Virus record (IMG/VR): IMGVR_UViG_3300013103_000012
Coordinates: 1 to 51,571 of that record
Reading direction: 5' to 3' (one strand)
DNA length: 51,571 nt
From: a virus
The position numbers were made by a program, and so were the translations under genes. A model generated the notes under the pieces. That model was not told where the DNA came from. It did no database searches and saw nothing but the letters and a program-made list of their open reading frames with translations. Shown here piece after piece: positions 1 through 51,571 of the stretch. Within the stretch, counting starts at the first letter, position 1. The number at the start of each line of letters is the position of its first letter.

Positions 1-453
1 ATTGATGGAGTTATCCACTCATTTGACTACCCTAAGTCTGTTACATCTGATGTACCTGTTGCAGTCGTTACTGTCAAGAACGGAGAGTTTACAATTGATT
101 GTAAACTAGATTCTGCACAGTCTTCGAAAGAAGTCTATGGAATCCCTACACAGGACTTTCATAAGGTACAAATGGTTATGCACTCTCCGAATCACTGGGA
201 TGAACAAGAGATTGGAAATAAACATACATTCTTCATTCTTGAGGGATGTACAGTTGATGAGCCTGTAAATGGATTCTACAATGAGTTCTTATCTGGTGGG
301 TTAACTGAACACCGTAAGGTGTTTGAGATATTGTCTTCAAAGACTAGGTGTCAACCTGAGGAACAGAGTCTATCTGGACTAGGGTTCAGTTCGACAGTTC
401 GTAATGAGGTACTTGTCAAAGCAGATGGAAGGCCTTATAAATTAATGTTCTAG
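1..453 (+). CDS. C-terminal part of a conserved phage protein of unknown function
   Basis: The reading frame is open from the first base, so the true start lies upstream and only the last 150 residues are seen. The tail has a compact, apparently globular composition with an NHWDEQEIGNKHTFF stretch and a GLGFSST motif followed by a basic C-terminus. I do not recognise the family with certainty; the pattern recalls conserved proteins of other large phages. It ends 36 bases before a tRNA island. Confidence 0.7.
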   Translation: MDGVIHSFDYPKSVTSDVPVAVVTVKNGEFTIDCKLDSAQSSKEVYGIPTQDFHKVQMVMHSPNHWDEQEIGNKHTFFILEGCTVDEPVNGFYNEFLSGGLTEHRKVFEILSSKTRCQPEEQSLSGLGFSSTVRNEVLVKADGRPYKLMF

Positions 454-488
454 GACATAGTTGCCAACTTACTTAAAGTTGGACATAA

Positions 489-641
489 TACACGCTAGCT
501 CAGTCCGTTAGAGCGTCTCAGCCAAGCCCTTAGCTCAGTCGGTTAGAGCTTTGTCCGATTAAGACAGAGGCCCCAGGTTCGAATCCTGGAGGGCTTAACA
601 TAAAGAGAAGGTCGGTGGTTAAAATCCACCGCGTGTAACCA
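489..641 (+). tRNA. Outer tRNA split by an inserted tRNA (halves 489-523 and 601-641)
   Basis: The 5' half has acceptor strand TACACGC (489-495), TA, and a D-arm GCTC/GAGC (498-514). The 3' half has a 5-nt variable loop (609-613), T-arm GGTGG-TTAAAAT-CCACC (614-630), acceptor GCGTGTA (631-637), A and an encoded CCA (639-641). The two acceptor strands pair perfectly over 7 bp, and TCTC (516-519) pairs with GAGA (605-608) as an anticodon stem. The two halves therefore belong to one tRNA, interrupted in the anticodon loop by a complete second tRNA (524-600). The anticodon cannot be read without knowing the splice points; CAT at 599-601 is one possibility. The T-loop has A where C56 is usual. Confidence 0.6.
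524..600 (+). tRNA. Inner tRNA nested inside the outer tRNA, atypical anticodon loop
   Basis: A complete cloverleaf: acceptor AAGCCCT/AGGGCTT (7 of 7 pairs), TA, D-arm GCTC/GAGC with GG in the loop, anticodon stem TTGTC/GACAG, a 5-nt variable loop, and T-arm CCAGG-TTCGAAT-CCTGG. The 7-nt anticodon loop is CGATTAA, so position 33 is G instead of the near-universal U, and the formal anticodon is AUU. The 3' end is AACA, with no encoded CCA, so a CCA-adding enzyme (one is encoded at 15448) would be needed. It could be functional, a pseudo-tRNA, or a structural insert in the outer tRNA. Confidence 0.65.
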
Positions 642-644
642 CAA

Positions 645-720
645 GGGACTCTAGCTCAGTTGGTAGAGCACAACCATGCTAAGGTTGGTGTCGTTGGTTC
701 GAATCCTCCGAGTTCCACCA
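645..720 (+). tRNA. tRNA with formal anticodon GCU, encoded CCA
   Basis: Cloverleaf: acceptor GGGACTC/GAGTTCC (one G-U), D-arm GCTC/GAGC with GG in the loop, anticodon stem CAACC/GGTTG, loop ATGCTAA with U33 present, variable loop GTGTC, T-loop TTCGAAT, A73 and CCA. The anticodon GCU would read serine AGY codons, but serine tRNAs carry a long variable arm and this one has 5 nt. The T-stem GTTGG/CCTCC has two mismatches. Identity is therefore uncertain. Confidence 0.85.
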
Positions 721-743
721 TACAAATTAACAAAAGGATAAAT

Positions 744-1124
744 ATGATAGATATTTATAAATACATAACATTCAATAAGACTAGATTTACAACTAGTAAA
801 GGTGCCTTATCGGCTGAACAATTGACAGACTTGTCTGTTCCATTCTTACAAGGTCTTGTAGAGGAACTTGATAAAGAGGTTGCAGAACTTACAGGTTCAA
901 GATTCTCTACAAATAATACTGCAAGAGATGGACTGAACATCAAGATCGAAGTTCTTCTGGACATCATCGAGACTAAAGAAGAGTCTGCAGATACTGCGGC
1001 TAATGCGCAGGCTAATGCTGTTAAGAAACAGAAGTTATTACAAATGGCTGCTGAGATGGACGATAAAGAACTTACTGATGGTAAGTCTGCTAAACAGTTA
1101 CGAAAAGAAGCTGGAAAGTTATAA
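744..1124 (+). CDS. Small alpha-helical phage protein, unknown function
   Basis: A 126-residue soluble protein, mostly helical by composition, with a coiled-coil-like middle (SVPFLQGLVEELDKEVAEL) and a basic C-terminus. I chose the ATG at 744 because it follows AAAAGGATAAAT; an upstream in-frame start would lie inside the preceding tRNA. Its stop overlaps the next start (TAATG), indicating translational coupling. Function is not recognised. Confidence 0.75.
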   Translation: MIDIYKYITFNKTRFTTSKGALSAEQLTDLSVPFLQGLVEELDKEVAELTGSRFSTNNTARDGLNIKIEVLLDIIETKEESADTAANAQANAVKKQKLLQMAAEMDDKELTDGKSAKQLRKEAGKL

Positions 1125-1426
1125 TGATTACGGCTCTATTTATCACTACTGATGGAGACTTCTCTATAGTTCTAGAAGACTCTGTACAATGTGGAGACTA
1201 TGGGTATGTTCTAACTACAGAGCTACCTATTGATGAGTACTTATCAGGCCTTTTAGGCACTATGGGACTATCCCCTACTTTGCACAATATTATAGAACAC
1301 TACTTTAGTGACCCTTCAGACTATATAGAGTACGGGAATTATTCTATGTCCTTGGAATTAGTAGACACTTCTAAGGAAGAGATGCTTAAGGCTGCTGAGT
1401 TAATGAGTGGTTTCATGAAGACTTAA
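1124..1426 (+). CDS. Acidic hypothetical protein
   Basis: A 100-residue acidic protein that begins in the stop codon of the upstream gene and is the last gene before a strong UUCG hairpin. No signal peptide, membrane segment or known motif is visible. Coding is supported by the overlap with its neighbour and the absence of any competing frame. Confidence 0.65.
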   Translation: MITALFITTDGDFSIVLEDSVQCGDYGYVLTTELPIDEYLSGLLGTMGLSPTLHNIIEHYFSDPSDYIEYGNYSMSLELVDTSKEEMLKAAELMSGFMKT

Positions 1427-1444
1427 GACACACTTCGGTGTGTC
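1427..1444 (+). terminator. UUCG-capped hairpin, probable terminator or processing site
   Basis: GACACAC-TTCG-GTGTGTC, 7 bp with an extra-stable cUUCGg tetraloop, begins right after the stop of the preceding gene. No clean U-tract follows, so it may be a factor-assisted terminator or an RNA-stabilising hairpin. The same design recurs at 13592 and 46683. Confidence 0.6.
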
Positions 1445-1456
1445 CCTATAAGAGTA

Positions 1457-1462
1457 TATACT
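1457..1462 (+). promoter_or_regulatory. Possible -10 box upstream of lysozyme gene
   Basis: TATACT in the AT-rich leader between the UUCG hairpin and the lysozyme gene. No convincing -35 hexamer is seen. Its position directly after a hairpin fits a new transcription unit starting with the lysis gene. Confidence 0.3.
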
Positions 1463-1491
1463 ACTTTTATAAAGACACATAAAGGATACAA

Positions 1492-1962
1492 ATGAGAAGA
1501 CTACTACTGATTGCAGCAATATGTATTGCTACTTACACACACATACACGCTACTCCGTTAGACCTGGCTATCTCCCTTATCAAACAACACGAGGGATACT
1601 CTGCTAAAATATATACAGATACTATGTACAAGCCTACAATAGGCTGGGGTACAAATCTTTCGTACATAACTGTAGATGAGGCTGAATACCTTCTTCGTTC
1701 TAGGCTAATTAAGTCACACACTACGTTACTAAAGACATATCCTTGGTACAGTACACTGCCGTACATCCCTAAAAGTGTTGTACTAGATATGCACTATAAT
1801 GTAGGGAGTACTTCATTTAAAACTTTCCGTAAGATGCATTACCAACTCGAGAGAAGTAATTGGGTCAAGGCTGCTATAGAGATGAAGGCTTCTTTATGGT
1901 TCAGACAAGTAGGTACTAGAGGTAACTACCTCTACAGATTAATGATAAATTATAAGGGTTAA
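1492..1962 (+). CDS. Secreted lysozyme (endolysin), glycoside hydrolase family 24
   Basis: This 156-residue protein resembles T4 lysozyme: it should cleave the glycosidic bond between MurNAc and GlcNAc in peptidoglycan during lysis. The catalytic order is visible: Glu in KQHEGY, Asp in IYTDT and Thr in KPTIGWGTN match the E-D-T triad of T4 lysozyme. The N-terminus (MRRLLLIAAICIATYTHIHA) is a signal peptide or signal-anchor, so export may use the host Sec system rather than a holin alone. The start follows AAAGGATACAA. No holin, antiholin or spanin is recognised beside it. Confidence 0.9.
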   Translation: MRRLLLIAAICIATYTHIHATPLDLAISLIKQHEGYSAKIYTDTMYKPTIGWGTNLSYITVDEAEYLLRSRLIKSHTTLLKTYPWYSTLPYIPKSVVLDMHYNVGSTSFKTFRKMHYQLERSNWVKAAIEMKASLWFRQVGTRGNYLYRLMINYKG

Positions 1963-1964
1963 TA

Positions 1965-2213
1965 ATGGCTTTACAAATACGAATAAATAGTGAGGATTGC
2001 CAACTAGGACAAGATTTACCAGATAAGATTACACACTTGAATATAGTACATACTTCACATCCTTTCCATAGAGAAGTCTTACAACCTGGGCAAGCTATTC
2101 TGATTAAAAGATGGCTTAACGAGGTTATGGATAGACTCGAATTAGAAGATGGGTATGTTACTTACAATGGGCTTGCTGTTAGACAGGAAGACTTGAATAA
2201 GTTCCTATTATGA
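1965..2213 (+). CDS. Hypothetical protein
   Basis: An 82-residue soluble protein starting two bases after the lysozyme stop, with which it is probably co-translated. It ends in a RQEDLNKFL stretch resembling the tail of the broken gene at 3507-3731 (SQENLDDYF), hinting at a small paralogous family. No known domain is recognised. Confidence 0.65.
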   Translation: MALQIRINSEDCQLGQDLPDKITHLNIVHTSHPFHREVLQPGQAILIKRWLNEVMDRLELEDGYVTYNGLAVRQEDLNKFLL

Positions 2214-2467
2214 CTATAAATGGGCTAAGCCTTACTCCGTGGGGTGTATCTGCTTGGAGTGTGATACCAAAGGGTACTGGGTACATCTTAACTACAGTTT
2301 TCCTGGCAGGAAAGCCTGAGCCTATAAGGCACCAGATATATGTCTCTATCCCTTCTGAAAGAGAAGAGAAAATAGAACAAATAAAAGAGGAATTCGAAGA
2401 ATTCTTAAATACAAACAACAAGGAATTATATTATGAGAGAAGGAACAGACTCAATCGAAGAAGTTGA
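2210..2467 (+). CDS. Hypothetical protein
   Basis: An 85-residue protein overlapping its upstream neighbour by four bases (ATGA). The N-terminal half looks like beta strands and the C-terminal part is a charged helix (REEKIEQIKEEFEEF). It overlaps the next gene by 35 bases, typical of this genome. Function unknown. Confidence 0.6.
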   Translation: MTINGLSLTPWGVSAWSVIPKGTGYILTTVFLAGKPEPIRHQIYVSIPSEREEKIEQIKEEFEEFLNTNNKELYYERRNRLNRRS

Positions 2468-3500
2468 GATAGAGATTATTATAGAAGAATATGATATATT
2501 ACAAGACATCCCTAAGATAAACACTACAGGACTGTCTTTAAAAGATTTACAGGCAGAATACGATGTATTGAAGAAGAAGTCTTCAGACGCTACGTCTGAA
2601 CTTGGGGGAGCTACTACTCTTAAGGGGTTAGACTCAATTAGTGAGATAGTTGCTAAAGAGATGCTTGTCTTAGAGAAGTTTGTTAATAACGGTAAGAAGG
2701 ATCCTGCTCCTTCTGTAGTTACAAAGGCTATTGCATTTGTTGCTCCTAATAATAAGTGGGCTAAGAAGTGGATCACTGACAATAATCAAGAGACAGAAGA
2801 GACTCTTATGGAACAGACTATGGAAGAAATTGCCGATAAGGTTCTGACTAACATAGGCAGACAAAGAGAAAAGGTTATGACTTATATGGAGTCTATCGTA
2901 AAGATACGAGATACTCACGCTGCTTCACGTACATTCTACGAAGGACTGCTTACTAAGGCTAATGCTTTGCTTACTACACTCTCGGCAGATACAAGAGAAG
3001 ACCTTGATACAAAGAGTTTAATTAATAGACTTACAAAGTCTATTGTAAATCTTGATTCTACAATCTCAAGTGATATTAATCCGTTAATTGCTTCTGCAAA
3101 TCTTGCTATACAAGAGATTGATAATCAACTTCCAGATATTGAACACGACCTTAAATACAGTGGTTCACTGAAGGTTGCACAGCAGTCACTAGCTGACTTC
3201 ATAGGAATTGCACGGAGTGTTAAGACTATGACAGAGACTGCAGGAGACACAATTCGAAAAGACATACAAGCTACTACGCTACAGTCTATCGAACTTGTAG
3301 GTGAGGTTATGATTGACACAGACAGAATGAAACAGATTCAAAAAGAAGAACAGGCTCACATGCTTAAGTTAGATACTGTTATGAATAAGACAAAAGACAA
3401 GATCAATAAAGGCCATGAAGAGATGAAAGGTATTCATACTGCATACCTAGAACACAAGAATGCTGGCCAGTCACTATTGATTGAAAACTACTCTAAGTAG
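2433..3500 (+). CDS. Long coiled-coil protein, possibly TelA-like
   Basis: 355 residues, almost wholly helical with heptad-like spacing from about residue 30 to the end and no membrane segment. The helical central region (residues ~110-180, with a NKWAKKW stretch) recalls TelA/toxic-anion-resistance proteins, which some large phages carry, but the similarity seen by eye is weak. Followed by other coiled-coil genes (3965, 4522) in one run, so they may form one filament or scaffold-like assembly. Confidence 0.7.
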   Translation: MREGTDSIEEVEIEIIIEEYDILQDIPKINTTGLSLKDLQAEYDVLKKKSSDATSELGGATTLKGLDSISEIVAKEMLVLEKFVNNGKKDPAPSVVTKAIAFVAPNNKWAKKWITDNNQETEETLMEQTMEEIADKVLTNIGRQREKVMTYMESIVKIRDTHAASRTFYEGLLTKANALLTTLSADTREDLDTKSLINRLTKSIVNLDSTISSDINPLIASANLAIQEIDNQLPDIEHDLKYSGSLKVAQQSLADFIGIARSVKTMTETAGDTIRKDIQATTLQSIELVGEVMIDTDRMKQIQKEEQAHMLKLDTVMNKTKDKINKGHEEMKGIHTAYLEHKNAGQSLLIENYSK

Positions 3501-3506
3501 TCCACT

Positions 3507-3731
3507 ATGATTGACTACATTCGAGGACTAGAAGACAATAGTAGAGATATATTTATACCTTACAAAGAAATAGAATACAGCTCTCAGACGATGTCTACAA
3601 GACCTCTCACAGAGATGTTAAAGGTTCAAAGCTAGGAGTAGTAGTGGAATACTCCATAATGTCTCACAAGAGAACTTAGATGACTACTTCGACTATCTTT
3701 CACAAACACATTCACAAGGGATTACGTTATG
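3507..3731 (+). pseudogene. Small gene broken by frameshifts
   Basis: ATG at 3507 opens 42 codons (beginning MIDYIRGLEDNSRDIF) and ends at TAG near 3635. A second frame continues with GSKLGVVVEY and a third ends ...NVSQENLDDYFDYLSQTHSQGITL, whose stop overlaps the next ATG as ATGA. The coding character and the coupled stop suggest one ~75-residue gene interrupted by two frame changes. This could be decay, recoding or base-calling error. Confidence 0.45.
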
Positions 3732-3968
3732 AGAAAGGTAGTCGAAGATGTTATTCATAGAGGATTTATAAGTGAACTTACTTCTATAAGTGGTAGAGCA
3801 TTCTACACACTTGCTGATATGATTGAGGAATTCATTTGTGTGAAGATTGGCGAAGGGTACACATTTAAAGAAACTTCCTCATTTGCAATTACTTTTAGTG
3901 ATGATGATAGGAAATACTACTCGACAGTGACAATGATAAAATACAAAGACCAAGGAATACAATTATGA
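3729..3968 (+). CDS. Hypothetical protein
   Basis: A 79-residue protein whose ATG overlaps the stop of the frameshifted gene upstream and whose stop overlaps the next ATG. Mixed alpha/beta composition, no membrane segment, no recognised motif. Part of the 1965-5360 run of overlapping small genes. Confidence 0.65.
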   Translation: MRKVVEDVIHRGFISELTSISGRAFYTLADMIEEFICVKIGEGYTFKETSSFAITFSDDDRKYYSTVTMIKYKDQGIQL

Positions 3969-4522
3969 AAAACTTAAATAAACTCTCTCTAGAAGAACAA
4001 GCTTCGCTTATCTTCTACACTACACACAAGGGAACAATTATATACTACAGTGGTATACAGGCTATCTCGAACACTTCTATTAATTACAATGGATCAGAAT
4101 TGCCTGTCCCTGTTGAAGACAATATAGAGGACATCAAAGAAGGTAAGCTACACTACGAATTGTACAAACTATCTATGGCTAAATCCGATGCTGATCTTAT
4201 CCTTACGAATAAGGTGAACTCTATTGTCAAAGAACACTTCGACACAGAGCTTACAGCCATGACAAACCACTTCGAACAAGGATATTCATCTCTACGAGAT
4301 ACACTAGAGAGCAAATTACAAGACTTGTCAATAGCGGAACACTCTACACAAGAACTGCACAAGAGACTTACAATATTCTCAAATGCCTTCGACAAATTCG
4401 AGAAAGAGTTAGATGTTGAGAGTCTAAATGGATCTATAAGAGAGACTCTACGCGTATTCAAACCTGCGGCAGATGAACTTACAAATGCTGTTGCACTTCT
4501 TAAGACACTATTCAAGAGTTAA
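3965..4522 (+). CDS. Coiled-coil hypothetical protein
   Basis: 185 residues: a short beta-rich N-terminus (to about residue 45) followed by a long amphipathic helical region with heptad spacing. No signal peptide or membrane segment. Four-base overlaps on the upstream side and one base downstream indicate translational coupling. Function not recognised; the neighbours are also coiled-coil proteins. Confidence 0.7.
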   Translation: MKNLNKLSLEEQASLIFYTTHKGTIIYYSGIQAISNTSINYNGSELPVPVEDNIEDIKEGKLHYELYKLSMAKSDADLILTNKVNSIVKEHFDTELTAMTNHFEQGYSSLRDTLESKLQDLSIAEHSTQELHKRLTIFSNAFDKFEKELDVESLNGSIRETLRVFKPAADELTNAVALLKTLFKS

Positions 4523-5160
4523 TGATGCTTGAAAGTATTAAGAACTACAAGAAGAGGACTGTACTTGCTAAACTGCTAAAGACTTACACTCACTTACAGA
4601 GCGAGATGTGGGCTTTCAGAGAGGTAAACAAAGACATAATGGACTTACAAATGAGTAAGTTCAAACTTGAGCTTAGCAAACTTGCTATGCATTTCGACAA
4701 TCTACGAGCTTCAATTCCAGGTCAAGATGAATTGAATAGTTCAAATTATTGGGAACGCCTTAAAAAGCCTGACCTTTCAGATGGGCGATTATGTACATTG
4801 GCACAGTCTTCCCCTGGTACCTCCTTCCAAGGCGTTAGTATTGGTACCACTTATTCGTATGAAGAGATGGAGCAAGAGCAAATCTCCCACATCCAAGACA
4901 CTGTACACCCTGCATTTGTAAAGGCCTTTCAAGATAAGTTCTTCAAAGACTGTGTTAAAGAGGCTAAAACCTCTTTGGACATGGAGTTAACAGGACTTCC
5001 TAATATGGACATTTATGATTTGTATACACTGACGAAGACTCTTGATGGGCGGAATACACTCCTCCCAGACAAGATGGCCTTTACACTAAATGTCAGACCT
5101 GCCTTGGCAAAGATTGCTAAGAAACACAAGACAAATCTAATTATACTAAGGAATACATAA
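4522..5160 (+). CDS. Hypothetical protein with N-terminal coiled coil
   Basis: 212 residues; a basic start (MMLESIKNYKKR), a helical coiled-coil segment to about residue 70, then a less regular region and a basic C-terminus. Two consecutive ATGs make 4522 and 4525 equally possible starts. No known domain. Confidence 0.7.
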   Translation: MMLESIKNYKKRTVLAKLLKTYTHLQSEMWAFREVNKDIMDLQMSKFKLELSKLAMHFDNLRASIPGQDELNSSNYWERLKKPDLSDGRLCTLAQSSPGTSFQGVSIGTTYSYEEMEQEQISHIQDTVHPAFVKAFQDKFFKDCVKEAKTSLDMELTGLPNMDIYDLYTLTKTLDGRNTLLPDKMAFTLNVRPALAKIAKKHKTNLIILRNT

Positions 5161-5360
5161 TGGTTATAAAGACAAAAGGACGTACGATAATAACAGCAGA
5201 TGCTACAAAGGAGTGTCAAATACTTCTAGGTGACCAAGAAGTTGTAAGAGTCCGTTCAGAAAAGTCTGAACACATTGTCCAAGTAGAGGTTCTCGAGGGA
5301 ATTACACGGATTATTGTACTGGATGAGAACGGAACTCTCATCCACTCTAAGACACTATAG
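5160..5360 (+). CDS. Small beta-rich hypothetical protein
   Basis: 66 residues predicted to be mainly beta strands (alternating hydrophobic stretches such as IVQVEVLEGITRIIVLDENG). It starts in the stop codon of the gene before it and ends the coupled run. A small beta-fold of this size next to an E1/E2/JAMM cassette is one of the few candidates for a modifier protein, but no di-glycine tail is present. Confidence 0.6.
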   Translation: MVIKTKGRTIITADATKECQILLGDQEVVRVRSEKSEHIVQVEVLEGITRIIVLDENGTLIHSKTL

Positions 5361-5408
5361 ATTGTGACCGGAATGTCCCTAAACTAACACCAACAAAAGG
5401 ACTCAAAT

Positions 5409-5720
5409 ATGAGCAAAAGACAAGAATTAAACCAGGACGCTATCGCGTTAATGAACAACATGGCAGGAGCTATGAACTCTAAGAAGAAAGCTAAAAAAGC
5501 TAAGAAAAACAAGTACGTAATCATCGTAAACGGTGTTGTTACAGGACAAATGGCTAAGACTGTTAAAGAAATTACAAAAGCTGCAACAACGTTGACTTTA
5601 AAATTACTTGCTAGTGGGTGTGCTGCTCCTAAAGTTGCTTTCGCAACTATCAGTAACACTGTATCTATTAAGATCCCAACATCTGTTGGTAAAATCGATG
5701 GAATCAGAGGTAACAAATAA
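5409..5720 (+). CDS. Small basic protein upstream of the E1-like cassette
   Basis: 103 residues with a strongly basic stretch (NSKKKAKKAKKNK, residues ~24-36) followed by a beta/alpha-rich region ending in GKIDGIRGNK. The start follows AAAGGACTCAAAT. Its position beside the ThiF-like gene makes it a candidate modifier or nucleic-acid-binding partner; this is positional inference only. Confidence 0.65.
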   Translation: MSKRQELNQDAIALMNNMAGAMNSKKKAKKAKKNKYVIIVNGVVTGQMAKTVKEITKAATTLTLKLLASGCAAPKVAFATISNTVSIKIPTSVGKIDGIRGNK

Positions 5721-5851
5721 TGGCTGCTAATGTAATTGATATAGACGCTTTAGTTGCTGCGGCAACTGCAGGACAAAACACAAAAGCTGCGGCTTGTGTA
5801 TCTGTGAGTGAAGGCTCATCTGCACAGACAATGTCGAAATCTGGTAAGTAA
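5720..5851 (+). CDS. 43-residue small protein
   Basis: ATG overlaps the upstream stop (TAATG). The product is MAANVIDIDALVAAATAG followed by a Ser/Ala-rich tail ending SKSGK. Too short for a ubiquitin fold. Coding is supported mainly by coupling and amino-acid composition. Confidence 0.5.
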   Translation: MAANVIDIDALVAAATAGQNTKAAACVSVSEGSSAQTMSKSGK

Positions 5852-6006
5852 AGGTACTCCCGTTCAGACCTTTAGTTAGGTCTGGGCAATACATTTAGAT
5901 GGTACAAATTATACCCACACAAGGGCCGCCTATTGAGGCAACAATCACTAATGTATACACAACCCTCTCCGAGGGTTGCAGTATATATTAAACTAAAGGA
6001 GAATAC
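5852..6006 (+). promoter_or_regulatory. Intergenic region with two strong hairpins before the E1-like gene
   Basis: Hairpin 1: CAGACCT-TTAGTT-AGGTCTG (5865-5884). Hairpin 2: CAACCCT-CTCCG-AGGGTTG (5960-5978), followed by GTATATATTAAACT and the AAAGGAG ribosome-binding site of the next gene. The arrangement suggests termination of the upstream operon and a fresh start, or RNA processing. Confidence 0.5.
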
Positions 6007-7527
6007 ATGGAAGAGAATACTGAAATAAAATACTACACACTAAGGGATGAGGCGAGAGAAGGCGATACTGCAGAAAGAATTAGAAATCGTATAGGATCTA
6101 CTCTTAGGATTGTATTCCACCCTGGATTCTACACAGCGGCTACTGACCCTACTAGGATTAGAGTAATTGACTCTTTAGATATCCCTTCTGAGTACTTTAG
6201 AGAGATCCCTAAGCCCGCTAACTCTATTATACACTTTGAGCAAGAAGGAAGAGTGATTATCATAGATTTAGATGACAATATGTACTATCTATACAGTTTA
6301 GACATGTATGATTTAAAGCCCCTTATTAGCTCTCAAATAGATGTACCAGATGATGTAGAGTGGTCTACAGAGGTTGAGACCTCTACGGCATTCATAGAAG
6401 AGCAGCTGAACTATGCAGTAGGTAATCGTTACAGTTTACCTAGAGATAATCCAGCACACACGAGGACACCAGGTGTACTGGATTCATACATGCCTCACAC
6501 CCTTATTACAAGAGGGGCTTACGACTACTCTTGTCCATGCAATGGTGTAAAGAGATTTGCTATTTCTCCACTGACTGCAAATCTATTTGACGCTGAGTTA
6601 ATCCCTACTGAGACACTGTGTAGGTTACTTGGATACTCAAAGAGAAAGTTAAATACCTTATTTACAAAAGTAAAGGACAGAAAACTTACAATAGGTTTTG
6701 TAGGTGCCGGAGGTACTGGTATAAATACAATATACTGGTTGTCACAAATAAGTGACTTCCTAGGTATGTCTAATATATTTGAATGCGTGGATATCTTTGA
6801 TGAGGATGTACTAGAGTTTTCAAACTTACTACGATTTCCTATTGACCCCCGTGTAGTGCAGCTACACTCTGCTACACCTTTTAAAGTAAACTTGGCTTAC
6901 AAACTTGCATGTAACTTGTCACGAGATGTAGACACATACAGACACTACTTGCCTAGTGTAGAAGAGTTTGGTTCTTCGGGAATGCCTTATGGGTATACTA
7001 CTGGGAATGACGAGACACGTTCAAATGTTGTCCTTTATGGAGCGCCTGAGATTGGGTCAAGAGATGCACTATCGAATATAGGTAATTTCATATGTGCTAC
7101 ACATGCAGATACTTCATGCTCTGTACATTTAAACCCTACACACGGGAATGACCTGAATATTCAGGTTGAGACTTATGGAAAGATCCAATTGAGTTCGTTC
7201 TTTATGAACCAACTAAAGATGGCGATTACACTTATAGAAATACTTGCTGATACAAGTATTGATTTACAAGCCAAAAACAAGTCCCTACTTGAGTACGAGT
7301 TTACTCTTGATAAGTCTTTAAAAGTCGATCAAGAGTATACATGGCCTACAGGAGATAACGTGAATGTAAATGACCTTAGAGAAGAGGACGAACCAGTACA
7401 AGAGGACATAGAAGATACTCGAGAAGTCCGAGTACGGGCTATGCCTGCTGTTACACCCATAGGGTGGGCAGCCTTTGTAGACGATATAGCGAATGACACA
7501 GAAGAGGGAGGAGACCAAAATGTTTAG
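6007..7527 (+). CDS. ThiF/E1-like adenylating enzyme
   Basis: 506 residues. The ThiF/UBA (E1) adenylation fold starts near residue 225 with GFVGAGGTG, the nucleotide-binding loop, followed by an acidic DIFDEDVLEFSNLLRF segment matching the D-x-D...SN.xR motif of E1 enzymes. The first ~220 residues and the acidic last ~60 are extra. A candidate catalytic cysteine lies in HADTSCSVH. E1-type enzymes adenylate the C-terminus of a ubiquitin-like or sulfur-carrier protein. The gene overlaps the E2-like candidate and precedes a JAMM peptidase, an order seen in bacterial and phage E1-E2-JAB systems (PRTRC-like). Which protein it activates is not evident. Confidence 0.85.
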   Translation: MEENTEIKYYTLRDEAREGDTAERIRNRIGSTLRIVFHPGFYTAATDPTRIRVIDSLDIPSEYFREIPKPANSIIHFEQEGRVIIIDLDDNMYYLYSLDMYDLKPLISSQIDVPDDVEWSTEVETSTAFIEEQLNYAVGNRYSLPRDNPAHTRTPGVLDSYMPHTLITRGAYDYSCPCNGVKRFAISPLTANLFDAELIPTETLCRLLGYSKRKLNTLFTKVKDRKLTIGFVGAGGTGINTIYWLSQISDFLGMSNIFECVDIFDEDVLEFSNLLRFPIDPRVVQLHSATPFKVNLAYKLACNLSRDVDTYRHYLPSVEEFGSSGMPYGYTTGNDETRSNVVLYGAPEIGSRDALSNIGNFICATHADTSCSVHLNPTHGNDLNIQVETYGKIQLSSFFMNQLKMAITLIEILADTSIDLQAKNKSLLEYEFTLDKSLKVDQEYTWPTGDNVNVNDLREEDEPVQEDIEDTREVRVRAMPAVTPIGWAAFVDDIANDTEEGGDQNV

Positions 7528-8692
7528 AAAAAATGAAAAGACACTTCTTGATGATGTTATTGATCATGATTTTGATAAATACTACACAGATCTATTTAGA
7601 GAGTACTCAGGTACACTAAAGGTGGGTCACTTCCACGAAGGAAATGTACTTGCTAGAGTTCCATTACAAAGAGCCTCTACGAAGTACCTTACAAATCCTC
7701 TACACACATACTGTATAAATCCTGATCAAAATCATGAGTACTCATCAGAGTTTGGGATAGAGGGTTATAGATACTTAAGAGAGGCTATTAGAGACGGAAG
7801 AGAAGATGTAAACCTTAACGTCCACCACCTTCTTGGAGGTAATGATCTTCTTACGTCTGTTACATCTACGATTGTCAATGTTACTGTAAATGCCCCTTTC
7901 AAGGAGTGCATGGAAGTAATTGCACACTATCAAAAGCTCGCAGGTAATAACTTCTACGGAGCTCTTCTTAGAGATCCGAGTAATCCTAACTTCATTATCA
8001 ATCCACTACACATCTTAACAGCTCTGGCTATTATGGAGAATGAAGAAATTCTAAATAACAATAAGTTTAATGTTATTTTGTACTTCCATACAGACAGGGC
8101 TCAATCTGACAAAGACTTCAGTACACACTACAGTAATGAAGACCTAGTTAGAGAGAACATAGAGAAACTTATGCAACTTTACACTGCTAAAGAAGATTGG
8201 TATATTAGAGGGGAGGCACCCCTAAGAAACTATGAACATAAGAAAGTGTTCATAAAGATTTCTGAATCTGTAATAGCTGGAGAGGTTCCTAAAGACAAGT
8301 ACTACTTATCTGCCCACCAGGTAATTACTAAAGGAATTGTTGCCCCATATTACGGAAGTTCACTTATATACGTAGAAGGACGTGAGGGTTCTATAGGATA
8401 CTCATTGTCGCCTTTCAAGTCAGTTAATATTAGAGGCTGTTCTTTTATATCTAATAGAGACACAGAACTAAGTTGGTCTTCTGTATGTACAGGAGATCTT
8501 CCAAGAAATTCATTCCAAGGAATGAGAAGTCTTACACACGCTAATTTGTCATCGCCATATACTAGCTATCCGATAGTGCCTGGCGCACTAGCTTATGCTG
8601 ACGCGATGATCCACAAATGTCTAGAGTTATACACTCTGGCTAATATCCTAGGAGATACTGATGGGAAAGAAGACGACGACTGTCAGGACTAA
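7520..8692 (+). CDS. E2-like / PRTRC-B-like candidate protein
   Basis: 390 residues from the ATG at 7520, chosen because it follows GGGAGGAGACCAAA; an earlier ATG at 7493 has no such site. The C-terminal segment SSVCTGDLPRNSF, then HANLSSPYTSYPI and PGALAYADA, resembles the region around the conserved cysteine of PRTRC protein B/E2-like proteins, where the pattern is roughly VCxG..P. This is by-eye family resemblance. Placement between an E1-like enzyme and a JAMM peptidase supports a conjugation role. No other domain is recognised. Confidence 0.55.
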   Translation: MFRKNEKTLLDDVIDHDFDKYYTDLFREYSGTLKVGHFHEGNVLARVPLQRASTKYLTNPLHTYCINPDQNHEYSSEFGIEGYRYLREAIRDGREDVNLNVHHLLGGNDLLTSVTSTIVNVTVNAPFKECMEVIAHYQKLAGNNFYGALLRDPSNPNFIINPLHILTALAIMENEEILNNNKFNVILYFHTDRAQSDKDFSTHYSNEDLVRENIEKLMQLYTAKEDWYIRGEAPLRNYEHKKVFIKISESVIAGEVPKDKYYLSAHQVITKGIVAPYYGSSLIYVEGREGSIGYSLSPFKSVNIRGCSFISNRDTELSWSSVCTGDLPRNSFQGMRSLTHANLSSPYTSYPIVPGALAYADAMIHKCLELYTLANILGDTDGKEDDDCQD

Positions 8693-10286
8693 CGTCCTGA
8701 CAAAACCAAAGATAAAAGACTTCATAACTGATACTAGTCAAGGAGTAATCCTTATTGACTCAAGAGCTATGCAAGAGATCTTTGTAAAATCTGGTCCATT
8801 GGCTAAAGACAATGAGTTCCAGGTACATTACTGGTTCTTGAATTTAAGGTTCAGAGCACCTGATAATTCTATACTTGACATTGCTATTCCTACTGCGTAT
8901 TTCAATTACAAACAAGAAGTATCGAAGGCCGCAATAGGCTTTAATATGAAACAAATCGGAGAAATCTCAGACCAAATCAAACCTTTACATAATGTAAAAG
9001 TTAACCAACTACTTGAACTAGGGATCGCGGAACAGTTCGAGGCTCTTCTTGGGGTAAAATTTGAGACACAGAGTGCACAATATGGATCAATCCATAGACA
9101 CCCAGGCTCTTCTTCATACCAGTCATTCTCTACTACAGACTTGGCTTTAGAGTCTGAGGAACCTGGTGTTGTCTTCCCATTCGGAGAGGCCAAAGAGGAC
9201 AGACCTAATTTCGCAGGGATTATGGCAATTGACAATGGTCAGTGCCGAGTTGCTCACTACGAGTACAGAACTGCTAATGGTACACTAGGAACAGATATTG
9301 AATATGTACAGGCCAATTGTGCTGCTATTGTTATACAAGAGGAGGCTACACTTTCTACTGTGCAAAGGCTTTTCGGAGAGGATCCAAAAAGGTCTTATAC
9401 TACTCTAGACAACTGCAGCCAGTCAGAGGCTGTGATAGGTATTGAGAAAATAGCTCACGAGTTATTCCTAGGTGAAGGATACAGCCCCTCTACAAATATA
9501 ATCTCTGAGGATAATCTTTCACTTAAACCTGTTAAGACTTACAACTACAATACCGCTTCATATGCCTACGATAAGCCACATGTGACAATGACAAAAGACG
9601 ACTTGAATAAACTGCCGCTAGTAGAGTTAAATAATATACAGAAAAATCTTCACTTTAAAGTGAAGGCTACAAGACTGTACTCCTACACGAGGGAGAAAGA
9701 TAAGGTTGTTAAAAGTATTCTTGAAAAACAAGAAGAGTACTTAAAGACGCCTGCACTTGCGGAGACAGTACATACAAGAGGAACATTAGAAGTACTTGGA
9801 CTTGCTGCACTTCGAAAGGTGTATAGTCAGATCACTCTAAAGGTTTTTGGAAAAAAGCTTGATGCAGGTACAATGGTTTTTCAAAGTATTATTGCAGCCA
9901 TTCTAGACGCTCAGAAGTTAGATGTGACAGAACCTGCTGGAAAGTTTAATTACACTGAGGACAAGCTTCAGAAACTTGCCTTCCCCGCTGTTGTTAAGAT
10001 CTATTCAGAATTCTATGAGACTTACTATGCTGATGTGGTTCATTATGCTGTGGCTACTGTCACAGAGAATGATTTTAAAGATAAACAAGAGTGTATTGAT
10101 GAGACACTTGAGCTGCAGAACTCAATAATAATTGAACAGCAGGAGTCTGTTATGCCTTCAAAGGAAGTTATGATTGCTGAGATTGTTGCAAGATCTGGGT
10201 GTGTGGAAGACGGTCAATGGTTAGAGTATATGGAACAAGAAAACATTTACGATTGGTACTATACAGAAGAACCTTACGACGTATAA
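8661..10286 (+). CDS. JAMM/JAB-domain metallopeptidase with C-terminal extension
   Basis: 541 residues. The sequence IHRHPGSSSYQSFSTTD near residue 145 is a JAMM zinc motif (H-x-H-P ... S-x-x-D), with two more residues than usual between the second His and Ser. JAMM enzymes cleave isopeptide or C-terminal bonds of ubiquitin-like proteins. A helical region (~320-541) of unknown function follows. It overlaps the E2-like gene by 32 bases and starts after AGGAGATACTG. It could mature a modifier, remove it, or cleave another phage protein. Confidence 0.75.
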   Translation: MGKKTTTVRTNVLTKPKIKDFITDTSQGVILIDSRAMQEIFVKSGPLAKDNEFQVHYWFLNLRFRAPDNSILDIAIPTAYFNYKQEVSKAAIGFNMKQIGEISDQIKPLHNVKVNQLLELGIAEQFEALLGVKFETQSAQYGSIHRHPGSSSYQSFSTTDLALESEEPGVVFPFGEAKEDRPNFAGIMAIDNGQCRVAHYEYRTANGTLGTDIEYVQANCAAIVIQEEATLSTVQRLFGEDPKRSYTTLDNCSQSEAVIGIEKIAHELFLGEGYSPSTNIISEDNLSLKPVKTYNYNTASYAYDKPHVTMTKDDLNKLPLVELNNIQKNLHFKVKATRLYSYTREKDKVVKSILEKQEEYLKTPALAETVHTRGTLEVLGLAALRKVYSQITLKVFGKKLDAGTMVFQSIIAAILDAQKLDVTEPAGKFNYTEDKLQKLAFPAVVKIYSEFYETYYADVVHYAVATVTENDFKDKQECIDETLELQNSIIIEQQESVMPSKEVMIAEIVARSGCVEDGQWLEYMEQENIYDWYYTEEPYDV

Positions 10287-10296
10287 AAGGATATTC

Positions 10297-10857
10297 ATGA
10301 AAGACGCTAAAGAAAAACTGCGGATTGCTGCTGACATTAGACGCCATAATAATTTTGTTGCCACCGAGATGGTCAATGAATTTGCAAAGGCTACTCCACT
10401 TAGGGTGAGACATACTCTTTACATGTCCCACATTAAAAAGATTGATACTAATAATGTATGGCTTAAGGAGTACTTAGTAAAGACTAATGGAAGGTACACT
10501 AAAGATGCTTCAGGTAACTGGATAGATAAGTCTTATTCAAGATCTCTCTACAAGATACCCACATTTGAGCAGTATTGTAAACGCGATTTCCGTGCTTACA
10601 TTTGCCAACAACTAGCAAGAACAGAGTACGAGTATCTTTTCTCCGACCTCACCCCTTCTGAAATTGGAAGGTTACTGAATATGGGCAAGGCTCATACTAG
10701 CAAGACATTAAAGGGAGTTATTAAGAAGTTGCAGACTCCGTCTGCTTCTAAGAATTATAATGAACTTAAAGACACTGACATTGCCTTGTCGGCAATAACT
10801 CAAGACGTACATACTGTTAATCAGTATATGATGGACTTCACACCTCATGGAGACTAA
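10297..10857 (+). CDS. Hypothetical helical protein, possible DNA-binding
   Basis: 186 residues, basic, mostly helical. The segment LTPSEIGRLLNMGKAHTSKTLKGVIKKL (about residues 120-147) has the spacing of a helix-turn-helix with a recognition helix, so DNA binding is plausible. Starts after AAAAGGATATTC, overlaps thyX at its end. No family assigned. Confidence 0.65.
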   Translation: MKDAKEKLRIAADIRRHNNFVATEMVNEFAKATPLRVRHTLYMSHIKKIDTNNVWLKEYLVKTNGRYTKDASGNWIDKSYSRSLYKIPTFEQYCKRDFRAYICQQLARTEYEYLFSDLTPSEIGRLLNMGKAHTSKTLKGVIKKLQTPSASKNYNELKDTDIALSAITQDVHTVNQYMMDFTPHGD

Positions 10858-11449
10858 ATTGGATATAAAATTATTACACCACACACCCTTAGACTTTGTA
10901 AACTCGGGTATACGGATGTGTTGGAACTCAGAAGCTAGGTCAGATAATAATGGCCCAATAGACCAAGGTCTGAATGTCCGGATTGCCAACAAGATGAAAC
11001 ACTCTTCTGTATTAAGACATTCTTTGTATGTGTTCAGGATTACTGCCTCTACAAAGACCCTTCTTGCCTTCACAAGACATAAGGCCGGAGTTGACTTTTC
11101 TGTACAATCTACACGATATACTACATCTAAAAGAGCCGATGCTCTTACATTTACACAGACGCCTAACGAGTCTATAAATAAGTCTCTAGAGGTTATTATG
11201 GACTTGGTTCAAGGCCATATTGCTGCAGGTCATTCTGATGATGACATTGCTATGCTTCTTCCACAGGCTTATGATTACACGTGGCAGGTGTCAATGAATG
11301 CACAAGCTATTCAACACTTCCTGTCACTTCGTACTGCCCCATCTGCGCACTATGACATAAGAGCGGTTGCAAATGGTATGTACTCAGTTCTTCCTGATGA
11401 CCACAAGTACTTATTTAAGGACTCTCTACATGTTACAGACACTGATTAA
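10847..11449 (+). CDS. thyX: FAD-dependent thymidylate synthase ThyX
   Basis: 200 residues. The ThyX signature is visible as TRHKAGVDFSVQSTRYT, the RHR-type motif in the 15-residue form known in several ThyX enzymes (Lys replaces the third-position Arg). ThyX makes dTMP from dUMP using methylene-tetrahydrofolate, FAD and NADPH. Other conserved surroundings (SVLRHSLYVFRI; ALTFTQ) fit. It overlaps both neighbours. A phage NAD kinase at 16678 could help to supply NADP(H). Confidence 0.88.
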   Translation: METKLDIKLLHHTPLDFVNSGIRMCWNSEARSDNNGPIDQGLNVRIANKMKHSSVLRHSLYVFRITASTKTLLAFTRHKAGVDFSVQSTRYTTSKRADALTFTQTPNESINKSLEVIMDLVQGHIAAGHSDDDIAMLLPQAYDYTWQVSMNAQAIQHFLSLRTAPSAHYDIRAVANGMYSVLPDDHKYLFKDSLHVTDTD

Positions 11450-12452
11450 GAAGTTCGAAGAAGAGAACGACTGCAAGGTCGTATACTTGACGAAGTCAGG
11501 TTCGACCCTCTACGGAACGAACACTCCCGCTTCAGATGTGGACTATCGCGGTGTATACATTCCGAATAAAAGGGATGTACTTCTCAAGAGAGATCTGCCG
11601 TTATACTCATACTCTACAGGTGGTAAAGACTCTAAGAATACAAAAGACGATATAGATTTTCATTTGGATTCTATACACACTTGGTTCAAACTTCTTAAGA
11701 AGGGTGAGACGGGATCATTAGACTTACTATTCTCTATGTTTAGAGAGGATACGATTGTTCTACAGGACACAGTCTTTCTGAATCTTATTAAGGATAACTA
11801 CAAGTCTTTCTATGGTAAGAACTTACAGGCCTTTGTGGGCTACTGTGTTGGGCAGGCGAGACAGTCAGGGATTAAAGGTACTCGTTATGGTGAGCTTAAG
11901 AGCTTCTTGAAAGTTCTTAATTCTGATAAATATATTCAAGGTGCACTTGACCAGAGGTTGGATGCTCTATTACTTCCTTCAGATGTAAAGAAGTTCAAAT
12001 ACATTAACTTCGTTATGGCCCCTGGTCCACGTTCAAATCGCAAACAAGAAGATATACTCTACCTAGATGTTCTAGGTAAGAAGTATGCACTTCATTCGAC
12101 ATCTCTTGCTCGCCTTATTGAAAAGCTTACAGAGATGGAGGCTTCATACGGTTCAAGGGCTAAAGAGGTTACAGAAGGTATTTGTTACAAAAGTCTGGGA
12201 CATTCCTTGAGGGTCATACTCGAGGTGAAGGAACTTCTTGAGACTAACTTCATTAAGTTCCCACTCTCTCAAAGGCAGTACATTCTAGACATAAGGGCTG
12301 GAAAGGTCGATGAGACTGTGATACTGAATACGATCGAACACTTGATAGAAGAGGTTGATTCTCTATTAGAGACTACGGATATACAAGAGTCTTCGGACAC
12401 AGAGAAAGTAGATGAGATCTACTTACACTTACTTGATTTAAAGGAGAAATAA
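11430..12452 (+). CDS. RlaP-type nucleotidyltransferase (RNA repair)
   Basis: 340 residues from the ATG at 11430 (AAGGA seven bases upstream). It has a Pol-beta-type nucleotidyltransferase signature SGSTLYGTNTPASDVDYRGVY: the GS loop plus the D-x-D metal pair. This arrangement matches the RlaP/DUF4269-like 'predicted nucleotidyltransferase' family, which is often encoded beside RNA ligases in RNA repair operons. Here an RNA ligase gene follows with a one-base overlap. Likely cytoplasmic end-modification of broken RNA; substrate unknown. Confidence 0.8.
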   Translation: MLQTLIKKFEEENDCKVVYLTKSGSTLYGTNTPASDVDYRGVYIPNKRDVLLKRDLPLYSYSTGGKDSKNTKDDIDFHLDSIHTWFKLLKKGETGSLDLLFSMFREDTIVLQDTVFLNLIKDNYKSFYGKNLQAFVGYCVGQARQSGIKGTRYGELKSFLKVLNSDKYIQGALDQRLDALLLPSDVKKFKYINFVMAPGPRSNRKQEDILYLDVLGKKYALHSTSLARLIEKLTEMEASYGSRAKEVTEGICYKSLGHSLRVILEVKELLETNFIKFPLSQRQYILDIRAGKVDETVILNTIEHLIEEVDSLLETTDIQESSDTEKVDEIYLHLLDLKEK

Positions 12453-13573
12453 TGAGAAAATTGGTGACAATTAAAAAGATTGATAAATTAATTCCTATCC
12501 CTAAGAAGGATAGAATAGTTCTGGCTGTAATTGGTGGCTGGTCGGTGATTGTTAAGAAGGATGAGTTCGTTGTTAATGATCTTTGTGTATTCTTCGAGAT
12601 TGACAGTTTCTTACCTGTGGCTGATATGTATGAGTTCTTAGGTAAACCTACTACTCACCAGGATAAACTTGGACACAGATTGAGAACTATGAAGATGTCT
12701 GGGGCTGTTTCACAGGGACTGGCACTACCTTTAAATATGCTCTTCGGCAAGCCTGAAGATGTTACTGAAGGTTCAGACTGGACTGAAGAGTTTGGAGTAA
12801 TTAAATTTGATATTGATCTTACTCAACAAGGTAAGGGTGGTGGCTTGCAGGTTACTGGACAACCTAAAAGCAAATTCCCTAGTTTTTTAAGAAAGACTGA
12901 TCAAGAACGTATTCAGAACTTGCCTCATTACTTTGAGGTTCATAAGAATACATTATTTGAAGAGACACTTAAATTGGATGGATCTTCTATGACTTGTTAT
13001 AAGATTGACAACGACATTCCTTTCTGGAAAGGTTGGATCAATATGCTGGCTGTACTGGTAGGCTACAAGGATATAACAGAACCTGATGTATTTCCGTTTA
13101 ACCACTTTGGTGTGTGTTCTAGGAATCTAGAGCTTAAACGCCCTGGGTCTGAAGATAAGAAGTCTAACTTCTGGACAGCTGCCACTAATGCTGAGCTTGA
13201 AAGAGATCTGCCTACAGGTTATGCTGTACAAGGTGAAGTGCTTGCTACAAATATACAGGCTAATTATGAGAAAGTGGATTCTGTTGAATTTCACATATTC
13301 TCTGTATTCAATATTGAGACACAAGAATACTTAAATCCTACGGATGCTTCTGCATTCGTTAAGAAGTACTTACCTGACGCTACACATATTCCTATAGTGG
13401 ATACGCTGCCTATATTTGATACTTGTAAAGACTTTGATTCTTTACAAGAAAGAGTTACAGGACCTTCAATTAATTCAGATGTTAAGTCTGAAGGTAGGGT
13501 CTATAAGTCATTAGAGGGTACTATTACTTTTAAGTGCGTGTCTAATGCCTACTTGCTACAGAAAAGTAAGTAA
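12452..13573 (+). CDS. RNA ligase, Rnl5/DRB0094-like
   Basis: 373 residues. An N-terminal ~170-residue OB-like domain precedes the ligase core, as in the Deinococcus DRB0094 (Rnl5) type. Motif I is TLKLDGSSMTCYK with the lysine that becomes adenylylated; motif III is FGVCSRNLELK; a GEV segment fits motif IIIa/IV; motif V is likely LEGTITFKC near the end. It would seal nicks in RNA using ATP. It is coupled to the RlaP gene and close to a CCA-adding enzyme, so tRNA repair or tRNA splicing is the natural inference. Confidence 0.85.
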   Translation: MRKLVTIKKIDKLIPIPKKDRIVLAVIGGWSVIVKKDEFVVNDLCVFFEIDSFLPVADMYEFLGKPTTHQDKLGHRLRTMKMSGAVSQGLALPLNMLFGKPEDVTEGSDWTEEFGVIKFDIDLTQQGKGGGLQVTGQPKSKFPSFLRKTDQERIQNLPHYFEVHKNTLFEETLKLDGSSMTCYKIDNDIPFWKGWINMLAVLVGYKDITEPDVFPFNHFGVCSRNLELKRPGSEDKKSNFWTAATNAELERDLPTGYAVQGEVLATNIQANYEKVDSVEFHIFSVFNIETQEYLNPTDASAFVKKYLPDATHIPIVDTLPIFDTCKDFDSLQERVTGPSINSDVKSEGRVYKSLEGTITFKCVSNAYLLQKSK

Positions 13574-13591
13574 GACTTGCTTGATTTATAG

Positions 13592-13609
13592 AGCACACTT
13601 CGGTGTGCT
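13592..13609 (+). terminator. UUCG-capped hairpin, probable terminator
   Basis: AGCACAC-TTCG-GTGTGCT, seven base pairs with the same stem core and tetraloop as the hairpin at 1427. No U-tract follows. It lies between the RNA ligase stop and the next ribosome-binding site. Confidence 0.6.
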
Positions 13610-13636
13610 GAACTAAGTTAAATAAAAGGATACACA

Positions 13637-13813
13637 ATGAACATTCTAGACTACGACGATTGGTGTGAGCAGACAGGTTACGAACTCTTCCAAGAGGTCG
13701 ACTACTCATACTCAAAGACAAATATTCACACACACTTGCAAGAGGCTTACGAGTCATATGTTGCAGATATGACTGACAAGATTCATAAAGACATAAAGGC
13801 TGACAGATGTTAA
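13637..13813 (+). CDS. 58-residue hypothetical protein
   Basis: The ATG follows AAAAGGATACACA and the stop overlaps the start of the phosphoesterase gene. The acidic product begins MNILDYDDWCEQTGYELF and has a helical C-terminus. Coding is supported by a good ribosome-binding site and coupling. No function recognised. Confidence 0.65.
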   Translation: MNILDYDDWCEQTGYELFQEVDYSYSKTNIHTHLQEAYESYVADMTDKIHKDIKADRC

Positions 13814-14460
13814 AGGTGGTATGTGTGAGTGACACTCATGAGCTACATGCGCAGTTAGATCTTACGATCTATCCAGATTGTGATATATTACTACATGCTG
13901 GGGATTTCTCCGGTACAGGGACTAAAACTGAGACTATTAAATTCTTTGAGTGGTTTAATAGACAACCATTCAAGCATAAGATATTTATAAATGGGAATCA
14001 TGATTGGCTCGGAGAGAGAGACCCCGAAGCATTCGCTAACTTAGTAGCTAACTATCCTGACATTACACACCTACAAGGTACTGGTATAGTTGTCGAGGGT
14101 ATTAAGATACAGGGTTTTGCGGATACACCTGAGTTCTGTAACTGGGCGTTCAATCGTACACAAGAAGAACTAACTGAGATATGGAAAGGCATTGACGAAG
14201 ACACTGACGTTTTATTATGTCATGGCCCACCACACTATATATTAGATGAAGTTAACAACAACTGGTCGGCTACTTGTAATGTAGGAGACCCTGCACTAGC
14301 TTTAGCTGTATCCAAGCTTGACCTTAAAGCTTGTGTATTCGGTCACATACATACTCAAGGTGGTAAGCAAGTGGAGATAGATGGTACATTATTTGTTAAT
14401 GCTGCCGTACTTAATGACGGTTACCAATTAGCCTATGAGCCTCAGCTTATAGAGGTTTAA
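13807..14460 (+). CDS. Calcineurin-like metallophosphoesterase
   Basis: 217 residues with all the family motifs in order: VSDTHE, HAGDFSG, NGNHDW, CHGPP and GHIH. These coordinate two metals and hydrolyse phosphomono- or diesters. The short form without extra domains resembles stand-alone phage and bacterial phosphodiesterases; substrates may include 2',3'-cyclic ends or nucleotides, and the RNA-repair context makes RNA ends attractive, but this is inference. Confidence 0.88.
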   Translation: MLKVVCVSDTHELHAQLDLTIYPDCDILLHAGDFSGTGTKTETIKFFEWFNRQPFKHKIFINGNHDWLGERDPEAFANLVANYPDITHLQGTGIVVEGIKIQGFADTPEFCNWAFNRTQEELTEIWKGIDEDTDVLLCHGPPHYILDEVNNNWSATCNVGDPALALAVSKLDLKACVFGHIHTQGGKQVEIDGTLFVNAAVLNDGYQLAYEPQLIEV

Positions 14461-14469
14461 GGTTAATTA

Positions 14470-14478
14470 TGGTATACT
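14470..14478 (+). promoter_or_regulatory. Extended -10 promoter before HNH gene
   Basis: TGGTATACT, a TG-n-TATACT extended -10 element six bases before the start codon of the nuclease gene. The same TATACT motif stands before the nuclease genes at 44194 and 47333. No good -35 hexamer. Confidence 0.4.
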
Positions 14479-14483
14479 AACGT

Positions 14484-15170
14484 ATGACTAGATTAGAGAT
14501 AGAAACTGAGTTTTTTACAGTAAAAGGAACACTTAATAACCATAGAGTAAAGAAGAGTGGGCTAAGTCCCCAAACTATTTACAACATGTACTACGAAGTA
14601 GTCACTCCTAAATGCACTTGCGGACAGGAGCGTACGTTTTACACATTCCCTAAAGGCTATAGGTTAACCTGTAGCTCACGGATATGTGCAGCTAATGCCA
14701 AAGAAGGAATGCTGAAACGTAAAGCGACAAACATTGCTAAATATGGTGTAGAAGAATTTCCAACAAGTGTTAGATTCAGAGAAGCCTGCCTACAAAACTT
14801 AGGAGCTGTAAATCCTAGCTTTCTCCAGACATGTTTGGATAAAGGTAGGGATACGAAGATTGCCAAAGGTAGTCAGATTCCTGATGAAGATAGGACTGAG
14901 TGGGAGCTTTATAAGAAACTAGTTTTAGCAGAGACAAGAAAGAACTGCACTAATCTGAAGAATATACACCTTAGAGGTCATATAAAAAATGACCCAGATG
15001 CATACCACCTAGACCATAAAGTGAGTGTATACTATGGATTTATTAATAACATACTCCCTACAGTAATAGGAAATACTCTTAATCTTGAGATGATACCTGC
15101 ACGTACTAACATGCAGAAACGTACTAAATGCTCTGCAACACTAGAGGACATTACAGTACAGGCCAACTAA
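14484..15170 (+). CDS. Putative HNH homing endonuclease
   Basis: 228 residues. An N-terminal zinc-ribbon-like part (CTCGQ ... CSSRIC) is followed by a basic region and a C-terminal HNH-like segment (YHLDHKVSVYYGFINNILP, then IGNTLNLEMIPARTN), the layout of free-standing phage homing nucleases. It interrupts the operon between the phosphoesterase and the next gene, has its own promoter-like TATACT and lacks a clear ribosome-binding site, all typical of mobile nuclease genes. Confidence 0.75.
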   Translation: MTRLEIETEFFTVKGTLNNHRVKKSGLSPQTIYNMYYEVVTPKCTCGQERTFYTFPKGYRLTCSSRICAANAKEGMLKRKATNIAKYGVEEFPTSVRFREACLQNLGAVNPSFLQTCLDKGRDTKIAKGSQIPDEDRTEWELYKKLVLAETRKNCTNLKNIHLRGHIKNDPDAYHLDHKVSVYYGFINNILPTVIGNTLNLEMIPARTNMQKRTKCSATLEDITVQAN

Positions 15171-15204
15171 CCCACTAATCGTTATAGAAATTTAAAGGAT
15201 GTAC

Positions 15205-15438
15205 ATGATTAAAATACACACTGCTGTTAATGGCTCTCCGAACTGTAGTGAAGAGATTTACTGGATACATCCTTCAGAGATCTTTAGAGTCTACAAGGAA
15301 GTAGGAAAACCCTACACACATAGAATACAAGTGGCAAAACATGATTATAATATATTCATTAAGATTATGACTCCTGACTTACAGGAGTATTTGGACAACT
15401 CGCACAGGAGTTACAATCCTCTTGGCATCACTTTATAA
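15205..15438 (+). CDS. Hypothetical protein
   Basis: 77 residues from the ATG at 15205; the ATG at 15199 overlaps the AAAGGA ribosome-binding site and is less likely. Small mixed alpha/beta protein without known motifs. It precedes the CCA-adding enzyme gene. Confidence 0.6.
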   Translation: MIKIHTAVNGSPNCSEEIYWIHPSEIFRVYKEVGKPYTHRIQVAKHDYNIFIKIMTPDLQEYLDNSHRSYNPLGITL

Positions 15439-15447
15439 AGGATACAC

Positions 15448-16677
15448 ATGAATACATATTTAGTTGGAGGATCAGTTCGAGACTCCTTGATAAATGACAT
15501 ACACGGGACAGACATTCAGTCTAATGACAAAGACTACTGCGTTGTAGGTTCATCGATGAATGAGATGATCTCTCTTGGATACACATTTGTAGGTAAGGAT
15601 TTCCCTGTATTTCTACACCCAGAGACAAAAGATGAATACGCTCTTGCTAGACGCGAGAGATCCACTGGTGGAGGTCATTCAGACTTCATTACTGAGTTAA
15701 GTGACGTTACACTTGACGAGGACTTGTTACGCCGGGATTTGAGTGTGAACTCAATCGCATATGACGAAGACTCTGGAGATTACATTGATCCACACGGTGG
15801 TATAGATGATATTCGTAAGAAGGTATTAAGACATACTTCAGATGCTTTCAGAGAGGACCCTGTAAGGGTACTTCGATTGGCAAGATTCAGAGCTACTCTA
15901 GGTACAGATTGGAAGATCGCCCACGCTACAAAGGCTTTATGTTACGATATGCGAGTTACTCTTACTTCACTTACTCCAGAACGAATCTGGAAAGAGGTCG
16001 AGAAGGCTTTACTTCTTCCGAACTCACGAGTATTCTTTGAGACTCTTCTTGAGTTGAATATACTTGGATACGTATTCCCTGTGCTAGAGCCTATGGTTCT
16101 ATGCAAGGAGGGTAGTAAACACCACAGAGAGTCCTCTGTATTTGAACACACTATGATGATGCTGGACGTTGTCCATGATAAGTCACTAGAAATTAAGACT
16201 GCTGTCTTATTCCACGATGTGGCTAAGCCACACTGTTACAAATACTTTGGTTCGTCTGCAGGACATGCAAGTCCTGTATACTTTGCTCCACTTCTGCCTA
16301 ACTGGCTTCCGAAGAAGTTGCTAGGTACTACGCTATTCTTAGTGGAGAATCATACGAAGATTTACAAGACACATGAGATGACTGCAAAGACTATTGCTAC
16401 ATTCCTTGCGAAGTACAAGACTTCACAAATGCTTGAGGATCAGCTTACGCTTGCACATGCGGACGATGCTGGAAGGCTTGCAGATCCTGGAGTTTCAAAA
16501 GAGATTGAGTACACTCTTATAAGAGATACTTGGACGAAGATAAAGGCTTACTCTCCTTGGGAATGGATAAAGGACGAACTTGTTCGTAATAGGACTCCGA
16601 GTGGCGAGGCTATAAGACAGAATGTACACTCTTACAATATACAAGTTGTGAAAGAGATATTCAAAAAGGATAAATAG
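15448..16677 (+). CDS. cca: CCA-adding tRNA nucleotidyltransferase (class II, with HD domain)
   Basis: 409 residues, close in order and length to E. coli Cca. It starts NTYLVGGSVRDSL, has DFPVFLHPETKDEYALARRER, the RRDLSVNSIA motif and EDPVRVLRLARF, then an HD phosphohydrolase domain (VFEHTMMM..., LFHDVAKP). It adds or repairs the 3' CCA of tRNAs; the HD domain in E. coli gives phosphatase and phosphodiesterase activity. Several phage tRNAs here lack an encoded CCA, so the enzyme is directly useful. With RNA ligase and RlaP it forms an RNA-repair set. Confidence 0.92.
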   Translation: MNTYLVGGSVRDSLINDIHGTDIQSNDKDYCVVGSSMNEMISLGYTFVGKDFPVFLHPETKDEYALARRERSTGGGHSDFITELSDVTLDEDLLRRDLSVNSIAYDEDSGDYIDPHGGIDDIRKKVLRHTSDAFREDPVRVLRLARFRATLGTDWKIAHATKALCYDMRVTLTSLTPERIWKEVEKALLLPNSRVFFETLLELNILGYVFPVLEPMVLCKEGSKHHRESSVFEHTMMMLDVVHDKSLEIKTAVLFHDVAKPHCYKYFGSSAGHASPVYFAPLLPNWLPKKLLGTTLFLVENHTKIYKTHEMTAKTIATFLAKYKTSQMLEDQLTLAHADDAGRLADPGVSKEIEYTLIRDTWTKIKAYSPWEWIKDELVRNRTPSGEAIRQNVHSYNIQVVKEIFKKDK

Positions 16678-17382
16678 ATGAAATTACTTTACACAGATGC
16701 TTACGATTTTAGAAAGACAATTCACGAGGATACAGACGCGATTTATGTCAAAGGGGGCGATGGGACGTTACTAACGGCAATTAATAAGTTCGCACACCTA
16801 GGCCTTCCGTTCTTTGGAATTGCTGGAGGTACGTTGAATTTCCTTATGAATAATAGGGTTGGACCTGTTGATGGAGGGATTCTTCCAGATGCTACACACT
16901 TCGAAGTACAGACTATGGATATTAATGTCACGTCCAATAGACAAGATATAGGAGGTGGGAACTTCGTTAGTCTTGTCTCTACATACAATGCTTTCAATGA
17001 CATTGTCCTCGGGAACTTTAATGTATTCACAGAGTTTACATGTACACACGAGGATGACCAATTAGGTACGTTCAAAGGCTGTGGTGTGGTAGTTTCTACT
17101 GCACAAGGGTCTACAGGAATAAATAGGAATAATAATGGGACAATACTTCCCCTATCTTCTCCGAACTGGTCAGTGACCGGTATGCAGACGAATAGGACAG
17201 TGAATTCTGTTATTGCTCCTACGGAACTTGTTATAGATTGCAAAGGTCGAAAGACCACAAGGATTGGTATAGACGGTTCGAATCACGAACTAGACGATGT
17301 GTCCTCTATAAAGATCACTCCGGGTAAACCCGTTACGATCATAATTAATGACGTAGATGGATTCAATAAGAGGAGACAATGA
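16678..17382 (+). CDS. nadK: NAD kinase
   Basis: 234 residues. The GGDGTLL motif and AGGTLNFL (GT-N-F type) are the NAD kinase signatures, followed by GSTGINRNNNGTILP. It phosphorylates NAD to NADP with ATP. At 234 residues it is shorter than most bacterial enzymes (~290). It lies in the same operon direction as the NMN adenylyltransferase and NAMPT genes, so the phage could run nicotinamide to NADP by itself. Confidence 0.88.
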   Translation: MKLLYTDAYDFRKTIHEDTDAIYVKGGDGTLLTAINKFAHLGLPFFGIAGGTLNFLMNNRVGPVDGGILPDATHFEVQTMDINVTSNRQDIGGGNFVSLVSTYNAFNDIVLGNFNVFTEFTCTHEDDQLGTFKGCGVVVSTAQGSTGINRNNNGTILPLSSPNWSVTGMQTNRTVNSVIAPTELVIDCKGRKTTRIGIDGSNHELDDVSSIKITPGKPVTIIINDVDGFNKRRQ

Positions 17383-17663
17383 GAATTTACAGAGCCATGT
17401 GTAAGGAAGAGATGCTACATACAGTAAAGTATAAGCGCCCTTATTTCCGTACAAGGTTTAAATGGTTCTCTCATAATCTTGATTGGATCCATTCAAAAGT
17501 CTGTGGAGGAGAGTTCAATAATTCTCAATACATGCCACTACGTTACGAGTTCATACTTGAGTTTGAGTGGGACGAGACAAGGCACGACTTTAAAAGTACT
17601 AATGAGATACAGTTCAATATTAGAAAGAACCCTAAGATACACTTCATAGGTGTTGTAAGGTAG
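17379..17663 (+). CDS. Hypothetical basic protein
   Basis: 94 residues, overlapping the NAD kinase stop by four bases with a GAGGAGACA ribosome-binding site. Rich in aromatic and basic residues (FRTRFKWFSHNLDW). No known motif. Confidence 0.65.
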   Translation: MRIYRAMCKEEMLHTVKYKRPYFRTRFKWFSHNLDWIHSKVCGGEFNNSQYMPLRYEFILEFEWDETRHDFKSTNEIQFNIRKNPKIHFIGVVR

Positions 17664-17676
17664 AAGGAGACAATAG

Positions 17677-17898
17677 ATGGGACGATTAGGTGGAGTTAAT
17701 TTAGACGACGACTGGGGCAATGCTCCTATAAGCTATGAAGAAGATTCCCTATTAGAGAGATGTAGAAGATCTGCTGCTGAAAGAACTCCTGAGAAAAGGG
17801 CACAACTGTTAGTTGATGCTAAGATACTTACTGAAGAGGGCCACTACAATCCATTCTACTTTAGGGACGAGACTGTTGCTAAGTCTAAAAGGAGGTAA
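17677..17898 (+). CDS. Hypothetical protein
   Basis: 73-residue charged protein after AGAAGGAGACA. N-terminal MGRLGGVNLDDDWG, C-terminal basic tail KSKRR. Function not recognised. Confidence 0.6.
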   Translation: MGRLGGVNLDDDWGNAPISYEEDSLLERCRRSAAERTPEKRAQLLVDAKILTEEGHYNPFYFRDETVAKSKRR

Positions 17899-17901
17899 TA
17901 G

Positions 17902-18276
17902 ATGCTACTATTTATATACGGTACACTTAAGAAGGGTATGAGCAATCACTCCGTTCTTGAGAGAACAGATGCTGAGTTTTATTTAGAGGTACAGACATTC
18001 ATGGAATATCCTATGTATGCTTCTGGACAGAACTTTCCATACTTACAAGATACACCTGGTATAGGTCACAAGATTAAGGGCGAACTCTGGGTGGTTCCAG
18101 AGAAGGATATACGAATGTTAGACTCTTTCGAGGGAGTGCCTGACTTGTACACTAGAGGTGTCATTGCTGTTACAGATGGCAGGATTGTCACGTCGGTTGA
18201 GGGCTATTTCGTGGCTAATGAACTTACAAGAGAGGACCTGTTAAAGGTTACTCTACTTACAAATTGGGAGGAATAG
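17902..18276 (+). CDS. Gamma-glutamylcyclotransferase-like (AIG2-like) protein
   Basis: 124 residues. The N-terminal FIYGTLKKGMSNH and the later LDSFEGVPDLYTR, with the conserved Glu, match the GGCT/AIG2-like fold that releases 5-oxoproline from gamma-glutamyl amines or peptides. Stand-alone phage members exist. The real substrate in infection is unknown. Confidence 0.82.
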   Translation: MLLFIYGTLKKGMSNHSVLERTDAEFYLEVQTFMEYPMYASGQNFPYLQDTPGIGHKIKGELWVVPEKDIRMLDSFEGVPDLYTRGVIAVTDGRIVTSVEGYFVANELTREDLLKVTLLTNWEE

Positions 18277-18471
18277 ATGACACGAGAAAAGGCCTTAAAT
18301 AATATAGTGGTTAAAAACCATCCCCGCTATAGCTTAATACTCCAACAGTTGGTAAACAATATATTCGACCACTTCAAACCATTAGAGAAAGAACTAGCTG
18401 AGCACAGAGAAATGATTACTTGGATGGAAGATAATTCGAACCAGAGTCTCTGTGACTACTACAATAGATAA
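18277..18471 (+). CDS. Hypothetical protein
   Basis: 64 residues starting right after the upstream stop, with GGGAGGAA as ribosome-binding site. Helical and charged; no recognised domain. Confidence 0.6.
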   Translation: MTREKALNNIVVKNHPRYSLILQQLVNNIFDHFKPLEKELAEHREMITWMEDNSNQSLCDYYNR

Positions 18472-18481
18472 AGGATAATAG

Positions 18482-18859
18482 ATGATTTCATTCACTACAT
18501 TCGCAGTCATTATGATTGCACACTTCGTTGCTGACTTTGTTATGCAGACGGATAAGATGGCTAAGGGCAAGAGTACGGGTTTCTATTGGCTTTCACAGCA
18601 CATACTTGCTTACACGCTATGGCTTGGTAGTGGGGTAGGTTACTATTACGTAATAGTCGTTTCTCCAGACCCTTATATGATTACAGGATGGATAATTCTT
18701 AATGGACTACTCCACGGATTTGTAGACTATTTCACATCGAGATGGACATCTCGTCTATGGGAAGAAGGACGAACTCACGACTTCTTTGTTGTTATTGGAT
18801 TGGATCAGACCATTCATATACTCACACTTATAGGGACTTACATCCTGATATTTAATTAA
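18482..18859 (+). CDS. Membrane protein, DUF3307-like
   Basis: 125 residues with three to four hydrophobic segments. The pattern AHFVADFVMQTDKMAKGKS, a HxxAY helix and GLLHGFVDYFTSR fits the DUF3307 family of small integral membrane proteins, which occur in phages and bacteria. Function unknown; inner membrane location expected. Confidence 0.75.
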   Translation: MISFTTFAVIMIAHFVADFVMQTDKMAKGKSTGFYWLSQHILAYTLWLGSGVGYYYVIVVSPDPYMITGWIILNGLLHGFVDYFTSRWTSRLWEEGRTHDFFVVIGLDQTIHILTLIGTYILIFN

Positions 18860-18869
18860 AGGACATAAA

Positions 18870-19052
18870 ATGATTACACCACTACTTTATATATTATCTA
18901 TTTGTATATTTGTATTAGCACTATTTCTAAACTTTGGAGGACAGATAGATTCTACTACACATTTTCAAATGAATGTATATGGTTGGCTTGTTATAATTAC
19001 TGCAATAGGCCATGAAATACTGGACAAGTTAAATGAAACCTCTAGGACGTAA
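18870..19052 (+). CDS. Small two-helix membrane protein
   Basis: 60 residues with two hydrophobic helices (about residues 3-22 and 36-49). It overlaps the NMN adenylyltransferase gene by 20 bases. It has the size and topology of a holin-like or membrane-modulating peptide, but it is far from the lysozyme, so I do not name it a holin. Confidence 0.65.
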   Translation: MITPLLYILSICIFVLALFLNFGGQIDSTTHFQMNVYGWLVIITAIGHEILDKLNETSRT

Positions 19053-19722
19053 GAAACAACAAGGCGGAGACTACAAACACAAGGTCTCAGGTGCTGATAG
19101 AAGAAGAGGTTTTATAGGCTGGTGGGAAAATGTTATAGAGCCTACAAAGGCTAGAGATAAAAGAGAGTACACTAAAGAAATAGAAGGAGAGTTAATGGAA
19201 ATAGAACAAGAACAGTGGGGAGCTTTCGTAGGCCGTATGGCTCCTATACACATAGGACACACTTACACGATCGAACACATTATAGACGACGGACTTACCC
19301 CTATTGTATTTGTAGGCTCTGCCAATAAGATAGACGACAAGAACCCTTGGAAGATTCTAGATCGAATGAAGATGGTGAACATCGTCTATCCAGGTATGAC
19401 TGTACTCTCTCTTGAGGATAAGGAATGCTGGGACGAATGGTTTGAACAATTGATAGATAGTCTACAGTCGAATGTTTGTAAAGACTTGTCACAGATTACT
19501 ATATATACTCATAATAAGCCTGACGACAGATTAGACTTTACTTTCAGAGGTATAGACTACAAGAACGAACACTATTCAAAGATGTATGAGATTGCAGGTC
19601 TTAAGACGAAGGATCTTCCTGAGTCTGATATAGACTTACATGCCACAGATATTAGAAGAGATTTAGATTCAAATGAACACAATTTACACCCTGACGTATT
19701 TTCATATTTAAAAGGCTTATAG
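19033..19722 (+). CDS. Nicotinamide-nucleotide adenylyltransferase (NMNAT)
   Basis: 229 residues. The first ~55 are a charged extension; then AFVGRMAPIHIGHTYTIEH gives the nucleotidyltransferase GxxxPxHxGH motif, and HATDIRRDL near the end corresponds to the ISSTxxR motif. It would join ATP and NMN to form NAD. Similar NadM/NadR-like enzymes occur in phages beside NAMPT. Here NAMPT (22302) and NAD kinase (16678) are within 6 kb. Confidence 0.82.
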   Translation: MKPLGRKKQQGGDYKHKVSGADRRRGFIGWWENVIEPTKARDKREYTKEIEGELMEIEQEQWGAFVGRMAPIHIGHTYTIEHIIDDGLTPIVFVGSANKIDDKNPWKILDRMKMVNIVYPGMTVLSLEDKECWDEWFEQLIDSLQSNVCKDLSQITIYTHNKPDDRLDFTFRGIDYKNEHYSKMYEIAGLKTKDLPESDIDLHATDIRRDLDSNEHNLHPDVFSYLKGL

Positions 19723-19914
19723 GTGGCAGACTGTATACACAAGGACACTTGCAGGTACTGGTTTGGAAAGACCTGTTGTCACTGCGATATAAGTGATCCA
19801 GAGTTTAATCTATACTCGAAGAAAGATACTGAGGAACAAGATGCCATAAAGGCTGCTTACAAACCGAGTCACTGGGACTTAAAGTTCACGGCTGACTATG
19901 GCAGATGCTATTAA
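19723..19914 (+). CDS. Small cysteine-rich, probable zinc-binding protein
   Basis: 63 residues from a GTG start just after the upstream stop. C-x5-C and CCHC clusters (CIHKDTCRYWFGKTCCHC) suggest zinc binding. The protein at 32062 has a similar Cys spacing (CPQRDTCYRF), so the two may be related. Confidence 0.65.
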   Translation: MADCIHKDTCRYWFGKTCCHCDISDPEFNLYSKKDTEEQDAIKAAYKPSHWDLKFTADYGRCY

Positions 19915-19921
19915 AGGATAT

Positions 19922-20098
19922 ATGATGAATAGAGAATACACAGTGCCTATGACCAAAGAAGAGATAGAACAGGCTATCAAAGAAGGTAAAAAAGTAGAAA
20001 TGAATGGGACTGCCGTAAATGGTGGGTATGGGGAGACCTGGAACACCGCTAAAGACACTACATACCCACCAGAAATATACAGAATATATAATGATTAA
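19922..20098 (+). CDS. Hypothetical protein
   Basis: 58 residues from ATG 19922 (or 19925), chosen over an upstream ATG at 19898 because AAAGGATAT lies just before it. Acidic and basic helical N-terminus, then a Gly-rich part. Function unknown. Confidence 0.6.
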   Translation: MMNREYTVPMTKEEIEQAIKEGKKVEMNGTAVNGGYGETWNTAKDTTYPPEIYRIYND

Positions 20099-20112
20099 AT
20101 AAAGGACACACA

Positions 20113-20694
20113 ATGTTAGACACGATTTACATACACTCGACAACAAAAGTTGACGAGCCTAAGTTTATAAAGCCTCCACAATTGGTTACATTCACAAGAG
20201 GTGACAAATTAGGGACTAAACAATCCTGGGAAGTGCAGGACGATCCACACGATTCAGTTCACATTCTTGTGAACAAGACTGACACTCAAGAGATCTTACT
20301 TGTTCAACAATACAGGATTCCTACGATGATCAATTCAGAGGTTACAAAGCCTGTGACTGAATGTTGCGCTGGTCTTGTAGATTCTGATTTGCTTCCTATA
20401 CAGATTGCATATGCTGAAGTTCAAGAGGAATTAGGGTACAAGGTTAGACCTAATACGATGCAGCCAATAGGTTCTATGCTTTCTTCAGTAGGGACTGTTG
20501 GGTCTATGACTTTCCAGCTCTACTGTGAGGTTACAGAGGAGGACTTTACGGGTCAAGACCTAGGTCCGGGTGAGGATATAGAGGTTTACTCTATTCCTTA
20601 TGCTGATATAAAGGACTTCTTAGAACACACTATACATACGGATCCTGTGACGAAATACCTGTTACAGTGGTTCTTGTTGAATAAGGGGATGTAG
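20113..20694 (+). CDS. NUDIX hydrolase, NDP-sugar / ADP-ribose pyrophosphatase type
   Basis: 193 residues. The Nudix region is CCAGLVDSDLL...AEVQEELGY, in which the REUxEE core is AEVQEE and the upstream glycine-glutamate part is degenerate. The surrounding layout (LLVQQYR, CAGLVD, SVGTVGSMTFQLY) is that of NUDT14/ADP-ribose pyrophosphatase enzymes, which hydrolyse UDP-sugars or ADP-ribose. In an NAD operon, ADP-ribose released by host NAD-cleaving defences is an attractive substrate. Confidence 0.8.
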   Translation: MLDTIYIHSTTKVDEPKFIKPPQLVTFTRGDKLGTKQSWEVQDDPHDSVHILVNKTDTQEILLVQQYRIPTMINSEVTKPVTECCAGLVDSDLLPIQIAYAEVQEELGYKVRPNTMQPIGSMLSSVGTVGSMTFQLYCEVTEEDFTGQDLGPGEDIEVYSIPYADIKDFLEHTIHTDPVTKYLLQWFLLNKGM

Positions 20695-21245
20695 TGAATA
20701 AAGAACTTATACTGGACAATAAAGAATGCTTCGAACATTGGCTTGCTGGTGGTCAACTACTTTACACCTACCCTGCTATTCAGGGTTGGCAACAGTGTAA
20801 AGGAGATCATAATTGGGCTATAGGGCACAATACTTACATTATCAAGGACAGGTACGTAGAATTTCGTAAAGCCTTGGCTGAAGGGAAGACTATACAGTAT
20901 AATCCTAACACACAGATGCACAATAGATGGGATAACATAATACCAGATGAAGGCACATTTACTGAGGATACAAAGAATTACCGGATCAAACCAGACGAGC
21001 CTGAGTTCAAGGTTGGTGATCATGTGGTTATGTTACGTAATAATAATATAATGAGACTATCTGAGAAAGATATATTAGGCTTTGGTGCCTTACCTTCTAG
21101 ATTAGAAGAAATAAAACTCTGGACACCATCGCCTGGTGACTATGTATGGGCATGGGGAGATAATAAGGTTCCAAGACTTATTTTATTGTTAGAACATACC
21201 ATTAACGGGGTAGGTACACTCCCTTCAGGACTCTCAAGTGATTGA
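20694..21245 (+). CDS. Hypothetical protein
   Basis: 183 residues from a GTG that overlaps the upstream stop. The first ~100 residues contain ALAEGKTIQYNPN and NYRIKPDEPEFKVGD, a pattern common in small phage proteins. No catalytic motif recognised. Confidence 0.65.
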   Translation: MNKELILDNKECFEHWLAGGQLLYTYPAIQGWQQCKGDHNWAIGHNTYIIKDRYVEFRKALAEGKTIQYNPNTQMHNRWDNIIPDEGTFTEDTKNYRIKPDEPEFKVGDHVVMLRNNNIMRLSEKDILGFGALPSRLEEIKLWTPSPGDYVWAWGDNKVPRLILLLEHTINGVGTLPSGLSSD

Positions 21246-21402
21246 GATACTTGTGTATATTGTAGTGACTATTATTGCTGCAATATATACATTGGCAATA
21301 GTGTTATTTCCAAGAAATGAGCTGAACAAAAGAGGAAAGGTATTACTGATAGGTTTACTACTATATTGGATATTGATATTTCCAAGGATACTACACGGAT
21401 GA
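21238..21402 (+). CDS. Small two-helix membrane protein
   Basis: 54 residues from GTG 21238, overlapping the upstream gene by eight bases. Hydrophobic helices at about residues 4-24 and 34-51, separated by a basic loop (PRNELNKRGK). Function unknown. Only coding composition and topology support it. Confidence 0.5.
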   Translation: MIEILVYIVVTIIAAIYTLAIVLFPRNELNKRGKVLLIGLLLYWILIFPRILHG

Positions 21403-21568
21403 GGTAGGACCTGCCATAGACAGAGTCCTCACTGCTATACACACTGAATTAAAAGAGATACTTGGAGAGGACTTTAAGATTACGGATCCAGAAGAGGATA
21501 AGATATTTGACGTTCTTCACGAGGTATTAGAGACATACTCTCTCGGAGATTACAAGAACTACAGTTAA
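21378..21568 (+). pseudogene. Short coding stretch without a start codon
   Basis: An open frame after TGA encodes about 63 residues ending VLETYSLGDYKNYS with clear amino-acid bias (EEDKIFDVLHEVLE), but has no ATG, GTG or TTG at its beginning. It overlaps the membrane protein gene in a shifted frame. It may be reached by frameshift, use a non-standard start, or be a damaged gene. Confidence 0.4.
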
Positions 21569-21579
21569 AGGAGTCACTA

Positions 21580-21990
21580 ATGGAAATTAATGATATAGTC
21601 TACCATCCATGCAATATGGACATAATACAACACAAGATTACAGGAATACGGACTTATGAAGACCACGTTCTTTACGAGGCCAAGGCTATACACCCTGTAG
21701 GTGCTTCTGGACGTATTGAGATACTCCTTTCTGAAGATAAGAAAGGCAATATCCGGTTTACAGGTCTTATAGATGATCCTGAATATGGTAATGGCTTAGG
21801 GGACTTCGTGGAAGGACTCTACTACAAGGATCAACAAAAGGCTAGACTAGTCTACAATGAGGCTCAACGAATTCTCGTATGGTCGAATATGGAAGAGAAG
21901 AGACGATCTTATGAGAATGCTAAATTCATGTATGATAAGGTTGAGAAGATTATAAACACAATAAAGGAAGAAATAGATGATAGAGAATGA
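21580..21990 (+). CDS. Hypothetical protein
   Basis: 136 residues after AAAGGAGTCACTA. Beta-rich first part (MEINDIVYHPCNMDIIQHKITGI style), helical end. Overlaps the next gene by 14 bases. No known motif. Confidence 0.65.
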   Translation: MEINDIVYHPCNMDIIQHKITGIRTYEDHVLYEAKAIHPVGASGRIEILLSEDKKGNIRFTGLIDDPEYGNGLGDFVEGLYYKDQQKARLVYNEAQRILVWSNMEEKRRSYENAKFMYDKVEKIINTIKEEIDDRE

Positions 21991-22309
21991 TTTAAAAGAT
22001 ACTCTAGAGAAGGCTTTTGTTGCTCTAGAAGGTAATAGTAAGGAGAGTATAATAGGTTTAGAGATAGATGACTTTAATATTGAGGATGGTATATGTTATA
22101 TGGATCTAGGCTATCAGGTAGATGATAGAAAAGAAGACCAGAACTTACAGTCACAGGCTATACTAGATACCGCTAATTCGGTACTTAAAGAGGCTGGATT
22201 CAAGATAGAACAAACAAGTGAGCACGCAGAGAGAATGGATGCATATCCAAATGGATACGCCTACTATACACAATGTATAGAAGTAGAAAAGGAAGAGATA
22301 AATGACTAA
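21977..22309 (+). CDS. Hypothetical acidic protein
   Basis: 110 residues, strongly acidic, overlapping both neighbours. It precedes and is coupled to NAMPT (overlap eight bases). No known domain. Confidence 0.65.
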   Translation: MIENDLKDTLEKAFVALEGNSKESIIGLEIDDFNIEDGICYMDLGYQVDDRKEDQNLQSQAILDTANSVLKEAGFKIEQTSEHAERMDAYPNGYAYYTQCIEVEKEEIND

Positions 22310-23711
22310 TATTATAAGACTGGCTGACAGTTACAAGTACTCACACGCAGGACAATACCCGGCAATGGTGTCTATGTATGACTACATGGAGTCAAGAGGT
22401 GGTAAGTACGATTCAACGGTATTCGTTGGATTACAGTACTACTTAAAAGAGTTTATATCTAACGTGCCTACTAAAGAGGACGTTATAAAGGCTGAGAGAA
22501 AGGCCGCACTACATGGAATTCCATTCGATAGAGAAGGTTGGGATTACATAGTTGAATTAGGACATATACCTGTTACGGTTAAGGCTGTTGCAGAGGGTTC
22601 AGTAATTCCTGTTAAACACGCACTAGTTACTATTGAGTCTACAGACCCAAGAGTTCCTTGGGCTGCAGGATTCTTAGAGACATTACTTATGAAGGTTTGG
22701 TATCCAACTAATATTGCTACTAAGTCTTACCACGTTAAGAAGATGCTTGAGAACTATGGTTCACCTGAGTGGGCTATGTTTGCTTACCACAATTTTGGTG
22801 ATAGAGGTTCGAGCTCAGTAGAGTCTGCCGCTATTGGTGGATATGCTCACTTGACACAGTTTATGGGAACTGATAACTTCAATTCACTATTCTTCTGTGA
22901 AGACTACTACAATGTGCCTGAGGACCAGGTTGCTGGATACTCTGTATTCGCTACAGAACACTCAAGTGTCTGTTCTCACGGTGTAGATGGTGAAGAACAG
23001 TTTGTATATGATATGCTAATGGCAAATCCAGACGCACCTATTATGTCATTTGTGGCAGATAGTTATGATGTATATAAGTTTACAGACTTCTGTACAAATC
23101 CAGAAGGTAGAATCAGAAAGTTAATAGATTCTAGACCTCATCAGAAATTTGTATTAAGACCTGACAGTGGTGAGCCTATTGAAGTTATCTCCCAAATGGT
23201 ACAGATAATGAATAATAATAATTTATTTGTTGAGATGGGAGATACTGGTAAGTTTATTGCACCCAGCTTTGGTATTCTATGGGGTGACGGTATTACACCT
23301 GAAACTATAGAGAGTATTCTTAAGTTCTTCTGCACTGAGACTGACGTACCTATGGCTGCAGAAAACTTTGTATTTGGGTCTGGTGGTGACTTAATGCAGG
23401 CTCACGACAGAGACACACAAAGATTTGCTGTTAAATGTTCATCAATTGATGTATTTAGTCAATCTACAAGTCCAGACTTTCCAGATGAGATACACTCTAT
23501 AGATGTATTTAAAGACCCTATTACTGATCCAGGTAAGGCCTCTAAAAGAGGTAAGGTTACAACTTGGTTTGATACAGAGACAAAGGAATACATTGCAGGT
23601 CATGTAGGTAAACAACCTAATATGCACTGTGTAGATGCTTTAGTGGAAGTTTTCAAAGATGGTAAGTTATTAGTTGACTACTCTTTAGAAGAGATACGAA
23701 GTAGGTCGTAA
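22302..23711 (+). CDS. nadV: Nicotinamide phosphoribosyltransferase (NAMPT)
   Basis: 469 residues, full family length. It forms NMN from nicotinamide and PRPP. Visible residues: the N-terminal DSYKYSH, TEHS (Glu and catalytic His), FVADSYDVYKF, VLRPDSGEP (Arg that contacts the phosphate) and GDGI. Phages such as KVP40 carry nadV-type genes. With the NMN adenylyltransferase at 19033 this is the two-step nicotinamide-to-NAD route known as NARP2, which counters NAD-depleting defence. Confidence 0.95.
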   Translation: MTNIIRLADSYKYSHAGQYPAMVSMYDYMESRGGKYDSTVFVGLQYYLKEFISNVPTKEDVIKAERKAALHGIPFDREGWDYIVELGHIPVTVKAVAEGSVIPVKHALVTIESTDPRVPWAAGFLETLLMKVWYPTNIATKSYHVKKMLENYGSPEWAMFAYHNFGDRGSSSVESAAIGGYAHLTQFMGTDNFNSLFFCEDYYNVPEDQVAGYSVFATEHSSVCSHGVDGEEQFVYDMLMANPDAPIMSFVADSYDVYKFTDFCTNPEGRIRKLIDSRPHQKFVLRPDSGEPIEVISQMVQIMNNNNLFVEMGDTGKFIAPSFGILWGDGITPETIESILKFFCTETDVPMAAENFVFGSGGDLMQAHDRDTQRFAVKCSSIDVFSQSTSPDFPDEIHSIDVFKDPITDPGKASKRGKVTTWFDTETKEYIAGHVGKQPNMHCVDALVEVFKDGKLLVDYSLEEIRSRS

Positions 23712-23971
23712 TGAAGAAGTACACACTCGAGGAGCTTAGAGAGCATGTAGAGGACTTCCTTACAGAAAAGGCTCACATACGCTCTTCCACTGAGTTAGGT
23801 GACGTACAGACGATGGCCACTGCTCTTAGGAACTGCTACAAAGTGAAGTCCCCAGAACTTGCCCTGTTGGACAAATTCTTGAAAGACTTACGAGCCATAA
23901 GAAAGGTACGCTTCCCAAAGGTTGTTATACTTTCTGCGGTAGAACAGGAGATACTAGATGCTAAAGACTAA
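23711..23971 (+). CDS. Hypothetical helical protein
   Basis: 86 residues; one-base overlap with NAMPT (TAATG). Helical and charged; no recognised motif. Confidence 0.65.
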   Translation: MKKYTLEELREHVEDFLTEKAHIRSSTELGDVQTMATALRNCYKVKSPELALLDKFLKDLRAIRKVRFPKVVILSAVEQEILDAKD

Positions 23972-24185
23972 ATACTTATATGACGTAGATGTTACTGAGT
24001 TCCAAGATATGCCTTACAAAGAGGCTCTTGTGTTCAAGTTAAAAGCTGCAAAGACTTTGTTTGACGAGCTTTACTTAATCCCTCACTTTAGTGAACGTAA
24101 TGAATCTAGGGTTGACGCGGTGTATAAAGCACTCAAATTTAATCGTAAGCTTTTAGCTGAGATCATCCCTGGCTACATAGCCTAG
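23958..24185 (+). CDS. Hypothetical protein
   Basis: 75 residues, preceded by GGAGATACTAG and overlapping the upstream gene by 14 bases. Helical, no known domain. Confidence 0.6.
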   Translation: MLKTKYLYDVDVTEFQDMPYKEALVFKLKAAKTLFDELYLIPHFSERNESRVDAVYKALKFNRKLLAEIIPGYIA

Positions 24186-24198
24186 AAAGGAGATAATA

Positions 24199-24570
24199 GT
24201 GAAAATAAATAAACTAGGCATTACCTTCGGTGATAATGACTTTGGAACAACCTTACGCCACTTTTTAGGGTTACTAGTTGCTTCTGGGTTCGACCCAGAT
24301 AATAACGATCTGACTAAGGAAACACTTGTCGAGCTATTTAATAAATCCGCTGGAACTATATACAATCTCGCGCAAGCCGGTATCTCTTCATGTGGGTACT
24401 CATTCGACGCTGATAACTATCTACAGATAAGTGTTAATGATGTGCAGATCAACTCGGAAGTGGATGAGTATATAGCCAAACATGGACCAAACTGTAACAG
24501 TGAATTCTTTTATGTAGACTACACACTGCACGCAGACCACCCATACGCTCATACTGTTATAACAGTCTAG
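24199..24570 (+). CDS. Hypothetical protein, last gene before the RNA locus
   Basis: 123 residues from a GTG start with a strong AAAGGAGATAATA ribosome-binding site. Acidic alpha/beta protein, no known motif. A perfect palindrome lies in its last codons (24553-24566) and the 2-kb non-coding locus begins right after its stop. Confidence 0.65.
   Translation: MKINKLGITFGDNDFGTTLRHFLGLLVASGFDPDNNDLTKETLVELFNKSAGTIYNLAQAGISSCGYSFDADNYLQISVNDVQINSEVDEYIAKHGPNCNSEFFYVDYTLHADHPYAHTVITV
24553..24566 (+). terminator. Perfect palindrome at gene end
   Basis: ACTGTTATAACAGT, a 14-base perfect palindrome straddling the end of the upstream gene. Without a U-tract it may be a weak terminator or a protein-binding site at the entry of the RNA locus. 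Confidence 0.35.
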
Positions 24571-24961
24571 CAAATTCCCTTACCTGAATAATCGAATAGT
24601 GAATGGTAAGAACTGTCAGATCTTCGATGGATCCTGGACAGTGGCGAGGAGGCTTAAGCTCAACGTACAAGTGCCCAGCGTATCCTAACGGATGGTGCTG
24701 TCTATGGTGACATAGGCGGTAGCCAATCTTGTACAAACGTCATAGTTGGATTGACATTAAACAGCCCAGACCACATACTCCAGAGTGGGGTGTGGCTACT
24801 ACATAGTATAAATGAGTCAATGGCTTGCAATTCATAGCCAATAGATTGGCCTCCGTAATCCTGCCTTCAGGGCTAAACGACCTTTCTGAACCACTTGAAA
24901 GACTCAAGGTGACTTATTGAGCATGGCAGTTGAAAGCACTGCCCAACTTAGGTTGAGGTAT

Positions 24962-25031
24962 GAAATGAATCGCCCAGCGGTAGGGCACGGGTCGCTCCTC
25001 AAGGCGTAGGTTCGAATCCTACTTCATTTCA
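24962..25031 (+). tRNA. tRNA-like element A (truncated anticodon arm)
   Basis: Acceptor AAATGAA/TTCATTT (7 bp, extendable), TC, a D-arm GCCC-AGCGGTA-GGGC very like that of glutamine tRNAs, and T-arm GTAGG-TTCGAAT-CCTAC. The anticodon region (24988-25005) is about four bases short and forms no normal 5-bp stem with a 7-nt loop. No CCA is encoded directly. It is more likely a tRNA-like domain or decayed tRNA than a decoding tRNA. Confidence 0.55.
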
Positions 25032-25391
25032 CACCTCAGTCTAACTGAACTGACGTCCCGGCCTGTGACGACACATGGGCCTGGCTTGCTGAGAAGCCTC
25101 AGTGAACTCGCCGAAGAGTCCATTAGAGTCCGTGCGTATATTCTCGGAATAATATCTAGGCATCAAAGAGTAGTGCTCACCGATGTCGAAGCCCAAGCAA
25201 CGAAGGCTTTAAATCTACGAGAGATCGTAGTATCATTTGCATACCCGTATCAAATTTGTAGTCTAGTGGGTATATTCTACATTATTAGTCGATCGCTATA
25301 ACTCCATTCACAATTATGCCTAATAAGCTTAGTGATGGTTATAAGTACCTCCCTCCTCTCAATGATGAGCAAACGGTGGTGCCTTTTCATA

Positions 25392-25509
25392 TGTCCTAAT
25401 AGCTAATTACCCCTTTGGTTAAAGCGCCTGGCAGCCTGGTGTGGGCAATACCACACTGTACTAGAGTAATTGTACGCGGGGAGATGACGTTCGAATCGTC
25501 AAAGGACAC
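25392..25509 (+). other. tRNA-like element B, interrupted
   Basis: Acceptor-like strands TGTCCT (25392-25397) and AGGACA (25503-25508) pair over 6 bp. A D-arm-like part (AGCTAATT...GGTTAAAGC) is followed by about 60 bases with two hairpins (25439-25456 and 25458-25475), then T-arm TGACG-TTCGAAT-CGTCA. No ordinary anticodon arm is visible. The same bases 25401-25425 can also be aligned with the H41/H42 region of 23S rRNA just upstream of the L11-binding domain, so both readings are kept open. Confidence 0.4.
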
Positions 25510-25517
25510 TACGGGAA

Positions 25518-25603
25518 GTTGGCTTAGAAGCAGCCAGTATGAGTGCTAATTACACACGTGCATACATCTTTTAAAGAGTAGGAAATCGGGTACTATCCAC
25601 TGG
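25518..25603 (+). other. Segment matching the 23S rRNA GTPase-associated centre (L11-binding domain)
   Basis: GTTGGCTTAGAAGCAGCCA (25518-25536) is, from memory of the E. coli sequence, identical over 19 nt to the helix-43 part of the L11-binding domain (around nt 1057-1075). It is followed, after an inserted hairpin (GTATG...CATAC, 25537-25565), by ATCTTTTAAAGA, corresponding to ATCATTTAAAGA in 23S, and later by GTACTATCCACTGG, corresponding to GTAATAGCTCACTGG. The blocks are in rRNA order. A single 19-nt match in 2 kb is far beyond chance. Confidence 0.7.
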
Positions 25604-25966
25604 GACACTAACCAACACAGTCAGACCAGTATAGATGCAATCACACCGAATACCTTTTGGCGTAACAGCACACCACAGCGCAATTGGAACTACTTTCACA
25701 TCACCGGCGCTATATAAATAGAACTGAGAAGGGCAAGTTGCATCACTTGTAGTAGTAAAAGTACATCATCGGCAATTGATAATTGCCTTCATACTGGTAC
25801 ATGAATATAACCAGAGGTAGAGCTATAGCTGGCTAAACCATAGCAACATCCACTTCTAATCTTGATATCTACAGTAAACGGTATTTCAAGTACTTTGTTA
25901 AGTAACAGTGAAAAGATGAGGACCAACACTAGTTAGTACGGATTAATCATCCGTATGTTTTTATAT

Positions 25967-26047
25967 GCGGGATGTAGATTTACTAAACCTAATGATGACT
26001 AGTTAAGTCAGAAGGCAGAGGATGTTCAATTCATCTGTCCCGTTCCA
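25967..26047 (+). tRNA. tRNA-like element C, formal anticodon GUU, encoded CCA
   Basis: Acceptor GCGGGAT/GTCCCGT (7 pairs, two G-U), anticodon stem TGAC/GTCA around loop TAGTTAA, T-arm GGATG-TTCAATT-CATCT, U73 and CCA (26045-26047). The formal anticodon GUU would be asparagine, but position 33 is A, not U. The D-region (25976-25994) has no GG and only a poor stem, and the variable loop is long. It may be an unusual tRNA or a tRNA-like domain of the larger RNA. Confidence 0.5.
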
Positions 26048-26077
26048 AATCTTAGTGATGAGTGTACACGAAACAAA

Positions 26078-26102
26078 TCTGGTTCGAATCCAGAGGTGTG
26101 GG
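26078..26102 (+). other. Orphan T-arm (tRNA-like element D)
   Basis: TCTGG-TTCGAAT-CCAGA followed by GGTGTGG, which would be the 3' acceptor strand of a tRNA. The matching 5' strand CCACACC is not found immediately upstream; the GTGGG within it pairs instead with CCCAC downstream (26121-26125). It may be half of a split or permuted tRNA, or a structural T-loop. Confidence 0.4.
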
Positions 26103-26187
26103 TAGAATTCCTACCTGAGCCCACGTTGATAATCGTTGGATAAACCATCAATGTGTACATTCTTCGGTGAGATTATATCCACCCGCA

Positions 26188-26455
26188 ACTCCAGAGTTCA
26201 CATTCGACACGCGTATAGTTGATTTGAGGAGTGTAACCTTTGAACATATATGCAATAGCATCACACCTGTGACGGTGTCTGGGCTAGTCCTTCTTATGGA
26301 CAGTGCAGAAGTGGGAAACGAACCACCTGTATGATACGGGAATGAGCCAACAAGTGCCGTGTAATAAATCGATAAAGCATAAAACCTACGTAAGGTACAC
26401 TGTTCCTTCGGGAGGAAAGCAGAAGTACTATGGGACGAGAACTCTCAAAGAACGT
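26188..26455 (+). other. Ordered similarity to 23S rRNA domain V (peptidyl-transferase region)
   Basis: In order: ACTCC then AGAGTTCACATTCGAC (26193-26208; 23S helix 89 loop reads AGAGTTCACATCGAC in many bacteria) closed by GGAGT (26228-26232); CATCACA (26259-26265) and TCTGGGCT (~26278-26285), compare CATCACATCCTGGGGCT; AAGGTACACTGTTC (26392-26405), compare the A-loop AAGGGTATGGCTGTTC; GTAC; and AGAACGT (26449-26455), compare TTTAGAACGTCG. Single matches are weak; the order and spacing together are suggestive. Many conserved catalytic-core bases are absent, so it is not a normal rRNA. Confidence 0.4.
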
Positions 26456-26589
26456 ACAAAGTGGTTCAACCACGGTCAAGTCACAGGTCTTGGCAGAACA
26501 ATATAATTATATGGAGTACATATCATGGATAGCTGAGTTCAGAACAGCAATGTGTACTCTAGTATGAATATACTAATAAAGGACAATAA

Positions 26590-27036
26590 ATGACACACGA
26601 ACAAGAGCTTATACACTGGAAGAATATGGTCAAACTTTACAAGTTCGATTATCTTACAGGTATGAAACAACGAAGAGACTTCGAGGTCGAGACTATGCAC
26701 AAGCTTACAAACCAGAAGTTCTGGTTGGCTATGTTTGATGTGACAGGCTTGCACAAGGTGAATAGAGACAAAGGATTCGCTGCAGGCGATGCCTTGATCA
26801 AACAGGTTGCTACAGAGATCCAAGGAATGGCCACACTATGGGAAGTCTACAGGATAGGTGGTGATGAGTTCATGGCTCTATTCTTTGAAGAGCCTGATGT
26901 GGACTCAATTCCGAATGCTACAGGCTGTTCTATGCACAGTAACAACTTCAAAAGCTTCGGAGATTTACTTGACAGTGTGGACAGATGTGTCATTGATAAG
27001 AAGAAGTCTCTAGGTAATAGGAGAGAGGATGATTAG
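26590..27036 (+). CDS. Minimal GGDEF-domain protein (diguanylate-cyclase-like)
   Basis: 148 residues. DYLTGMKQRRDFE, the substrate-site pattern DVTGLHKVNRDKGFAAGDAL and the signature RIGGDEF are all present, so the active site looks intact. The domain stands alone without sensor or receiver domains and its C-terminus is shorter than the usual ~170 residues. It could make cyclic di-GMP or a related nucleotide in the infected cell. No inhibitory-site RxxD is seen. GGDEF genes are unusual in phages. Confidence 0.88.
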   Translation: MTHEQELIHWKNMVKLYKFDYLTGMKQRRDFEVETMHKLTNQKFWLAMFDVTGLHKVNRDKGFAAGDALIKQVATEIQGMATLWEVYRIGGDEFMALFFEEPDVDSIPNATGCSMHSNNFKSFGDLLDSVDRCVIDKKKSLGNRREDD

Positions 27037-27288
27037 ATGAAGATGTACTTTATTAAGAGTTACAAAGGGGACTTCCTGTACGCATCAGAGGATGCGCAGA
27101 CACTCATGAAGGCTCAAGGCTATAAAGACGAATTTGGGCCTGTTGAGTCCCAAGAGAACTTAGAATACTGTGACGAAGTAGAAGAGATACCCCTTAGTAG
27201 GGTACGTTACTGGTCAAACAGAAAGACGGAGACTGAACACTTAGTCTTTATTAATGAGGCACTAGCCAAATACAGAGTAAAAAACTAG
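27037..27288 (+). CDS. Hypothetical acidic protein
   Basis: 83 residues immediately after the GGDEF gene (stop TAG adjoining ATG). Acidic alpha/beta protein of unknown function; co-translation with the GGDEF protein is likely. Confidence 0.65.
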   Translation: MKMYFIKSYKGDFLYASEDAQTLMKAQGYKDEFGPVESQENLEYCDEVEEIPLSRVRYWSNRKTETEHLVFINEALAKYRVKN

Positions 27289-27423
27289 ATGCAGTTCACA
27301 CCACTTATAAAGCTACTTCGTAGATACTTGTACGAATCACAGTTCAACAATACTAATCTGGTACTTAGTTACCAACAAATAGTTACTCTTATTATGAGTA
27401 CAAAACCAAAGGAAAATAAATGA
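27289..27423 (+). CDS. 44-residue small basic protein
   Basis: ATG follows the upstream stop directly and the stop overlaps the next ATG (ATGA). The product starts MQFTPLIKLLRRYLYESQF and may form an amphipathic helix. Coding is supported by coupling on both sides. Confidence 0.6.
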   Translation: MQFTPLIKLLRRYLYESQFNNTNLVLSYQQIVTLIMSTKPKENK

Positions 27424-27857
27424 ACAAAATATTAATAGATTTCCCAATAGGGGATTGGAGTGGAGATGGTCATAACCAGTGCACCACATACACTGTTAAA
27501 AGTGCTAAACCCGTAGATGATTTACGAGAAGCCCACTTCAAGTGTAAAGAACTGCTTGGCTTTGCGATAGGCGATATGTGTAAGGATTATGAGGAATTTA
27601 CTATACGAGAAGACATCCTTGATATATTAGAGGCTAATAAACTGCTTAGTAAGGCTTATTACAAAGCAGAAAGTGCGGAAAGATTTGATGCAGACCCAGA
27701 AGAACTGTGTGAGATATGGGTGAATGTACTTAATCACATTGATACTACGTTAGAGTTGGAGCTTACTGTAAGGCCTAAAAACGAGAGTATAAATTTCTAT
27801 GGTTTTGATGAAAAACGTAGGCACTTAAGTACTCCAGGGTATGGGCTGTTTGAGTAG
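27420..27857 (+). CDS. Hypothetical acidic protein
   Basis: 145 residues, acidic, with AAAGGAAAATAA before the start. No recognised motif. Followed by about 300 bases without a complete gene. Confidence 0.65.
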   Translation: MNKILIDFPIGDWSGDGHNQCTTYTVKSAKPVDDLREAHFKCKELLGFAIGDMCKDYEEFTIREDILDILEANKLLSKAYYKAESAERFDADPEELCEIWVNVLNHIDTTLELELTVRPKNESINFYGFDEKRRHLSTPGYGLFE

Positions 27858-27893
27858 CCCTTCCGACTTAAGCTACTTCGTATAAGAGATAGG

Positions 27894-27899
27894 TATAAT
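27894..27899 (+). promoter_or_regulatory. Probable -10 box before the MoxR/VWA unit
   Basis: A consensus TATAAT in the intergenic region after 27857. No clear -35 at standard spacing. It would drive the defective small gene and the MoxR-VWA genes. Confidence 0.4.
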
Positions 27900-27935
27900 C
27901 ACTTATAAGTTTTTAAACGATAAATAATACACCAC

Positions 27936-28157
27936 ATGAGAACTACCTTATAAACTGTATATACGCCTTCTCTGGCTTTAGACAAAAACATACAGGAATT
28001 TCAAGATTCAACAAAACATCTTATTGCAAATCACTCGGACGGAAACTTAGATGAGTCACCAAAGGCGTACAAATCTATATTCGAAGTTATGGAACTTCAA
28101 AAAGATCTCGTACAAGAAATTGATAGAATAATACCAATACTAAATATAAAAGGATAA
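27936..28157 (+). pseudogene. Small gene with an in-frame early stop
   Basis: ATG at 27936 reads MRTTL, then TAA (27951-27953). The same frame then stays open for 67 codons with clearly protein-like content (DKNIQEFQDSTKHLIANHSD, FEVMELQKDLVQEIDRI) and ends four bases before the MoxR gene. Either a short gene has acquired a stop, or translation starts at a non-standard codon. Confidence 0.45.
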
Positions 28158-28161
28158 ATAA

Positions 28162-29340
28162 ATGAATGACTTAATAGTACAAACGATACAACGAAATATA
28201 GAAGGCCAGTTCGAAGGTAGGGATCTACTTCCACTGAACTTACTAGGTTCACCGGGAATAGGAAAGACGAGTACGATAAGAGAGATTGCTTCAAGACTTG
28301 ATGCAGGATTTCTAGACGTGTCACTGCCTTCAAAGAACTTAGAGTACTTCAACGGTATACCTTCATTCGTAGATGCTCCACAAATGGCTAAGTACACACT
28401 TGGAGGAAGAACTCCTCAAAGTACAGAGTGGTCTGTTCCAGAGATGATACTTTCTGCGAACTTACTTGCTGAAGAACATGGACAGGCTATAATTCTACTA
28501 GATGACTTTCACAAATTGAATGTCTCTACGTCTGCAATTATGTACGAACTACTTCTAGAGAGAAAGATAGGTCGTTACAGATTACATCCAAGAGTTGCCA
28601 TTATATGTGCACAGAATGCTTCGGAAGAGGCTGGTATGCAGGTTATGGAGAGTCCGATCAAGGATAGGCTTTCACTAATGGAGTCAAAGTTTGACTTCAA
28701 CTACTGGCATACGAACTACGGTAAGTTCCTACACCATTACATTTCGTCATTTCTAAAGAACAATCCACAATACACACTAGAGGAAGAGTCGGTCGACCTT
28801 GAGTCAACTGCTTCTCCTCGATCTTGGCACCAGTTGTCAAATGAGTTTGGGCTATATGATAATGAATACATACAAGAACATGCTGTATTCCTTGCTTCAC
28901 AAAAGGTCTCTTCAGAGGCTGCAGGTGAGCTTGCAAAACACATTGCGTATATGGAGGCTATAGACTTTACGAACATAGTTGCTAATAATACGATGATAGA
29001 TATTGAGGATCTGAAGATTCAGGAACAACTTGTATGGCCATATATTGTGAATTATATTCACACTCCAAAGGACGCTGCATACTTGATAAAGCTTATCAAC
29101 CACAATGCAAAGGCTAATACGTTCCTAGGATTTATTTCCAGTGAGTTATTTACCAAAAGCCAGTTCAGAGATAAGGGTAATCCGATTACACCTGCTCAGG
29201 GAATTGCCATTGATAAGTTAATGGGGATGTATGCAGATGACAATTACAAGATGTCACAAGCTGACAAAGACTTACTTGCTAAGACTGATTTCAAAGACTT
29301 GGCCACTCTACAACAACTAGTTGCAGACTACTTAAGATAA
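28162..29340 (+). CDS. MoxR-like AAA+ ATPase
   Basis: 392 residues. Walker A LLGSPGIGKTS near residue 30, Walker B AIILLDDF near residue 115, and a sensor-like ICAQNAS near 150 with an arginine-containing PIKDRLSLM. The fold and its pairing with a VWA protein next door are typical of MoxR-type chaperone ATPases, which remodel or load cofactors into protein complexes. The target of this phage pair is unknown. Confidence 0.85.
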   Translation: MNDLIVQTIQRNIEGQFEGRDLLPLNLLGSPGIGKTSTIREIASRLDAGFLDVSLPSKNLEYFNGIPSFVDAPQMAKYTLGGRTPQSTEWSVPEMILSANLLAEEHGQAIILLDDFHKLNVSTSAIMYELLLERKIGRYRLHPRVAIICAQNASEEAGMQVMESPIKDRLSLMESKFDFNYWHTNYGKFLHHYISSFLKNNPQYTLEEESVDLESTASPRSWHQLSNEFGLYDNEYIQEHAVFLASQKVSSEAAGELAKHIAYMEAIDFTNIVANNTMIDIEDLKIQEQLVWPYIVNYIHTPKDAAYLIKLINHNAKANTFLGFISSELFTKSQFRDKGNPITPAQGIAIDKLMGMYADDNYKMSQADKDLLAKTDFKDLATLQQLVADYLR

Positions 29341-29355
29341 TAAAAGGATTAAATA

Positions 29356-30750
29356 ATGAATAAACACGACTTTATAAAAGAGGCTGAAAAGACTATTTCA
29401 AGAGACATGGCAGTGAGTATAAATTCTCTAATGTCACTGAGTAAGACTTCATACTTGACATGTGGACTATTCCTGAAATTACCTATCGTAATTACATGTG
29501 AACAGTCTACAAAGGTTTCACGATCGTCTACGTTACAACTTACAGACTTGAACAAAGTTCTTGCTGTATACACAGTTCCAGGAGACATTACGAATATACA
29601 TTTCACATTCTTATACGAAGATGAAAAGCACCTAGACCACATCTTACGAACACTTGAGAAACACTTACACTTCTTTACGTACAAATACATAAAAGAGTTA
29701 CAACACATAGTTCGTAAACACAAGACAACGACTCATGCACAAATGATGGCTAAACAAGGGACAGATGAACAACTTACATATGTACAGACTATTCTTGCAA
29801 ATGACTTCGTTATAAATGCTTATATGAAGTCTCTATATGACGCATCTCCATTGGCTGCTAAATGGAAGGAATTAATTCCATTCATAAATTACAATCCTGA
29901 ATATGCTGACATGACTGAGATACAAGTTATGAAGGAACTTGTTACAGGTGCTGCACAGATTAATGCTTCTAAGTTCTCAGAGAACATTCACAAGTTCACA
30001 TACTTGAATATTGATACATACATGGTCGAAGAGGGTCCATCTGCTGATGTCTCTATTTCGAACTTAGGTGACAATTTATACAGAACGGTTAAAGACGCTA
30101 CTTCTGGTGGAGGTAATGGTGCTGGAGAAATCTTTCAAGAACTTTTCGAGGCTGTTAAGGTTGATGTTTCTTGGTTCAAGAAGTTAAAGGCTTCGATCAA
30201 GAAGACCGTACACCACAAGTCTAACGACTTCCACCAGTCTTGGTCAAACTTGAACAACACATACAGACACTTATATAGTTCACCAGTTCCTATCTTCACA
30301 GAGAAGAAGTTGAACTTGATTATATCTGTGGATAATTCTGGTTCAATGAATACAGAGGACTTACAAAAGTTGTTATACTTGATTAAAGAATCTGGGAAAC
30401 AGATTGCAAGATGTAAGGTATTAGTACATACTACTGACGTTGCACAAGAGTTTGATCTTAATGACGAATACGATATAAGTTTACATCCAGAATTCATGAC
30501 TGCCTTCAGTGTTAGGCATGCAGATGGCGGGACTAGTCATAATGAAGTGTTTAAGAAGATACAAGACATGAGGCTACAGAATCCTAATGAATACATATAT
30601 TTTAGTTTTTCAGACAACTTTTCAGACATTGAGTCTACAATACACAACTACCCAATAATGAGACAACTTACAAAGTACTGGATTAGTCCATCTTGTGGGA
30701 AGATGGTAAATACAGACACTGTCTCTGGTACGAACGTAATTATACCTTAG
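29356..30750 (+). CDS. VWA-domain protein partner of MoxR ATPase
   Basis: 464 residues. The C-terminal ~150 residues form a von Willebrand A domain with an intact metal-site motif IISVDNSGSMN and the later GGTSHNE. The N-terminal 300 residues are helical and resemble the metallopeptidase-like domains often fused to VWA in such proteins, although no HExxH is seen. Starts after AAAAGGATTAAATA, 15 bases after the ATPase. Confidence 0.85.
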   Translation: MNKHDFIKEAEKTISRDMAVSINSLMSLSKTSYLTCGLFLKLPIVITCEQSTKVSRSSTLQLTDLNKVLAVYTVPGDITNIHFTFLYEDEKHLDHILRTLEKHLHFFTYKYIKELQHIVRKHKTTTHAQMMAKQGTDEQLTYVQTILANDFVINAYMKSLYDASPLAAKWKELIPFINYNPEYADMTEIQVMKELVTGAAQINASKFSENIHKFTYLNIDTYMVEEGPSADVSISNLGDNLYRTVKDATSGGGNGAGEIFQELFEAVKVDVSWFKKLKASIKKTVHHKSNDFHQSWSNLNNTYRHLYSSPVPIFTEKKLNLIISVDNSGSMNTEDLQKLLYLIKESGKQIARCKVLVHTTDVAQEFDLNDEYDISLHPEFMTAFSVRHADGGTSHNEVFKKIQDMRLQNPNEYIYFSFSDNFSDIESTIHNYPIMRQLTKYWISPSCGKMVNTDTVSGTNVIIP

Positions 30751-30774
30751 TTAATACACATCAGAAGGAAATAC

Positions 30775-30828
30775 ATGAACACAATTACGACAGAGACATT
30801 CATGTCTCGATTAAAGGACCTTAAATGA
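30775..30828 (+). CDS. 17-residue leader ORF coupled to the next gene
   Basis: ATG after AGAAGGAAATAC encodes MNTITTETFMSRLKDLK; its stop overlaps the next start (ATGA at 30825). The next gene has only AAAGGACCTTAA of its own, within this ORF, so the leader may control its translation by coupling. Confidence 0.45.
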   Translation: MNTITTETFMSRLKDLK

Positions 30829-31517
30829 CACAATTTGAATATGTGATGAATATATCGAAGGTAGATTCACACAAGACATTAAAGGCTGCTGAGGAGTTCA
30901 TACGAGAGTTGAATGACCTTTCGTTGCCTTCTGTTTCACACTACGGAGCTACACCCTCTCCAGCGGACATAGAGGCTACTAGAGTTTTCTACAAGTTGTT
31001 TACATACGCTATTAAGAAACACACTAGAGAACTTCCCCTGTTTATACATGACAAGGTTAGGAGTCTTTCTAATACTCTTACAAGTATTTACTTCAATCCT
31101 CAGAATAGTAGACGACCACTACTACCCTCACACGACATATACATAGACACATTCCAATACGTGGATGTTGTTCAATTTGATTACGACCGAGGAGAACTTA
31201 TCAAGAATTTAGACATAACAATAGGCTCTAACATGCAACCGTACTCACTCAGTTTCCGTATTAATGTTCCTTCTGAGTACCACTACCAAGGACCTAATAG
31301 AGAACTTCTATACTTAGAAGACCTTAGACAACAGTTCCCACCAGAGGAAGCACACACTGTACTTGATCTTGCGATTGAGGGACAATACAAGAGGACTGCT
31401 CCTGACATGGAAAAACTTCAAGAGTCTATCGACCATCTTGAGTCAATTACAAAGGCTATGTACATTATACAGAGTAAATTCTCTGCTAAGTTACTTGCAG
31501 TTCCGGAGGAAGTTTGA
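30825..31517 (+). CDS. Hypothetical protein
   Basis: 230 residues, mixed alpha/beta, coupled to a 17-codon leader upstream and to the RuvC-like gene downstream by four-base overlaps. The central region from about 95 to 150 is beta-rich. No known domain. Confidence 0.7.
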   Translation: MTQFEYVMNISKVDSHKTLKAAEEFIRELNDLSLPSVSHYGATPSPADIEATRVFYKLFTYAIKKHTRELPLFIHDKVRSLSNTLTSIYFNPQNSRRPLLPSHDIYIDTFQYVDVVQFDYDRGELIKNLDITIGSNMQPYSLSFRINVPSEYHYQGPNRELLYLEDLRQQFPPEEAHTVLDLAIEGQYKRTAPDMEKLQESIDHLESITKAMYIIQSKFSAKLLAVPEEV

Positions 31518-32062
31518 TGATCTGTTCAGTCGATATAGGACTTACTGGTGGGCTATACAATGGCACAGGCCACTGTATAATGCCTACGAAGACTCTCGAG
31601 ACAAAGCCTGCCGTAATGATTCTTGCAAAAGATTCCAATGGCAAGAAACAACTCTACAAGTCAGGCCCACTAGAAGGTACTCCGAAATACAAGATAAAGA
31701 CTCCTGCTAAGACTATGAAGGTCTTAGATGTCTTTGCCATTCAGAAGTTCTTCAAAGGGGCTTCTACGATTGTGCTAGAGGCACAAGGGACTTCTATGGG
31801 GAATAGTAGTAGGAGTTCAAGGACGACTGCAATGAACTACGGTAAGTTACTCGCAATTGCTGAGCTTACAGGTGCTGAAGTTGTTACTGTTCCACCTCAC
31901 GTGTGGAAGAAGGCTCTTGGACTTTCTCAAGACAAGATGGATTCGATCCTTCTTGCGGAGAAGTTGACAGGAGAGTCTTTCAGAACGCCTAGAGGCAGAT
32001 TACTAGATGGCCAAGGTGAAGCTCTGCTTATCCACCACTGGTACACGACAAAGGATAAATAA
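31514..32062 (+). CDS. RuvC-like Holliday junction resolvase / RNase H-fold nuclease
   Basis: 182 residues. An RNase H-fold signature starts SVDIGLTGGLY (first acidic residue), has IVLEAQGTSMGNSSRSS (second, with the RuvC-like Q-S region) and ends with DGQGEALLIHHW (final acidic pair, usually DGxADA). Phage resolvases of this kind cut branched DNA before packaging. Confidence 0.82.
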   Translation: MMICSVDIGLTGGLYNGTGHCIMPTKTLETKPAVMILAKDSNGKKQLYKSGPLEGTPKYKIKTPAKTMKVLDVFAIQKFFKGASTIVLEAQGTSMGNSSRSSRTTAMNYGKLLAIAELTGAEVVTVPPHVWKKALGLSQDKMDSILLAEKLTGESFRTPRGRLLDGQGEALLIHHWYTTKDK

Positions 32063-32241
32063 TGGCGGACATATCGATGTGCACCCCGACAGAGACAGAG
32101 ACAGAGTGCCCACAACGGGACACTTGCTACAGATTCACGGCCAAGGCTTGTGAATATAGACAGGCGTACTTTCTTACTCCTCCTATTGAGGATGGAGTTT
32201 GTAAGTACTACTGGGAAGAGATATTAGATAATAAGGAATAA
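32062..32241 (+). CDS. Small cysteine-rich protein
   Basis: 59 residues after AAAGGATAA. Cysteines in CPQRDTCYRF, ACEYR and VCKYYW suggest a zinc site. Related in spacing to the protein at 19723. One-base overlap with the RuvC-like gene. Function unknown. Confidence 0.65.
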   Translation: MADISMCTPTETETECPQRDTCYRFTAKACEYRQAYFLTPPIEDGVCKYYWEEILDNKE

Positions 32242-32244
32242 TAA

Positions 32245-34374
32245 ATGAAAGAGATTATATATGACATAGAGGCAAATGGCCTTGATATTCATGGTAAGAT
32301 ACACTCTATAGGTGTGATGGAGATTAATGACGGAGTTCGCTCTCCCATAGTTAAATATACGTCACACTACACACACAATTCAGACGGTAATTTCAAATCA
32401 TTTATTAGATACTTACACACACTTGATAAGGATTCAATTCTGATAGGACACAATTCGATTAATTTCGATGCACCCTTTATAGAGGAGTACTTCCAGATCA
32501 AGTTGAATTGTAGACACCTAGATACGATGCTACTTTCGAAAATATCCTTTACTAAGGATGAGTTGATTTCTATGGATAGAGGGATTCCAGAGATAGAGCC
32601 TAAGAATTGGGGTTCATTCTCACTTGACGCTTTTGGTAAAAGACTAGGAGTACATAAGGCTAGTTACGACGAAGGTTGGGAGAGACTTACTCCTGAGATG
32701 GTTCAATATATGGATCAAGATATAGAAGTTACATACGCTCTCTATGAAAAGTTAAAGAGCATGGACAATTTCCCTGCTCAGAATGTTATAGACTTGGAGA
32801 ACGCAGTGGCTTCCATAGTTGCTGAACAAGAGAGATTCGGATTCTACTTCGATGTAGAGTCTGCAAGAGCTCTTAATACGAAGATGCTATTCGAGAAAGG
32901 TAATATCGAACGAGGACTTGCAAAGACCTTCAGACCGATGTTCCTTCCAGAGGGTCAACCTAAGAAGACAAATAAGATGATCAAGAGGAAGCTATACTTA
33001 CCTAGGGAAGATTTTACACCTCGTACGAATACACGCCCATATAGACGCCCTCTAAAGAGGTTCAAGTCGGGTAAGATTAGGTTACCAGCGAAGACTGCTT
33101 ATAAGTGGTTCGATACGCCTCACAGACTTACGTTCATCGAAAAAGAAGGTGAGTTCCAGAATATAAAGTTGACTAGATTCATGGCTACTGATAATCAGAT
33201 TAAGGTCTGGTTAAAGAGAATGTACGGATTTGAGTTCAACACGTACACGGCCAAGGGTAATATACGAGTGGATAGAGATGACCTAGAGGATCTTGGAGAC
33301 TATGGTAAAGATCTTAGAAGACTTATGAAGTTAAAGAAGGATATTTCACAATTAGGTGGGACAGATAGTTCTATGATTGCGAGATGTAGACCAGACTCTA
33401 CAATTACTTCTAGGATTGATACTAACGGGACTGCTACAGGAAGATTCACATCTTCTGGAGGCGGTACTGGGGTTAATCTTGCACAAATTCCTTCTCAAAA
33501 AGAGTTTAGACAATTGTTTACGGCTCCTGAGGGTTGGACCTTTGTAGGTACAGACTTTAGTGGAGCAGAGAATGTCGTACTCTCTGAACTTCTATACCCA
33601 TACGATAATGGTAATCTAGATAAGATTATTAATGAAGGTGATAAAGATGATGGTACAGACTTACATTCGTTGAATGCTAAGGCTTGTGGCGTCTCTAGAG
33701 GGGATGGGAAGGCCATATGGTTTGGTAAATTGTATGGTTCGTCTGCTACGCTTACTGGTTATACAATTCTGGGCCGTAAAGACTATACGAACTATGAACA
33801 ACCAGAGTACGATGCAATGTATAAGAAACTTGCACGAAGAACTGTGTCTGTTGAACTTGATAATGTTAATCAGTACTACCCAATTAAAAAGGGACAACTT
33901 GTACTATTTAATGAACAACTTATTAAACAGGCTATATTTGGTGCACATATACAGGCAAAACTTACAGAGAATACTGTAGGTCTTGCTCAGTTAGAGAAAG
34001 ACCTGAAGAAACGTCATAAAGATATAGGCTCTATAGAGACTTTAGGTGGTAGGACTATTAATGTGGACAGTCCACATAAGATGTTAAATTACTCTTGCCA
34101 AGGTGCTAATGCCGAGGCTATGAAATATTATTTACGAGAGACTCATAAACAATATGCAGCCGCTGGCCTTGTCCACGGTGAACACTTTATACAACAGGTA
34201 TGTATATATGATGAGGTCGATCTTATTGTTAAGGACGAGCACGTGAGTACTGTGGTTAAGATCCTAGAAGAAGGGTATGCTACAATTTCTAGACAGTTAG
34301 GTATGAAGACTACTTTTACTGGGGAAGTTCTTACAGGAGTTCCTGAGGATAATAGTTGGTGGGCATGCCACTAG
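32245..34374 (+). CDS. Family A DNA polymerase (T7-like) with 3'-5' exonuclease
   Basis: 709 residues. Exonuclease motifs: YDIEANGLD at the start, then GHNSINFDAPF, and a TYALYEK region with upstream Asp. Polymerase motif A is TDFSGAENVVLSEL (about residue 435), motif B lies in GKAIWFGKLYG, and motif C is CIYDEVDLIV near residue 655, where Tyr replaces the usual His of HDE. The layout and length match the T7 gp5 group. It is the replicative polymerase. Confidence 0.92.
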   Translation: MKEIIYDIEANGLDIHGKIHSIGVMEINDGVRSPIVKYTSHYTHNSDGNFKSFIRYLHTLDKDSILIGHNSINFDAPFIEEYFQIKLNCRHLDTMLLSKISFTKDELISMDRGIPEIEPKNWGSFSLDAFGKRLGVHKASYDEGWERLTPEMVQYMDQDIEVTYALYEKLKSMDNFPAQNVIDLENAVASIVAEQERFGFYFDVESARALNTKMLFEKGNIERGLAKTFRPMFLPEGQPKKTNKMIKRKLYLPREDFTPRTNTRPYRRPLKRFKSGKIRLPAKTAYKWFDTPHRLTFIEKEGEFQNIKLTRFMATDNQIKVWLKRMYGFEFNTYTAKGNIRVDRDDLEDLGDYGKDLRRLMKLKKDISQLGGTDSSMIARCRPDSTITSRIDTNGTATGRFTSSGGGTGVNLAQIPSQKEFRQLFTAPEGWTFVGTDFSGAENVVLSELLYPYDNGNLDKIINEGDKDDGTDLHSLNAKACGVSRGDGKAIWFGKLYGSSATLTGYTILGRKDYTNYEQPEYDAMYKKLARRTVSVELDNVNQYYPIKKGQLVLFNEQLIKQAIFGAHIQAKLTENTVGLAQLEKDLKKRHKDIGSIETLGGRTINVDSPHKMLNYSCQGANAEAMKYYLRETHKQYAAAGLVHGEHFIQQVCIYDEVDLIVKDEHVSTVVKILEEGYATISRQLGMKTTFTGEVLTGVPEDNSWWACH

Positions 34375-34387
34375 ATAAAGGATACAT

Positions 34388-34903
34388 ATGAATAATCCAC
34401 ACTCACTTGAACACTTGCTTACAGTAGGTGTTCTTACAGGCTCTCGAGCTTTCAGGTGTGCCAATGAGGACTCAGACTACGATATAGTTGTTAGACGCTC
34501 AGATGTGCCTTCTAATTTGAAAGAGTTAGATGACTACCACGAGTGTGCTAATTGGGTAGACGAAGACTACTCTACAGATGATGCTGATGGACTAGAAGAC
34601 GCAGAAGATGGTACATACGATCCATCTATTTGGGGACCTATAGAAGAGATCTCCAAATATATAGATGACAATGGCAATTTAATAAATTTATTTGTATACC
34701 CTGACTCAGAGTCAGACATACTTGCTAAGTTTGTTAAGGTGAATAGTCTGATGACTTTCATATACAATACACGACTTCAGGACAAGACTTTCCGAATACA
34801 GATGTTTACAGAGATACTTGAAGAAGTTGGAATTACTGACAAACCTAAGAAGAGTGCCACTAGAGGGCGTACTTGGTTGGATAAATTAAAAGGACACGAA
34901 TGA
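34388..34903 (+). CDS. Small Pol-beta-type nucleotidyltransferase
   Basis: 171 residues. GVLTGSRAFRCANEDSDYDIVVRR gives the GS and D-x-D motif of minimal nucleotidyltransferases. A very acidic loop (~60-90) follows. No HEPN partner is next to it. It is the third enzyme of this superfamily in the window, after 11430 and the Cca enzyme. Substrate unknown. Confidence 0.75.
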   Translation: MNNPHSLEHLLTVGVLTGSRAFRCANEDSDYDIVVRRSDVPSNLKELDDYHECANWVDEDYSTDDADGLEDAEDGTYDPSIWGPIEEISKYIDDNGNLINLFVYPDSESDILAKFVKVNSLMTFIYNTRLQDKTFRIQMFTEILEEVGITDKPKKSATRGRTWLDKLKGHE

Positions 34904-35526
34904 ATTTTTTAAAGACTGACTTCCCAGAAGGAAGTAAAGAGGACAGGGTTAGAGATGTCTACACTGGACAGTTCGTAGGACCTGCTAAACCTCGGAAGAA
35001 ACGGGACTCGGAGATGAATACACAGTCTAGTTTTAAGACGGCTGTACTTTCGCCTATGGGTGTCCTGTTCAAGTTTAAGGCCTTTCAAGAGACTGTTGAT
35101 TTGAAATACAGAGACGTCCTGGCCTCAAAGTCTAGGAATGCAGAACTATATAGGTTCCGAACTTTAATGAACACTATTCAATACAAGTCAGGGATTCCTC
35201 GTGAGTTATTGGAGACAGGTATACTTACTCAGGCAGATAGGGACATGTTACAAGACATTGCAAAGAGAAGTAAAGATGCTCTTCACAAGGTGAAGTACAC
35301 ACTTCAGGTTTGTAAGAGATGTAAATACCACGTTACACACAGACAAGACAGGACTATTGCTAAGAATATATGGCACGCTGATTGTGAGTTATGTGGTCAA
35401 AAGAATATAGAGACTGTTAAATTGAGAAAAGACTACGGAATGGTTAGACCGGTTAAGCCTATGGGTACATCGAGAAATACTACTCAGAGAGGTCCTGCGG
35501 GTCCTCCCATTGACTACACATTCTAG
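34900..35526 (+). CDS. Hypothetical protein with zinc-ribbon
   Basis: 208 residues. A CKRCKYH ... CELCGQ cluster (about residues 135-165) is a likely zinc ribbon. Basic N-terminus and C-terminus. It lies between the polymerase and the primase-like gene and may bind nucleic acid in replication; inference only. Confidence 0.7.
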   Translation: MNFLKTDFPEGSKEDRVRDVYTGQFVGPAKPRKKRDSEMNTQSSFKTAVLSPMGVLFKFKAFQETVDLKYRDVLASKSRNAELYRFRTLMNTIQYKSGIPRELLETGILTQADRDMLQDIAKRSKDALHKVKYTLQVCKRCKYHVTHRQDRTIAKNIWHADCELCGQKNIETVKLRKDYGMVRPVKPMGTSRNTTQRGPAGPPIDYTF

Positions 35527-35538
35527 AAAGGAATACAA

Positions 35539-37785
35539 ATGTTAGACACACTACGCACACAGCTTGAAGAAGCTGGTGCATTCACAGGAGAACTTCCTCC
35601 GATTCTGGATAAGATCGTACAGGCTATTCCAAACAGGAATATTCCTCTTCGATTCAAACAGACTGTCGCTGTTTCAGAGCTTATGTTATTTGCCTCGCAT
35701 TTGAGAAGGAATATAAGACACTGGGACGGTGGATCAATTCCTACGAACTCACTTGCTGTAATTCTTGCTGCCTCAGGAGAGGGAAAAGATTCCTCGATAG
35801 GTGCTGCTCGTAAATGCTTTCAATCTGGTTACGACCAGATCGAAGAGGCTAGAGAGGAGTTTGCAAAAGAGCACGCAATACAAAAGGCTTCAGACGCAGG
35901 CTCGGATATGCCTCACGTAGATTACGTAGACCACTATGTAAAGCCAGACGAACTATTCGCTGCTCCTGATTCCACGATCAAAGGCTTGCATAAGCATTTC
36001 AATGCCCTAGAGGAATCTGGGATAGGTGGAGGATTTGTATACTCTGGAGAGATAGGTACAGAACTTGCTTCAGGTACTATAGGAGAACTTCTCAAATACA
36101 TGGCGGAGGTGTATGATACAGGAAAGAAAGAGGTTAAACTTATAGGTGACAAGGGTGAACAGCTCAAGCCACTTATATCTCTTCCTGTTTCAGGCCTATT
36201 CGCAGGCTCTCAAGCCGCAATACTTCAAGATGACGCTGTTAAGAAGTTATTCAAGAATGAATTCTCTTCGAAACAAGCTAGACGTTCATTCTTCTGTTTC
36301 ATACAGGAGATCATTCCCGACATTGACTACACGATAGGCAATGAACACCTTACACCTTCTCAGATTGCAGATCTTATGATCGCAGATGAGATGGCCATAG
36401 AGGACCAGGCCTTACAGGCTAGAGAGCTTATAAATGAGGGAGTTGCTCAGATTACACATGCTGGACTTGCCAAAGTTGGACAAGATCTAGAGGTGTCACC
36501 TGAGGTTCGTAAACTCTTCATCTCGTACAAGAGATATAACAAAGAGAAGTCACTGACGATTAGTAAACTCTACCCAATATCGACTATAGTTCGCCAACAT
36601 TTACAATGGAAGGCTTTCAAACTTTCAGGTGCACTTGCTATATTTGATCAGTCAGACACTATCGAACCTGAACACTACATACAGGCTCTGAATTTCTGTG
36701 AGTTACTAGACGCAGATATGGCTCTATTCGAGACAGAGCTTGTTAAAGAGCCTTACGAATTGTTCTGCTCATTCATGCATGCAAAGGCTGAAGAGAGCAA
36801 GGACACAAAGGCTACGGTTTCTCTACACGTTCTAAGAAAGATGGGATACATCCCATCTTCAGGAGCTTCTGCTACTAAGATTGCTGAGCTTGTTAAACTT
36901 GCTACTTCTTATGACAAACATGGAATTTACACTGCCTGCGAGACTGCAGGTGCTGTTGGTATTTGCTATGAGGAGATTGTCCCTACGACGATTACAGGTG
37001 TCTCTACGATCCCTGTCTCAGGTACAAAACAGACTCGTGCTAAACAATGTGCTGCTGACTTTACATATCAGGAGACTACATTCGAGGCCTTAGGCGCTAT
37101 GCTTACTCATGACTACGCATATTCTCCTTTCCAGTTCCAAGATGGACGAAGAGGGAAGGACAATATATTAGGTGGAGTACGTTGGCTTGCATTAGATATT
37201 GATACATCTACAGTCACTGCTTCAGAGATGCACGAGATACTTGCTGATGTGAATCATCACATTGCACTTACGTCCGATCCTGACAATGAATTCAAGTTTA
37301 GATTACTGGTCGAGCTTGATGCACCTGTCTCTATCGAGTCAAATGCCTGGAGATTCTTTCTTCAGTCAATTGCGGACTACCTATCCGTACAGGCGGACAT
37401 ACTTCCACAGAGTCAGATCTACTTCTCATATGCAGATAGACCTATATACTCAGTTATAGATGCTGAATCAATAGAGGTTAAAGATCATGTGATGTTTGCA
37501 CTTTCAGAGGCTCAGACACGTACGAAGGCTACAAAGCCTCCGACAAAAGCTGAGGCACAGGCTCTAATGAACGACCCACTTACGACTTATGGACCTGCCT
37601 TCGAGGCTGGACAAGGTGAGGGCTCAAGAAAGATGATATGGGCTGCTTACAAGGCTAAGGAACTGGGTGCTTCGAATGAGGAGATTATAGACCTTATAAT
37701 AAAGATCAACGAATATTGGATTTTTCCAATGGACATGCAAAGACTCCAGAATACAATTCTGGTACAAATTGAGAGGTGGAGTTAA
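35539..37785 (+). CDS. DUF3987-like ATPase fused to a primase-like domain
   Basis: 748 residues. A Walker-A-like ILAASGEGKDSSI near residue 80 lies in a DUF3987-type N-terminal region. The C-terminal part has VRWLALDIDTS (D-x-D), then HHIALTSDPDNEFKFRLLVEL, the arrangement of archaeo-eukaryotic-type primase domains (D-x-D, then the His/Arg strand). It probably makes primers and may act as replicative ATPase. No separate DnaB-like helicase is seen in the window. Confidence 0.75.
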   Translation: MLDTLRTQLEEAGAFTGELPPILDKIVQAIPNRNIPLRFKQTVAVSELMLFASHLRRNIRHWDGGSIPTNSLAVILAASGEGKDSSIGAARKCFQSGYDQIEEAREEFAKEHAIQKASDAGSDMPHVDYVDHYVKPDELFAAPDSTIKGLHKHFNALEESGIGGGFVYSGEIGTELASGTIGELLKYMAEVYDTGKKEVKLIGDKGEQLKPLISLPVSGLFAGSQAAILQDDAVKKLFKNEFSSKQARRSFFCFIQEIIPDIDYTIGNEHLTPSQIADLMIADEMAIEDQALQARELINEGVAQITHAGLAKVGQDLEVSPEVRKLFISYKRYNKEKSLTISKLYPISTIVRQHLQWKAFKLSGALAIFDQSDTIEPEHYIQALNFCELLDADMALFETELVKEPYELFCSFMHAKAEESKDTKATVSLHVLRKMGYIPSSGASATKIAELVKLATSYDKHGIYTACETAGAVGICYEEIVPTTITGVSTIPVSGTKQTRAKQCAADFTYQETTFEALGAMLTHDYAYSPFQFQDGRRGKDNILGGVRWLALDIDTSTVTASEMHEILADVNHHIALTSDPDNEFKFRLLVELDAPVSIESNAWRFFLQSIADYLSVQADILPQSQIYFSYADRPIYSVIDAESIEVKDHVMFALSEAQTRTKATKPPTKAEAQALMNDPLTTYGPAFEAGQGEGSRKMIWAAYKAKELGASNEEIIDLIIKINEYWIFPMDMQRLQNTILVQIERWS

Positions 37786-39009
37786 GTGGGACTAAATAAA
37801 GAACAAAGACTTCTACACACTTCTATTATAAAAGACAAGACTCCGATTACGGTGTGCTTGTCAGAGGCAGGAACAGGAAAGTCATATACTCTAGGACAAA
37901 TCCTAGAAGACTTCCAAGGCTCGTCAGTGATTTCTTGCTTGTCTCATAAGGCTTGCGCCTCTGTGAATGAGGCGACAGGCTTAAAGGCCATTACTATTCA
38001 TAAGTATCTACAAATGGCTATGACAAATCAAGGCTATGATAAGGTCCTCACTCCGAAGATGAGAAGTGGTAGACCTGTTCCGATCGAGCCTATGGACTTA
38101 CTAGTTGTGGATGAGGTTGGAATGATGGACTCTACACTGTTCAATAGACTGATGGATGCGTTCCATGAGGGAACAATTGGACAACTTCTTCTTATGGGGG
38201 ATTTATTACAATTACCTCCAATTGGTGGGCAACCTGACCTACACTCTCTGCCCGCTACGTTCATAGAACTTACGGAACAAATGAGACAGGCAGAGTCTTC
38301 ACCACAGTTAAAAGACTACTTCAAGGAACTACGTTCTGCTATACAGACTAATTCATTCTTCGATCCGATCCAAGAGGACGTACCAGAGTTCACATACATA
38401 GACTCCCACAAGGAATTCGCACAGGCTTACAAAGACTGTGAAGATGACAAGTTGGTGATTATGTATAGGAATAACAAGGTTACAAAATACAATTCGAATA
38501 TACACACGTCACAGACCTTCGAGGAAGGTGATGTTGTTATACTTGACAAACCTCTAGGTAAGGCTGCGAATCAGACCTCTGCTATAATAAAAGAGGTCAT
38601 AGACTATGAACCTACTCATTACAAACTTCTACTAGAGAACGTACACGGAGAAGAGCACGAGGTGTTCCACTTCACGCACAAACAGACTCTTATAGACCAG
38701 CTTGAACGCTTCAAGGTCAATAAGGATTACAAAGGCTTTCACAAGGCTCAGGATAAATGCTTCGATCTGAAATACGGATACTCGGTGACGACTACGAAAA
38801 GCCAAGGCTCTTCTGTCTCTCACGTGTTCATAGATCTTGATGATATTATTTCTGCTTACACGCAGAAGAAGACGAAGTTCAATTTCCCGATCACGTTGAA
38901 CGCTCACTTGAGATTTATTTATGTGAGTATTTCTAGAATGCGGACACACTGTACGATGTTTACAGGAAATAAAAGGGACTACCCTAAATTCAATCCAAAG
39001 GATAAATAA
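37786..39009 (+). CDS. SF1 helicase, Dda/RecD-like
   Basis: 407 residues from a GTG start with GAGGTGGAGTTAA. Walker A LSEAGTGKSYT, motif II LLVVDEVGMMD, MGDLLQLPPIGG (motif III) and the C-terminal TTTKSQGSSVSHV and YVSISRM motifs identify a 5'-3' SF1B helicase like T4 Dda. Acts at replication forks or in recombination. Confidence 0.9.
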   Translation: MGLNKEQRLLHTSIIKDKTPITVCLSEAGTGKSYTLGQILEDFQGSSVISCLSHKACASVNEATGLKAITIHKYLQMAMTNQGYDKVLTPKMRSGRPVPIEPMDLLVVDEVGMMDSTLFNRLMDAFHEGTIGQLLLMGDLLQLPPIGGQPDLHSLPATFIELTEQMRQAESSPQLKDYFKELRSAIQTNSFFDPIQEDVPEFTYIDSHKEFAQAYKDCEDDKLVIMYRNNKVTKYNSNIHTSQTFEEGDVVILDKPLGKAANQTSAIIKEVIDYEPTHYKLLLENVHGEEHEVFHFTHKQTLIDQLERFKVNKDYKGFHKAQDKCFDLKYGYSVTTTKSQGSSVSHVFIDLDDIISAYTQKKTKFNFPITLNAHLRFIYVSISRMRTHCTMFTGNKRDYPKFNPKDK

Positions 39010-39299
39010 TGAATAAACTACTCATATTTAATAGTGACACAGGCTCAGACTGTAATAGTTACTACCATATACAGGATAAAGGTGATTTAGACCTAGCTGC
39101 TTTGGATTACTTACAGGCACTAGGGGAATTTGCTTGGGACACTGAGACTGAAGACCTACAGAGAAAGGTACTAAATAAGGACCTTACTAATTTGTACATT
39201 ACTTTTACAGACATGGCCTCAGAGGGGTATGACTGTTTTAGGTTAGAAAGTTACAATGGGTGGTCTCTAACATCTTTTGATACGTTTAAGGATAAATAA
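39009..39299 (+). CDS. Hypothetical acidic protein
   Basis: 96 residues, one-base overlaps at both ends (TAATG). Acidic alpha/beta protein, no motif. Confidence 0.65.
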   Translation: MNKLLIFNSDTGSDCNSYYHIQDKGDLDLAALDYLQALGEFAWDTETEDLQRKVLNKDLTNLYITFTDMASEGYDCFRLESYNGWSLTSFDTFKDK

Positions 39300-39508
39300 T
39301 GGCTACACATATTGAGGTTACATATAAAGACAATGACTTAAGAGAGTTACTACTTATAAAGAGTATAATTGCAGTCACTCCTAATGTGGATGAGGGATGT
39401 ACTCTCATACTCGAAATTGGAGATGAACTTACGTTCCCTACGGTACAAGAGTCTTACGAATACTTCAAAGACATATTTACAAATAATACACAAGGAATAG
39501 AATTATGA
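39299..39508 (+). CDS. Hypothetical protein
   Basis: 69 residues, coupled on both sides. Beta-rich start (THIEVTYKDNDL). No motif. Confidence 0.6.
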   Translation: MATHIEVTYKDNDLRELLLIKSIIAVTPNVDEGCTLILEIGDELTFPTVQESYEYFKDIFTNNTQGIEL

Positions 39509-39786
39509 CAGAGACAATGAACACGACTATAGCTCTTCTCAACTACTATGAGGACAGGTACACTCTTCCGAGCAATCTTAAGACATTAGTGAATGCGGCT
39601 AGTTCAAAAGAATTGCCTATTGACAAGGTGTCTAGATGGCTTGGATTTATACAGGCACACCTTATTAATACAGGCCAGACAACAGTAGGCGAGCAAAGAG
39701 ACTACACAAGACCTTTATTCCATGCGGCCTATAGGGCTGATGGTATAGAAGTCCCACCTACAATAGGTAAAAAGGAGAAAAGATGA
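39505..39786 (+). CDS. Hypothetical helical protein
   Basis: 93 residues, four-base overlaps on both sides. Helical, basic C-terminus (GKKEKR). No motif. Confidence 0.65.
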   Translation: MTETMNTTIALLNYYEDRYTLPSNLKTLVNAASSKELPIDKVSRWLGFIQAHLINTGQTTVGEQRDYTRPLFHAAYRADGIEVPPTIGKKEKR

Positions 39787-40382
39787 CGATTACACTAGAC
39801 GACACACAATCATCCGACTACCTATTATACCACGAGGCAATATACATTGCCAAACTCTCTGCTACAGGTGAGGTTGTTCCAAAGGAACACCTTTCAGAAC
39901 AAGAGGAAGTGGTAAGTAGACTTACACTAGAGATTACAAAGAGAGATAAGATGTTGACGACTCTTAGAGGTCAGTTATACACTGCTCAAGACAGTCCCAT
40001 CCCTGCTAAGTCTTCTCAAGAGGAGGCTTTTGAAGGTGAGGTCTTTCTTACAGATCAAGACAGACAGGCTGTTAAGTTTGCAAAGTCTATTGAACGAGAG
40101 GAACAACCTCCTACACAAAAGAGAGATGTACACACTTTCGAGACGTACACTCCTCCTGTGAAGAAGGGACGAGGCCCCTCCTACAAGTTCACACCTACAG
40201 ACGATCAGATACTTACAGGTGCTGCTGACTCAAATGCTTCAGGCCCTAGGTCTGATTCTGCGTTTGCAGTTGCCAGTGGTAAGTTAGGAACAAAGACACA
40301 TTCGCCTACGAAGAAGGCAGTTAAAAAGGCCATGACAAGACTAGGATTAGCTGTTGTTGGTGGTGAAATAAGGAGAAAATAG
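39783..40382 (+). CDS. Hypothetical protein, possible nucleic-acid binding
   Basis: 199 residues: helical N-terminus, a disordered charged middle and a basic C-terminus with GTKTHSPTKKAVKKAMTRLGL, which could form a DNA-binding helix pair. It ends one codon before the exonuclease gene. Confidence 0.6.
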   Translation: MTITLDDTQSSDYLLYHEAIYIAKLSATGEVVPKEHLSEQEEVVSRLTLEITKRDKMLTTLRGQLYTAQDSPIPAKSSQEEAFEGEVFLTDQDRQAVKFAKSIEREEQPPTQKRDVHTFETYTPPVKKGRGPSYKFTPTDDQILTGAADSNASGPRSDSAFAVASGKLGTKTHSPTKKAVKKAMTRLGLAVVGGEIRRK

Positions 40383-41291
40383 ATGAAAAAACAATTAAAG
40401 ACGGCACTTGACTATAATAATGGTACAGGTGTATTAAAGGAAGGAGATTTCAGAATCTCCGCTTCAGGACTTGCAGACTACTTCTCAAATACGAGACAGT
40501 GGTTTGGAGATAACCTAATGGATGAGAAATCATTTTCTGGAAATAACGCTACCCTTCGAGGTACGGCTGTTCATTGGATCTTAGAGACATACGCTAAGAC
40601 ACAGGACTTCGGTCCTGAAGAAAAACAAGAACTTGAGAACTACATTATGAAATGTACAGACCCGGAGTACGAAGACTATATTGAAGACTCTGATAAAGAG
40701 AACGTTAATACCCAGTATAAGGTTATGGGGCAGACTGCAGTGAATAATTACTTACAGGACAATATGCCTGTATGTGTTGAGCCATTCGTGACTACTGAGA
40801 TACTTCCAGGTATTCATGCTGGAGGTTCTATAGATGCGCTGAATAATGGACATCCTATGGGAGATAATGATATAGAGTCTTTGAGAGGAACTGGAGGAAT
40901 ATGTATTACAGACTACAAATCTTCTTCGGCTAAGAGTCTTCCAGACGCTATTAATTTCAAACAGAGATTACAGTTACTAGAATATGTTTACGTACTTAAG
41001 AAAGAGTATGATATTACTGTGGATAGAATACGAATTGTGTATATTACTACTGATGACTGTGGGAGGATTTCTGAAAAGACTCAAAAACCATTGAAAGATT
41101 ACCCGTCACAGGTTAAGGTGATTACAGAGAATGTATTTTCTCATGATATTGAGTACATTGAAGGGATCCTAAAATTGATCGCAGACTCTGTACACAGATG
41201 GAACACAGTTCCAGCTGATAGGTACTTACTTGCTCAAGACCATAGACTAAAGCTTCCAGAGAACGCTACGGCGAACTTGTTTAAGAAGTAG
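40383..41291 (+). CDS. PD-(D/E)XK exonuclease, RecB/Cas4-like
   Basis: 302 residues. LRGTAVHWILE is the RecB-family helix motif, GGSIDAL supplies the metal-binding Asp and ITDYKSSS the D-x-K core; Q-x-x-x-Y (KQRLQLLEYVYV) follows. This is the arrangement of lambda-exonuclease/RecB-like phage enzymes that resect dsDNA. Next to a Sak4-like ATPase and a probable ssDNA-binding protein, it completes a recombination set. Confidence 0.88.
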   Translation: MKKQLKTALDYNNGTGVLKEGDFRISASGLADYFSNTRQWFGDNLMDEKSFSGNNATLRGTAVHWILETYAKTQDFGPEEKQELENYIMKCTDPEYEDYIEDSDKENVNTQYKVMGQTAVNNYLQDNMPVCVEPFVTTEILPGIHAGGSIDALNNGHPMGDNDIESLRGTGGICITDYKSSSAKSLPDAINFKQRLQLLEYVYVLKKEYDITVDRIRIVYITTDDCGRISEKTQKPLKDYPSQVKVITENVFSHDIEYIEGILKLIADSVHRWNTVPADRYLLAQDHRLKLPENATANLFKK

Positions 41292-41339
41292 AGTACAGAC
41301 CAACAAGTCATTAAACTGGAATAAACAAAAGGAATAAAT

Positions 41340-41516
41340 ATGAAAATAACTGAGGAACACTTATGCAGAGTAGGTCAGGTAGCGGATGTAACCATACTTA
41401 CATGTGCAACGTACTTTCTGTACATAAATGATGTAAAACAGGCTGTTGCAGGATTGCTTATAGTTGTAGGGCTTAATAGCTTACAAGTGTTATTTGAAAA
41501 GAAGGAACAAATATGA
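41340..41516 (+). CDS. Small membrane protein
   Basis: 58 residues after AAAGGAATAAAT, overlapping the next start (ATGA). Two hydrophobic segments (about residues 16-29 and 35-51). Function unknown. Confidence 0.6.
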   Translation: MKITEEHLCRVGQVADVTILTCATYFLYINDVKQAVAGLLIVVGLNSLQVLFEKKEQI

Positions 41517-42226
41517 CAAAAGGAATAAAGGTCTTACTTACAGGACTATCGAACTCAGGAAAGACTAATGCGTTAAAGACATTAGATCCAAATACTTCGT
41601 TTGTAGTCTCTATAGATGGTAAGACATTTCCACTATCTCTTCCAAATTCTAACTACTCTACATTTCCAAGTGTAGATGGTTTTATAAATGGATGGGCAGA
41701 TGAAGAAGGAAATCATGTTGATGGAATTGCTGATAAGATTGGTAAGTTCAAAGAAAAGACAGGTGAGTACCCTAAGACAGTTGTAGTTGATACTGTTTCA
41801 AGAGTATTTCAGATTATTGCAGACAACTGTGGACAACAATTTAAAGGGTTTGAAATACACGCTAATATCTCTAAAGAGATTGCAAAGTTCAACCAATTCT
41901 TAGAGGTACAGCTTGTAGGTAATGGTATGAATGTAGTTTCAACTACACACGTTACACTGAACGCTGACTCAGGACTTTACGAAGATGCTTCGTCAGGAGC
42001 TTACAAGAAGTCTGGGGGTGCGATCTCTGTACATGATTCAGTTTCGTTCTTCTCAATCAAGTCTAAGAAGTACATTGTTACACACAGAAGTCCAGGACTT
42101 CCATGTAGGACTCTGTTAGATGTTAAGACACTTCCAGACACACAGCCTGCGGACGAGTATTCACTTGCAGAGCACATAGAGCTACTTTCTAAGACACATT
42201 CAGAAGTAGAGGCATTCGTTCTTTAG
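41513..42226 (+). CDS. Sak4-like RecA-fold ATPase (annealing / recombination)
   Basis: 237 residues. Walker A LLTGLSNSGKTNALKT at the start, Walker B TVVVDTVSR near residue 90, and the ISTTH-like VVSTTHV strand typify the phage nucleotide-binding proteins (AAA_24/Sak4) that act in single-strand annealing. It is followed by a likely ssDNA-binding protein and preceded by an exonuclease. Confidence 0.82.
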   Translation: MTKGIKVLLTGLSNSGKTNALKTLDPNTSFVVSIDGKTFPLSLPNSNYSTFPSVDGFINGWADEEGNHVDGIADKIGKFKEKTGEYPKTVVVDTVSRVFQIIADNCGQQFKGFEIHANISKEIAKFNQFLEVQLVGNGMNVVSTTHVTLNADSGLYEDASSGAYKKSGGAISVHDSVSFFSIKSKKYIVTHRSPGLPCRTLLDVKTLPDTQPADEYSLAEHIELLSKTHSEVEAFVL

Positions 42227-42250
42227 GAACGAGTGTTAGGTGCCCTAGGG

Positions 42251-42278
42251 CTTACAAGACTCTGAATAAGAGTATAAT
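42251..42278 (+). promoter_or_regulatory. Probable sigma70-type promoter
   Basis: CTTACA (42251) and TATAAT (42273) with a 16-base spacer, after the hairpin-forming GCCCTAGGGC. It would drive the ssDNA-binding protein gene at 42304 separately, consistent with a need for high expression. Confidence 0.5.
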
Positions 42279-42303
42279 CTAAATTCAATAAAAGGAATTA
42301 CAC

Positions 42304-42969
42304 ATGGCATTTTACACAAGACAGATCACTCAAGATGCAATCAAAGACTCTGGAGGAGGTAAATACATAATGGCCTCAGGTATGTATCCGGTTTCATTAA
42401 AGATTGTCTCTGTTCAGACAAACGACTCAAACGCAAGATCATTAAATTTTAATGTAGACTACGAAGGTTCTAGTAATACTCTATACGGTTTAAAGTTAGA
42501 TAACAACAATGGAGATAGAAACTTCCAGGCTGCTGTATTCGAGAAATTATTAGTTATTGCTGATTTAGTTGGCGACACAGGTGTTCCAACAGTGAACGAC
42601 CCAGAGGTAGAGACTCACAATATAGGAAAAGACAATACTCCTACTGACCTAAGTGTACTTACAGACTTCACAGACTTGGACGTAATAGTTAGAGTTCAAG
42701 AGGTTTACAGCTTATACAAGAATGAATTACAATCTAGGAAAGAGATCAAAGGTTTCTACAGAGCTGACTTCGCGTCTGCTTCAGAAATTACTGGAGGAAC
42801 AGAAGTTGGTGTTCAATACAAGAAAGACTTAGAGTACGCAGAGAATGTTACGTACAAAGATGGACTTACTGCAGAAACAGTGGCGTCGATGAAGGCTGCA
42901 AAAGGTGGTGGAAACGCTCCAGCTGCACAGGCTAAAGTTGCTCCAGTTAAGAGAAATCTTTTCGCGTAA
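42304..42969 (+). CDS. Probable ssDNA-binding protein
   Basis: 221 residues. Beta-rich body (residues ~20-170) compatible with an OB-fold, a Gly/Ala-rich linker (GGGNAPAAQAKVAP) and a short C-terminal tail ending KRNLFA. The context of exonuclease, Sak4-like ATPase and its own promoter supports an SSB role, but no diagnostic signature is visible and the tail is not acidic. Confidence 0.55.
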   Translation: MAFYTRQITQDAIKDSGGGKYIMASGMYPVSLKIVSVQTNDSNARSLNFNVDYEGSSNTLYGLKLDNNNGDRNFQAAVFEKLLVIADLVGDTGVPTVNDPEVETHNIGKDNTPTDLSVLTDFTDLDVIVRVQEVYSLYKNELQSRKEIKGFYRADFASASEITGGTEVGVQYKKDLEYAENVTYKDGLTAETVASMKAAKGGGNAPAAQAKVAPVKRNLFA

Positions 42970-42978
42970 AGGCTCCAC

Positions 42979-43353
42979 ATGCATAGACTTTTTACAAAGT
43001 TCTATAATACATTCTTCGGAATAACGAGACTGCAAAGTCTCCAGCTTAAATACGATGCATTGCAGATTAGTGAGCAGAGACTTGCTGATATGCTTGCTAA
43101 TAAGAACGGCGGAGCTGTTCTTGCACAATCCCTTACAGTTTCACAACATGCCATCTACCGTTCACGGGAACGATTGAACTACGTTGGTACGGACGATGAA
43201 ATTCGTAAGAGAATATACAAACTTGCTATACGCAACTTGGCTACTCTGGACAAACTAGAGGACGGAGCTTACCAGTTGGATAGGAACTCTGAATTCAGAG
43301 TGAAGGATAATACAGTCACAACTGTCATGTACAGAAGAGGCTATAAGAAATAA
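42979..43353 (+). CDS. Hypothetical protein
   Basis: 124 residues, basic, with a helical first half. The stretch SQHAIYRSRERLNYVGTDDEIRKRIY recalls phage proteins of unknown function. No catalytic motif. Confidence 0.65.
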   Translation: MHRLFTKFYNTFFGITRLQSLQLKYDALQISEQRLADMLANKNGGAVLAQSLTVSQHAIYRSRERLNYVGTDDEIRKRIYKLAIRNLATLDKLEDGAYQLDRNSEFRVKDNTVTTVMYRRGYKK

Positions 43354-43362
43354 GGATACACA

Positions 43363-43819
43363 TGGTTACACTTGACCAGATCCAGTCTATACTAGACTCG
43401 GATAAAGACTACGAGGCACAATACTTCATATACCAGATATAGGGTGCACACTTCCAGAGCCTACTAGATTGCAGGACTTCTGGGACAGTACACTCTCTAT
43501 GCAGATATGTTGTGAAGAGCGTGCTCTTATGCAGTTGAACGGGTGTGATTATGAGGATGCTAAGACTGATTTCGAAGATGAGAACTGGCTAGTTCTTACT
43601 GACTCGGACGCCACTACATACGCCTCAGAGAGGATTGATGAGTGGGTAGAAGATGAGGTATATAATATGGCAGAACATTTAAAACCTTTCTTTGATAAAG
43701 AAGGGTATGGAGATTCTCTGTACCAGTCGATGGGTAGAGGTGAGTTTCTGGCGCCCGACGACTACACAGAACACGAAGAAACTGTAGAAGGTGTTACGTA
43801 CTTTCTATATAAACAATAA
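43363..43819 (+). pseudogene. Frameshifted small gene
   Basis: ATG 43363 after AAGGATACAC reads 26 codons to TAG (MVTLDQIQSILDSDKDYEAQ...). A second frame overlapping it continues LHIPDIGCTLPEPTRLQDFW and then runs to 43819. Together they look like one ~150-residue acidic protein with a -1 shift near 43425. If intact in reality, the change is a sequence error or recoding; otherwise only an internal TTG (43469) could start the second part. Confidence 0.55.
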
Positions 43820-43827
43820 GGAATAAG

Positions 43828-44019
43828 ATGACACAGGAACAACTTACACACTCCCTAAAAGAGGGTGGCATTACTTCATATGAACTTGCTGAAATAGTGA
43901 GGGACTGTTTAGAAGGTGAGGTCAAAGGACTAATAGAATATAGCTCTATAGAGGATCTAAAGGCTAATAAGTCTTTAGCTCAGTTCTACTTGGCTGCTGT
44001 CAATTATTGTGAGTACTAG
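43828..44019 (+). CDS. Hypothetical protein
   Basis: 63 residues after AAGGAATAAG. Helical acidic protein. Followed by the hairpin and nuclease region. Confidence 0.6.
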   Translation: MTQEQLTHSLKEGGITSYELAEIVRDCLEGEVKGLIEYSSIEDLKANKSLAQFYLAAVNYCEY

Positions 44020-44050
44020 ATAAGGATTGAGTCTATTCTAAGTGAATGTA

Positions 44051-44059
44051 TGCTATACT
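44051..44059 (+). promoter_or_regulatory. Extended -10 promoter before GIY-YIG gene
   Basis: TGCTATACT, a TG-n-TATACT element just upstream of the long inverted repeat; same motif as before the nuclease genes at 14484 and 47333. Confidence 0.4.
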
Positions 44060-44062
44060 AAG

Positions 44063-44132
44063 GTAAGCCTTTAAAGTAGAACAAGTCACGGTTTCCAACG
44101 ACCAGCTAGCCTGTTTTACTTTAAGGACTTAC
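44063..44132 (+). repeat. 21-bp imperfect inverted repeat upstream of nuclease gene
   Basis: Arms 44063-44083 and 44112-44132 pair over 21 positions with one mismatch and two G-U pairs, around a 28-base loop. The right arm contains an AAGGA sequence and abuts an ATG (44133) that opens a 32-codon ORF overlapping the nuclease start in another frame. Such a stem could hide the ribosome-binding site, as known for I-TevI and related T4 endonucleases. Confidence 0.7.
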
Positions 44133-44193
44133 ATGGTTGGCGAACGTTGGAACTTCTCTCAATCCCTTAAATCAATTACCAGAAAGAATTTTT

Positions 44194-45123
44194 ATGAAGA
44201 CTGTAAAGTTTATAGAAAAGGCTACCGCTAAGTGGGGAGCTACTTATGATTACTCCCTAGTTGAATATGTAGGGTCTAAGACTCCTGTGACTATTATATG
44301 CAAGGAGCATGGCACATTTACACAACGTCCTGACGGGCACCTATCTAAGAGACAGGGATGTACTTTGTGTGCTAAGGCACATACCAAGAAGACACGGACA
44401 CATACTGTTAATGACTTTATAAGGAAGGCTAGGCTTGTGTTTCCTTCAAGAAATTTTGACTATAGTTCTCTCTGTTATACTGGGAGTCATACAAAAGTCT
44501 CAATAGGTTGTGAAATCCACAAGACTACATTTATGCAGACACCTTGTATACATTTGACTGGGAGACTAGGATGTAAAGAATGTGCTAAAGAGCTCCGCTC
44601 TAGTATATTCATAGACACTAAAGAAGATTTTATACACAAGAGCCTAGACGTACACGGACATAAATATGACTATACACAATTTATTTACAAATTATCTGGT
44701 GTAAAAGGTACTATAATGTGTACGCAATGCTCTCATGAATTTGAACAGAGTCCAAACAGTCATTTGAATGGACGTGGATGTCCGTCGTGTGCTGAGTATG
44801 GATTTGACGCAACTAAGCCGGCCTGCTTATACTATCTCTCAATTAATAACGGAGAGGCTTACAAGATTGGTATTACTAATCGTACAGTAGAGGATAGATA
44901 TACTCTAGATGAGCAAAAGGTATTTGACATACTACATACTGTGTGGTATGTCTCTGGTGCAGAGGCTAGAGAAGAGGAACGTAGGATTCTCAGCATCTAT
45001 AAAGACTACAAATACACAGGACCATCTTTGCTAAAGGCAGGGAATACGGAATTATTTAATAAAGATATAAGGGAGATACATGTCTCAACTCACATGGACG
45101 AAGGAACAACAGGCGATATTTGA
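44194..45123 (+). CDS. Putative GIY-YIG-type nuclease with zinc-ribbon repeats
   Basis: 309 residues from ATG 44194; an in-frame TTG upstream is less likely. Three repeats of a zinc-ribbon-like unit (ICKEHG..CTLC; IGCEIHK..CKEC; CTQCSHEFEQSPNSHLNGRGCPSC) make a DNA-binding front. The C-terminal LYYLSINNGEAYKIGITNR has the GIY-YIG-like pattern. It resembles free-standing phage homing nucleases and is a paralogue of the gene at 47333. It overlaps the helicase gene downstream. Confidence 0.72.
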   Translation: MKTVKFIEKATAKWGATYDYSLVEYVGSKTPVTIICKEHGTFTQRPDGHLSKRQGCTLCAKAHTKKTRTHTVNDFIRKARLVFPSRNFDYSSLCYTGSHTKVSIGCEIHKTTFMQTPCIHLTGRLGCKECAKELRSSIFIDTKEDFIHKSLDVHGHKYDYTQFIYKLSGVKGTIMCTQCSHEFEQSPNSHLNGRGCPSCAEYGFDATKPACLYYLSINNGEAYKIGITNRTVEDRYTLDEQKVFDILHTVWYVSGAEAREEERRILSIYKDYKYTGPSLLKAGNTELFNKDIREIHVSTHMDEGTTGDI

Positions 45124-46561
45124 CACAGTACTCGTTAAACGGGAACCTTTTATTAAAATAAGTGCGGTAGCAGGTGCTAGTAAGACTACAGTCTTAGTTG
45201 AGACTGCTAGACGCTTCGTAGAGGCCACTCCCGGTGGCTCTTTTCGTTATCTCGTATTTGGTAGTCAGAACTCCGCCGAGGCGAAGGTCAAGTTCAAACA
45301 CACGGCCATATGCTCGACGATACATGCCCTGGCCTATGATGCTATATTTCGTTCAGGGGCTTATGCCCTTGATAAGGCTATCCAGCCATTCCTTACTTGG
45401 AAACACGTGCCTAAGACTGTCAAGATCCCATTCGGACGTACAGGCGATGCACTCGCCCTCGTTACAGAGTACTGCGAGTCAGGTTATGTAGGCTTTAAAG
45501 AGTTCTCTCTGGCCTACATAGGTCCAGATCCAGACTTACTAAAGACTGCACAAGTTCTGCTTGCACATATGTTTGCAGGATCTATGAAGTGTACACACTC
45601 GTTCTATCTCAAGTTATACCACATTGGTGTAATGGATGGCTCAATAGTTCCTCCTCACACAGATATACTTGCTATAGATGAGTGCGGAGATCTTACACAA
45701 ATGACGATAGACATCTTTGACCAATATCCTGCTACGCAGAAGATAATGGTTGGCGATGATGGTCAAGCCATATTCAGCTTCATGGGATGCTTAAATGGAT
45801 TTGACCACTTCGCTAAAAGAGGTGTCTCGCTCCAGTTGAGCCAATCCTTCCGAGTATGTACTCCTCTTGCAGAGGGTATACAAGACTTCTGTAATTCTAC
45901 ATTTGCACCTGATATGGTGTTCAAAGGTATGGACTATCCAGAGGACACTGTCCCCACTACAGAGGCTTACATTACTCGAACGAACTCTGCACTAGTTGCA
46001 AAGATGGTTGAGCTGAATATAACGAAGACTCCGTACAAGTTAGTTTCAAAGGCTAAGGTTGACCAGTTGTTTAAATACCCCAAGTTCCTTATGTATATTA
46101 AGGCTGGTAATAAACAATATGACCCTGAGCTTAAAAGTCTCCAACAAGACGTAGATCATTACCACTTGAATAAGACACTGCATGTCACATACAAGTCTGA
46201 CTTTCTATACGTCCTGGCCTCTAACGAGGACAATCCAGGACTTGCTGCTGCTGCTAATCTCCTACGAGCTCACTCATACAATGAGATTCAAGAGGCTTAC
46301 GATACTGCAGAGGCACACAAGAAGGCTAGTTGTAATCTCACGCTCATGACGGCCCACAGTAGTAAAGGGCTTGAGAGAGACATCATTACACTCGACGATG
46401 ATATGGACAAGTCCATAGATAAGATCATGCTTAAGTACAAACATGACAAGAGGTTTGTTCCTACTGTCGAAGAGCTGGCTGAAAGTAAGTTATATTACGT
46501 CGCTTGTAGTAGAGCTAAATTACACATAAACAATGCAAAACACTTGCTAGATCTTCGTTAA
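45080..46561 (+). CDS. UvrD/Rep-like SF1A helicase
   Basis: 493 residues. TKEQQAIFD (Q motif), Walker A ISAVAGASKTT (Ser in place of the Gly before Lys of most relatives), DILAIDECGDL (motif II), MVGDDGQAIFSFMG (motif III), LSQSFRVC (motif IV), LMTAHSSKGLERD (motif V) and YVACSRAK (motif VI). A 3'-5' helicase for repair or replication. Its start lies inside the end of the nuclease gene, so the mobile gene is inserted directly upstream. Confidence 0.9.
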   Translation: MSQLTWTKEQQAIFDTVLVKREPFIKISAVAGASKTTVLVETARRFVEATPGGSFRYLVFGSQNSAEAKVKFKHTAICSTIHALAYDAIFRSGAYALDKAIQPFLTWKHVPKTVKIPFGRTGDALALVTEYCESGYVGFKEFSLAYIGPDPDLLKTAQVLLAHMFAGSMKCTHSFYLKLYHIGVMDGSIVPPHTDILAIDECGDLTQMTIDIFDQYPATQKIMVGDDGQAIFSFMGCLNGFDHFAKRGVSLQLSQSFRVCTPLAEGIQDFCNSTFAPDMVFKGMDYPEDTVPTTEAYITRTNSALVAKMVELNITKTPYKLVSKAKVDQLFKYPKFLMYIKAGNKQYDPELKSLQQDVDHYHLNKTLHVTYKSDFLYVLASNEDNPGLAAAANLLRAHSYNEIQEAYDTAEAHKKASCNLTLMTAHSSKGLERDIITLDDDMDKSIDKIMLKYKHDKRFVPTVEELAESKLYYVACSRAKLHINNAKHLLDLR

Positions 46562-46721
46562 TATAGGCCATAGCGTATGCCTTCGAACTCACGTTCGGAT
46601 CTAGCGATAGGCTACCAATAGTTACCTCTCAAAGACTTAGGTCGGAATGTTTAAGACTACACTTGGTGTAAGGCCTACTTTCGCACTTCGGTGCAACAAA
46701 TACAATCCAAAAGGAATACAA
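46562..46721 (+). promoter_or_regulatory. Intergenic leader with UUCG hairpin before HU-like gene
   Basis: 160 bases without a gene. TTCGAA-CTCACG-TTCGGA can pair (~46582-46599), and GCAC-TTCG-GTGC (46683-46694) repeats the UUCG hairpin theme seen at 1427 and 13592. The region probably ends the helicase transcript and supplies an untranslated leader for the HU-like gene. Confidence 0.45.
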
Positions 46722-47009
46722 ATGAAAAATACACTAACAAGAAAACAATTAATTGAAAAGTTTGCAGAACTTGACACATTCGAAACAAAGAAGGCTGCTA
46801 CAGAGACACTAGACTACTTACTAGAGATAATCACAGATGAGGTTAAAGGCGGGGGAGAAGTTGCTTTAGGACAACACTTCGGTACATTTAAGGCTACTAC
46901 ACAGGCTGCAAGATCTGGAGAAATGAATGGAGTTGCATACTCTACACCTGCAAAACAGGTAATTAAGTTTGCTGCCTCTTCGAGATTAAAGACTCTGATC
47001 GCTTCATAA
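46722..47009 (+). CDS. HU/IHF-family DNA-binding protein
   Basis: 95 residues from ATG 46722 after AAAAGGAATACAA. KNTLTRKQLIEKFAE and the GGGEVALGQHFGTFKA loop followed by a VIKFAASSRLKTLI end match the HU/IHF fold. The usual long arm around the conserved Pro is replaced by ATTQAARSGEMNGVAYSTPAKQ. It would bend or compact phage DNA. Confidence 0.88.
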   Translation: MKNTLTRKQLIEKFAELDTFETKKAATETLDYLLEIITDEVKGGGEVALGQHFGTFKATTQAARSGEMNGVAYSTPAKQVIKFAASSRLKTLIAS

Positions 47010-47251
47010 TGGAACGAATTGGAGTTGAGATCGTTCAAGACTTCAATGACCTCTTCAGGCATCCAGGTGATGCTAATAAGAGACTGAAGGAAGAGTTGGT
47101 AATGAAGATGGCTAGAGAACTCGCAGAGAGGATTATTCTTCCTGCTCCGGATTCTGCAGAGGTTCCTACTACCTATATGGCCCCTTACAGTAATGGTGGT
47201 ACTCAATTACGCTACATAATAGAAATCGACTTCAAACAAGTCGTAAGATAA
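47009..47251 (+). CDS. Hypothetical protein
   Basis: 80 residues coupled to the HU-like gene by a one-base overlap. Helical and charged N-terminus; no motif. Confidence 0.6.
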   Translation: MERIGVEIVQDFNDLFRHPGDANKRLKEELVMKMARELAERIILPAPDSAEVPTTYMAPYSNGGTQLRYIIEIDFKQVVR

Positions 47252-47307
47252 AGGGTGCCCCACATACCGTAGACTTTCCAAAAGCTACTTTTAAGGAGGT
47301 ATAGGGT

Positions 47308-47313
47308 ATACTT
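47308..47313 (+). promoter_or_regulatory. TATACT -10 box before second nuclease gene
   Basis: TATACT in the context GGGTATACTTC, 20 bases before the start of the nuclease gene. It matches the elements at 14470 and 44051, suggesting that these mobile genes carry their own promoter. Confidence 0.4.
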
Positions 47314-47332
47314 CATTTAAAGGAGTTGATAT

Positions 47333-48250
47333 ATGTTATTAGTTAAAGATTTAGGGGTCCTTACAGACTCTTCAGGAAATTCTAAAAGGCGTTACGGGAA
47401 GTGGCAGTGCACTTTATGTCCAAATACCATAACAACTACATTCTCGAAAATGAAAGGTAGGAAACACGATATGTGTGCAGATTGTGCACGGATTGAGGCT
47501 TTTACTATTCGCAGGGAGACTAAGTTCTTAGAGTTTATTACAGAGGCTTGTAATATCCATAAGGGTAAGTACACATATTCAAAGGTTAAGTATGTTAATA
47601 ATAAGACCAAGGTCATAATTACATGTCCCATACATGGTGACTTTGAACAAACCCCTTCCAGCCATTATAAGCATGGGTGTGTGCTATGTCATTTAGAAGA
47701 CATAACAAAAACAACCGCACAGTTTATACAAGATGCTACTGACACTCACGGAGAGATGTATGACTATTCTGCTGTTTACTACGTTAATTCACACACTCCT
47801 GTGTCAGTTACGTGTAAAAGATGTAACACATCTTTTATGCAAATAGCTAATGATCACTTAAATGGGAGTGGATGTTCCCTCTGTAACACAGGGTCGGATA
47901 AGGATCTATTTTACATGTGGAAGATACCTGAGACAAATATTTATAAACTAGGAGTCACCTCTAAGAGGTTAGGTGGTAGACGAATTACACAGGTCGCAAC
48001 TTCCCTGGCTGCTGCTGGGTATAAGTTATCAAGACCTGAAGTAGTCACTACCTGCGCAACAAGTACGGCTAATGTATTAGAGAAGTACTTGCATAGTAGT
48101 TACACTACTAGACCTACTACACTTCCTAATAATTTTGACGGTGTGACAGAGTTTAGAGTATTAACAGAGAACGAAGCAGCAGATATATTAAAATATATAA
48201 AGGATAATTATGAGACTACAACGTCTATACAAACAAACAAAACTGGGTAA
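47333..48250 (+). CDS. Second GIY-YIG-type nuclease with zinc-ribbons
   Basis: 305 residues after AAAGGAGTTGATAT. Zinc-ribbon pairs (CTLC...CADC; CPIHG...CVLC; CKRC...CSLC) precede a C-terminal FYMWKIPETNIYKLGVTSKRLGGRR, the GIY-YIG-like core. It is a diverged paralogue of 44194 and again abuts a DNA metabolism gene (ligase), which it overlaps by 41 bases. Confidence 0.7.
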   Translation: MLLVKDLGVLTDSSGNSKRRYGKWQCTLCPNTITTTFSKMKGRKHDMCADCARIEAFTIRRETKFLEFITEACNIHKGKYTYSKVKYVNNKTKVIITCPIHGDFEQTPSSHYKHGCVLCHLEDITKTTAQFIQDATDTHGEMYDYSAVYYVNSHTPVSVTCKRCNTSFMQIANDHLNGSGCSLCNTGSDKDLFYMWKIPETNIYKLGVTSKRLGGRRITQVATSLAAAGYKLSRPEVVTTCATSTANVLEKYLHSSYTTRPTTLPNNFDGVTEFRVLTENEAADILKYIKDNYETTTSIQTNKTG

Positions 48251-49295
48251 AGTGCAGGTGCATGACATTGTTACGGCAGGTGATACTATCACTGTGTCTT
48301 ATGGAGAGTCGGGTGGAAAGTTACAGCACCAGGCTACAGTCTGCTACGGAAAGAATATAGGACGTAGTAATGAGACAACTGCCAACTCTCAGGCATTAAC
48401 TGAGGCAACTGCTAAGTGGCATGCTAAGCAGAAATCTGGGTATGTGTTAGACCCTACAGGTCGGGTCCTAATCCACCTTCCTATGAGGATTAAAAATTAT
48501 CACGAACAAATGAACAACGTCGTATTCCCTTGTCGAGTTATGACGAAGTACAATGGAGTTAATGGTACACATCGTACAGACTTTCTGACGTCTAGAGGTG
48601 GAGAAGACTACGATCTTATCCCACACTTGGCTTCAGAGGTTGCTGAGATGCTTTCTGTTCTAGAGACTACGTCTCTTGGGTGTGAGGTATACATTCACGG
48701 CCAACACCTCCAGGACATTACGTCTGCCGTGAAGAAGCCTAAAGACCTGTCAAAGTCACTTGAATTGAGAGTCTTCGGACTTCCAGACAGTGACAAGACA
48801 TTCGGAGAGGTTTGTGACTTATTGAATAAGGCACCCTCTCTAGAGTTTGTTAAACCTTGCAGATCAGTGACTGCTAACTCTCACGAGGAGTTAGACGCAT
48901 TACATGCTAAGGCTGTCGAACTAGGTTTTGAAGGACTTGTGATCTACAATGAGAAAGGTACATACCAGTACAATACTCGTTCGTCTGACGCATTCAAGTA
49001 CAAGATTGCACTTGATGCTGAGTTCAAGATACAGTCAATGACTGTTGACAAGAATGGGAATCCGAAGTTCCTTATGGAGTACATAGATGTTGAAGGTAAT
49101 ACTGATACATTCTCTGTTACGCCTAAAGGTACTTCTGAGGAACGAAAGGCTATGATCCCTGTATTTGATACAGAGTACAAAGGTATGTGGTATACTGTTG
49201 AGTATGAGATGCTGAGTAAGATTGGGAAACCTCTTAAAGGCATAGGTCTTGGTCTAAGGATCTGTGATCCAATAAGTGGTGAGCCACTTGAATAA
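48210..49295 (+). CDS. ATP-dependent DNA ligase
   Basis: 361 residues. A ~95-residue N-terminal WGR-like domain (VSYGESGGKLQHQATVCYGKNIGRSN). Motif I MTKYNGVNGTH with the adenylylated Lys (K-x-N-G instead of K-x-D-G), GCEVYIHG (motif IIIa/III region), GFEGLVIYN (motif IV) and DAFKYKI (motif V). A C-terminal OB domain follows. It seals DNA nicks. Confidence 0.85.
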   Translation: MRLQRLYKQTKLGKVQVHDIVTAGDTITVSYGESGGKLQHQATVCYGKNIGRSNETTANSQALTEATAKWHAKQKSGYVLDPTGRVLIHLPMRIKNYHEQMNNVVFPCRVMTKYNGVNGTHRTDFLTSRGGEDYDLIPHLASEVAEMLSVLETTSLGCEVYIHGQHLQDITSAVKKPKDLSKSLELRVFGLPDSDKTFGEVCDLLNKAPSLEFVKPCRSVTANSHEELDALHAKAVELGFEGLVIYNEKGTYQYNTRSSDAFKYKIALDAEFKIQSMTVDKNGNPKFLMEYIDVEGNTDTFSVTPKGTSEERKAMIPVFDTEYKGMWYTVEYEMLSKIGKPLKGIGLGLRICDPISGEPLE

Positions 49296-49310
49296 AAGAA
49301 AGGATAGTTA

Positions 49311-49571
49311 ATGACTAAGAAAGAACTACGAGCTATTAAGATTACGGCACTAGCTCCTAATCAATACATAATTTGCACTGCTATAGGCACAACTTTTCAA
49401 AGTTATGACTCGCCTATTTGTACACGTTTCCGAGATGGGTCACTTGAACTTTATCCAAGTTGGAACTACTCTAAGACTACTAGTAAGTACAGAGCACAAT
49501 TTCTAGGTGAGACTACTGCAGAGACTCTTGCAAAAATAGACTCTAGACAATACAAATTAAAGGAGCATTGA
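49311..49571 (+). CDS. Hypothetical protein
   Basis: 86 residues after GAAAGGATAGTTA. Basic, beta-rich; the stop overlaps the start of the ribonucleotide reductase gene. No motif. Confidence 0.6.
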   Translation: MTKKELRAIKITALAPNQYIICTAIGTTFQSYDSPICTRFRDGSLELYPSWNYSKTTSKYRAQFLGETTAETLAKIDSRQYKLKEH

Positions 49572-51571
49572 TGATAAATGTTACAAAACACAATGGTTCG
49601 ATAGAGCCTTTAGATGTTGCTAAGATTACTCGTTCACTAACGTGGGCTGCAGGTGACCTAAAGGTCTCTGTCTCTGACGTTGAGGTTGCGTGTAACTTAC
49701 ACTTCTATGACGGGATTCCGTCTAGTGAGATACTTGATATTACTATTAAGACTTGTAAGGACATGACGTCGCTACGACATGTAGACTACGACGCTATGGC
49801 TCGTAATCTTATGTTACAGAAGGTGTATAGAGAGGCCTTTAGTGGTGGTGAGAAGGACTTTTTACTAGGCTCTATTGATCGGAGTGTTGTTGCAGGTTTT
49901 TATACTCCTGTTTTACTAGCCTCTTTCAAAGATCCTGAGATACATGAGCTGTGCAAATATATAGACCACTCTAGAGACTTTAATTTCTCTATGGCTGGTC
50001 TTGAACAACTGATTGACAAGTACATGATTAAGTCCTCTGGGAAGTTAATTGAATCTCCACAGCACATGTTTATGGCAATTGCTATGGATGCATTCCATGA
50101 CTACCCGACGAACAGAATGGAGTATATAAAGAACTTATATGATGCTTTATCTACGTTCAAGGTTAGTCTGCCAACGCCTATTATGAAGGCTTTACGTACT
50201 CCGTCTACAGACTACGCTTCGTGTGTGGCTCTGAATATCGGAGATACGATTGATTCATGGACTACTGGTAAGGCTGCTATTGTGAAACACACAGTGGCGT
50301 CTGCTGGTATAGGTGTTGACATTTCTTCAGTGGCTTCTATTGCTGATCCCGTAAAGAACGGGACAATTTCCCATCCAGGGAAGGTTCCAGTGATGAGGGC
50401 CGTAGACGCTGACATTCAGATGTCGTCACAGAATGGACGTAGAGGACAGGCAACTGTTCATACGAACTTCTTTGACCCTGAGATTGTTACAATTATGGCT
50501 CTGAACTCACCAAGGACAGAGGCCTCTCTACGTATAAATGATTTAAAACACATTATAAAGTTTAATAAGTTATTCTACGATAGAGTTCAATCTGGAGGGA
50601 ACATCTCTCTATTCAGTGTGCGTAAGCACCCTGAATTACTAGATGCATTCCACAGTCCAGACGGAGACACTACAGACTTCATAAGAATATATGAAGACTT
50701 GGAGTCACGAGGACTTGCAGATGGTATTATCAATGCTAAGGAACTATGTCAAGAGGTATTCTTGACAGAGCGAACTGAGGTTGGTATATACTATGCAATG
50801 AATGTTGATGAGGTGAATGCAAATTCTCCTTACAAAGAGTCTATCACACAGACAAATATCTGTGTTGAGTTCTTGGCTCCTACTTGTCCAATCTCTTCTG
50901 AGTACCCGAATTCACCTGATGTTGGTATATGTATACTTTCAAATGTGAACCAAGGTTCAGTTGGAATTGACGAGTTGCCAAGGACTACAGACTTACTTGT
51001 ACGAATGTTGAATAACATTATGCACAGACAAGACCATCCAACACCACAGGCCAATGCTTTCGTAAGAGAGTATGCTTCACTCGGTATTGGTATGTCAAAT
51101 CACGCATACTTTCTTGCTAAGAACGATTGCAAATATGGCTCTGATAAAGGACTTCAACTACATGACGAATGGATGGAACACTTTCAATTTGGATTACTTA
51201 CAGCATCTAATAATGTTGCTAAGGAATTCGGAGCTGCTCCAAGGTTCAAAGAGACTACATACTCTGATGGTATTATGCCATATGAGAGGAAAAAGTTTTC
51301 AGTAGATGGTATACTGAATCAAAGATGTGGACCTATTCTACCGGAAACTCGGTGGGGTAGATTACGTACTTCTATCAAAGAACACGGTCTAGCGAACTGT
51401 GCATTGTCGATGGTGCCTCCTAGTGAGACATCATCTGTTATTGGGAATCAGACTTCAGGTATAGAGCCTATTAGGGACTTGATTACGATCAAGACTACTA
51501 AGACGGCTGTTCTTACTCAGTTTGCTCCTGATGCTTTAAAGCTTGCTGACAAGTATGACTTTGCATTTGAC
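49571..51571 (+). CDS. nrdA: Ribonucleoside-diphosphate reductase class I, large subunit (partial)
   Basis: The frame opens at ATG 49571 (after AAAGGAGCATTG) and stays open to the window end: 667 residues, C-terminus missing. The N-terminal ATP-cone (VTKHNGSIEPLDVAKI) is followed by YASCVALNIGD (redox Cys), GGNISLF and the active-site loop QTNICVEF (Asn, Cys, Glu). It reduces ribonucleotides to supply dNTPs. The small subunit NrdB should lie further downstream. Confidence 0.93.
   Translation, partial: MINVTKHNGSIEPLDVAKITRSLTWAAGDLKVSVSDVEVACNLHFYDGIPSSEILDITIKTCKDMTSLRHVDYDAMARNLMLQKVYREAFSGGEKDFLLGSIDRSVVAGFYTPVLLASFKDPEIHELCKYIDHSRDFNFSMAGLEQLIDKYMIKSSGKLIESPQHMFMAIAMDAFHDYPTNRMEYIKNLYDALSTFKVSLPTPIMKALRTPSTDYASCVALNIGDTIDSWTTGKAAIVKHTVASAGIGVDISSVASIADPVKNGTISHPGKVPVMRAVDADIQMSSQNGRRGQATVHTNFFDPEIVTIMALNSPRTEASLRINDLKHIIKFNKLFYDRVQSGGNISLFSVRKHPELLDAFHSPDGDTTDFIRIYEDLESRGLADGIINAKELCQEVFLTERTEVGIYYAMNVDEVNANSPYKESITQTNICVEFLAPTCPISSEYPNSPDVGICILSNVNQGSVGIDELPRTTDLLVRMLNNIMHRQDHPTPQANAFVREYASLGIGMSNHAYFLAKNDCKYGSDKGLQLHDEWMEHFQFGLLTASNNVAKEFGAAPRFKETTYSDGIMPYERKKFSVDGILNQRCGPILPETRWGRLRTSIKEHGLANCALSMVPPSETSSVIGNQTSGIEPIRDLITIKTTKTAVLTQFAPDALKLADKYDFAFD

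Follow-up and report, generated by a model that had tools for sequence, protein, structure and literature searches.

Can a phage tRNA gene hold a second, complete tRNA gene within its anticodon loop, and would the outer tRNA be restored once the inner one had been removed? This question is raised by a tRNA cluster in IMGVR_UViG_3300013103_000012, a linear virus record of 51,571 bases, the whole of which was analysed here and will henceforth be referred to as the window. Our best explanation overall, held with moderate confidence, is that the inner tRNA is a removable, intron-like insert of a recurrent phage class, which would be cut out by tRNA maturation, with the outer halves probably being rejoined in the best-preserved members of that class.

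Anatomy and wear of the nested locus

The tRNA cluster sits between the end of a protein gene (position 453) and the next open reading frame (ORF), and contains the following features:

489–523, plus strand: 5' half of the outer tRNA (acceptor strand TACACGC, D arm with C18, 5' strand of the anticodon stem TCTC(A), loop bases GCC)
524–597, plus strand: complete inner tRNA (acceptor stem AAGCCCT/AGGGCTT, A73, anticodon loop CGATTAA; ARAGORN and Rfam)
598–641, plus strand: 3' half of the outer tRNA (loop part (A)CATAA, 3' strand of the anticodon stem (A)GAGA, T arm GGTGG-TTAAAAT-CCACC)
631–641, plus strand: 3' end of the outer tRNA (acceptor strand GCGTGTA at 631–637, A638, CCA at 639–641)
645–720, plus strand: tRNA with a GCU anticodon, directly downstream of the outer tRNA (ARAGORN and Rfam)

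An earlier note on this DNA, made from the sequence alone, had placed one tRNA inside the anticodon loop of another at 489–641, and both its coordinates and its anatomy were confirmed: the outer tRNA (489–641) holds the complete tRNA 524–597 inside its anticodon loop. The perfect pairing that the note had claimed applies to the acceptor stem of the inner tRNA (7/7) and to that of the outer one (489–495/631–637, TACACGC/GCGTGTA; 7/7, all Watson-Crick), but was slightly overstated for the halves of the outer anticodon stem, which form four pairs (TCTC/GAGA) and an A31.A39 mismatch (4/5). The outer D stem (GCTC/GAGC) has four of four pairs and the T stem (614–618/626–630, GGTGG/CCACC) five of five, and the outer tRNA also encodes A73 and CCA. 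ARAGORN and Rfam both called the inner tRNA (56.9 bits in Rfam), the stems of which are intact and the D and T loops normal, and both missed the outer one. The anticodon of the inner tRNA is read by ARAGORN as Asn ATT and is possibly an out-of-register Ile GAU; its loop (CGATTAA) has G33, and its 3' tail is ACA, CCA not being encoded. The GCU tRNA begins 3 bases past the outer CCA and is probably on the same transcript as the nested locus; it has two T-stem mispairs and no long variable arm, which is odd for a tRNA-Ser.

We assessed whether the pairing of the outer halves could be due to chance by joining the 5' half of one phage tRNA to the 3' half of another, using 858 tRNAs parsed from the collected loci. 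An acceptor stem of 7/7 together with at least four anticodon-stem pairs was obtained in 0.11% of draws, and seven Watson-Crick acceptor pairs, as in the outer tRNA of the window, in 0.017%. Given that these frequencies are about 1 in 1,000 or lower, accidental flanking of the inner tRNA by two unrelated tRNA fragments is unlikely; the nesting at 489–641 is real. Folding of the precursor gave −47.7 kcal/mol for the double cloverleaf and −52.8 kcal/mol for the minimum, in which the two D arms pair with each other, meaning that folding energy alone neither proves nor excludes the nest.

Judged by its sequence, this copy of the outer tRNA looks worn. C18 replaces G18 and A56 replaces C56, so that both classical elbow contacts are lost, and the anticodon loop has G32-C33 and no U33; among the 858 phage tRNAs, U33 was present in 94% and A31.A39 in 0.35%. 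The outer tRNA thus falls short of a functional elongator tRNA in U33 and in the elbow contacts of G18-G19 with U55-C56. The product of insert removal would depend on where the cuts fall. Cleavage by RNase P, combined with a 3' cut directly behind A597, would leave an outer loop of 9 nt (GCC+ACATAA) without U33, and removal of ACA along with the inner tRNA a loop of six bases. Only removal of 524–599 (76 nt) would give a seven-base loop (GCCATAA, anticodon CAU), and this was the only removal after which ARAGORN recognised a tRNA in the rejoined sequence (Met CAT).

Interrupted tRNAs in other phages

Nested tRNA genes had been taken in the earlier note to be undescribed in phages, a claim that does not stand: Devoto et al. 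2019 had already reported tRNA introns in Lak phages, which they termed enigmatic, and one of which, lying in a tRNA-Thr, may in turn code for a tRNA (PMC6784885). A 2021 follow-up notes only that Lak tRNAs contain introns (PMC8346664). We found neither a splicing mechanism nor a further nested phage tRNA in the literature searched, which was mostly without subscription papers and preprints.

To look for other cases, we scanned IMG/VR for two D arms or two T arms lying too close together, and parsed the matches by scripts for an outer and an inner tRNA. A first scan with a strict nested D-arm pattern gave no matches, and wider patterns succeeded, yielding at least six further nested cases in phages (L025, L056, L060, L063/L064, L076 and L095). 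The outer loops and inner tRNAs were CTTTT[insert]AA (Lys UUU) around an Asn GUU tRNA with CCA in L025; CTT[insert]TTAA (Lys UUU) around a tRNA-like piece without a normal anticodon arm in L056, as would be expected if the job of the inner piece were excision; CTT[insert]CTAA (Arg UCU) around a Phe GAA tRNA with a CCC tail in L095; and CTTT[insert]TAA (Lys UUU) around a Pro UGG-like tRNA with a short 3' extension in L063/L064. The inner tRNA of L076 is Ile GAU. L060 is Cellulophaga phage phi4:1, the nest of which is identical in seven GenBank records of the cultured phages phi4:1 and phi17:2; GenBank and ARAGORN list only its inner tRNA (tRNA-Ile), and its outer tRNA is slightly worn (T1.T72, A31.A39, C33, no CCA). 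With the insert removed, ARAGORN recognised a canonical outer tRNA in five cases, namely Lys(UUU) in L025, L056, L063 and L064 and Arg(UCU) in L095, the removed part in L025, L056 and L095 being exactly the inner tRNA with its 3-nt CCA or CCC tail. On this shared gene architecture, the window locus is a member of a recurrent class of tRNA-in-tRNA genes in unrelated phages, cultured ones included.

The scans also returned patterns of other kinds. Most pattern matches in genome collections were rejected as nested genes, being tandem partial copies of a tRNA. In two genome bins of candidate-phyla bacteria (L031, 2522–2710, minus strand, WWE3; L035, 468–642, minus strand, Liptonbacteria) a tRNA is interrupted by an insert in which a long helix flanks a complete tRNA, a pattern that was rare (3/380 genomes of that phylum). 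A locus at 4990–5080 of L025 resembles a circularly permuted tRNA with an ill-defined anticodon stem, in which a T arm and the 3' acceptor TTTACCA precede the 5' acceptor TGGTAAA and a D arm. Many viral contigs (L046, L048–L052, L054, L058, L059, L061, L062 and L068) share a conserved module in which a D-arm half (GTAGCTCAG.TGGTAGAGCATAC) precedes another tRNA by about 35 nt and, in several of them, a lone T arm (TCGTTGGTTCGATTCCAACAACCGTAATC) lies downstream; this is not a simple nested tRNA. The minus strand of L146 holds candidate interrupted or double-T-arm tRNAs at reverse-complement positions 2204 and 2470, with acceptors GGGGAAG/CTTCCCC and TCGCGAT/ATCGCGA.

Evidence of selection on the outer tRNA came from the related phages L063 and L064. 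Between them, the double cloverleaf retains every one of its 42 pairs, 10 of which are changed on both sides, and seven of these ten double changes lie in the outer tRNA, including three in the acceptor stem and two in the anticodon stem, i.e., in stems whose strands are split by the insert. This compensation comes from a comparison of two sequences, in which the outer changes were clean; when the partner was shifted by 1–3 columns as a control, no double changes remained. A weaker signal was seen in a pair of Thr(UGU) genes with inserts of the Lak type (L123/L170), where four outer double changes were found and 40 of 500 shuffles reached that value. Selection acts on the pairing of the outer halves in the best-preserved members of this class, where these halves are probably rejoined.

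A relative carrying the window locus was not found in searches with the upstream gene, the lysozyme-like gene, the RNA ligase and the DNA polymerase; the upstream gene retrieved contigs at 40–59% identity, without tRNAs at that place. We also considered whether the nests of the window, phi4:1 and L076 are homologous, as all three share a GAT in the loop of the inner tRNA and a CAT in the 3' half. Their alignment had a mean column identity of 74%, which is not above general tRNA similarity, and their homology remains a lead.

Proposed excision and joining, and competing explanations

The ends produced by RNase P and tRNase Z, 3'-OH and 5'-phosphate, are those that ATP-dependent RNA ligases join. 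In the scheme we favour, the inner tRNA would behave like an intron that can be removed from the anticodon loop of the outer one: RNase P would cut between 523 and 524, the cut behind A597 would be made by tRNase Z or a different 3' nuclease, and CCA would then be added to the inner tRNA. The outer halves would be left with a 3'-OH and a 5'-phosphate, ends that an ATP-dependent RNA ligase could seal. We infer every step of this cutting and joining, in keeping with the observed nesting, its recurrence, the compensated pairs and the canonical outer tRNAs of five cases.

Several genes of the window could contribute to such a route:

11367–12452, plus strand: RlaP-type nucleotidyltransferase of the RNA repair pathway (PF10127, E 7e-14)
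12452–13573, plus strand: Rnl5-type ATP-dependent RNA ligase (PF21189 OB-fold and PF09414; motif KLDG)
13807–14460, plus strand: calcineurin-like phosphoesterase, in the same gene run
15448–16677, plus strand: CCA-adding tRNA nucleotidyltransferase (PF01743 and PF12627)

The RNA ligase that the earlier note had placed at 12452 is genuine and Rnl5-like, with an N-terminal OB domain and a nucleotidyltransferase domain carrying KxDG. Its closest solved structure is the Naegleria gruberi RNA ligase, and it is related to DRB0094, scoring 132 bits against TIGR02306 (DRB0094), under the equivalog cut-off of 151. The CCA-adding enzyme would be needed by the inner tRNA, since the latter lacks CCA. Together, the ligase, RlaP, the phosphoesterase and the CCA-adding enzyme are suggestive of a joining mechanism, with which they would fit. 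The specific link to this ligase that the earlier note had suggested, as an enzyme that could join the outer halves, was not supported: PF09414 ligases were found in 5 of 8 records of at least 45 kb with interrupted tRNAs and in 15 of 40 other large viral records bearing tRNAs (Fisher p 0.25), and no RNA ligase was found in the phi4:1 genome or in the records of L076 and L170. A search for the T4 Rnl1 family (PF09511) had no match anywhere, controls included, and hence was uninformative. The outer tRNA of phi4:1 may remain unjoined, or the ligase could be supplied by the host.

Two observations on coding and non-coding sequence were made alongside. The reading frames of RNA ligase homologues in the L063 and L064 records contain in-frame TGA codons, which suggests that TGA is read as an amino acid in these phages. 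Elsewhere in the window, 24571–26589 is a stretch of about 2 kb without an ORF of at least 80 aa, containing a tRNA-like gene (24963–25030; Rfam 44.1 bits) missed by ARAGORN; no other Rfam family matched there, even at E 1, and it is possibly a large structured RNA.

A less likely reading is that the outer tRNA is a dead remnant: following the insertion of one tRNA gene into another, the inner gene would function and the flanking outer halves would be decaying leftovers. The C18, A56 and A31.A39 of the window, its missing U33, the lack of a canonical loop on exact excision and the slight wear of the phi4:1 outer tRNA all agree with this, but 20 outer pairs of the window are intact and CCA is encoded, so that decay would have had to spare the stems, and in L063/L064 the outer pairs are compensated across the insert. 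It is improbable that both tRNAs of the locus are non-decoding, serving as a tRNA decoy or a processing signal or decaying as a whole: the inner G33 and the outer C33 are both unusual and the neighbouring GCU tRNA is also irregular, but the inner tRNA speaks against it with its intact stems, its normal D and T loops and its bit score.

We consider an assembly chimera of two tRNA genes from one tRNA-rich population very improbable. The contig is indeed metagenomic (IMG/VR), and several of the pattern matches in genome bins resemble tandem partial duplicates; against this, a 7/7 acceptor stem between halves of unrelated tRNAs is improbable, and cultured isolates have the same architecture. There is equally little to recommend an interruption of the outer tRNA by a self-splicing intron of group I or II, or by one of the archaeal bulge-helix-bulge type. 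Although the anticodon loop is the usual place for tRNA introns, Rfam found only a tRNA in the insert and no match to a group I or II family, the insert is a cloverleaf of only 74 nt plus a few bases, and no bulge-helix-bulge was recognised.

Excision of the inner tRNA would most likely proceed by ordinary tRNA maturation. Of the sequence of events that the earlier note had envisaged, removal by RNase P and 3' processing remains plausible, but a clean join by a ligase was not borne out for this copy, given its predicted 9-nt loop without U33. Splicing is plausible for the class, for which L025, L056, L095 and L063/L064 provide good motivation, and uncertain for the window copy, because its outer tRNA is worn and exact excision would not rebuild the loop. 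The several damaging changes in its outer tRNA make it unlikely that this copy is rejoined into a tRNA that still decodes; the inner tRNA may be its sole product.

Comparison with known systems

A close parallel to the window locus is the nest of Cellulophaga phi4:1/phi17:2. Both have a complete inner tRNA, A31.A39 and C33 in the outer tRNA and CATAA at the 3' junction. They differ in that the inner tRNA of phi4:1/phi17:2 is a normal Ile(GAU) with CCA and the outer one has an intact elbow, a T1.T72 mismatch and no CCA; moreover, the window encodes an Rnl5-like ligase, whereas no RNA ligase was found in the genome of phi4:1/phi17:2. With Cellulophaga baltica as their host, the cultured phages phi4:1 and phi17:2 make the question of splicing open to a laboratory test.

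The Lak introns resemble the window in being found in a phage tRNA, in interrupting its anticodon loop and in having an insert with tRNA structure. The window insert can fold as a tRNA (ARAGORN, Rfam) and lies in the anticodon loop, two features of the Lak class. A shared Lak-type layout was found in the following genes:

L207, from 20892: Lak-type tRNA intron
L208, from 20887: Lak-type tRNA intron
L123, 3871–4022 and 5005–5158: Lak-type tRNA introns
L170, 5773–5936, minus strand: Lak-type tRNA intron

The inserts of L123, L170 and Lak are not full tRNAs. They begin with a 5' hairpin, the loop of which has six bases, and continue with an A-rich linker and a minihelix of acceptor and T arm, the 3' end of which adjoins the 3' exon; in Rfam, each of the L123 genes was scored as one tRNA containing a long insert (53.8 and 59.7 bits). 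The tRNA-Gly(UCC) is uninterrupted in Lak-A1 (CCAGT CTTCCAA ACTGG) and interrupted in Lak-A2 and Lak-C1 (TCGGT CTTCC[insert]AA ACCGA), and this comparison of intron-free and interrupted genes places the insert between positions 36 and 37. In four of six Lak-type genes the discriminator-position base is immediately followed by the 3' boundary, a predicted tRNase Z cut site. The window insert, by contrast, is essentially the inner cloverleaf only, where the Lak type (L207, L123, L170) has a 5' hairpin and an acceptor/T-arm minihelix; the window phage is unrelated to Lak by the searches made, and its outer tRNA is worn.

Interrupted phage tRNAs, termed enigmatic in 2019, are still unexplained in the literature we found. 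In the suggested common design, the insert would place a tRNA, or a minihelix of the tRNA type, where splicing occurs, so that the host's universal tRNA processing enzymes could set the cuts. We tentatively propose that phages thereby get two tRNAs per gene, a tRNA or an acceptor/T-arm minihelix serving as the intron, RNase P and 3' processing making the cuts and a ligase acting on 3'-OH and 5'-phosphate ends joining the halves. If such joining occurs, it would constitute an enzymatic route of tRNA splicing in bacteria and phages that standard annotation has missed, distinct from self-splicing introns and from the archaeal and eukaryotic endonuclease.

To our knowledge, a tRNA-splicing endonuclease is not expected in a phage or a bacterium. 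In T4-type tRNA repair (anticodon nuclease, Pnkp and RNA ligase 1), a phage ligase joins tRNA halves at the anticodon loop; in the window, by analogy, excision of the inner tRNA would create the break, and the ligase is of the Rnl5 kind instead of Rnl1. The permuted, split and intron-containing tRNAs of archaea and red algae are likewise disrupted genes that need cutting and joining, but in the window the halves stand in normal order and the intervening piece is itself a tRNA.

Follow-up and report, generated by a model that had tools for sequence, protein, structure and literature searches.

We describe a set of four phage genes, all inside 5.3 kb, which encode an RlaP-type nucleotidyltransferase, an ATP-dependent RNA ligase of the Rnl5 type, a metallophosphoesterase and a CCA-adding enzyme (Cca), and which probably serve to keep tRNAs and other RNAs usable under host RNase attack during infection. 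The window, meaning the whole stretch of DNA analysed, is the complete 51,571-base IMG/VR record IMGVR_UViG_3300013103_000012, which is linear and only part of a larger phage genome. Each of the four proteins could be placed in its family with the active-site motifs intact, and the RlaP and ligase genes are coupled; what the enzymes do, on which substrates, and whether they counter host defences we infer from these family assignments and motifs. Taken as a whole, RNA repair by genes of the phage early/middle gene block is the best explanation of the data, and in our opinion a rather likely one. An earlier note on this DNA had read the set in the same way and had extended it to a dedicated system of tRNA maturation. 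Its observation was largely right; the repair reading is plausible and already published for phages of this sort; the extension is unsupported.

Table 1. Genes and tRNA elements of the window discussed in the text
Feature	Position	Strand	Basis or remark
Outer tRNA, 5' half (acceptor 5' strand, D-arm, anticodon stem 5' side)	489..523	+	
Inner tRNA, anticodon loop CGAUUAA, without encoded CCA	524..597	+	ARAGORN; Rfam tRNA 56.9 bits
Outer tRNA, 3' half (anticodon stem 3' side, variable loop, T-arm, acceptor 3' strand, encoded ACCA)	598..641	+	
thyX (flavin-dependent thymidylate synthase)	10847..11449	+	PF02511 E 1e-27; context, outside the repair set
RlaP-type pol-beta nucleotidyltransferase, 340 aa	11430..12452	+	PF10127 E 6e-14; phrog_388 E 1e-62
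ATP-dependent RNA ligase, Rnl5 type, 373 aa	12452..13573	+	PF21189 E 2e-30 and PF09414 E 1e-19; 5COT E 7e-57
Metallophosphoesterase, MPPED1/2 type, 217 aa	13807..14460	+	PF00149 E 7e-14; 3RL4 E 1e-26
HNH-like endonuclease-type ORF, 228 aa	14484..15170	+	phrog_5104 E 8e-14 (function unknown); assigned by eye
CCA-adding enzyme (Cca), 409 aa, gammaproteobacterial multifunctional type	15448..16677	+	phrog_2244 E 7e-101; PRK10885 E 5e-87; PF01743/PF12627

Between 10.8 and 17.4 kb every convincing gene lies on the + strand, in the order thyX, rlaP, RNA ligase, metallophosphoesterase, HNH-like ORF, a small ORF, cca and a NAD-kinase-like gene. All four repair enzymes had been named correctly in the earlier note, as Pfam and phrog matches demonstrate, and the rlaP start codon stands where it had been placed, at position 11430, so that the last 20 nt of thyX also belong to rlaP. 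At 12452 the stop codon of rlaP overlaps in turn with the start codon of the ligase gene, so that both proteins are likely translated together and the word "coupled", used for them earlier, was a fair one. The phosphoesterase gene begins 233 nt after the ligase gene ends and is separated from cca by 987 nt, a gap holding a 79-aa ORF and the HNH-like ORF. The latter, recognized by eye from the pattern LDHKxSxxxGFxN...IGNxxNL, is probably a mobile insertion between the two genes. The same gene block contains genes of NAD+ metabolism (NAMPT at 22302, NMNAT-like at 19033).

RlaP matches PF10127 with 52.7 bits against a cut-off of 23, its pol-beta motif GS...SDVDYRG is intact and common to the phiN3 and G093 homologues in the alignment, and the protein falls in the same phrog as the homologues of T4 NrdC.11. 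In the ligase an OB fold (PF21189, residues 4-94) is followed by the nucleotidyltransferase domain (PF09414, residues 170-359). This is the arrangement found in the Rnl5 family, in NgrRnl (5COT) as well as in Deinococcus DraRnl/DRB0094, with the five catalytic residues conserved there as here. The only solved structures matched by the ligase are those of Naegleria NgrRnl, over the full length of the protein. Catalytic residues of NgrRnl are K170, D172, E227, E312 and K326 (PMC9931718), and K174, D176, E262, E347 and K361 of the window ligase align to them, i.e. five of five are kept. The DRB0094 model TIGR02306 is covered over its full length with 132 bits, which is under the curated cut-off of 151, and for this reason the ligase is classed as Rnl5-type by its sequence (domain order and catalytic residues) and not as a DRB0094 equivalog. 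To its relatives in the phage collection it is about 35-40% identical.

The phosphoesterase is MPPED2-like and has kept all metal-binding motifs of its family (SDTH, AGDF, GNHD, CHGPP and FGHIH, for the ligand patterns D-x-H, GD, GNH, H and GHxH) in common with MPPED1/2 (PDB 3RL3-3RL5). It differs in having His in the GHIH motif and matches the 3RL4 chain best; its activity is a predicted one. Cca was called full in the earlier note, and indeed it aligns to residues 1-406 of PRK10885, with 292 bits, under the equivalog cut-off of 451; over the full length it displays the head, RNA-binding and HD parts that define the multifunctional type, the HD-domain motif VLFHDVAKP...GHA having been read by eye. 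In the multifunctional CCA enzyme of E. coli the HD domain is a phosphohydrolase.

On this basis, the following course of repair can be proposed. The MPPED-type phosphoesterase, possibly together with the HD domain of Cca, would remove 2',3'-cyclic or 3'-phosphates from broken ends; RlaP would restore missing 3' nucleotides at internal breaks and Cca the CCA end of tRNAs; the Rnl5-type ligase would seal breaks bearing 3'-OH and 5'-phosphate. tRNAs and other RNAs might thereby stay usable against host RNases. ATP ligases of this class require 3'-OH and 5'-phosphate ends, and a break made by a PrrC-type anticodon nuclease has 2',3'-cyclic phosphate and 5'-OH instead. As a search for a 5'-OH polynucleotide kinase gave no AAA_33 match over the cut-off in the window or in the two related records G092 and G093, breaks with 5'-OH would not be sealable by these genes alone and the heal-and-seal set appears incomplete on the fragment; all three records are fragments, which makes the missing kinase a gap rather than a proof of absence. 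The claim that the set can heal and seal cleaved tRNAs is too strong in view of the missing kinase and of the fact that the solved member of the Rnl5 family seals nicks (PMC9931718).

Such kits are of an already known kind, described before in jumbo phages. The RNA-repair complement of jumbo phages consists of RlaP, ATP-dependent ligases and CCA enzyme (Iyer et al. 2021, PMC7824862), thus of the same enzyme classes with the same predicted role against tRNA-cutting defences. In that survey the distribution of RlaP mirrors that of the ligases, calcineurin-like phosphatases occur in a few phages, Rnl5 is not named among the main phage ligases, and repair against host RNases is the reading given for large phages (PMC7824862). 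That published genomics predicts the same roles, together with the co-distribution of RlaP and ATP ligases, counts in favour of RNA repair in our phage; the earlier note's proposal of the set as an answer to host RNases is plausible and fits the intact active sites. The window differs from the jumbo phage complement in the direct coupling of RlaP and ligase, within 5.3 kb of MPPED-type phosphoesterase and Cca, and in that no kinase or HAD phosphatase was found among the proteins scanned. Phage T4 likewise encodes, with Pnkp-Rnl1, the sealing of 3'-OH/5'-phosphate RNA breaks predicted here, but the window ligase is of another family and no Pnkp-type kinase-phosphatase was found; an RlaP homologue, nrdC.11, is nevertheless present in relatives of T4. 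Our phage adds one more large phage with RNA ligase, RlaP and Cca, in which the RlaP-ligase coupling is unusually tight and the MPPED-type phosphoesterase is a possible end-healing enzyme.

Relatives of the single proteins occur in the phage collection (RlaP in 1,466 records, the ligase type in 317, Cca in 445, the phosphoesterase in 88), where the window itself has no near DNA match; a single-protein scan confirmed no close relative. The whole four-gene set within 10 kb was found at none of 80 related viral ligase loci, and relatives of RlaP, phosphoesterase and Cca were each within 10 kb at 1 of the 80 nearest-ligase loci, in a survey by single-query tblastn of often incomplete loci, which divergent or distant copies may escape. 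We count this absence of a four-gene unit against the repair reading. The closest relative, G092 (118 kb), has about 20 genes in common with the window, and in it ligase and phosphoesterase stand side by side, the phosphoesterase (41% identity) directly behind; a profile search found neither RlaP nor Cca in this record. In G093 (89 kb) RlaP is directly followed by Cca and the ligase is 5.6 kb off. The repair genes therefore recur as pairs, in differing orders and without a fixed operon. These recurring pairs support the repair reading, as does the joint presence or absence of RlaP and Cca in the three related records, and so, in our count, do the NAD+ metabolism genes of the same block.

The four genes could also be loose neighbours with different tasks: RNA repair for the ligase and RlaP, upkeep of the CCA end of host and phage tRNAs for Cca, and for the phosphoesterase the destruction of alarm signals made of cyclic nucleotides instead of any action on RNA ends. 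MPPED-family enzymes hydrolyse cAMP and cGMP (PMC10547211), and RNA may therefore not be the substrate of the phosphoesterase; the unconserved order of the four genes, the HNH-like and small ORFs that split phosphoesterase from cca, and the genes for NAD+ salvage within this block point the same way. We regard this as unlikely, though worth keeping in mind, because ligase and phosphoesterase adjoin in the window and in G092, and RlaP and Cca in G093, which is more than random arrangement would suggest, with three records as the whole sample.

The tRNA genes of the window bear on the extension to tRNA maturation. A nested tRNA had been claimed, and it is there: the inner tRNA sits within the anticodon loop of the outer one (489-641), whose acceptor (7/7), D (4/4) and T (5/5) helices are paired and whose 3' end is ACCA, and the same helices of the inner tRNA are likewise fully paired. 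Shuffled copies of the window gave 0-2 matches of any kind. U33 is absent from both loops of the nested pair. After removal of the exact inner tRNA, the outer RNA folds as a cloverleaf with an anticodon stem of 4 bp and a loop of 11 nt, unlike a normal anticodon arm, and when the precursor is folded freely the inner cloverleaf is not the favoured structure. "Interrupted tRNAs" had also been claimed, but we could not confirm them: in the noncoding tract at 24.57-26.59 kb there is a single tRNA-like element (24963-25030), whose anticodon arm is shortened and whose acceptor stem runs on into a 22-nt inverted repeat (a long hairpin), and otherwise isolated T-arm-like hairpins; no convincing interrupted tRNA was found in the tract. 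Consideration of the tract as a known giant RNA was abandoned, as it had no Rfam match above threshold besides tRNA, no distant blastn match and no consistently low folding energy. Our limited literature search found no earlier report of nested tRNA genes in phages, and prior ones may exist. A generic nested D-arm pattern retrieved from viral contigs only repeats and one assembly-type duplication.

A dedicated maturation of the nested pair would require that host RNase P, with RNase Z or 3' trimming, excise the inner tRNA, that the phage ligase join the outer halves, and that RlaP and Cca finish the ends. The nested gene with its intact outer helices, the cloverleaf of the joined outer RNA and the lack of an encoded CCA in the inner tRNA, which Cca could add, agree with this, and by established enzymology the ends expected from RNase P/Z (3'-OH, 5'-phosphate) are ones that ligases of this class can use with no kinase needed. 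Nevertheless we hold such a system to be very improbable, considering the abnormal arm left by precise joining, the disfavoured inner fold, the closest relative, which retains the ligase-phosphoesterase pair although its tRNAs are canonical only, and the contig comparison given below. Scarcely any credence is given to the strongest form of the idea, in which a working tRNA serves as the intron of a tRNA spliced by the phage, RNase P/Z release creating the ends for the Rnl5 ligase; to our knowledge, protein-based tRNA splicing of such kind has not been described in bacteria. If it were true, release of the inner tRNA would itself make exactly the ends that the ligase needs. For the tRNAs only, and compatibly with RNA repair by the four enzymes, there is an even chance that the nested and odd genes are decaying, one tRNA gene having recombined into another and neither needing repair enzymes. 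The loops without U33, the GCU tRNA at 645-720, in which the variable loop is short and the T stem has two mismatches, and the stunted anticodon arm of the third tRNA-like element speak for decay, while the full helix pairing of the nested pair speaks against it and points to constraint or to a recent event.

Ligases and interrupted tRNAs were compared in viral contigs with two T-loops abnormally close (test set) and contigs with normally spaced tandem tRNAs (control), an interrupted tRNA being defined by an insertion of at least 23 nt and a score of at least 43. In equal amounts of sequence there were 20 interrupted tRNAs in the test set and 2 in the control; at the looser score of 41, shuffles gave 3 against 43 real ones. 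RNA_ligase over the cut-off was rarer in close-T-arm contigs (11/50, 22%) than in tandem-tRNA contigs (19/41, 46%), RtcB was found in 12/50 and 6/41, and either of the two in 22/50 and 20/41, respectively. T4-type Rnl1, scored in the test set, was restricted to contigs that had RNA_ligase as well, and any ligase was present in 4 of 11 contigs with a supported interrupted tRNA. These are small sets of fragments, and a host could supply the ligase; within them there is no enrichment and no sign that the ligase class goes with interrupted tRNAs, and the association was rejected. The comparison separates repair ligases and interrupted tRNAs, two things joined earlier: phage contigs with tRNAs commonly carry RNA ligases, be the tRNAs interrupted or not. 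As a separate observation, tRNA anticodon loops of other phage contigs contain short introns, apparently not of group I.

Outside the window, three viral contigs (L024, L044 and L358) carry tRNA genes whose anticodon loop is split after about position 37 by inserts of 65-110 nt. These inserts have in common the motif TACAGAGTAAACTG, which forms the hairpin CAG-AGTAAA-CTG; in most cases a tRNA-like acceptor/T-arm element whose T-loop reads TTCGA comes after it. The inserts of L024 and L044 gave no group I intron match at Rfam thresholds, and those of all three contigs possibly represent an undescribed intron type. In another contig (L092:6497-6695) the anticodon loop of a tRNA-Tyr(GUA)-like gene holds a complete tRNA-like gene, inserted at about 37/38. 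Many viral contigs (L349-L426) also have the hairpin ACAGAGTAAACTG..AAATC, the same as in the tRNA inserts, a short distance upstream of what look like start codons, so that it may serve phages more generally as a signal for RNA processing or regulation.

Unusual tRNA genes were found in the window and in its 89-kb relative G093. The window tRNA at 645-720 has the anticodon GCU (Ser), but its variable loop is short and its T-stem holds two mismatches, unlike in a bacterial tRNA-Ser. Two more aberrant tRNA-like genes, with 6/7 acceptor pairs, lie near 61429 and 75836 of G093:C1, one of them having a short anticodon stem and a long loop, and they co-occur with RlaP and Cca in that relative. A 2-kb window tract without convincing ORFs (24570-26590), of slightly higher G+C than the neighbouring genes, contains a tRNA-like element placed in a 22-nt inverted repeat, as well as T-arm-like hairpins at 25485 and 26078; a search for relatives of this tract found none.

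NAD+ metabolism genes, a known counter-defence theme, occupy positions 16678-23711 of the window, and the last three of those listed stay together in the 118-kb relative G092.

Genes of NAD+ metabolism in the window
Gene	Position
NAD-kinase-like	16678
NMN adenylyltransferase-like	19033
Nudix	20113
NAMPT	22302

In the viral contig L179 an RNA_ligase domain (G073:C1:23254-23721) lies inside a 2,837-codon open frame, which suggests a polyvalent phage protein.

Follow-up and report, generated by a model that had tools for sequence, protein, structure and literature searches.

Phage rebuilding of NAD has been reported to counter NAD-depleting defenses, both for the NARP1 pathway (PMC12774641) and for the NARP2 pathway (PMC12028318). 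NARP2 is the pairing of a nicotinamide phosphoribosyltransferase (NAMPT, or NadV) with an NMN adenylyltransferase (NMNAT). The addition of a NUDIX hydrolase to that pair is likewise known already as the KVP40/NadM pattern, in which the NadM proteins of KVP40-type phages are NMNATs fused to a NUDIX domain (PMC9503650). NARP1 uses Namat, a homolog of NAMPT that bears the clamp motif GSX-phi-X-phi-X-phi-TRD (PMC12774641). So far, phage NAD rebuilding has been described as ending at NAD. Here, we describe a viral locus that is predicted to encode a salvage route of the NARP2 type with one further step, from NAD to NADP, a reading that takes the enzyme activities from sequence and to which we give a probability of about 70%.

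The window, that is, the whole stretch of DNA that was analyzed, is the 51,571-base linear IMG/VR virus record IMGVR_UViG_3300013103_000012, a 51.6-kb fragment of an uncultivated virus. The record carries phage-type replication genes for a DNA polymerase, a primase, a Dda-like helicase, an exonuclease, SSB, and ThyX. Four genes of NAD metabolism had been claimed between positions 16678 and 23711, and all four are real, each with profile matches and each on the plus strand. They run in the order NAD kinase (NADK), NMNAT, NUDIX, NAMPT and are not contiguous, as about a dozen small open reading frames lie in between, including those for a GGACT-like protein and a DUF3307 membrane protein.

The NAMPT gene (22302..23711, plus strand) encodes 469 amino acids. 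The protein matches the NCBIfam equivalog model PRK09198 at 415 bits (cutoff, 405), phrog_448 (7.5e-115), and the solved NAMPT-family enzyme 7yqo (2.5e-92), and solved NAMPTs are matched along its entire length. Residues F165, R168, D191, H220, R286, and D288 are invariant across the aligned relatives, and we take them to be catalytic and to correspond to residues of human NAMPT. Assignment to NARP1 as a Namat was considered and dropped, as the protein carries GSGGDLMQAHDRD in place of the clamp motif and an Adps-like gene is absent, with zero PF13793 matches for the PRPP-synthetase-like Adps partner in the 51.6-kb fragment. We conclude that, judged by its sequence, the protein is a true NAMPT and not a Namat.

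The NMNAT gene (19195..19722, plus strand) encodes a protein that scored 23.2 bits against Pfam CTP_transf_like (cutoff, 21) and matched phrog_3041 (2.5e-8), and its GRMAPIHIGH and ATDIRR motifs are conserved among relatives. Its AlphaFold model (pLDDT, 94.6) found NadM 2qjo as the top fold match (Z, 18.9; 1.9 Å over 154 residues), followed by archaeal NMNATs (Z, about 17 to 18), while phosphopantetheine adenylyltransferases scored lower (Z, about 15). Although the reading frame is open from 19033, translation most likely starts at the ATG at 19195, because a Shine-Dalgarno sequence, AAGGAG, precedes that ATG by 5 bases and relatives begin there; the resulting 175 amino acids are in line with relatives. 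The NARP2-type core proposed in the initial annotation is thus borne out, for NAMPT by its catalytic residues and for NMNAT by motifs and fold.

The NADK gene (16678..17382, plus strand; 234 amino acids) starts at the base right after the stop codon of a CCA tRNA nucleotidyltransferase gene, and AAGGA precedes its ATG. The protein matches Pfam NAD_kinase at 26.5 bits (cutoff, 25.5) and NCBIfam PRK04761 (8e-17) and contains the motifs GGDGT, AFND, and STAQGSTGIN. Its AlphaFold model (pLDDT, 87.8) aligned with the Thermotoga maritima NAD kinase 1yt5 (Z, 20.6; 2.7 Å over 214 residues), and all matches listed for the model were NAD(H) kinase or NAD-kinase-like structures.

The stand-alone NUDIX hydrolase (20113..20694, plus strand; 193 amino acids) matched Pfam NUDIX at 25.4 bits (cutoff, 21.1) and TIGR00052 (YffH/AdpP) at 2.8e-14 and 53.1 bits, below the curated cutoff of 79.55. 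Its nearest PDB relatives are NUDT14 (1.9e-12) and NudK (1.1e-9), and its motif, AEVQEELGY, keeps the catalytic glutamates (E-x2-EE) and has Ala in the position ahead of the first Glu, where Arg is usual. By similarity, the protein would belong to the YffH/AdpP (NUDT14/NudK-like) subfamily. Hydrolysis of ADP-ribose is a putative activity, and substrates vary among the closest solved relatives, which are UDP-glucose, GDP-mannose, and ADP-ribose pyrophosphatases. An ortholog with 50% identity lies immediately 3' of NAMPT in L001 to L003. The NUDIX gene had been thought to take the set beyond what was known, and that claim fails, as KVP40-type NadM already combines NMNAT with NUDIX (PMC9503650) and a NUDIX match above the cutoff was found in 24 of the 37 NAMPT-bearing IMG/VR records searched.

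How the four proteins may act together is suggested by their predicted activities. NAMPT would convert PRPP and the nicotinamide left by NAD cleavage to NMN, NMNAT would join NMN to ATP to give NAD, and NADK would use a further ATP to convert NAD to NADP. The NUDIX enzyme probably splits ADP-ribose or another NDP-sugar, which would clear the second product of NAD cleavage; its products would be AMP and ribose-5-phosphate, and the host PRPP synthetase could remake PRPP from the latter. Homology and linkage support this predicted order of enzymes well. We infer that each enzyme is active, that the substrate of the kinase is NAD, and that the NUDIX enzyme acts on ADP-ribose.

Extension of the pathway by an NAD kinase was upheld by comparison with other virus records, in which the kinase recurs alongside NAMPT. 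An IMG/VR scan with a NAMPT alignment gave 37 records, 36 of which were then scanned for NADK (G002 was left out), and 8 of those 36 other records encode one. A reverse scan with an NADK alignment gave 15 records. One (G044, locus L090) was not counted, as its NADK is of bacterial type and lies at the edge of a prophage, with a pyrE-like gene as its neighbor, leaving 14 virus-clade records. Full-length NAMPT is present in 12 of the 14, including one (G029) in which it is split by an HNH-like reading frame; another (G041) has a NAMPT remnant beside NADK, and the last (G038), a 17-kb fragment, has NADK without NAMPT. Eight of the 14 had already been found through NAMPT, and the six found through NADK alone include four with a full NAMPT and the one with the remnant. 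A terminase large subunit is encoded in five of the 14 (G004, G019, G029, G035, and G038), which shows that the NADK clade sits in viruses. All the records compared are uncultivated contigs.

The distribution of NADK on the NAMPT tree is also restricted. NADK occurs only inside one clade of 18 members (SH-aLRT, 100), 12 of which are carriers, and in none of the 21 members of the remaining tree, KVP40 included. The six noncarriers in the clade are incomplete records, and the records most closely related to the window (G003, G005, and G006), all of them fragments, gave no NADK.

Chance might have brought four unrelated auxiliary genes together in a gene-rich phage region, and the small reading frames that separate the window genes, with 4.9 kb between NADK and NAMPT, are what such an assembly would look like. 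However, other virus records contain the same set as well, and NADK stays near NAMPT, so the four-gene set exceeds chance. NAMPT and NADK share a strand in all 13 records that have both, the window included, and lie within about 7.6 kb of each other in 12 of the 13, the exception being G004 at 98 kb. With the window excluded, NADK was closer to NAMPT than random placement gives (combined P = 0.0012). The commonest order across records is NAMPT, NMNAT, NADK, and the genes can be tightly packed: the NMNAT and NADK reading frames share 16 bp in L032, 12 bp lies between them in L034, and in L088 a gap of 3 bp separates NAMPT from the NADK that follows. Finally, L086 has a single ATG-started reading frame of 393 amino acids in which an NMNAT domain is followed by an NADK domain. 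Genes that repeatedly lie together on one strand, that overlap, and that are once fused largely refute chance assembly, which we regard as very improbable. Of all the observations, the NMNAT-NADK fusion speaks most strongly for a kinase that would act on the product of the pathway.

The viral NAD kinases appear to form a lineage of their own. The 15 virus NADKs fall on one side of a branch (SH-aLRT, 98) from 34 cellular or host-type NADKs, in a quick tree with long branches that merits moderate trust. The window NADK is 31 to 45% identical to the other virus members, and among the matches listed when 84,980 prokaryotic genomes were scanned, identity was at most 33%. Single-protein IMG/VR scans with the window NADK or NUDIX gave zero relatives, whereas the NAMPT scan and later profile scans did find them. 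GenBank "phage" NADK matches other than that of Sinorhizobium phage Phosso were host DNA or unannotated pieces, many of them short records; the match in MT835781, for example, is host DNA, with dxs, recN, and argR-like genes present.

Whether the viral proteins are conventional NAD kinases may be asked of their motifs. GGDGT and (A/V)FN(E/D) are retained in all 15. In 42 of the 44 cellular NADKs compared, a Tyr comes after GST[AG], whereas all 15 viral proteins have Ile, Phe, or Ala there (GSTGI in the window); the GST[AG]Y motif of the NAD site is usual in cellular NADKs and not strictly defining. A Gln precedes GST in all 15, a residue that the search pattern partly favored and that alone is weaker evidence. 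The stretch before GGDGT, at the N terminus, is shorter in most virus NADKs. Substrate preference in the clade may therefore differ, given the replaced Tyr and the short N terminus, and the same two features, with the long branch from cellular NADKs, would also fit an NADK-like protein that acts on another substrate, such as a nucleotide signal or an ADP-ribose derivative, or that is catalytically dead. We consider this improbable, as the two retained motifs and the superposition of the whole chain on NAD kinases speak against it, and since NMNAT is the enzyme that makes NAD, its overlap and fusion with the kinase favor NAD as the substrate.

Why a phage would make NADP is a further question. 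One answer is ordinary auxiliary metabolism, in which NAD and NADPH would be raised for nucleotide synthesis (ThyX and thioredoxin-dependent ribonucleotide reduction) in a long infection with no role in defense. The initial annotation had proposed that NADP is useful for ThyX; the ThyX gene is indeed present, and thymidylate synthesis may call for NADPH, but no observation ties ThyX specifically to the kinase. The NAMPT of Vibrio phage phi-St2, moreover, is transcribed almost immediately after infection and, with NMNAT, was read as a general NAD boost (PMC5107563). Set against this are the reports of phage NAD rebuilding as a counter to NAD-depleting defenses (PMC12774641, PMC12028318) and the fact that NAMPT recycles precisely what such defenses release, and we find a purely metabolic role somewhat unlikely. 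Sequence does not separate the metabolic and counterdefense readings, and both may be true. We infer that the genes serve to withstand defenses that deplete NAD(P) and not only to feed phage metabolism.

Another reading is that the kinase is itself a counterdefense device, either converting NAD to NADP, which may escape effectors specific for NAD, or replenishing NADP where effectors attack both molecules. Members of the NADK clade occur almost exclusively alongside NAMPT, and their NAD-site motif is changed. Moreover, cleavage of NADP+ as well as NAD+ has been reported for some defense proteins, those of Argonaute systems (PMC12948488), and a direct use for the kinase would follow. However, the gain of a step to NADP by a pathway that makes NAD can be understood without this idea, and we think a dedicated device of this kind unlikely. 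More broadly, we tentatively propose that a virus-specific NADK lineage has been built into phage NAD rebuilding, once as an NMNAT-NADK fusion, such that under an NAD(P)-depleting defense, NADP might be restored as well or rebuilt NAD might be sheltered as NADP.

The NAD kinase is apparently the new element, and its link to phage NAD-rebuilding genes apparently was not described before. A paper on a phage or viral NAD kinase was not found in the open PMC literature, a survey from 2022 on NAD systems in viruses (PMC9503650) names none, and the window model was without a match at an E value of ≤0.001 in the BFVD viral structure library, negatives that hold for those collections only. Among the GenBank phages searched, none paired NAMPT with NADK. 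A recurrent virus-only NADK implies that some phages also need control of NADP, whether against a drain by defenses or for use in phage DNA synthesis, and it raises the question of whether defense NADases cost phages NADP besides NAD. The records also supply candidate enzymes for study, one of them an NMNAT-NADK protein whose two functions could together convert NMN straight to NADP.

How the locus compares with known systems is as follows. NARP1 pairs Adps with Namat, and while Namat is homologous to NAMPT and shares a common catalytic core, the window has neither the clamp motif nor an Adps-like gene. In the isolated phage Phosso, a stretch of about 7 kb includes genes annotated as an NAD kinase, a nicotinamide mononucleotide transporter, and a nicotinamide-nucleotide adenylyltransferase. 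Its kinase groups with alphaproteobacterial host enzymes, outside the virus clade, and its genome gave no NAMPT match; on these relationships Phosso is an independent, parallel case. The NadV and NadM salvage system of KVP40 (Schizotequatrovirus) is closer: the window NAMPT is 38% identical to KVP40 NadV, the NMNAT is related to NadM, and a NUDIX is part of the set. NadM, however, is NMNAT and NUDIX in one protein, whereas the window has separate reading frames (19195 to 19722 and 20113 to 20694) and a NUDIX of the YffH/NUDT14-like type. KVP40 gave zero NADK matches, and its NAMPT, unlike that of the window, falls in the NADK-free part of the NAMPT tree. Finally, NARP2 has the same two core enzymes, which are encoded by adjacent genes in most relatives, and the window NAMPT has all the catalytic residues; the window differs in that its NMNAT is a short stand-alone protein, a separate NUDIX goes with the pair, and the core is joined by an NAD kinase whose predicted product is NADP.

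How the NAD genes are arranged differs among the virus records that carry the virus-clade NAD kinase. In L086, a single ORF of 393 aa (9461-10642) joins an NMN adenylyltransferase domain, whose HIGH motif reads TLAH, to an NAD kinase domain. In G029 (L088, 235 kb), two ORFs at 7806-9997 together make up nicotinamide phosphoribosyltransferase (NAMPT; residues 1-158 and 161-474), and an HNH-endonuclease-like ORF (8372-9001) interrupts the gene. Because that ORF divides the gene in two, the arrangement suggests a homing element or intron within NAMPT. Finally, G041 (L083) has a short NAMPT N-terminal remnant (9645-9839; about 30 matching residues) immediately upstream of an intact NAD kinase gene, as if the kinase had been retained after NAMPT loss.

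MT835781, labelled as a phage in the GenBank phage collection, is a false match as a phage NAD kinase carrier because the record bears bacterial chromosomal genes (dxs, recN, and an argR-like gene). Many other NAD kinase matches in that collection are short records without annotation, and these may be similar.

The window also encodes RNA/tRNA maintenance functions at 11367-16677 and 524-720, namely, an RlaP-type nucleotidyltransferase, an RNA ligase, a calcineurin phosphoesterase, a CCA tRNA nucleotidyltransferase, tRNA-Asn, and tRNA-Ser. A CCA enzyme also lies near the NAD kinase of G004, another virus record, and G004 has relatives of two further window genes. One, a GGACT (gamma-glutamylcyclotransferase-like) gene between the NAD kinase and NMN adenylyltransferase genes (17902-18276), is 42% identical to its relative, and the other, encoding a GGDEF-domain protein (26590-27036), is 41% identical. 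At 148 aa, the phage-borne GGDEF protein is shorter than a full diguanylate cyclase.
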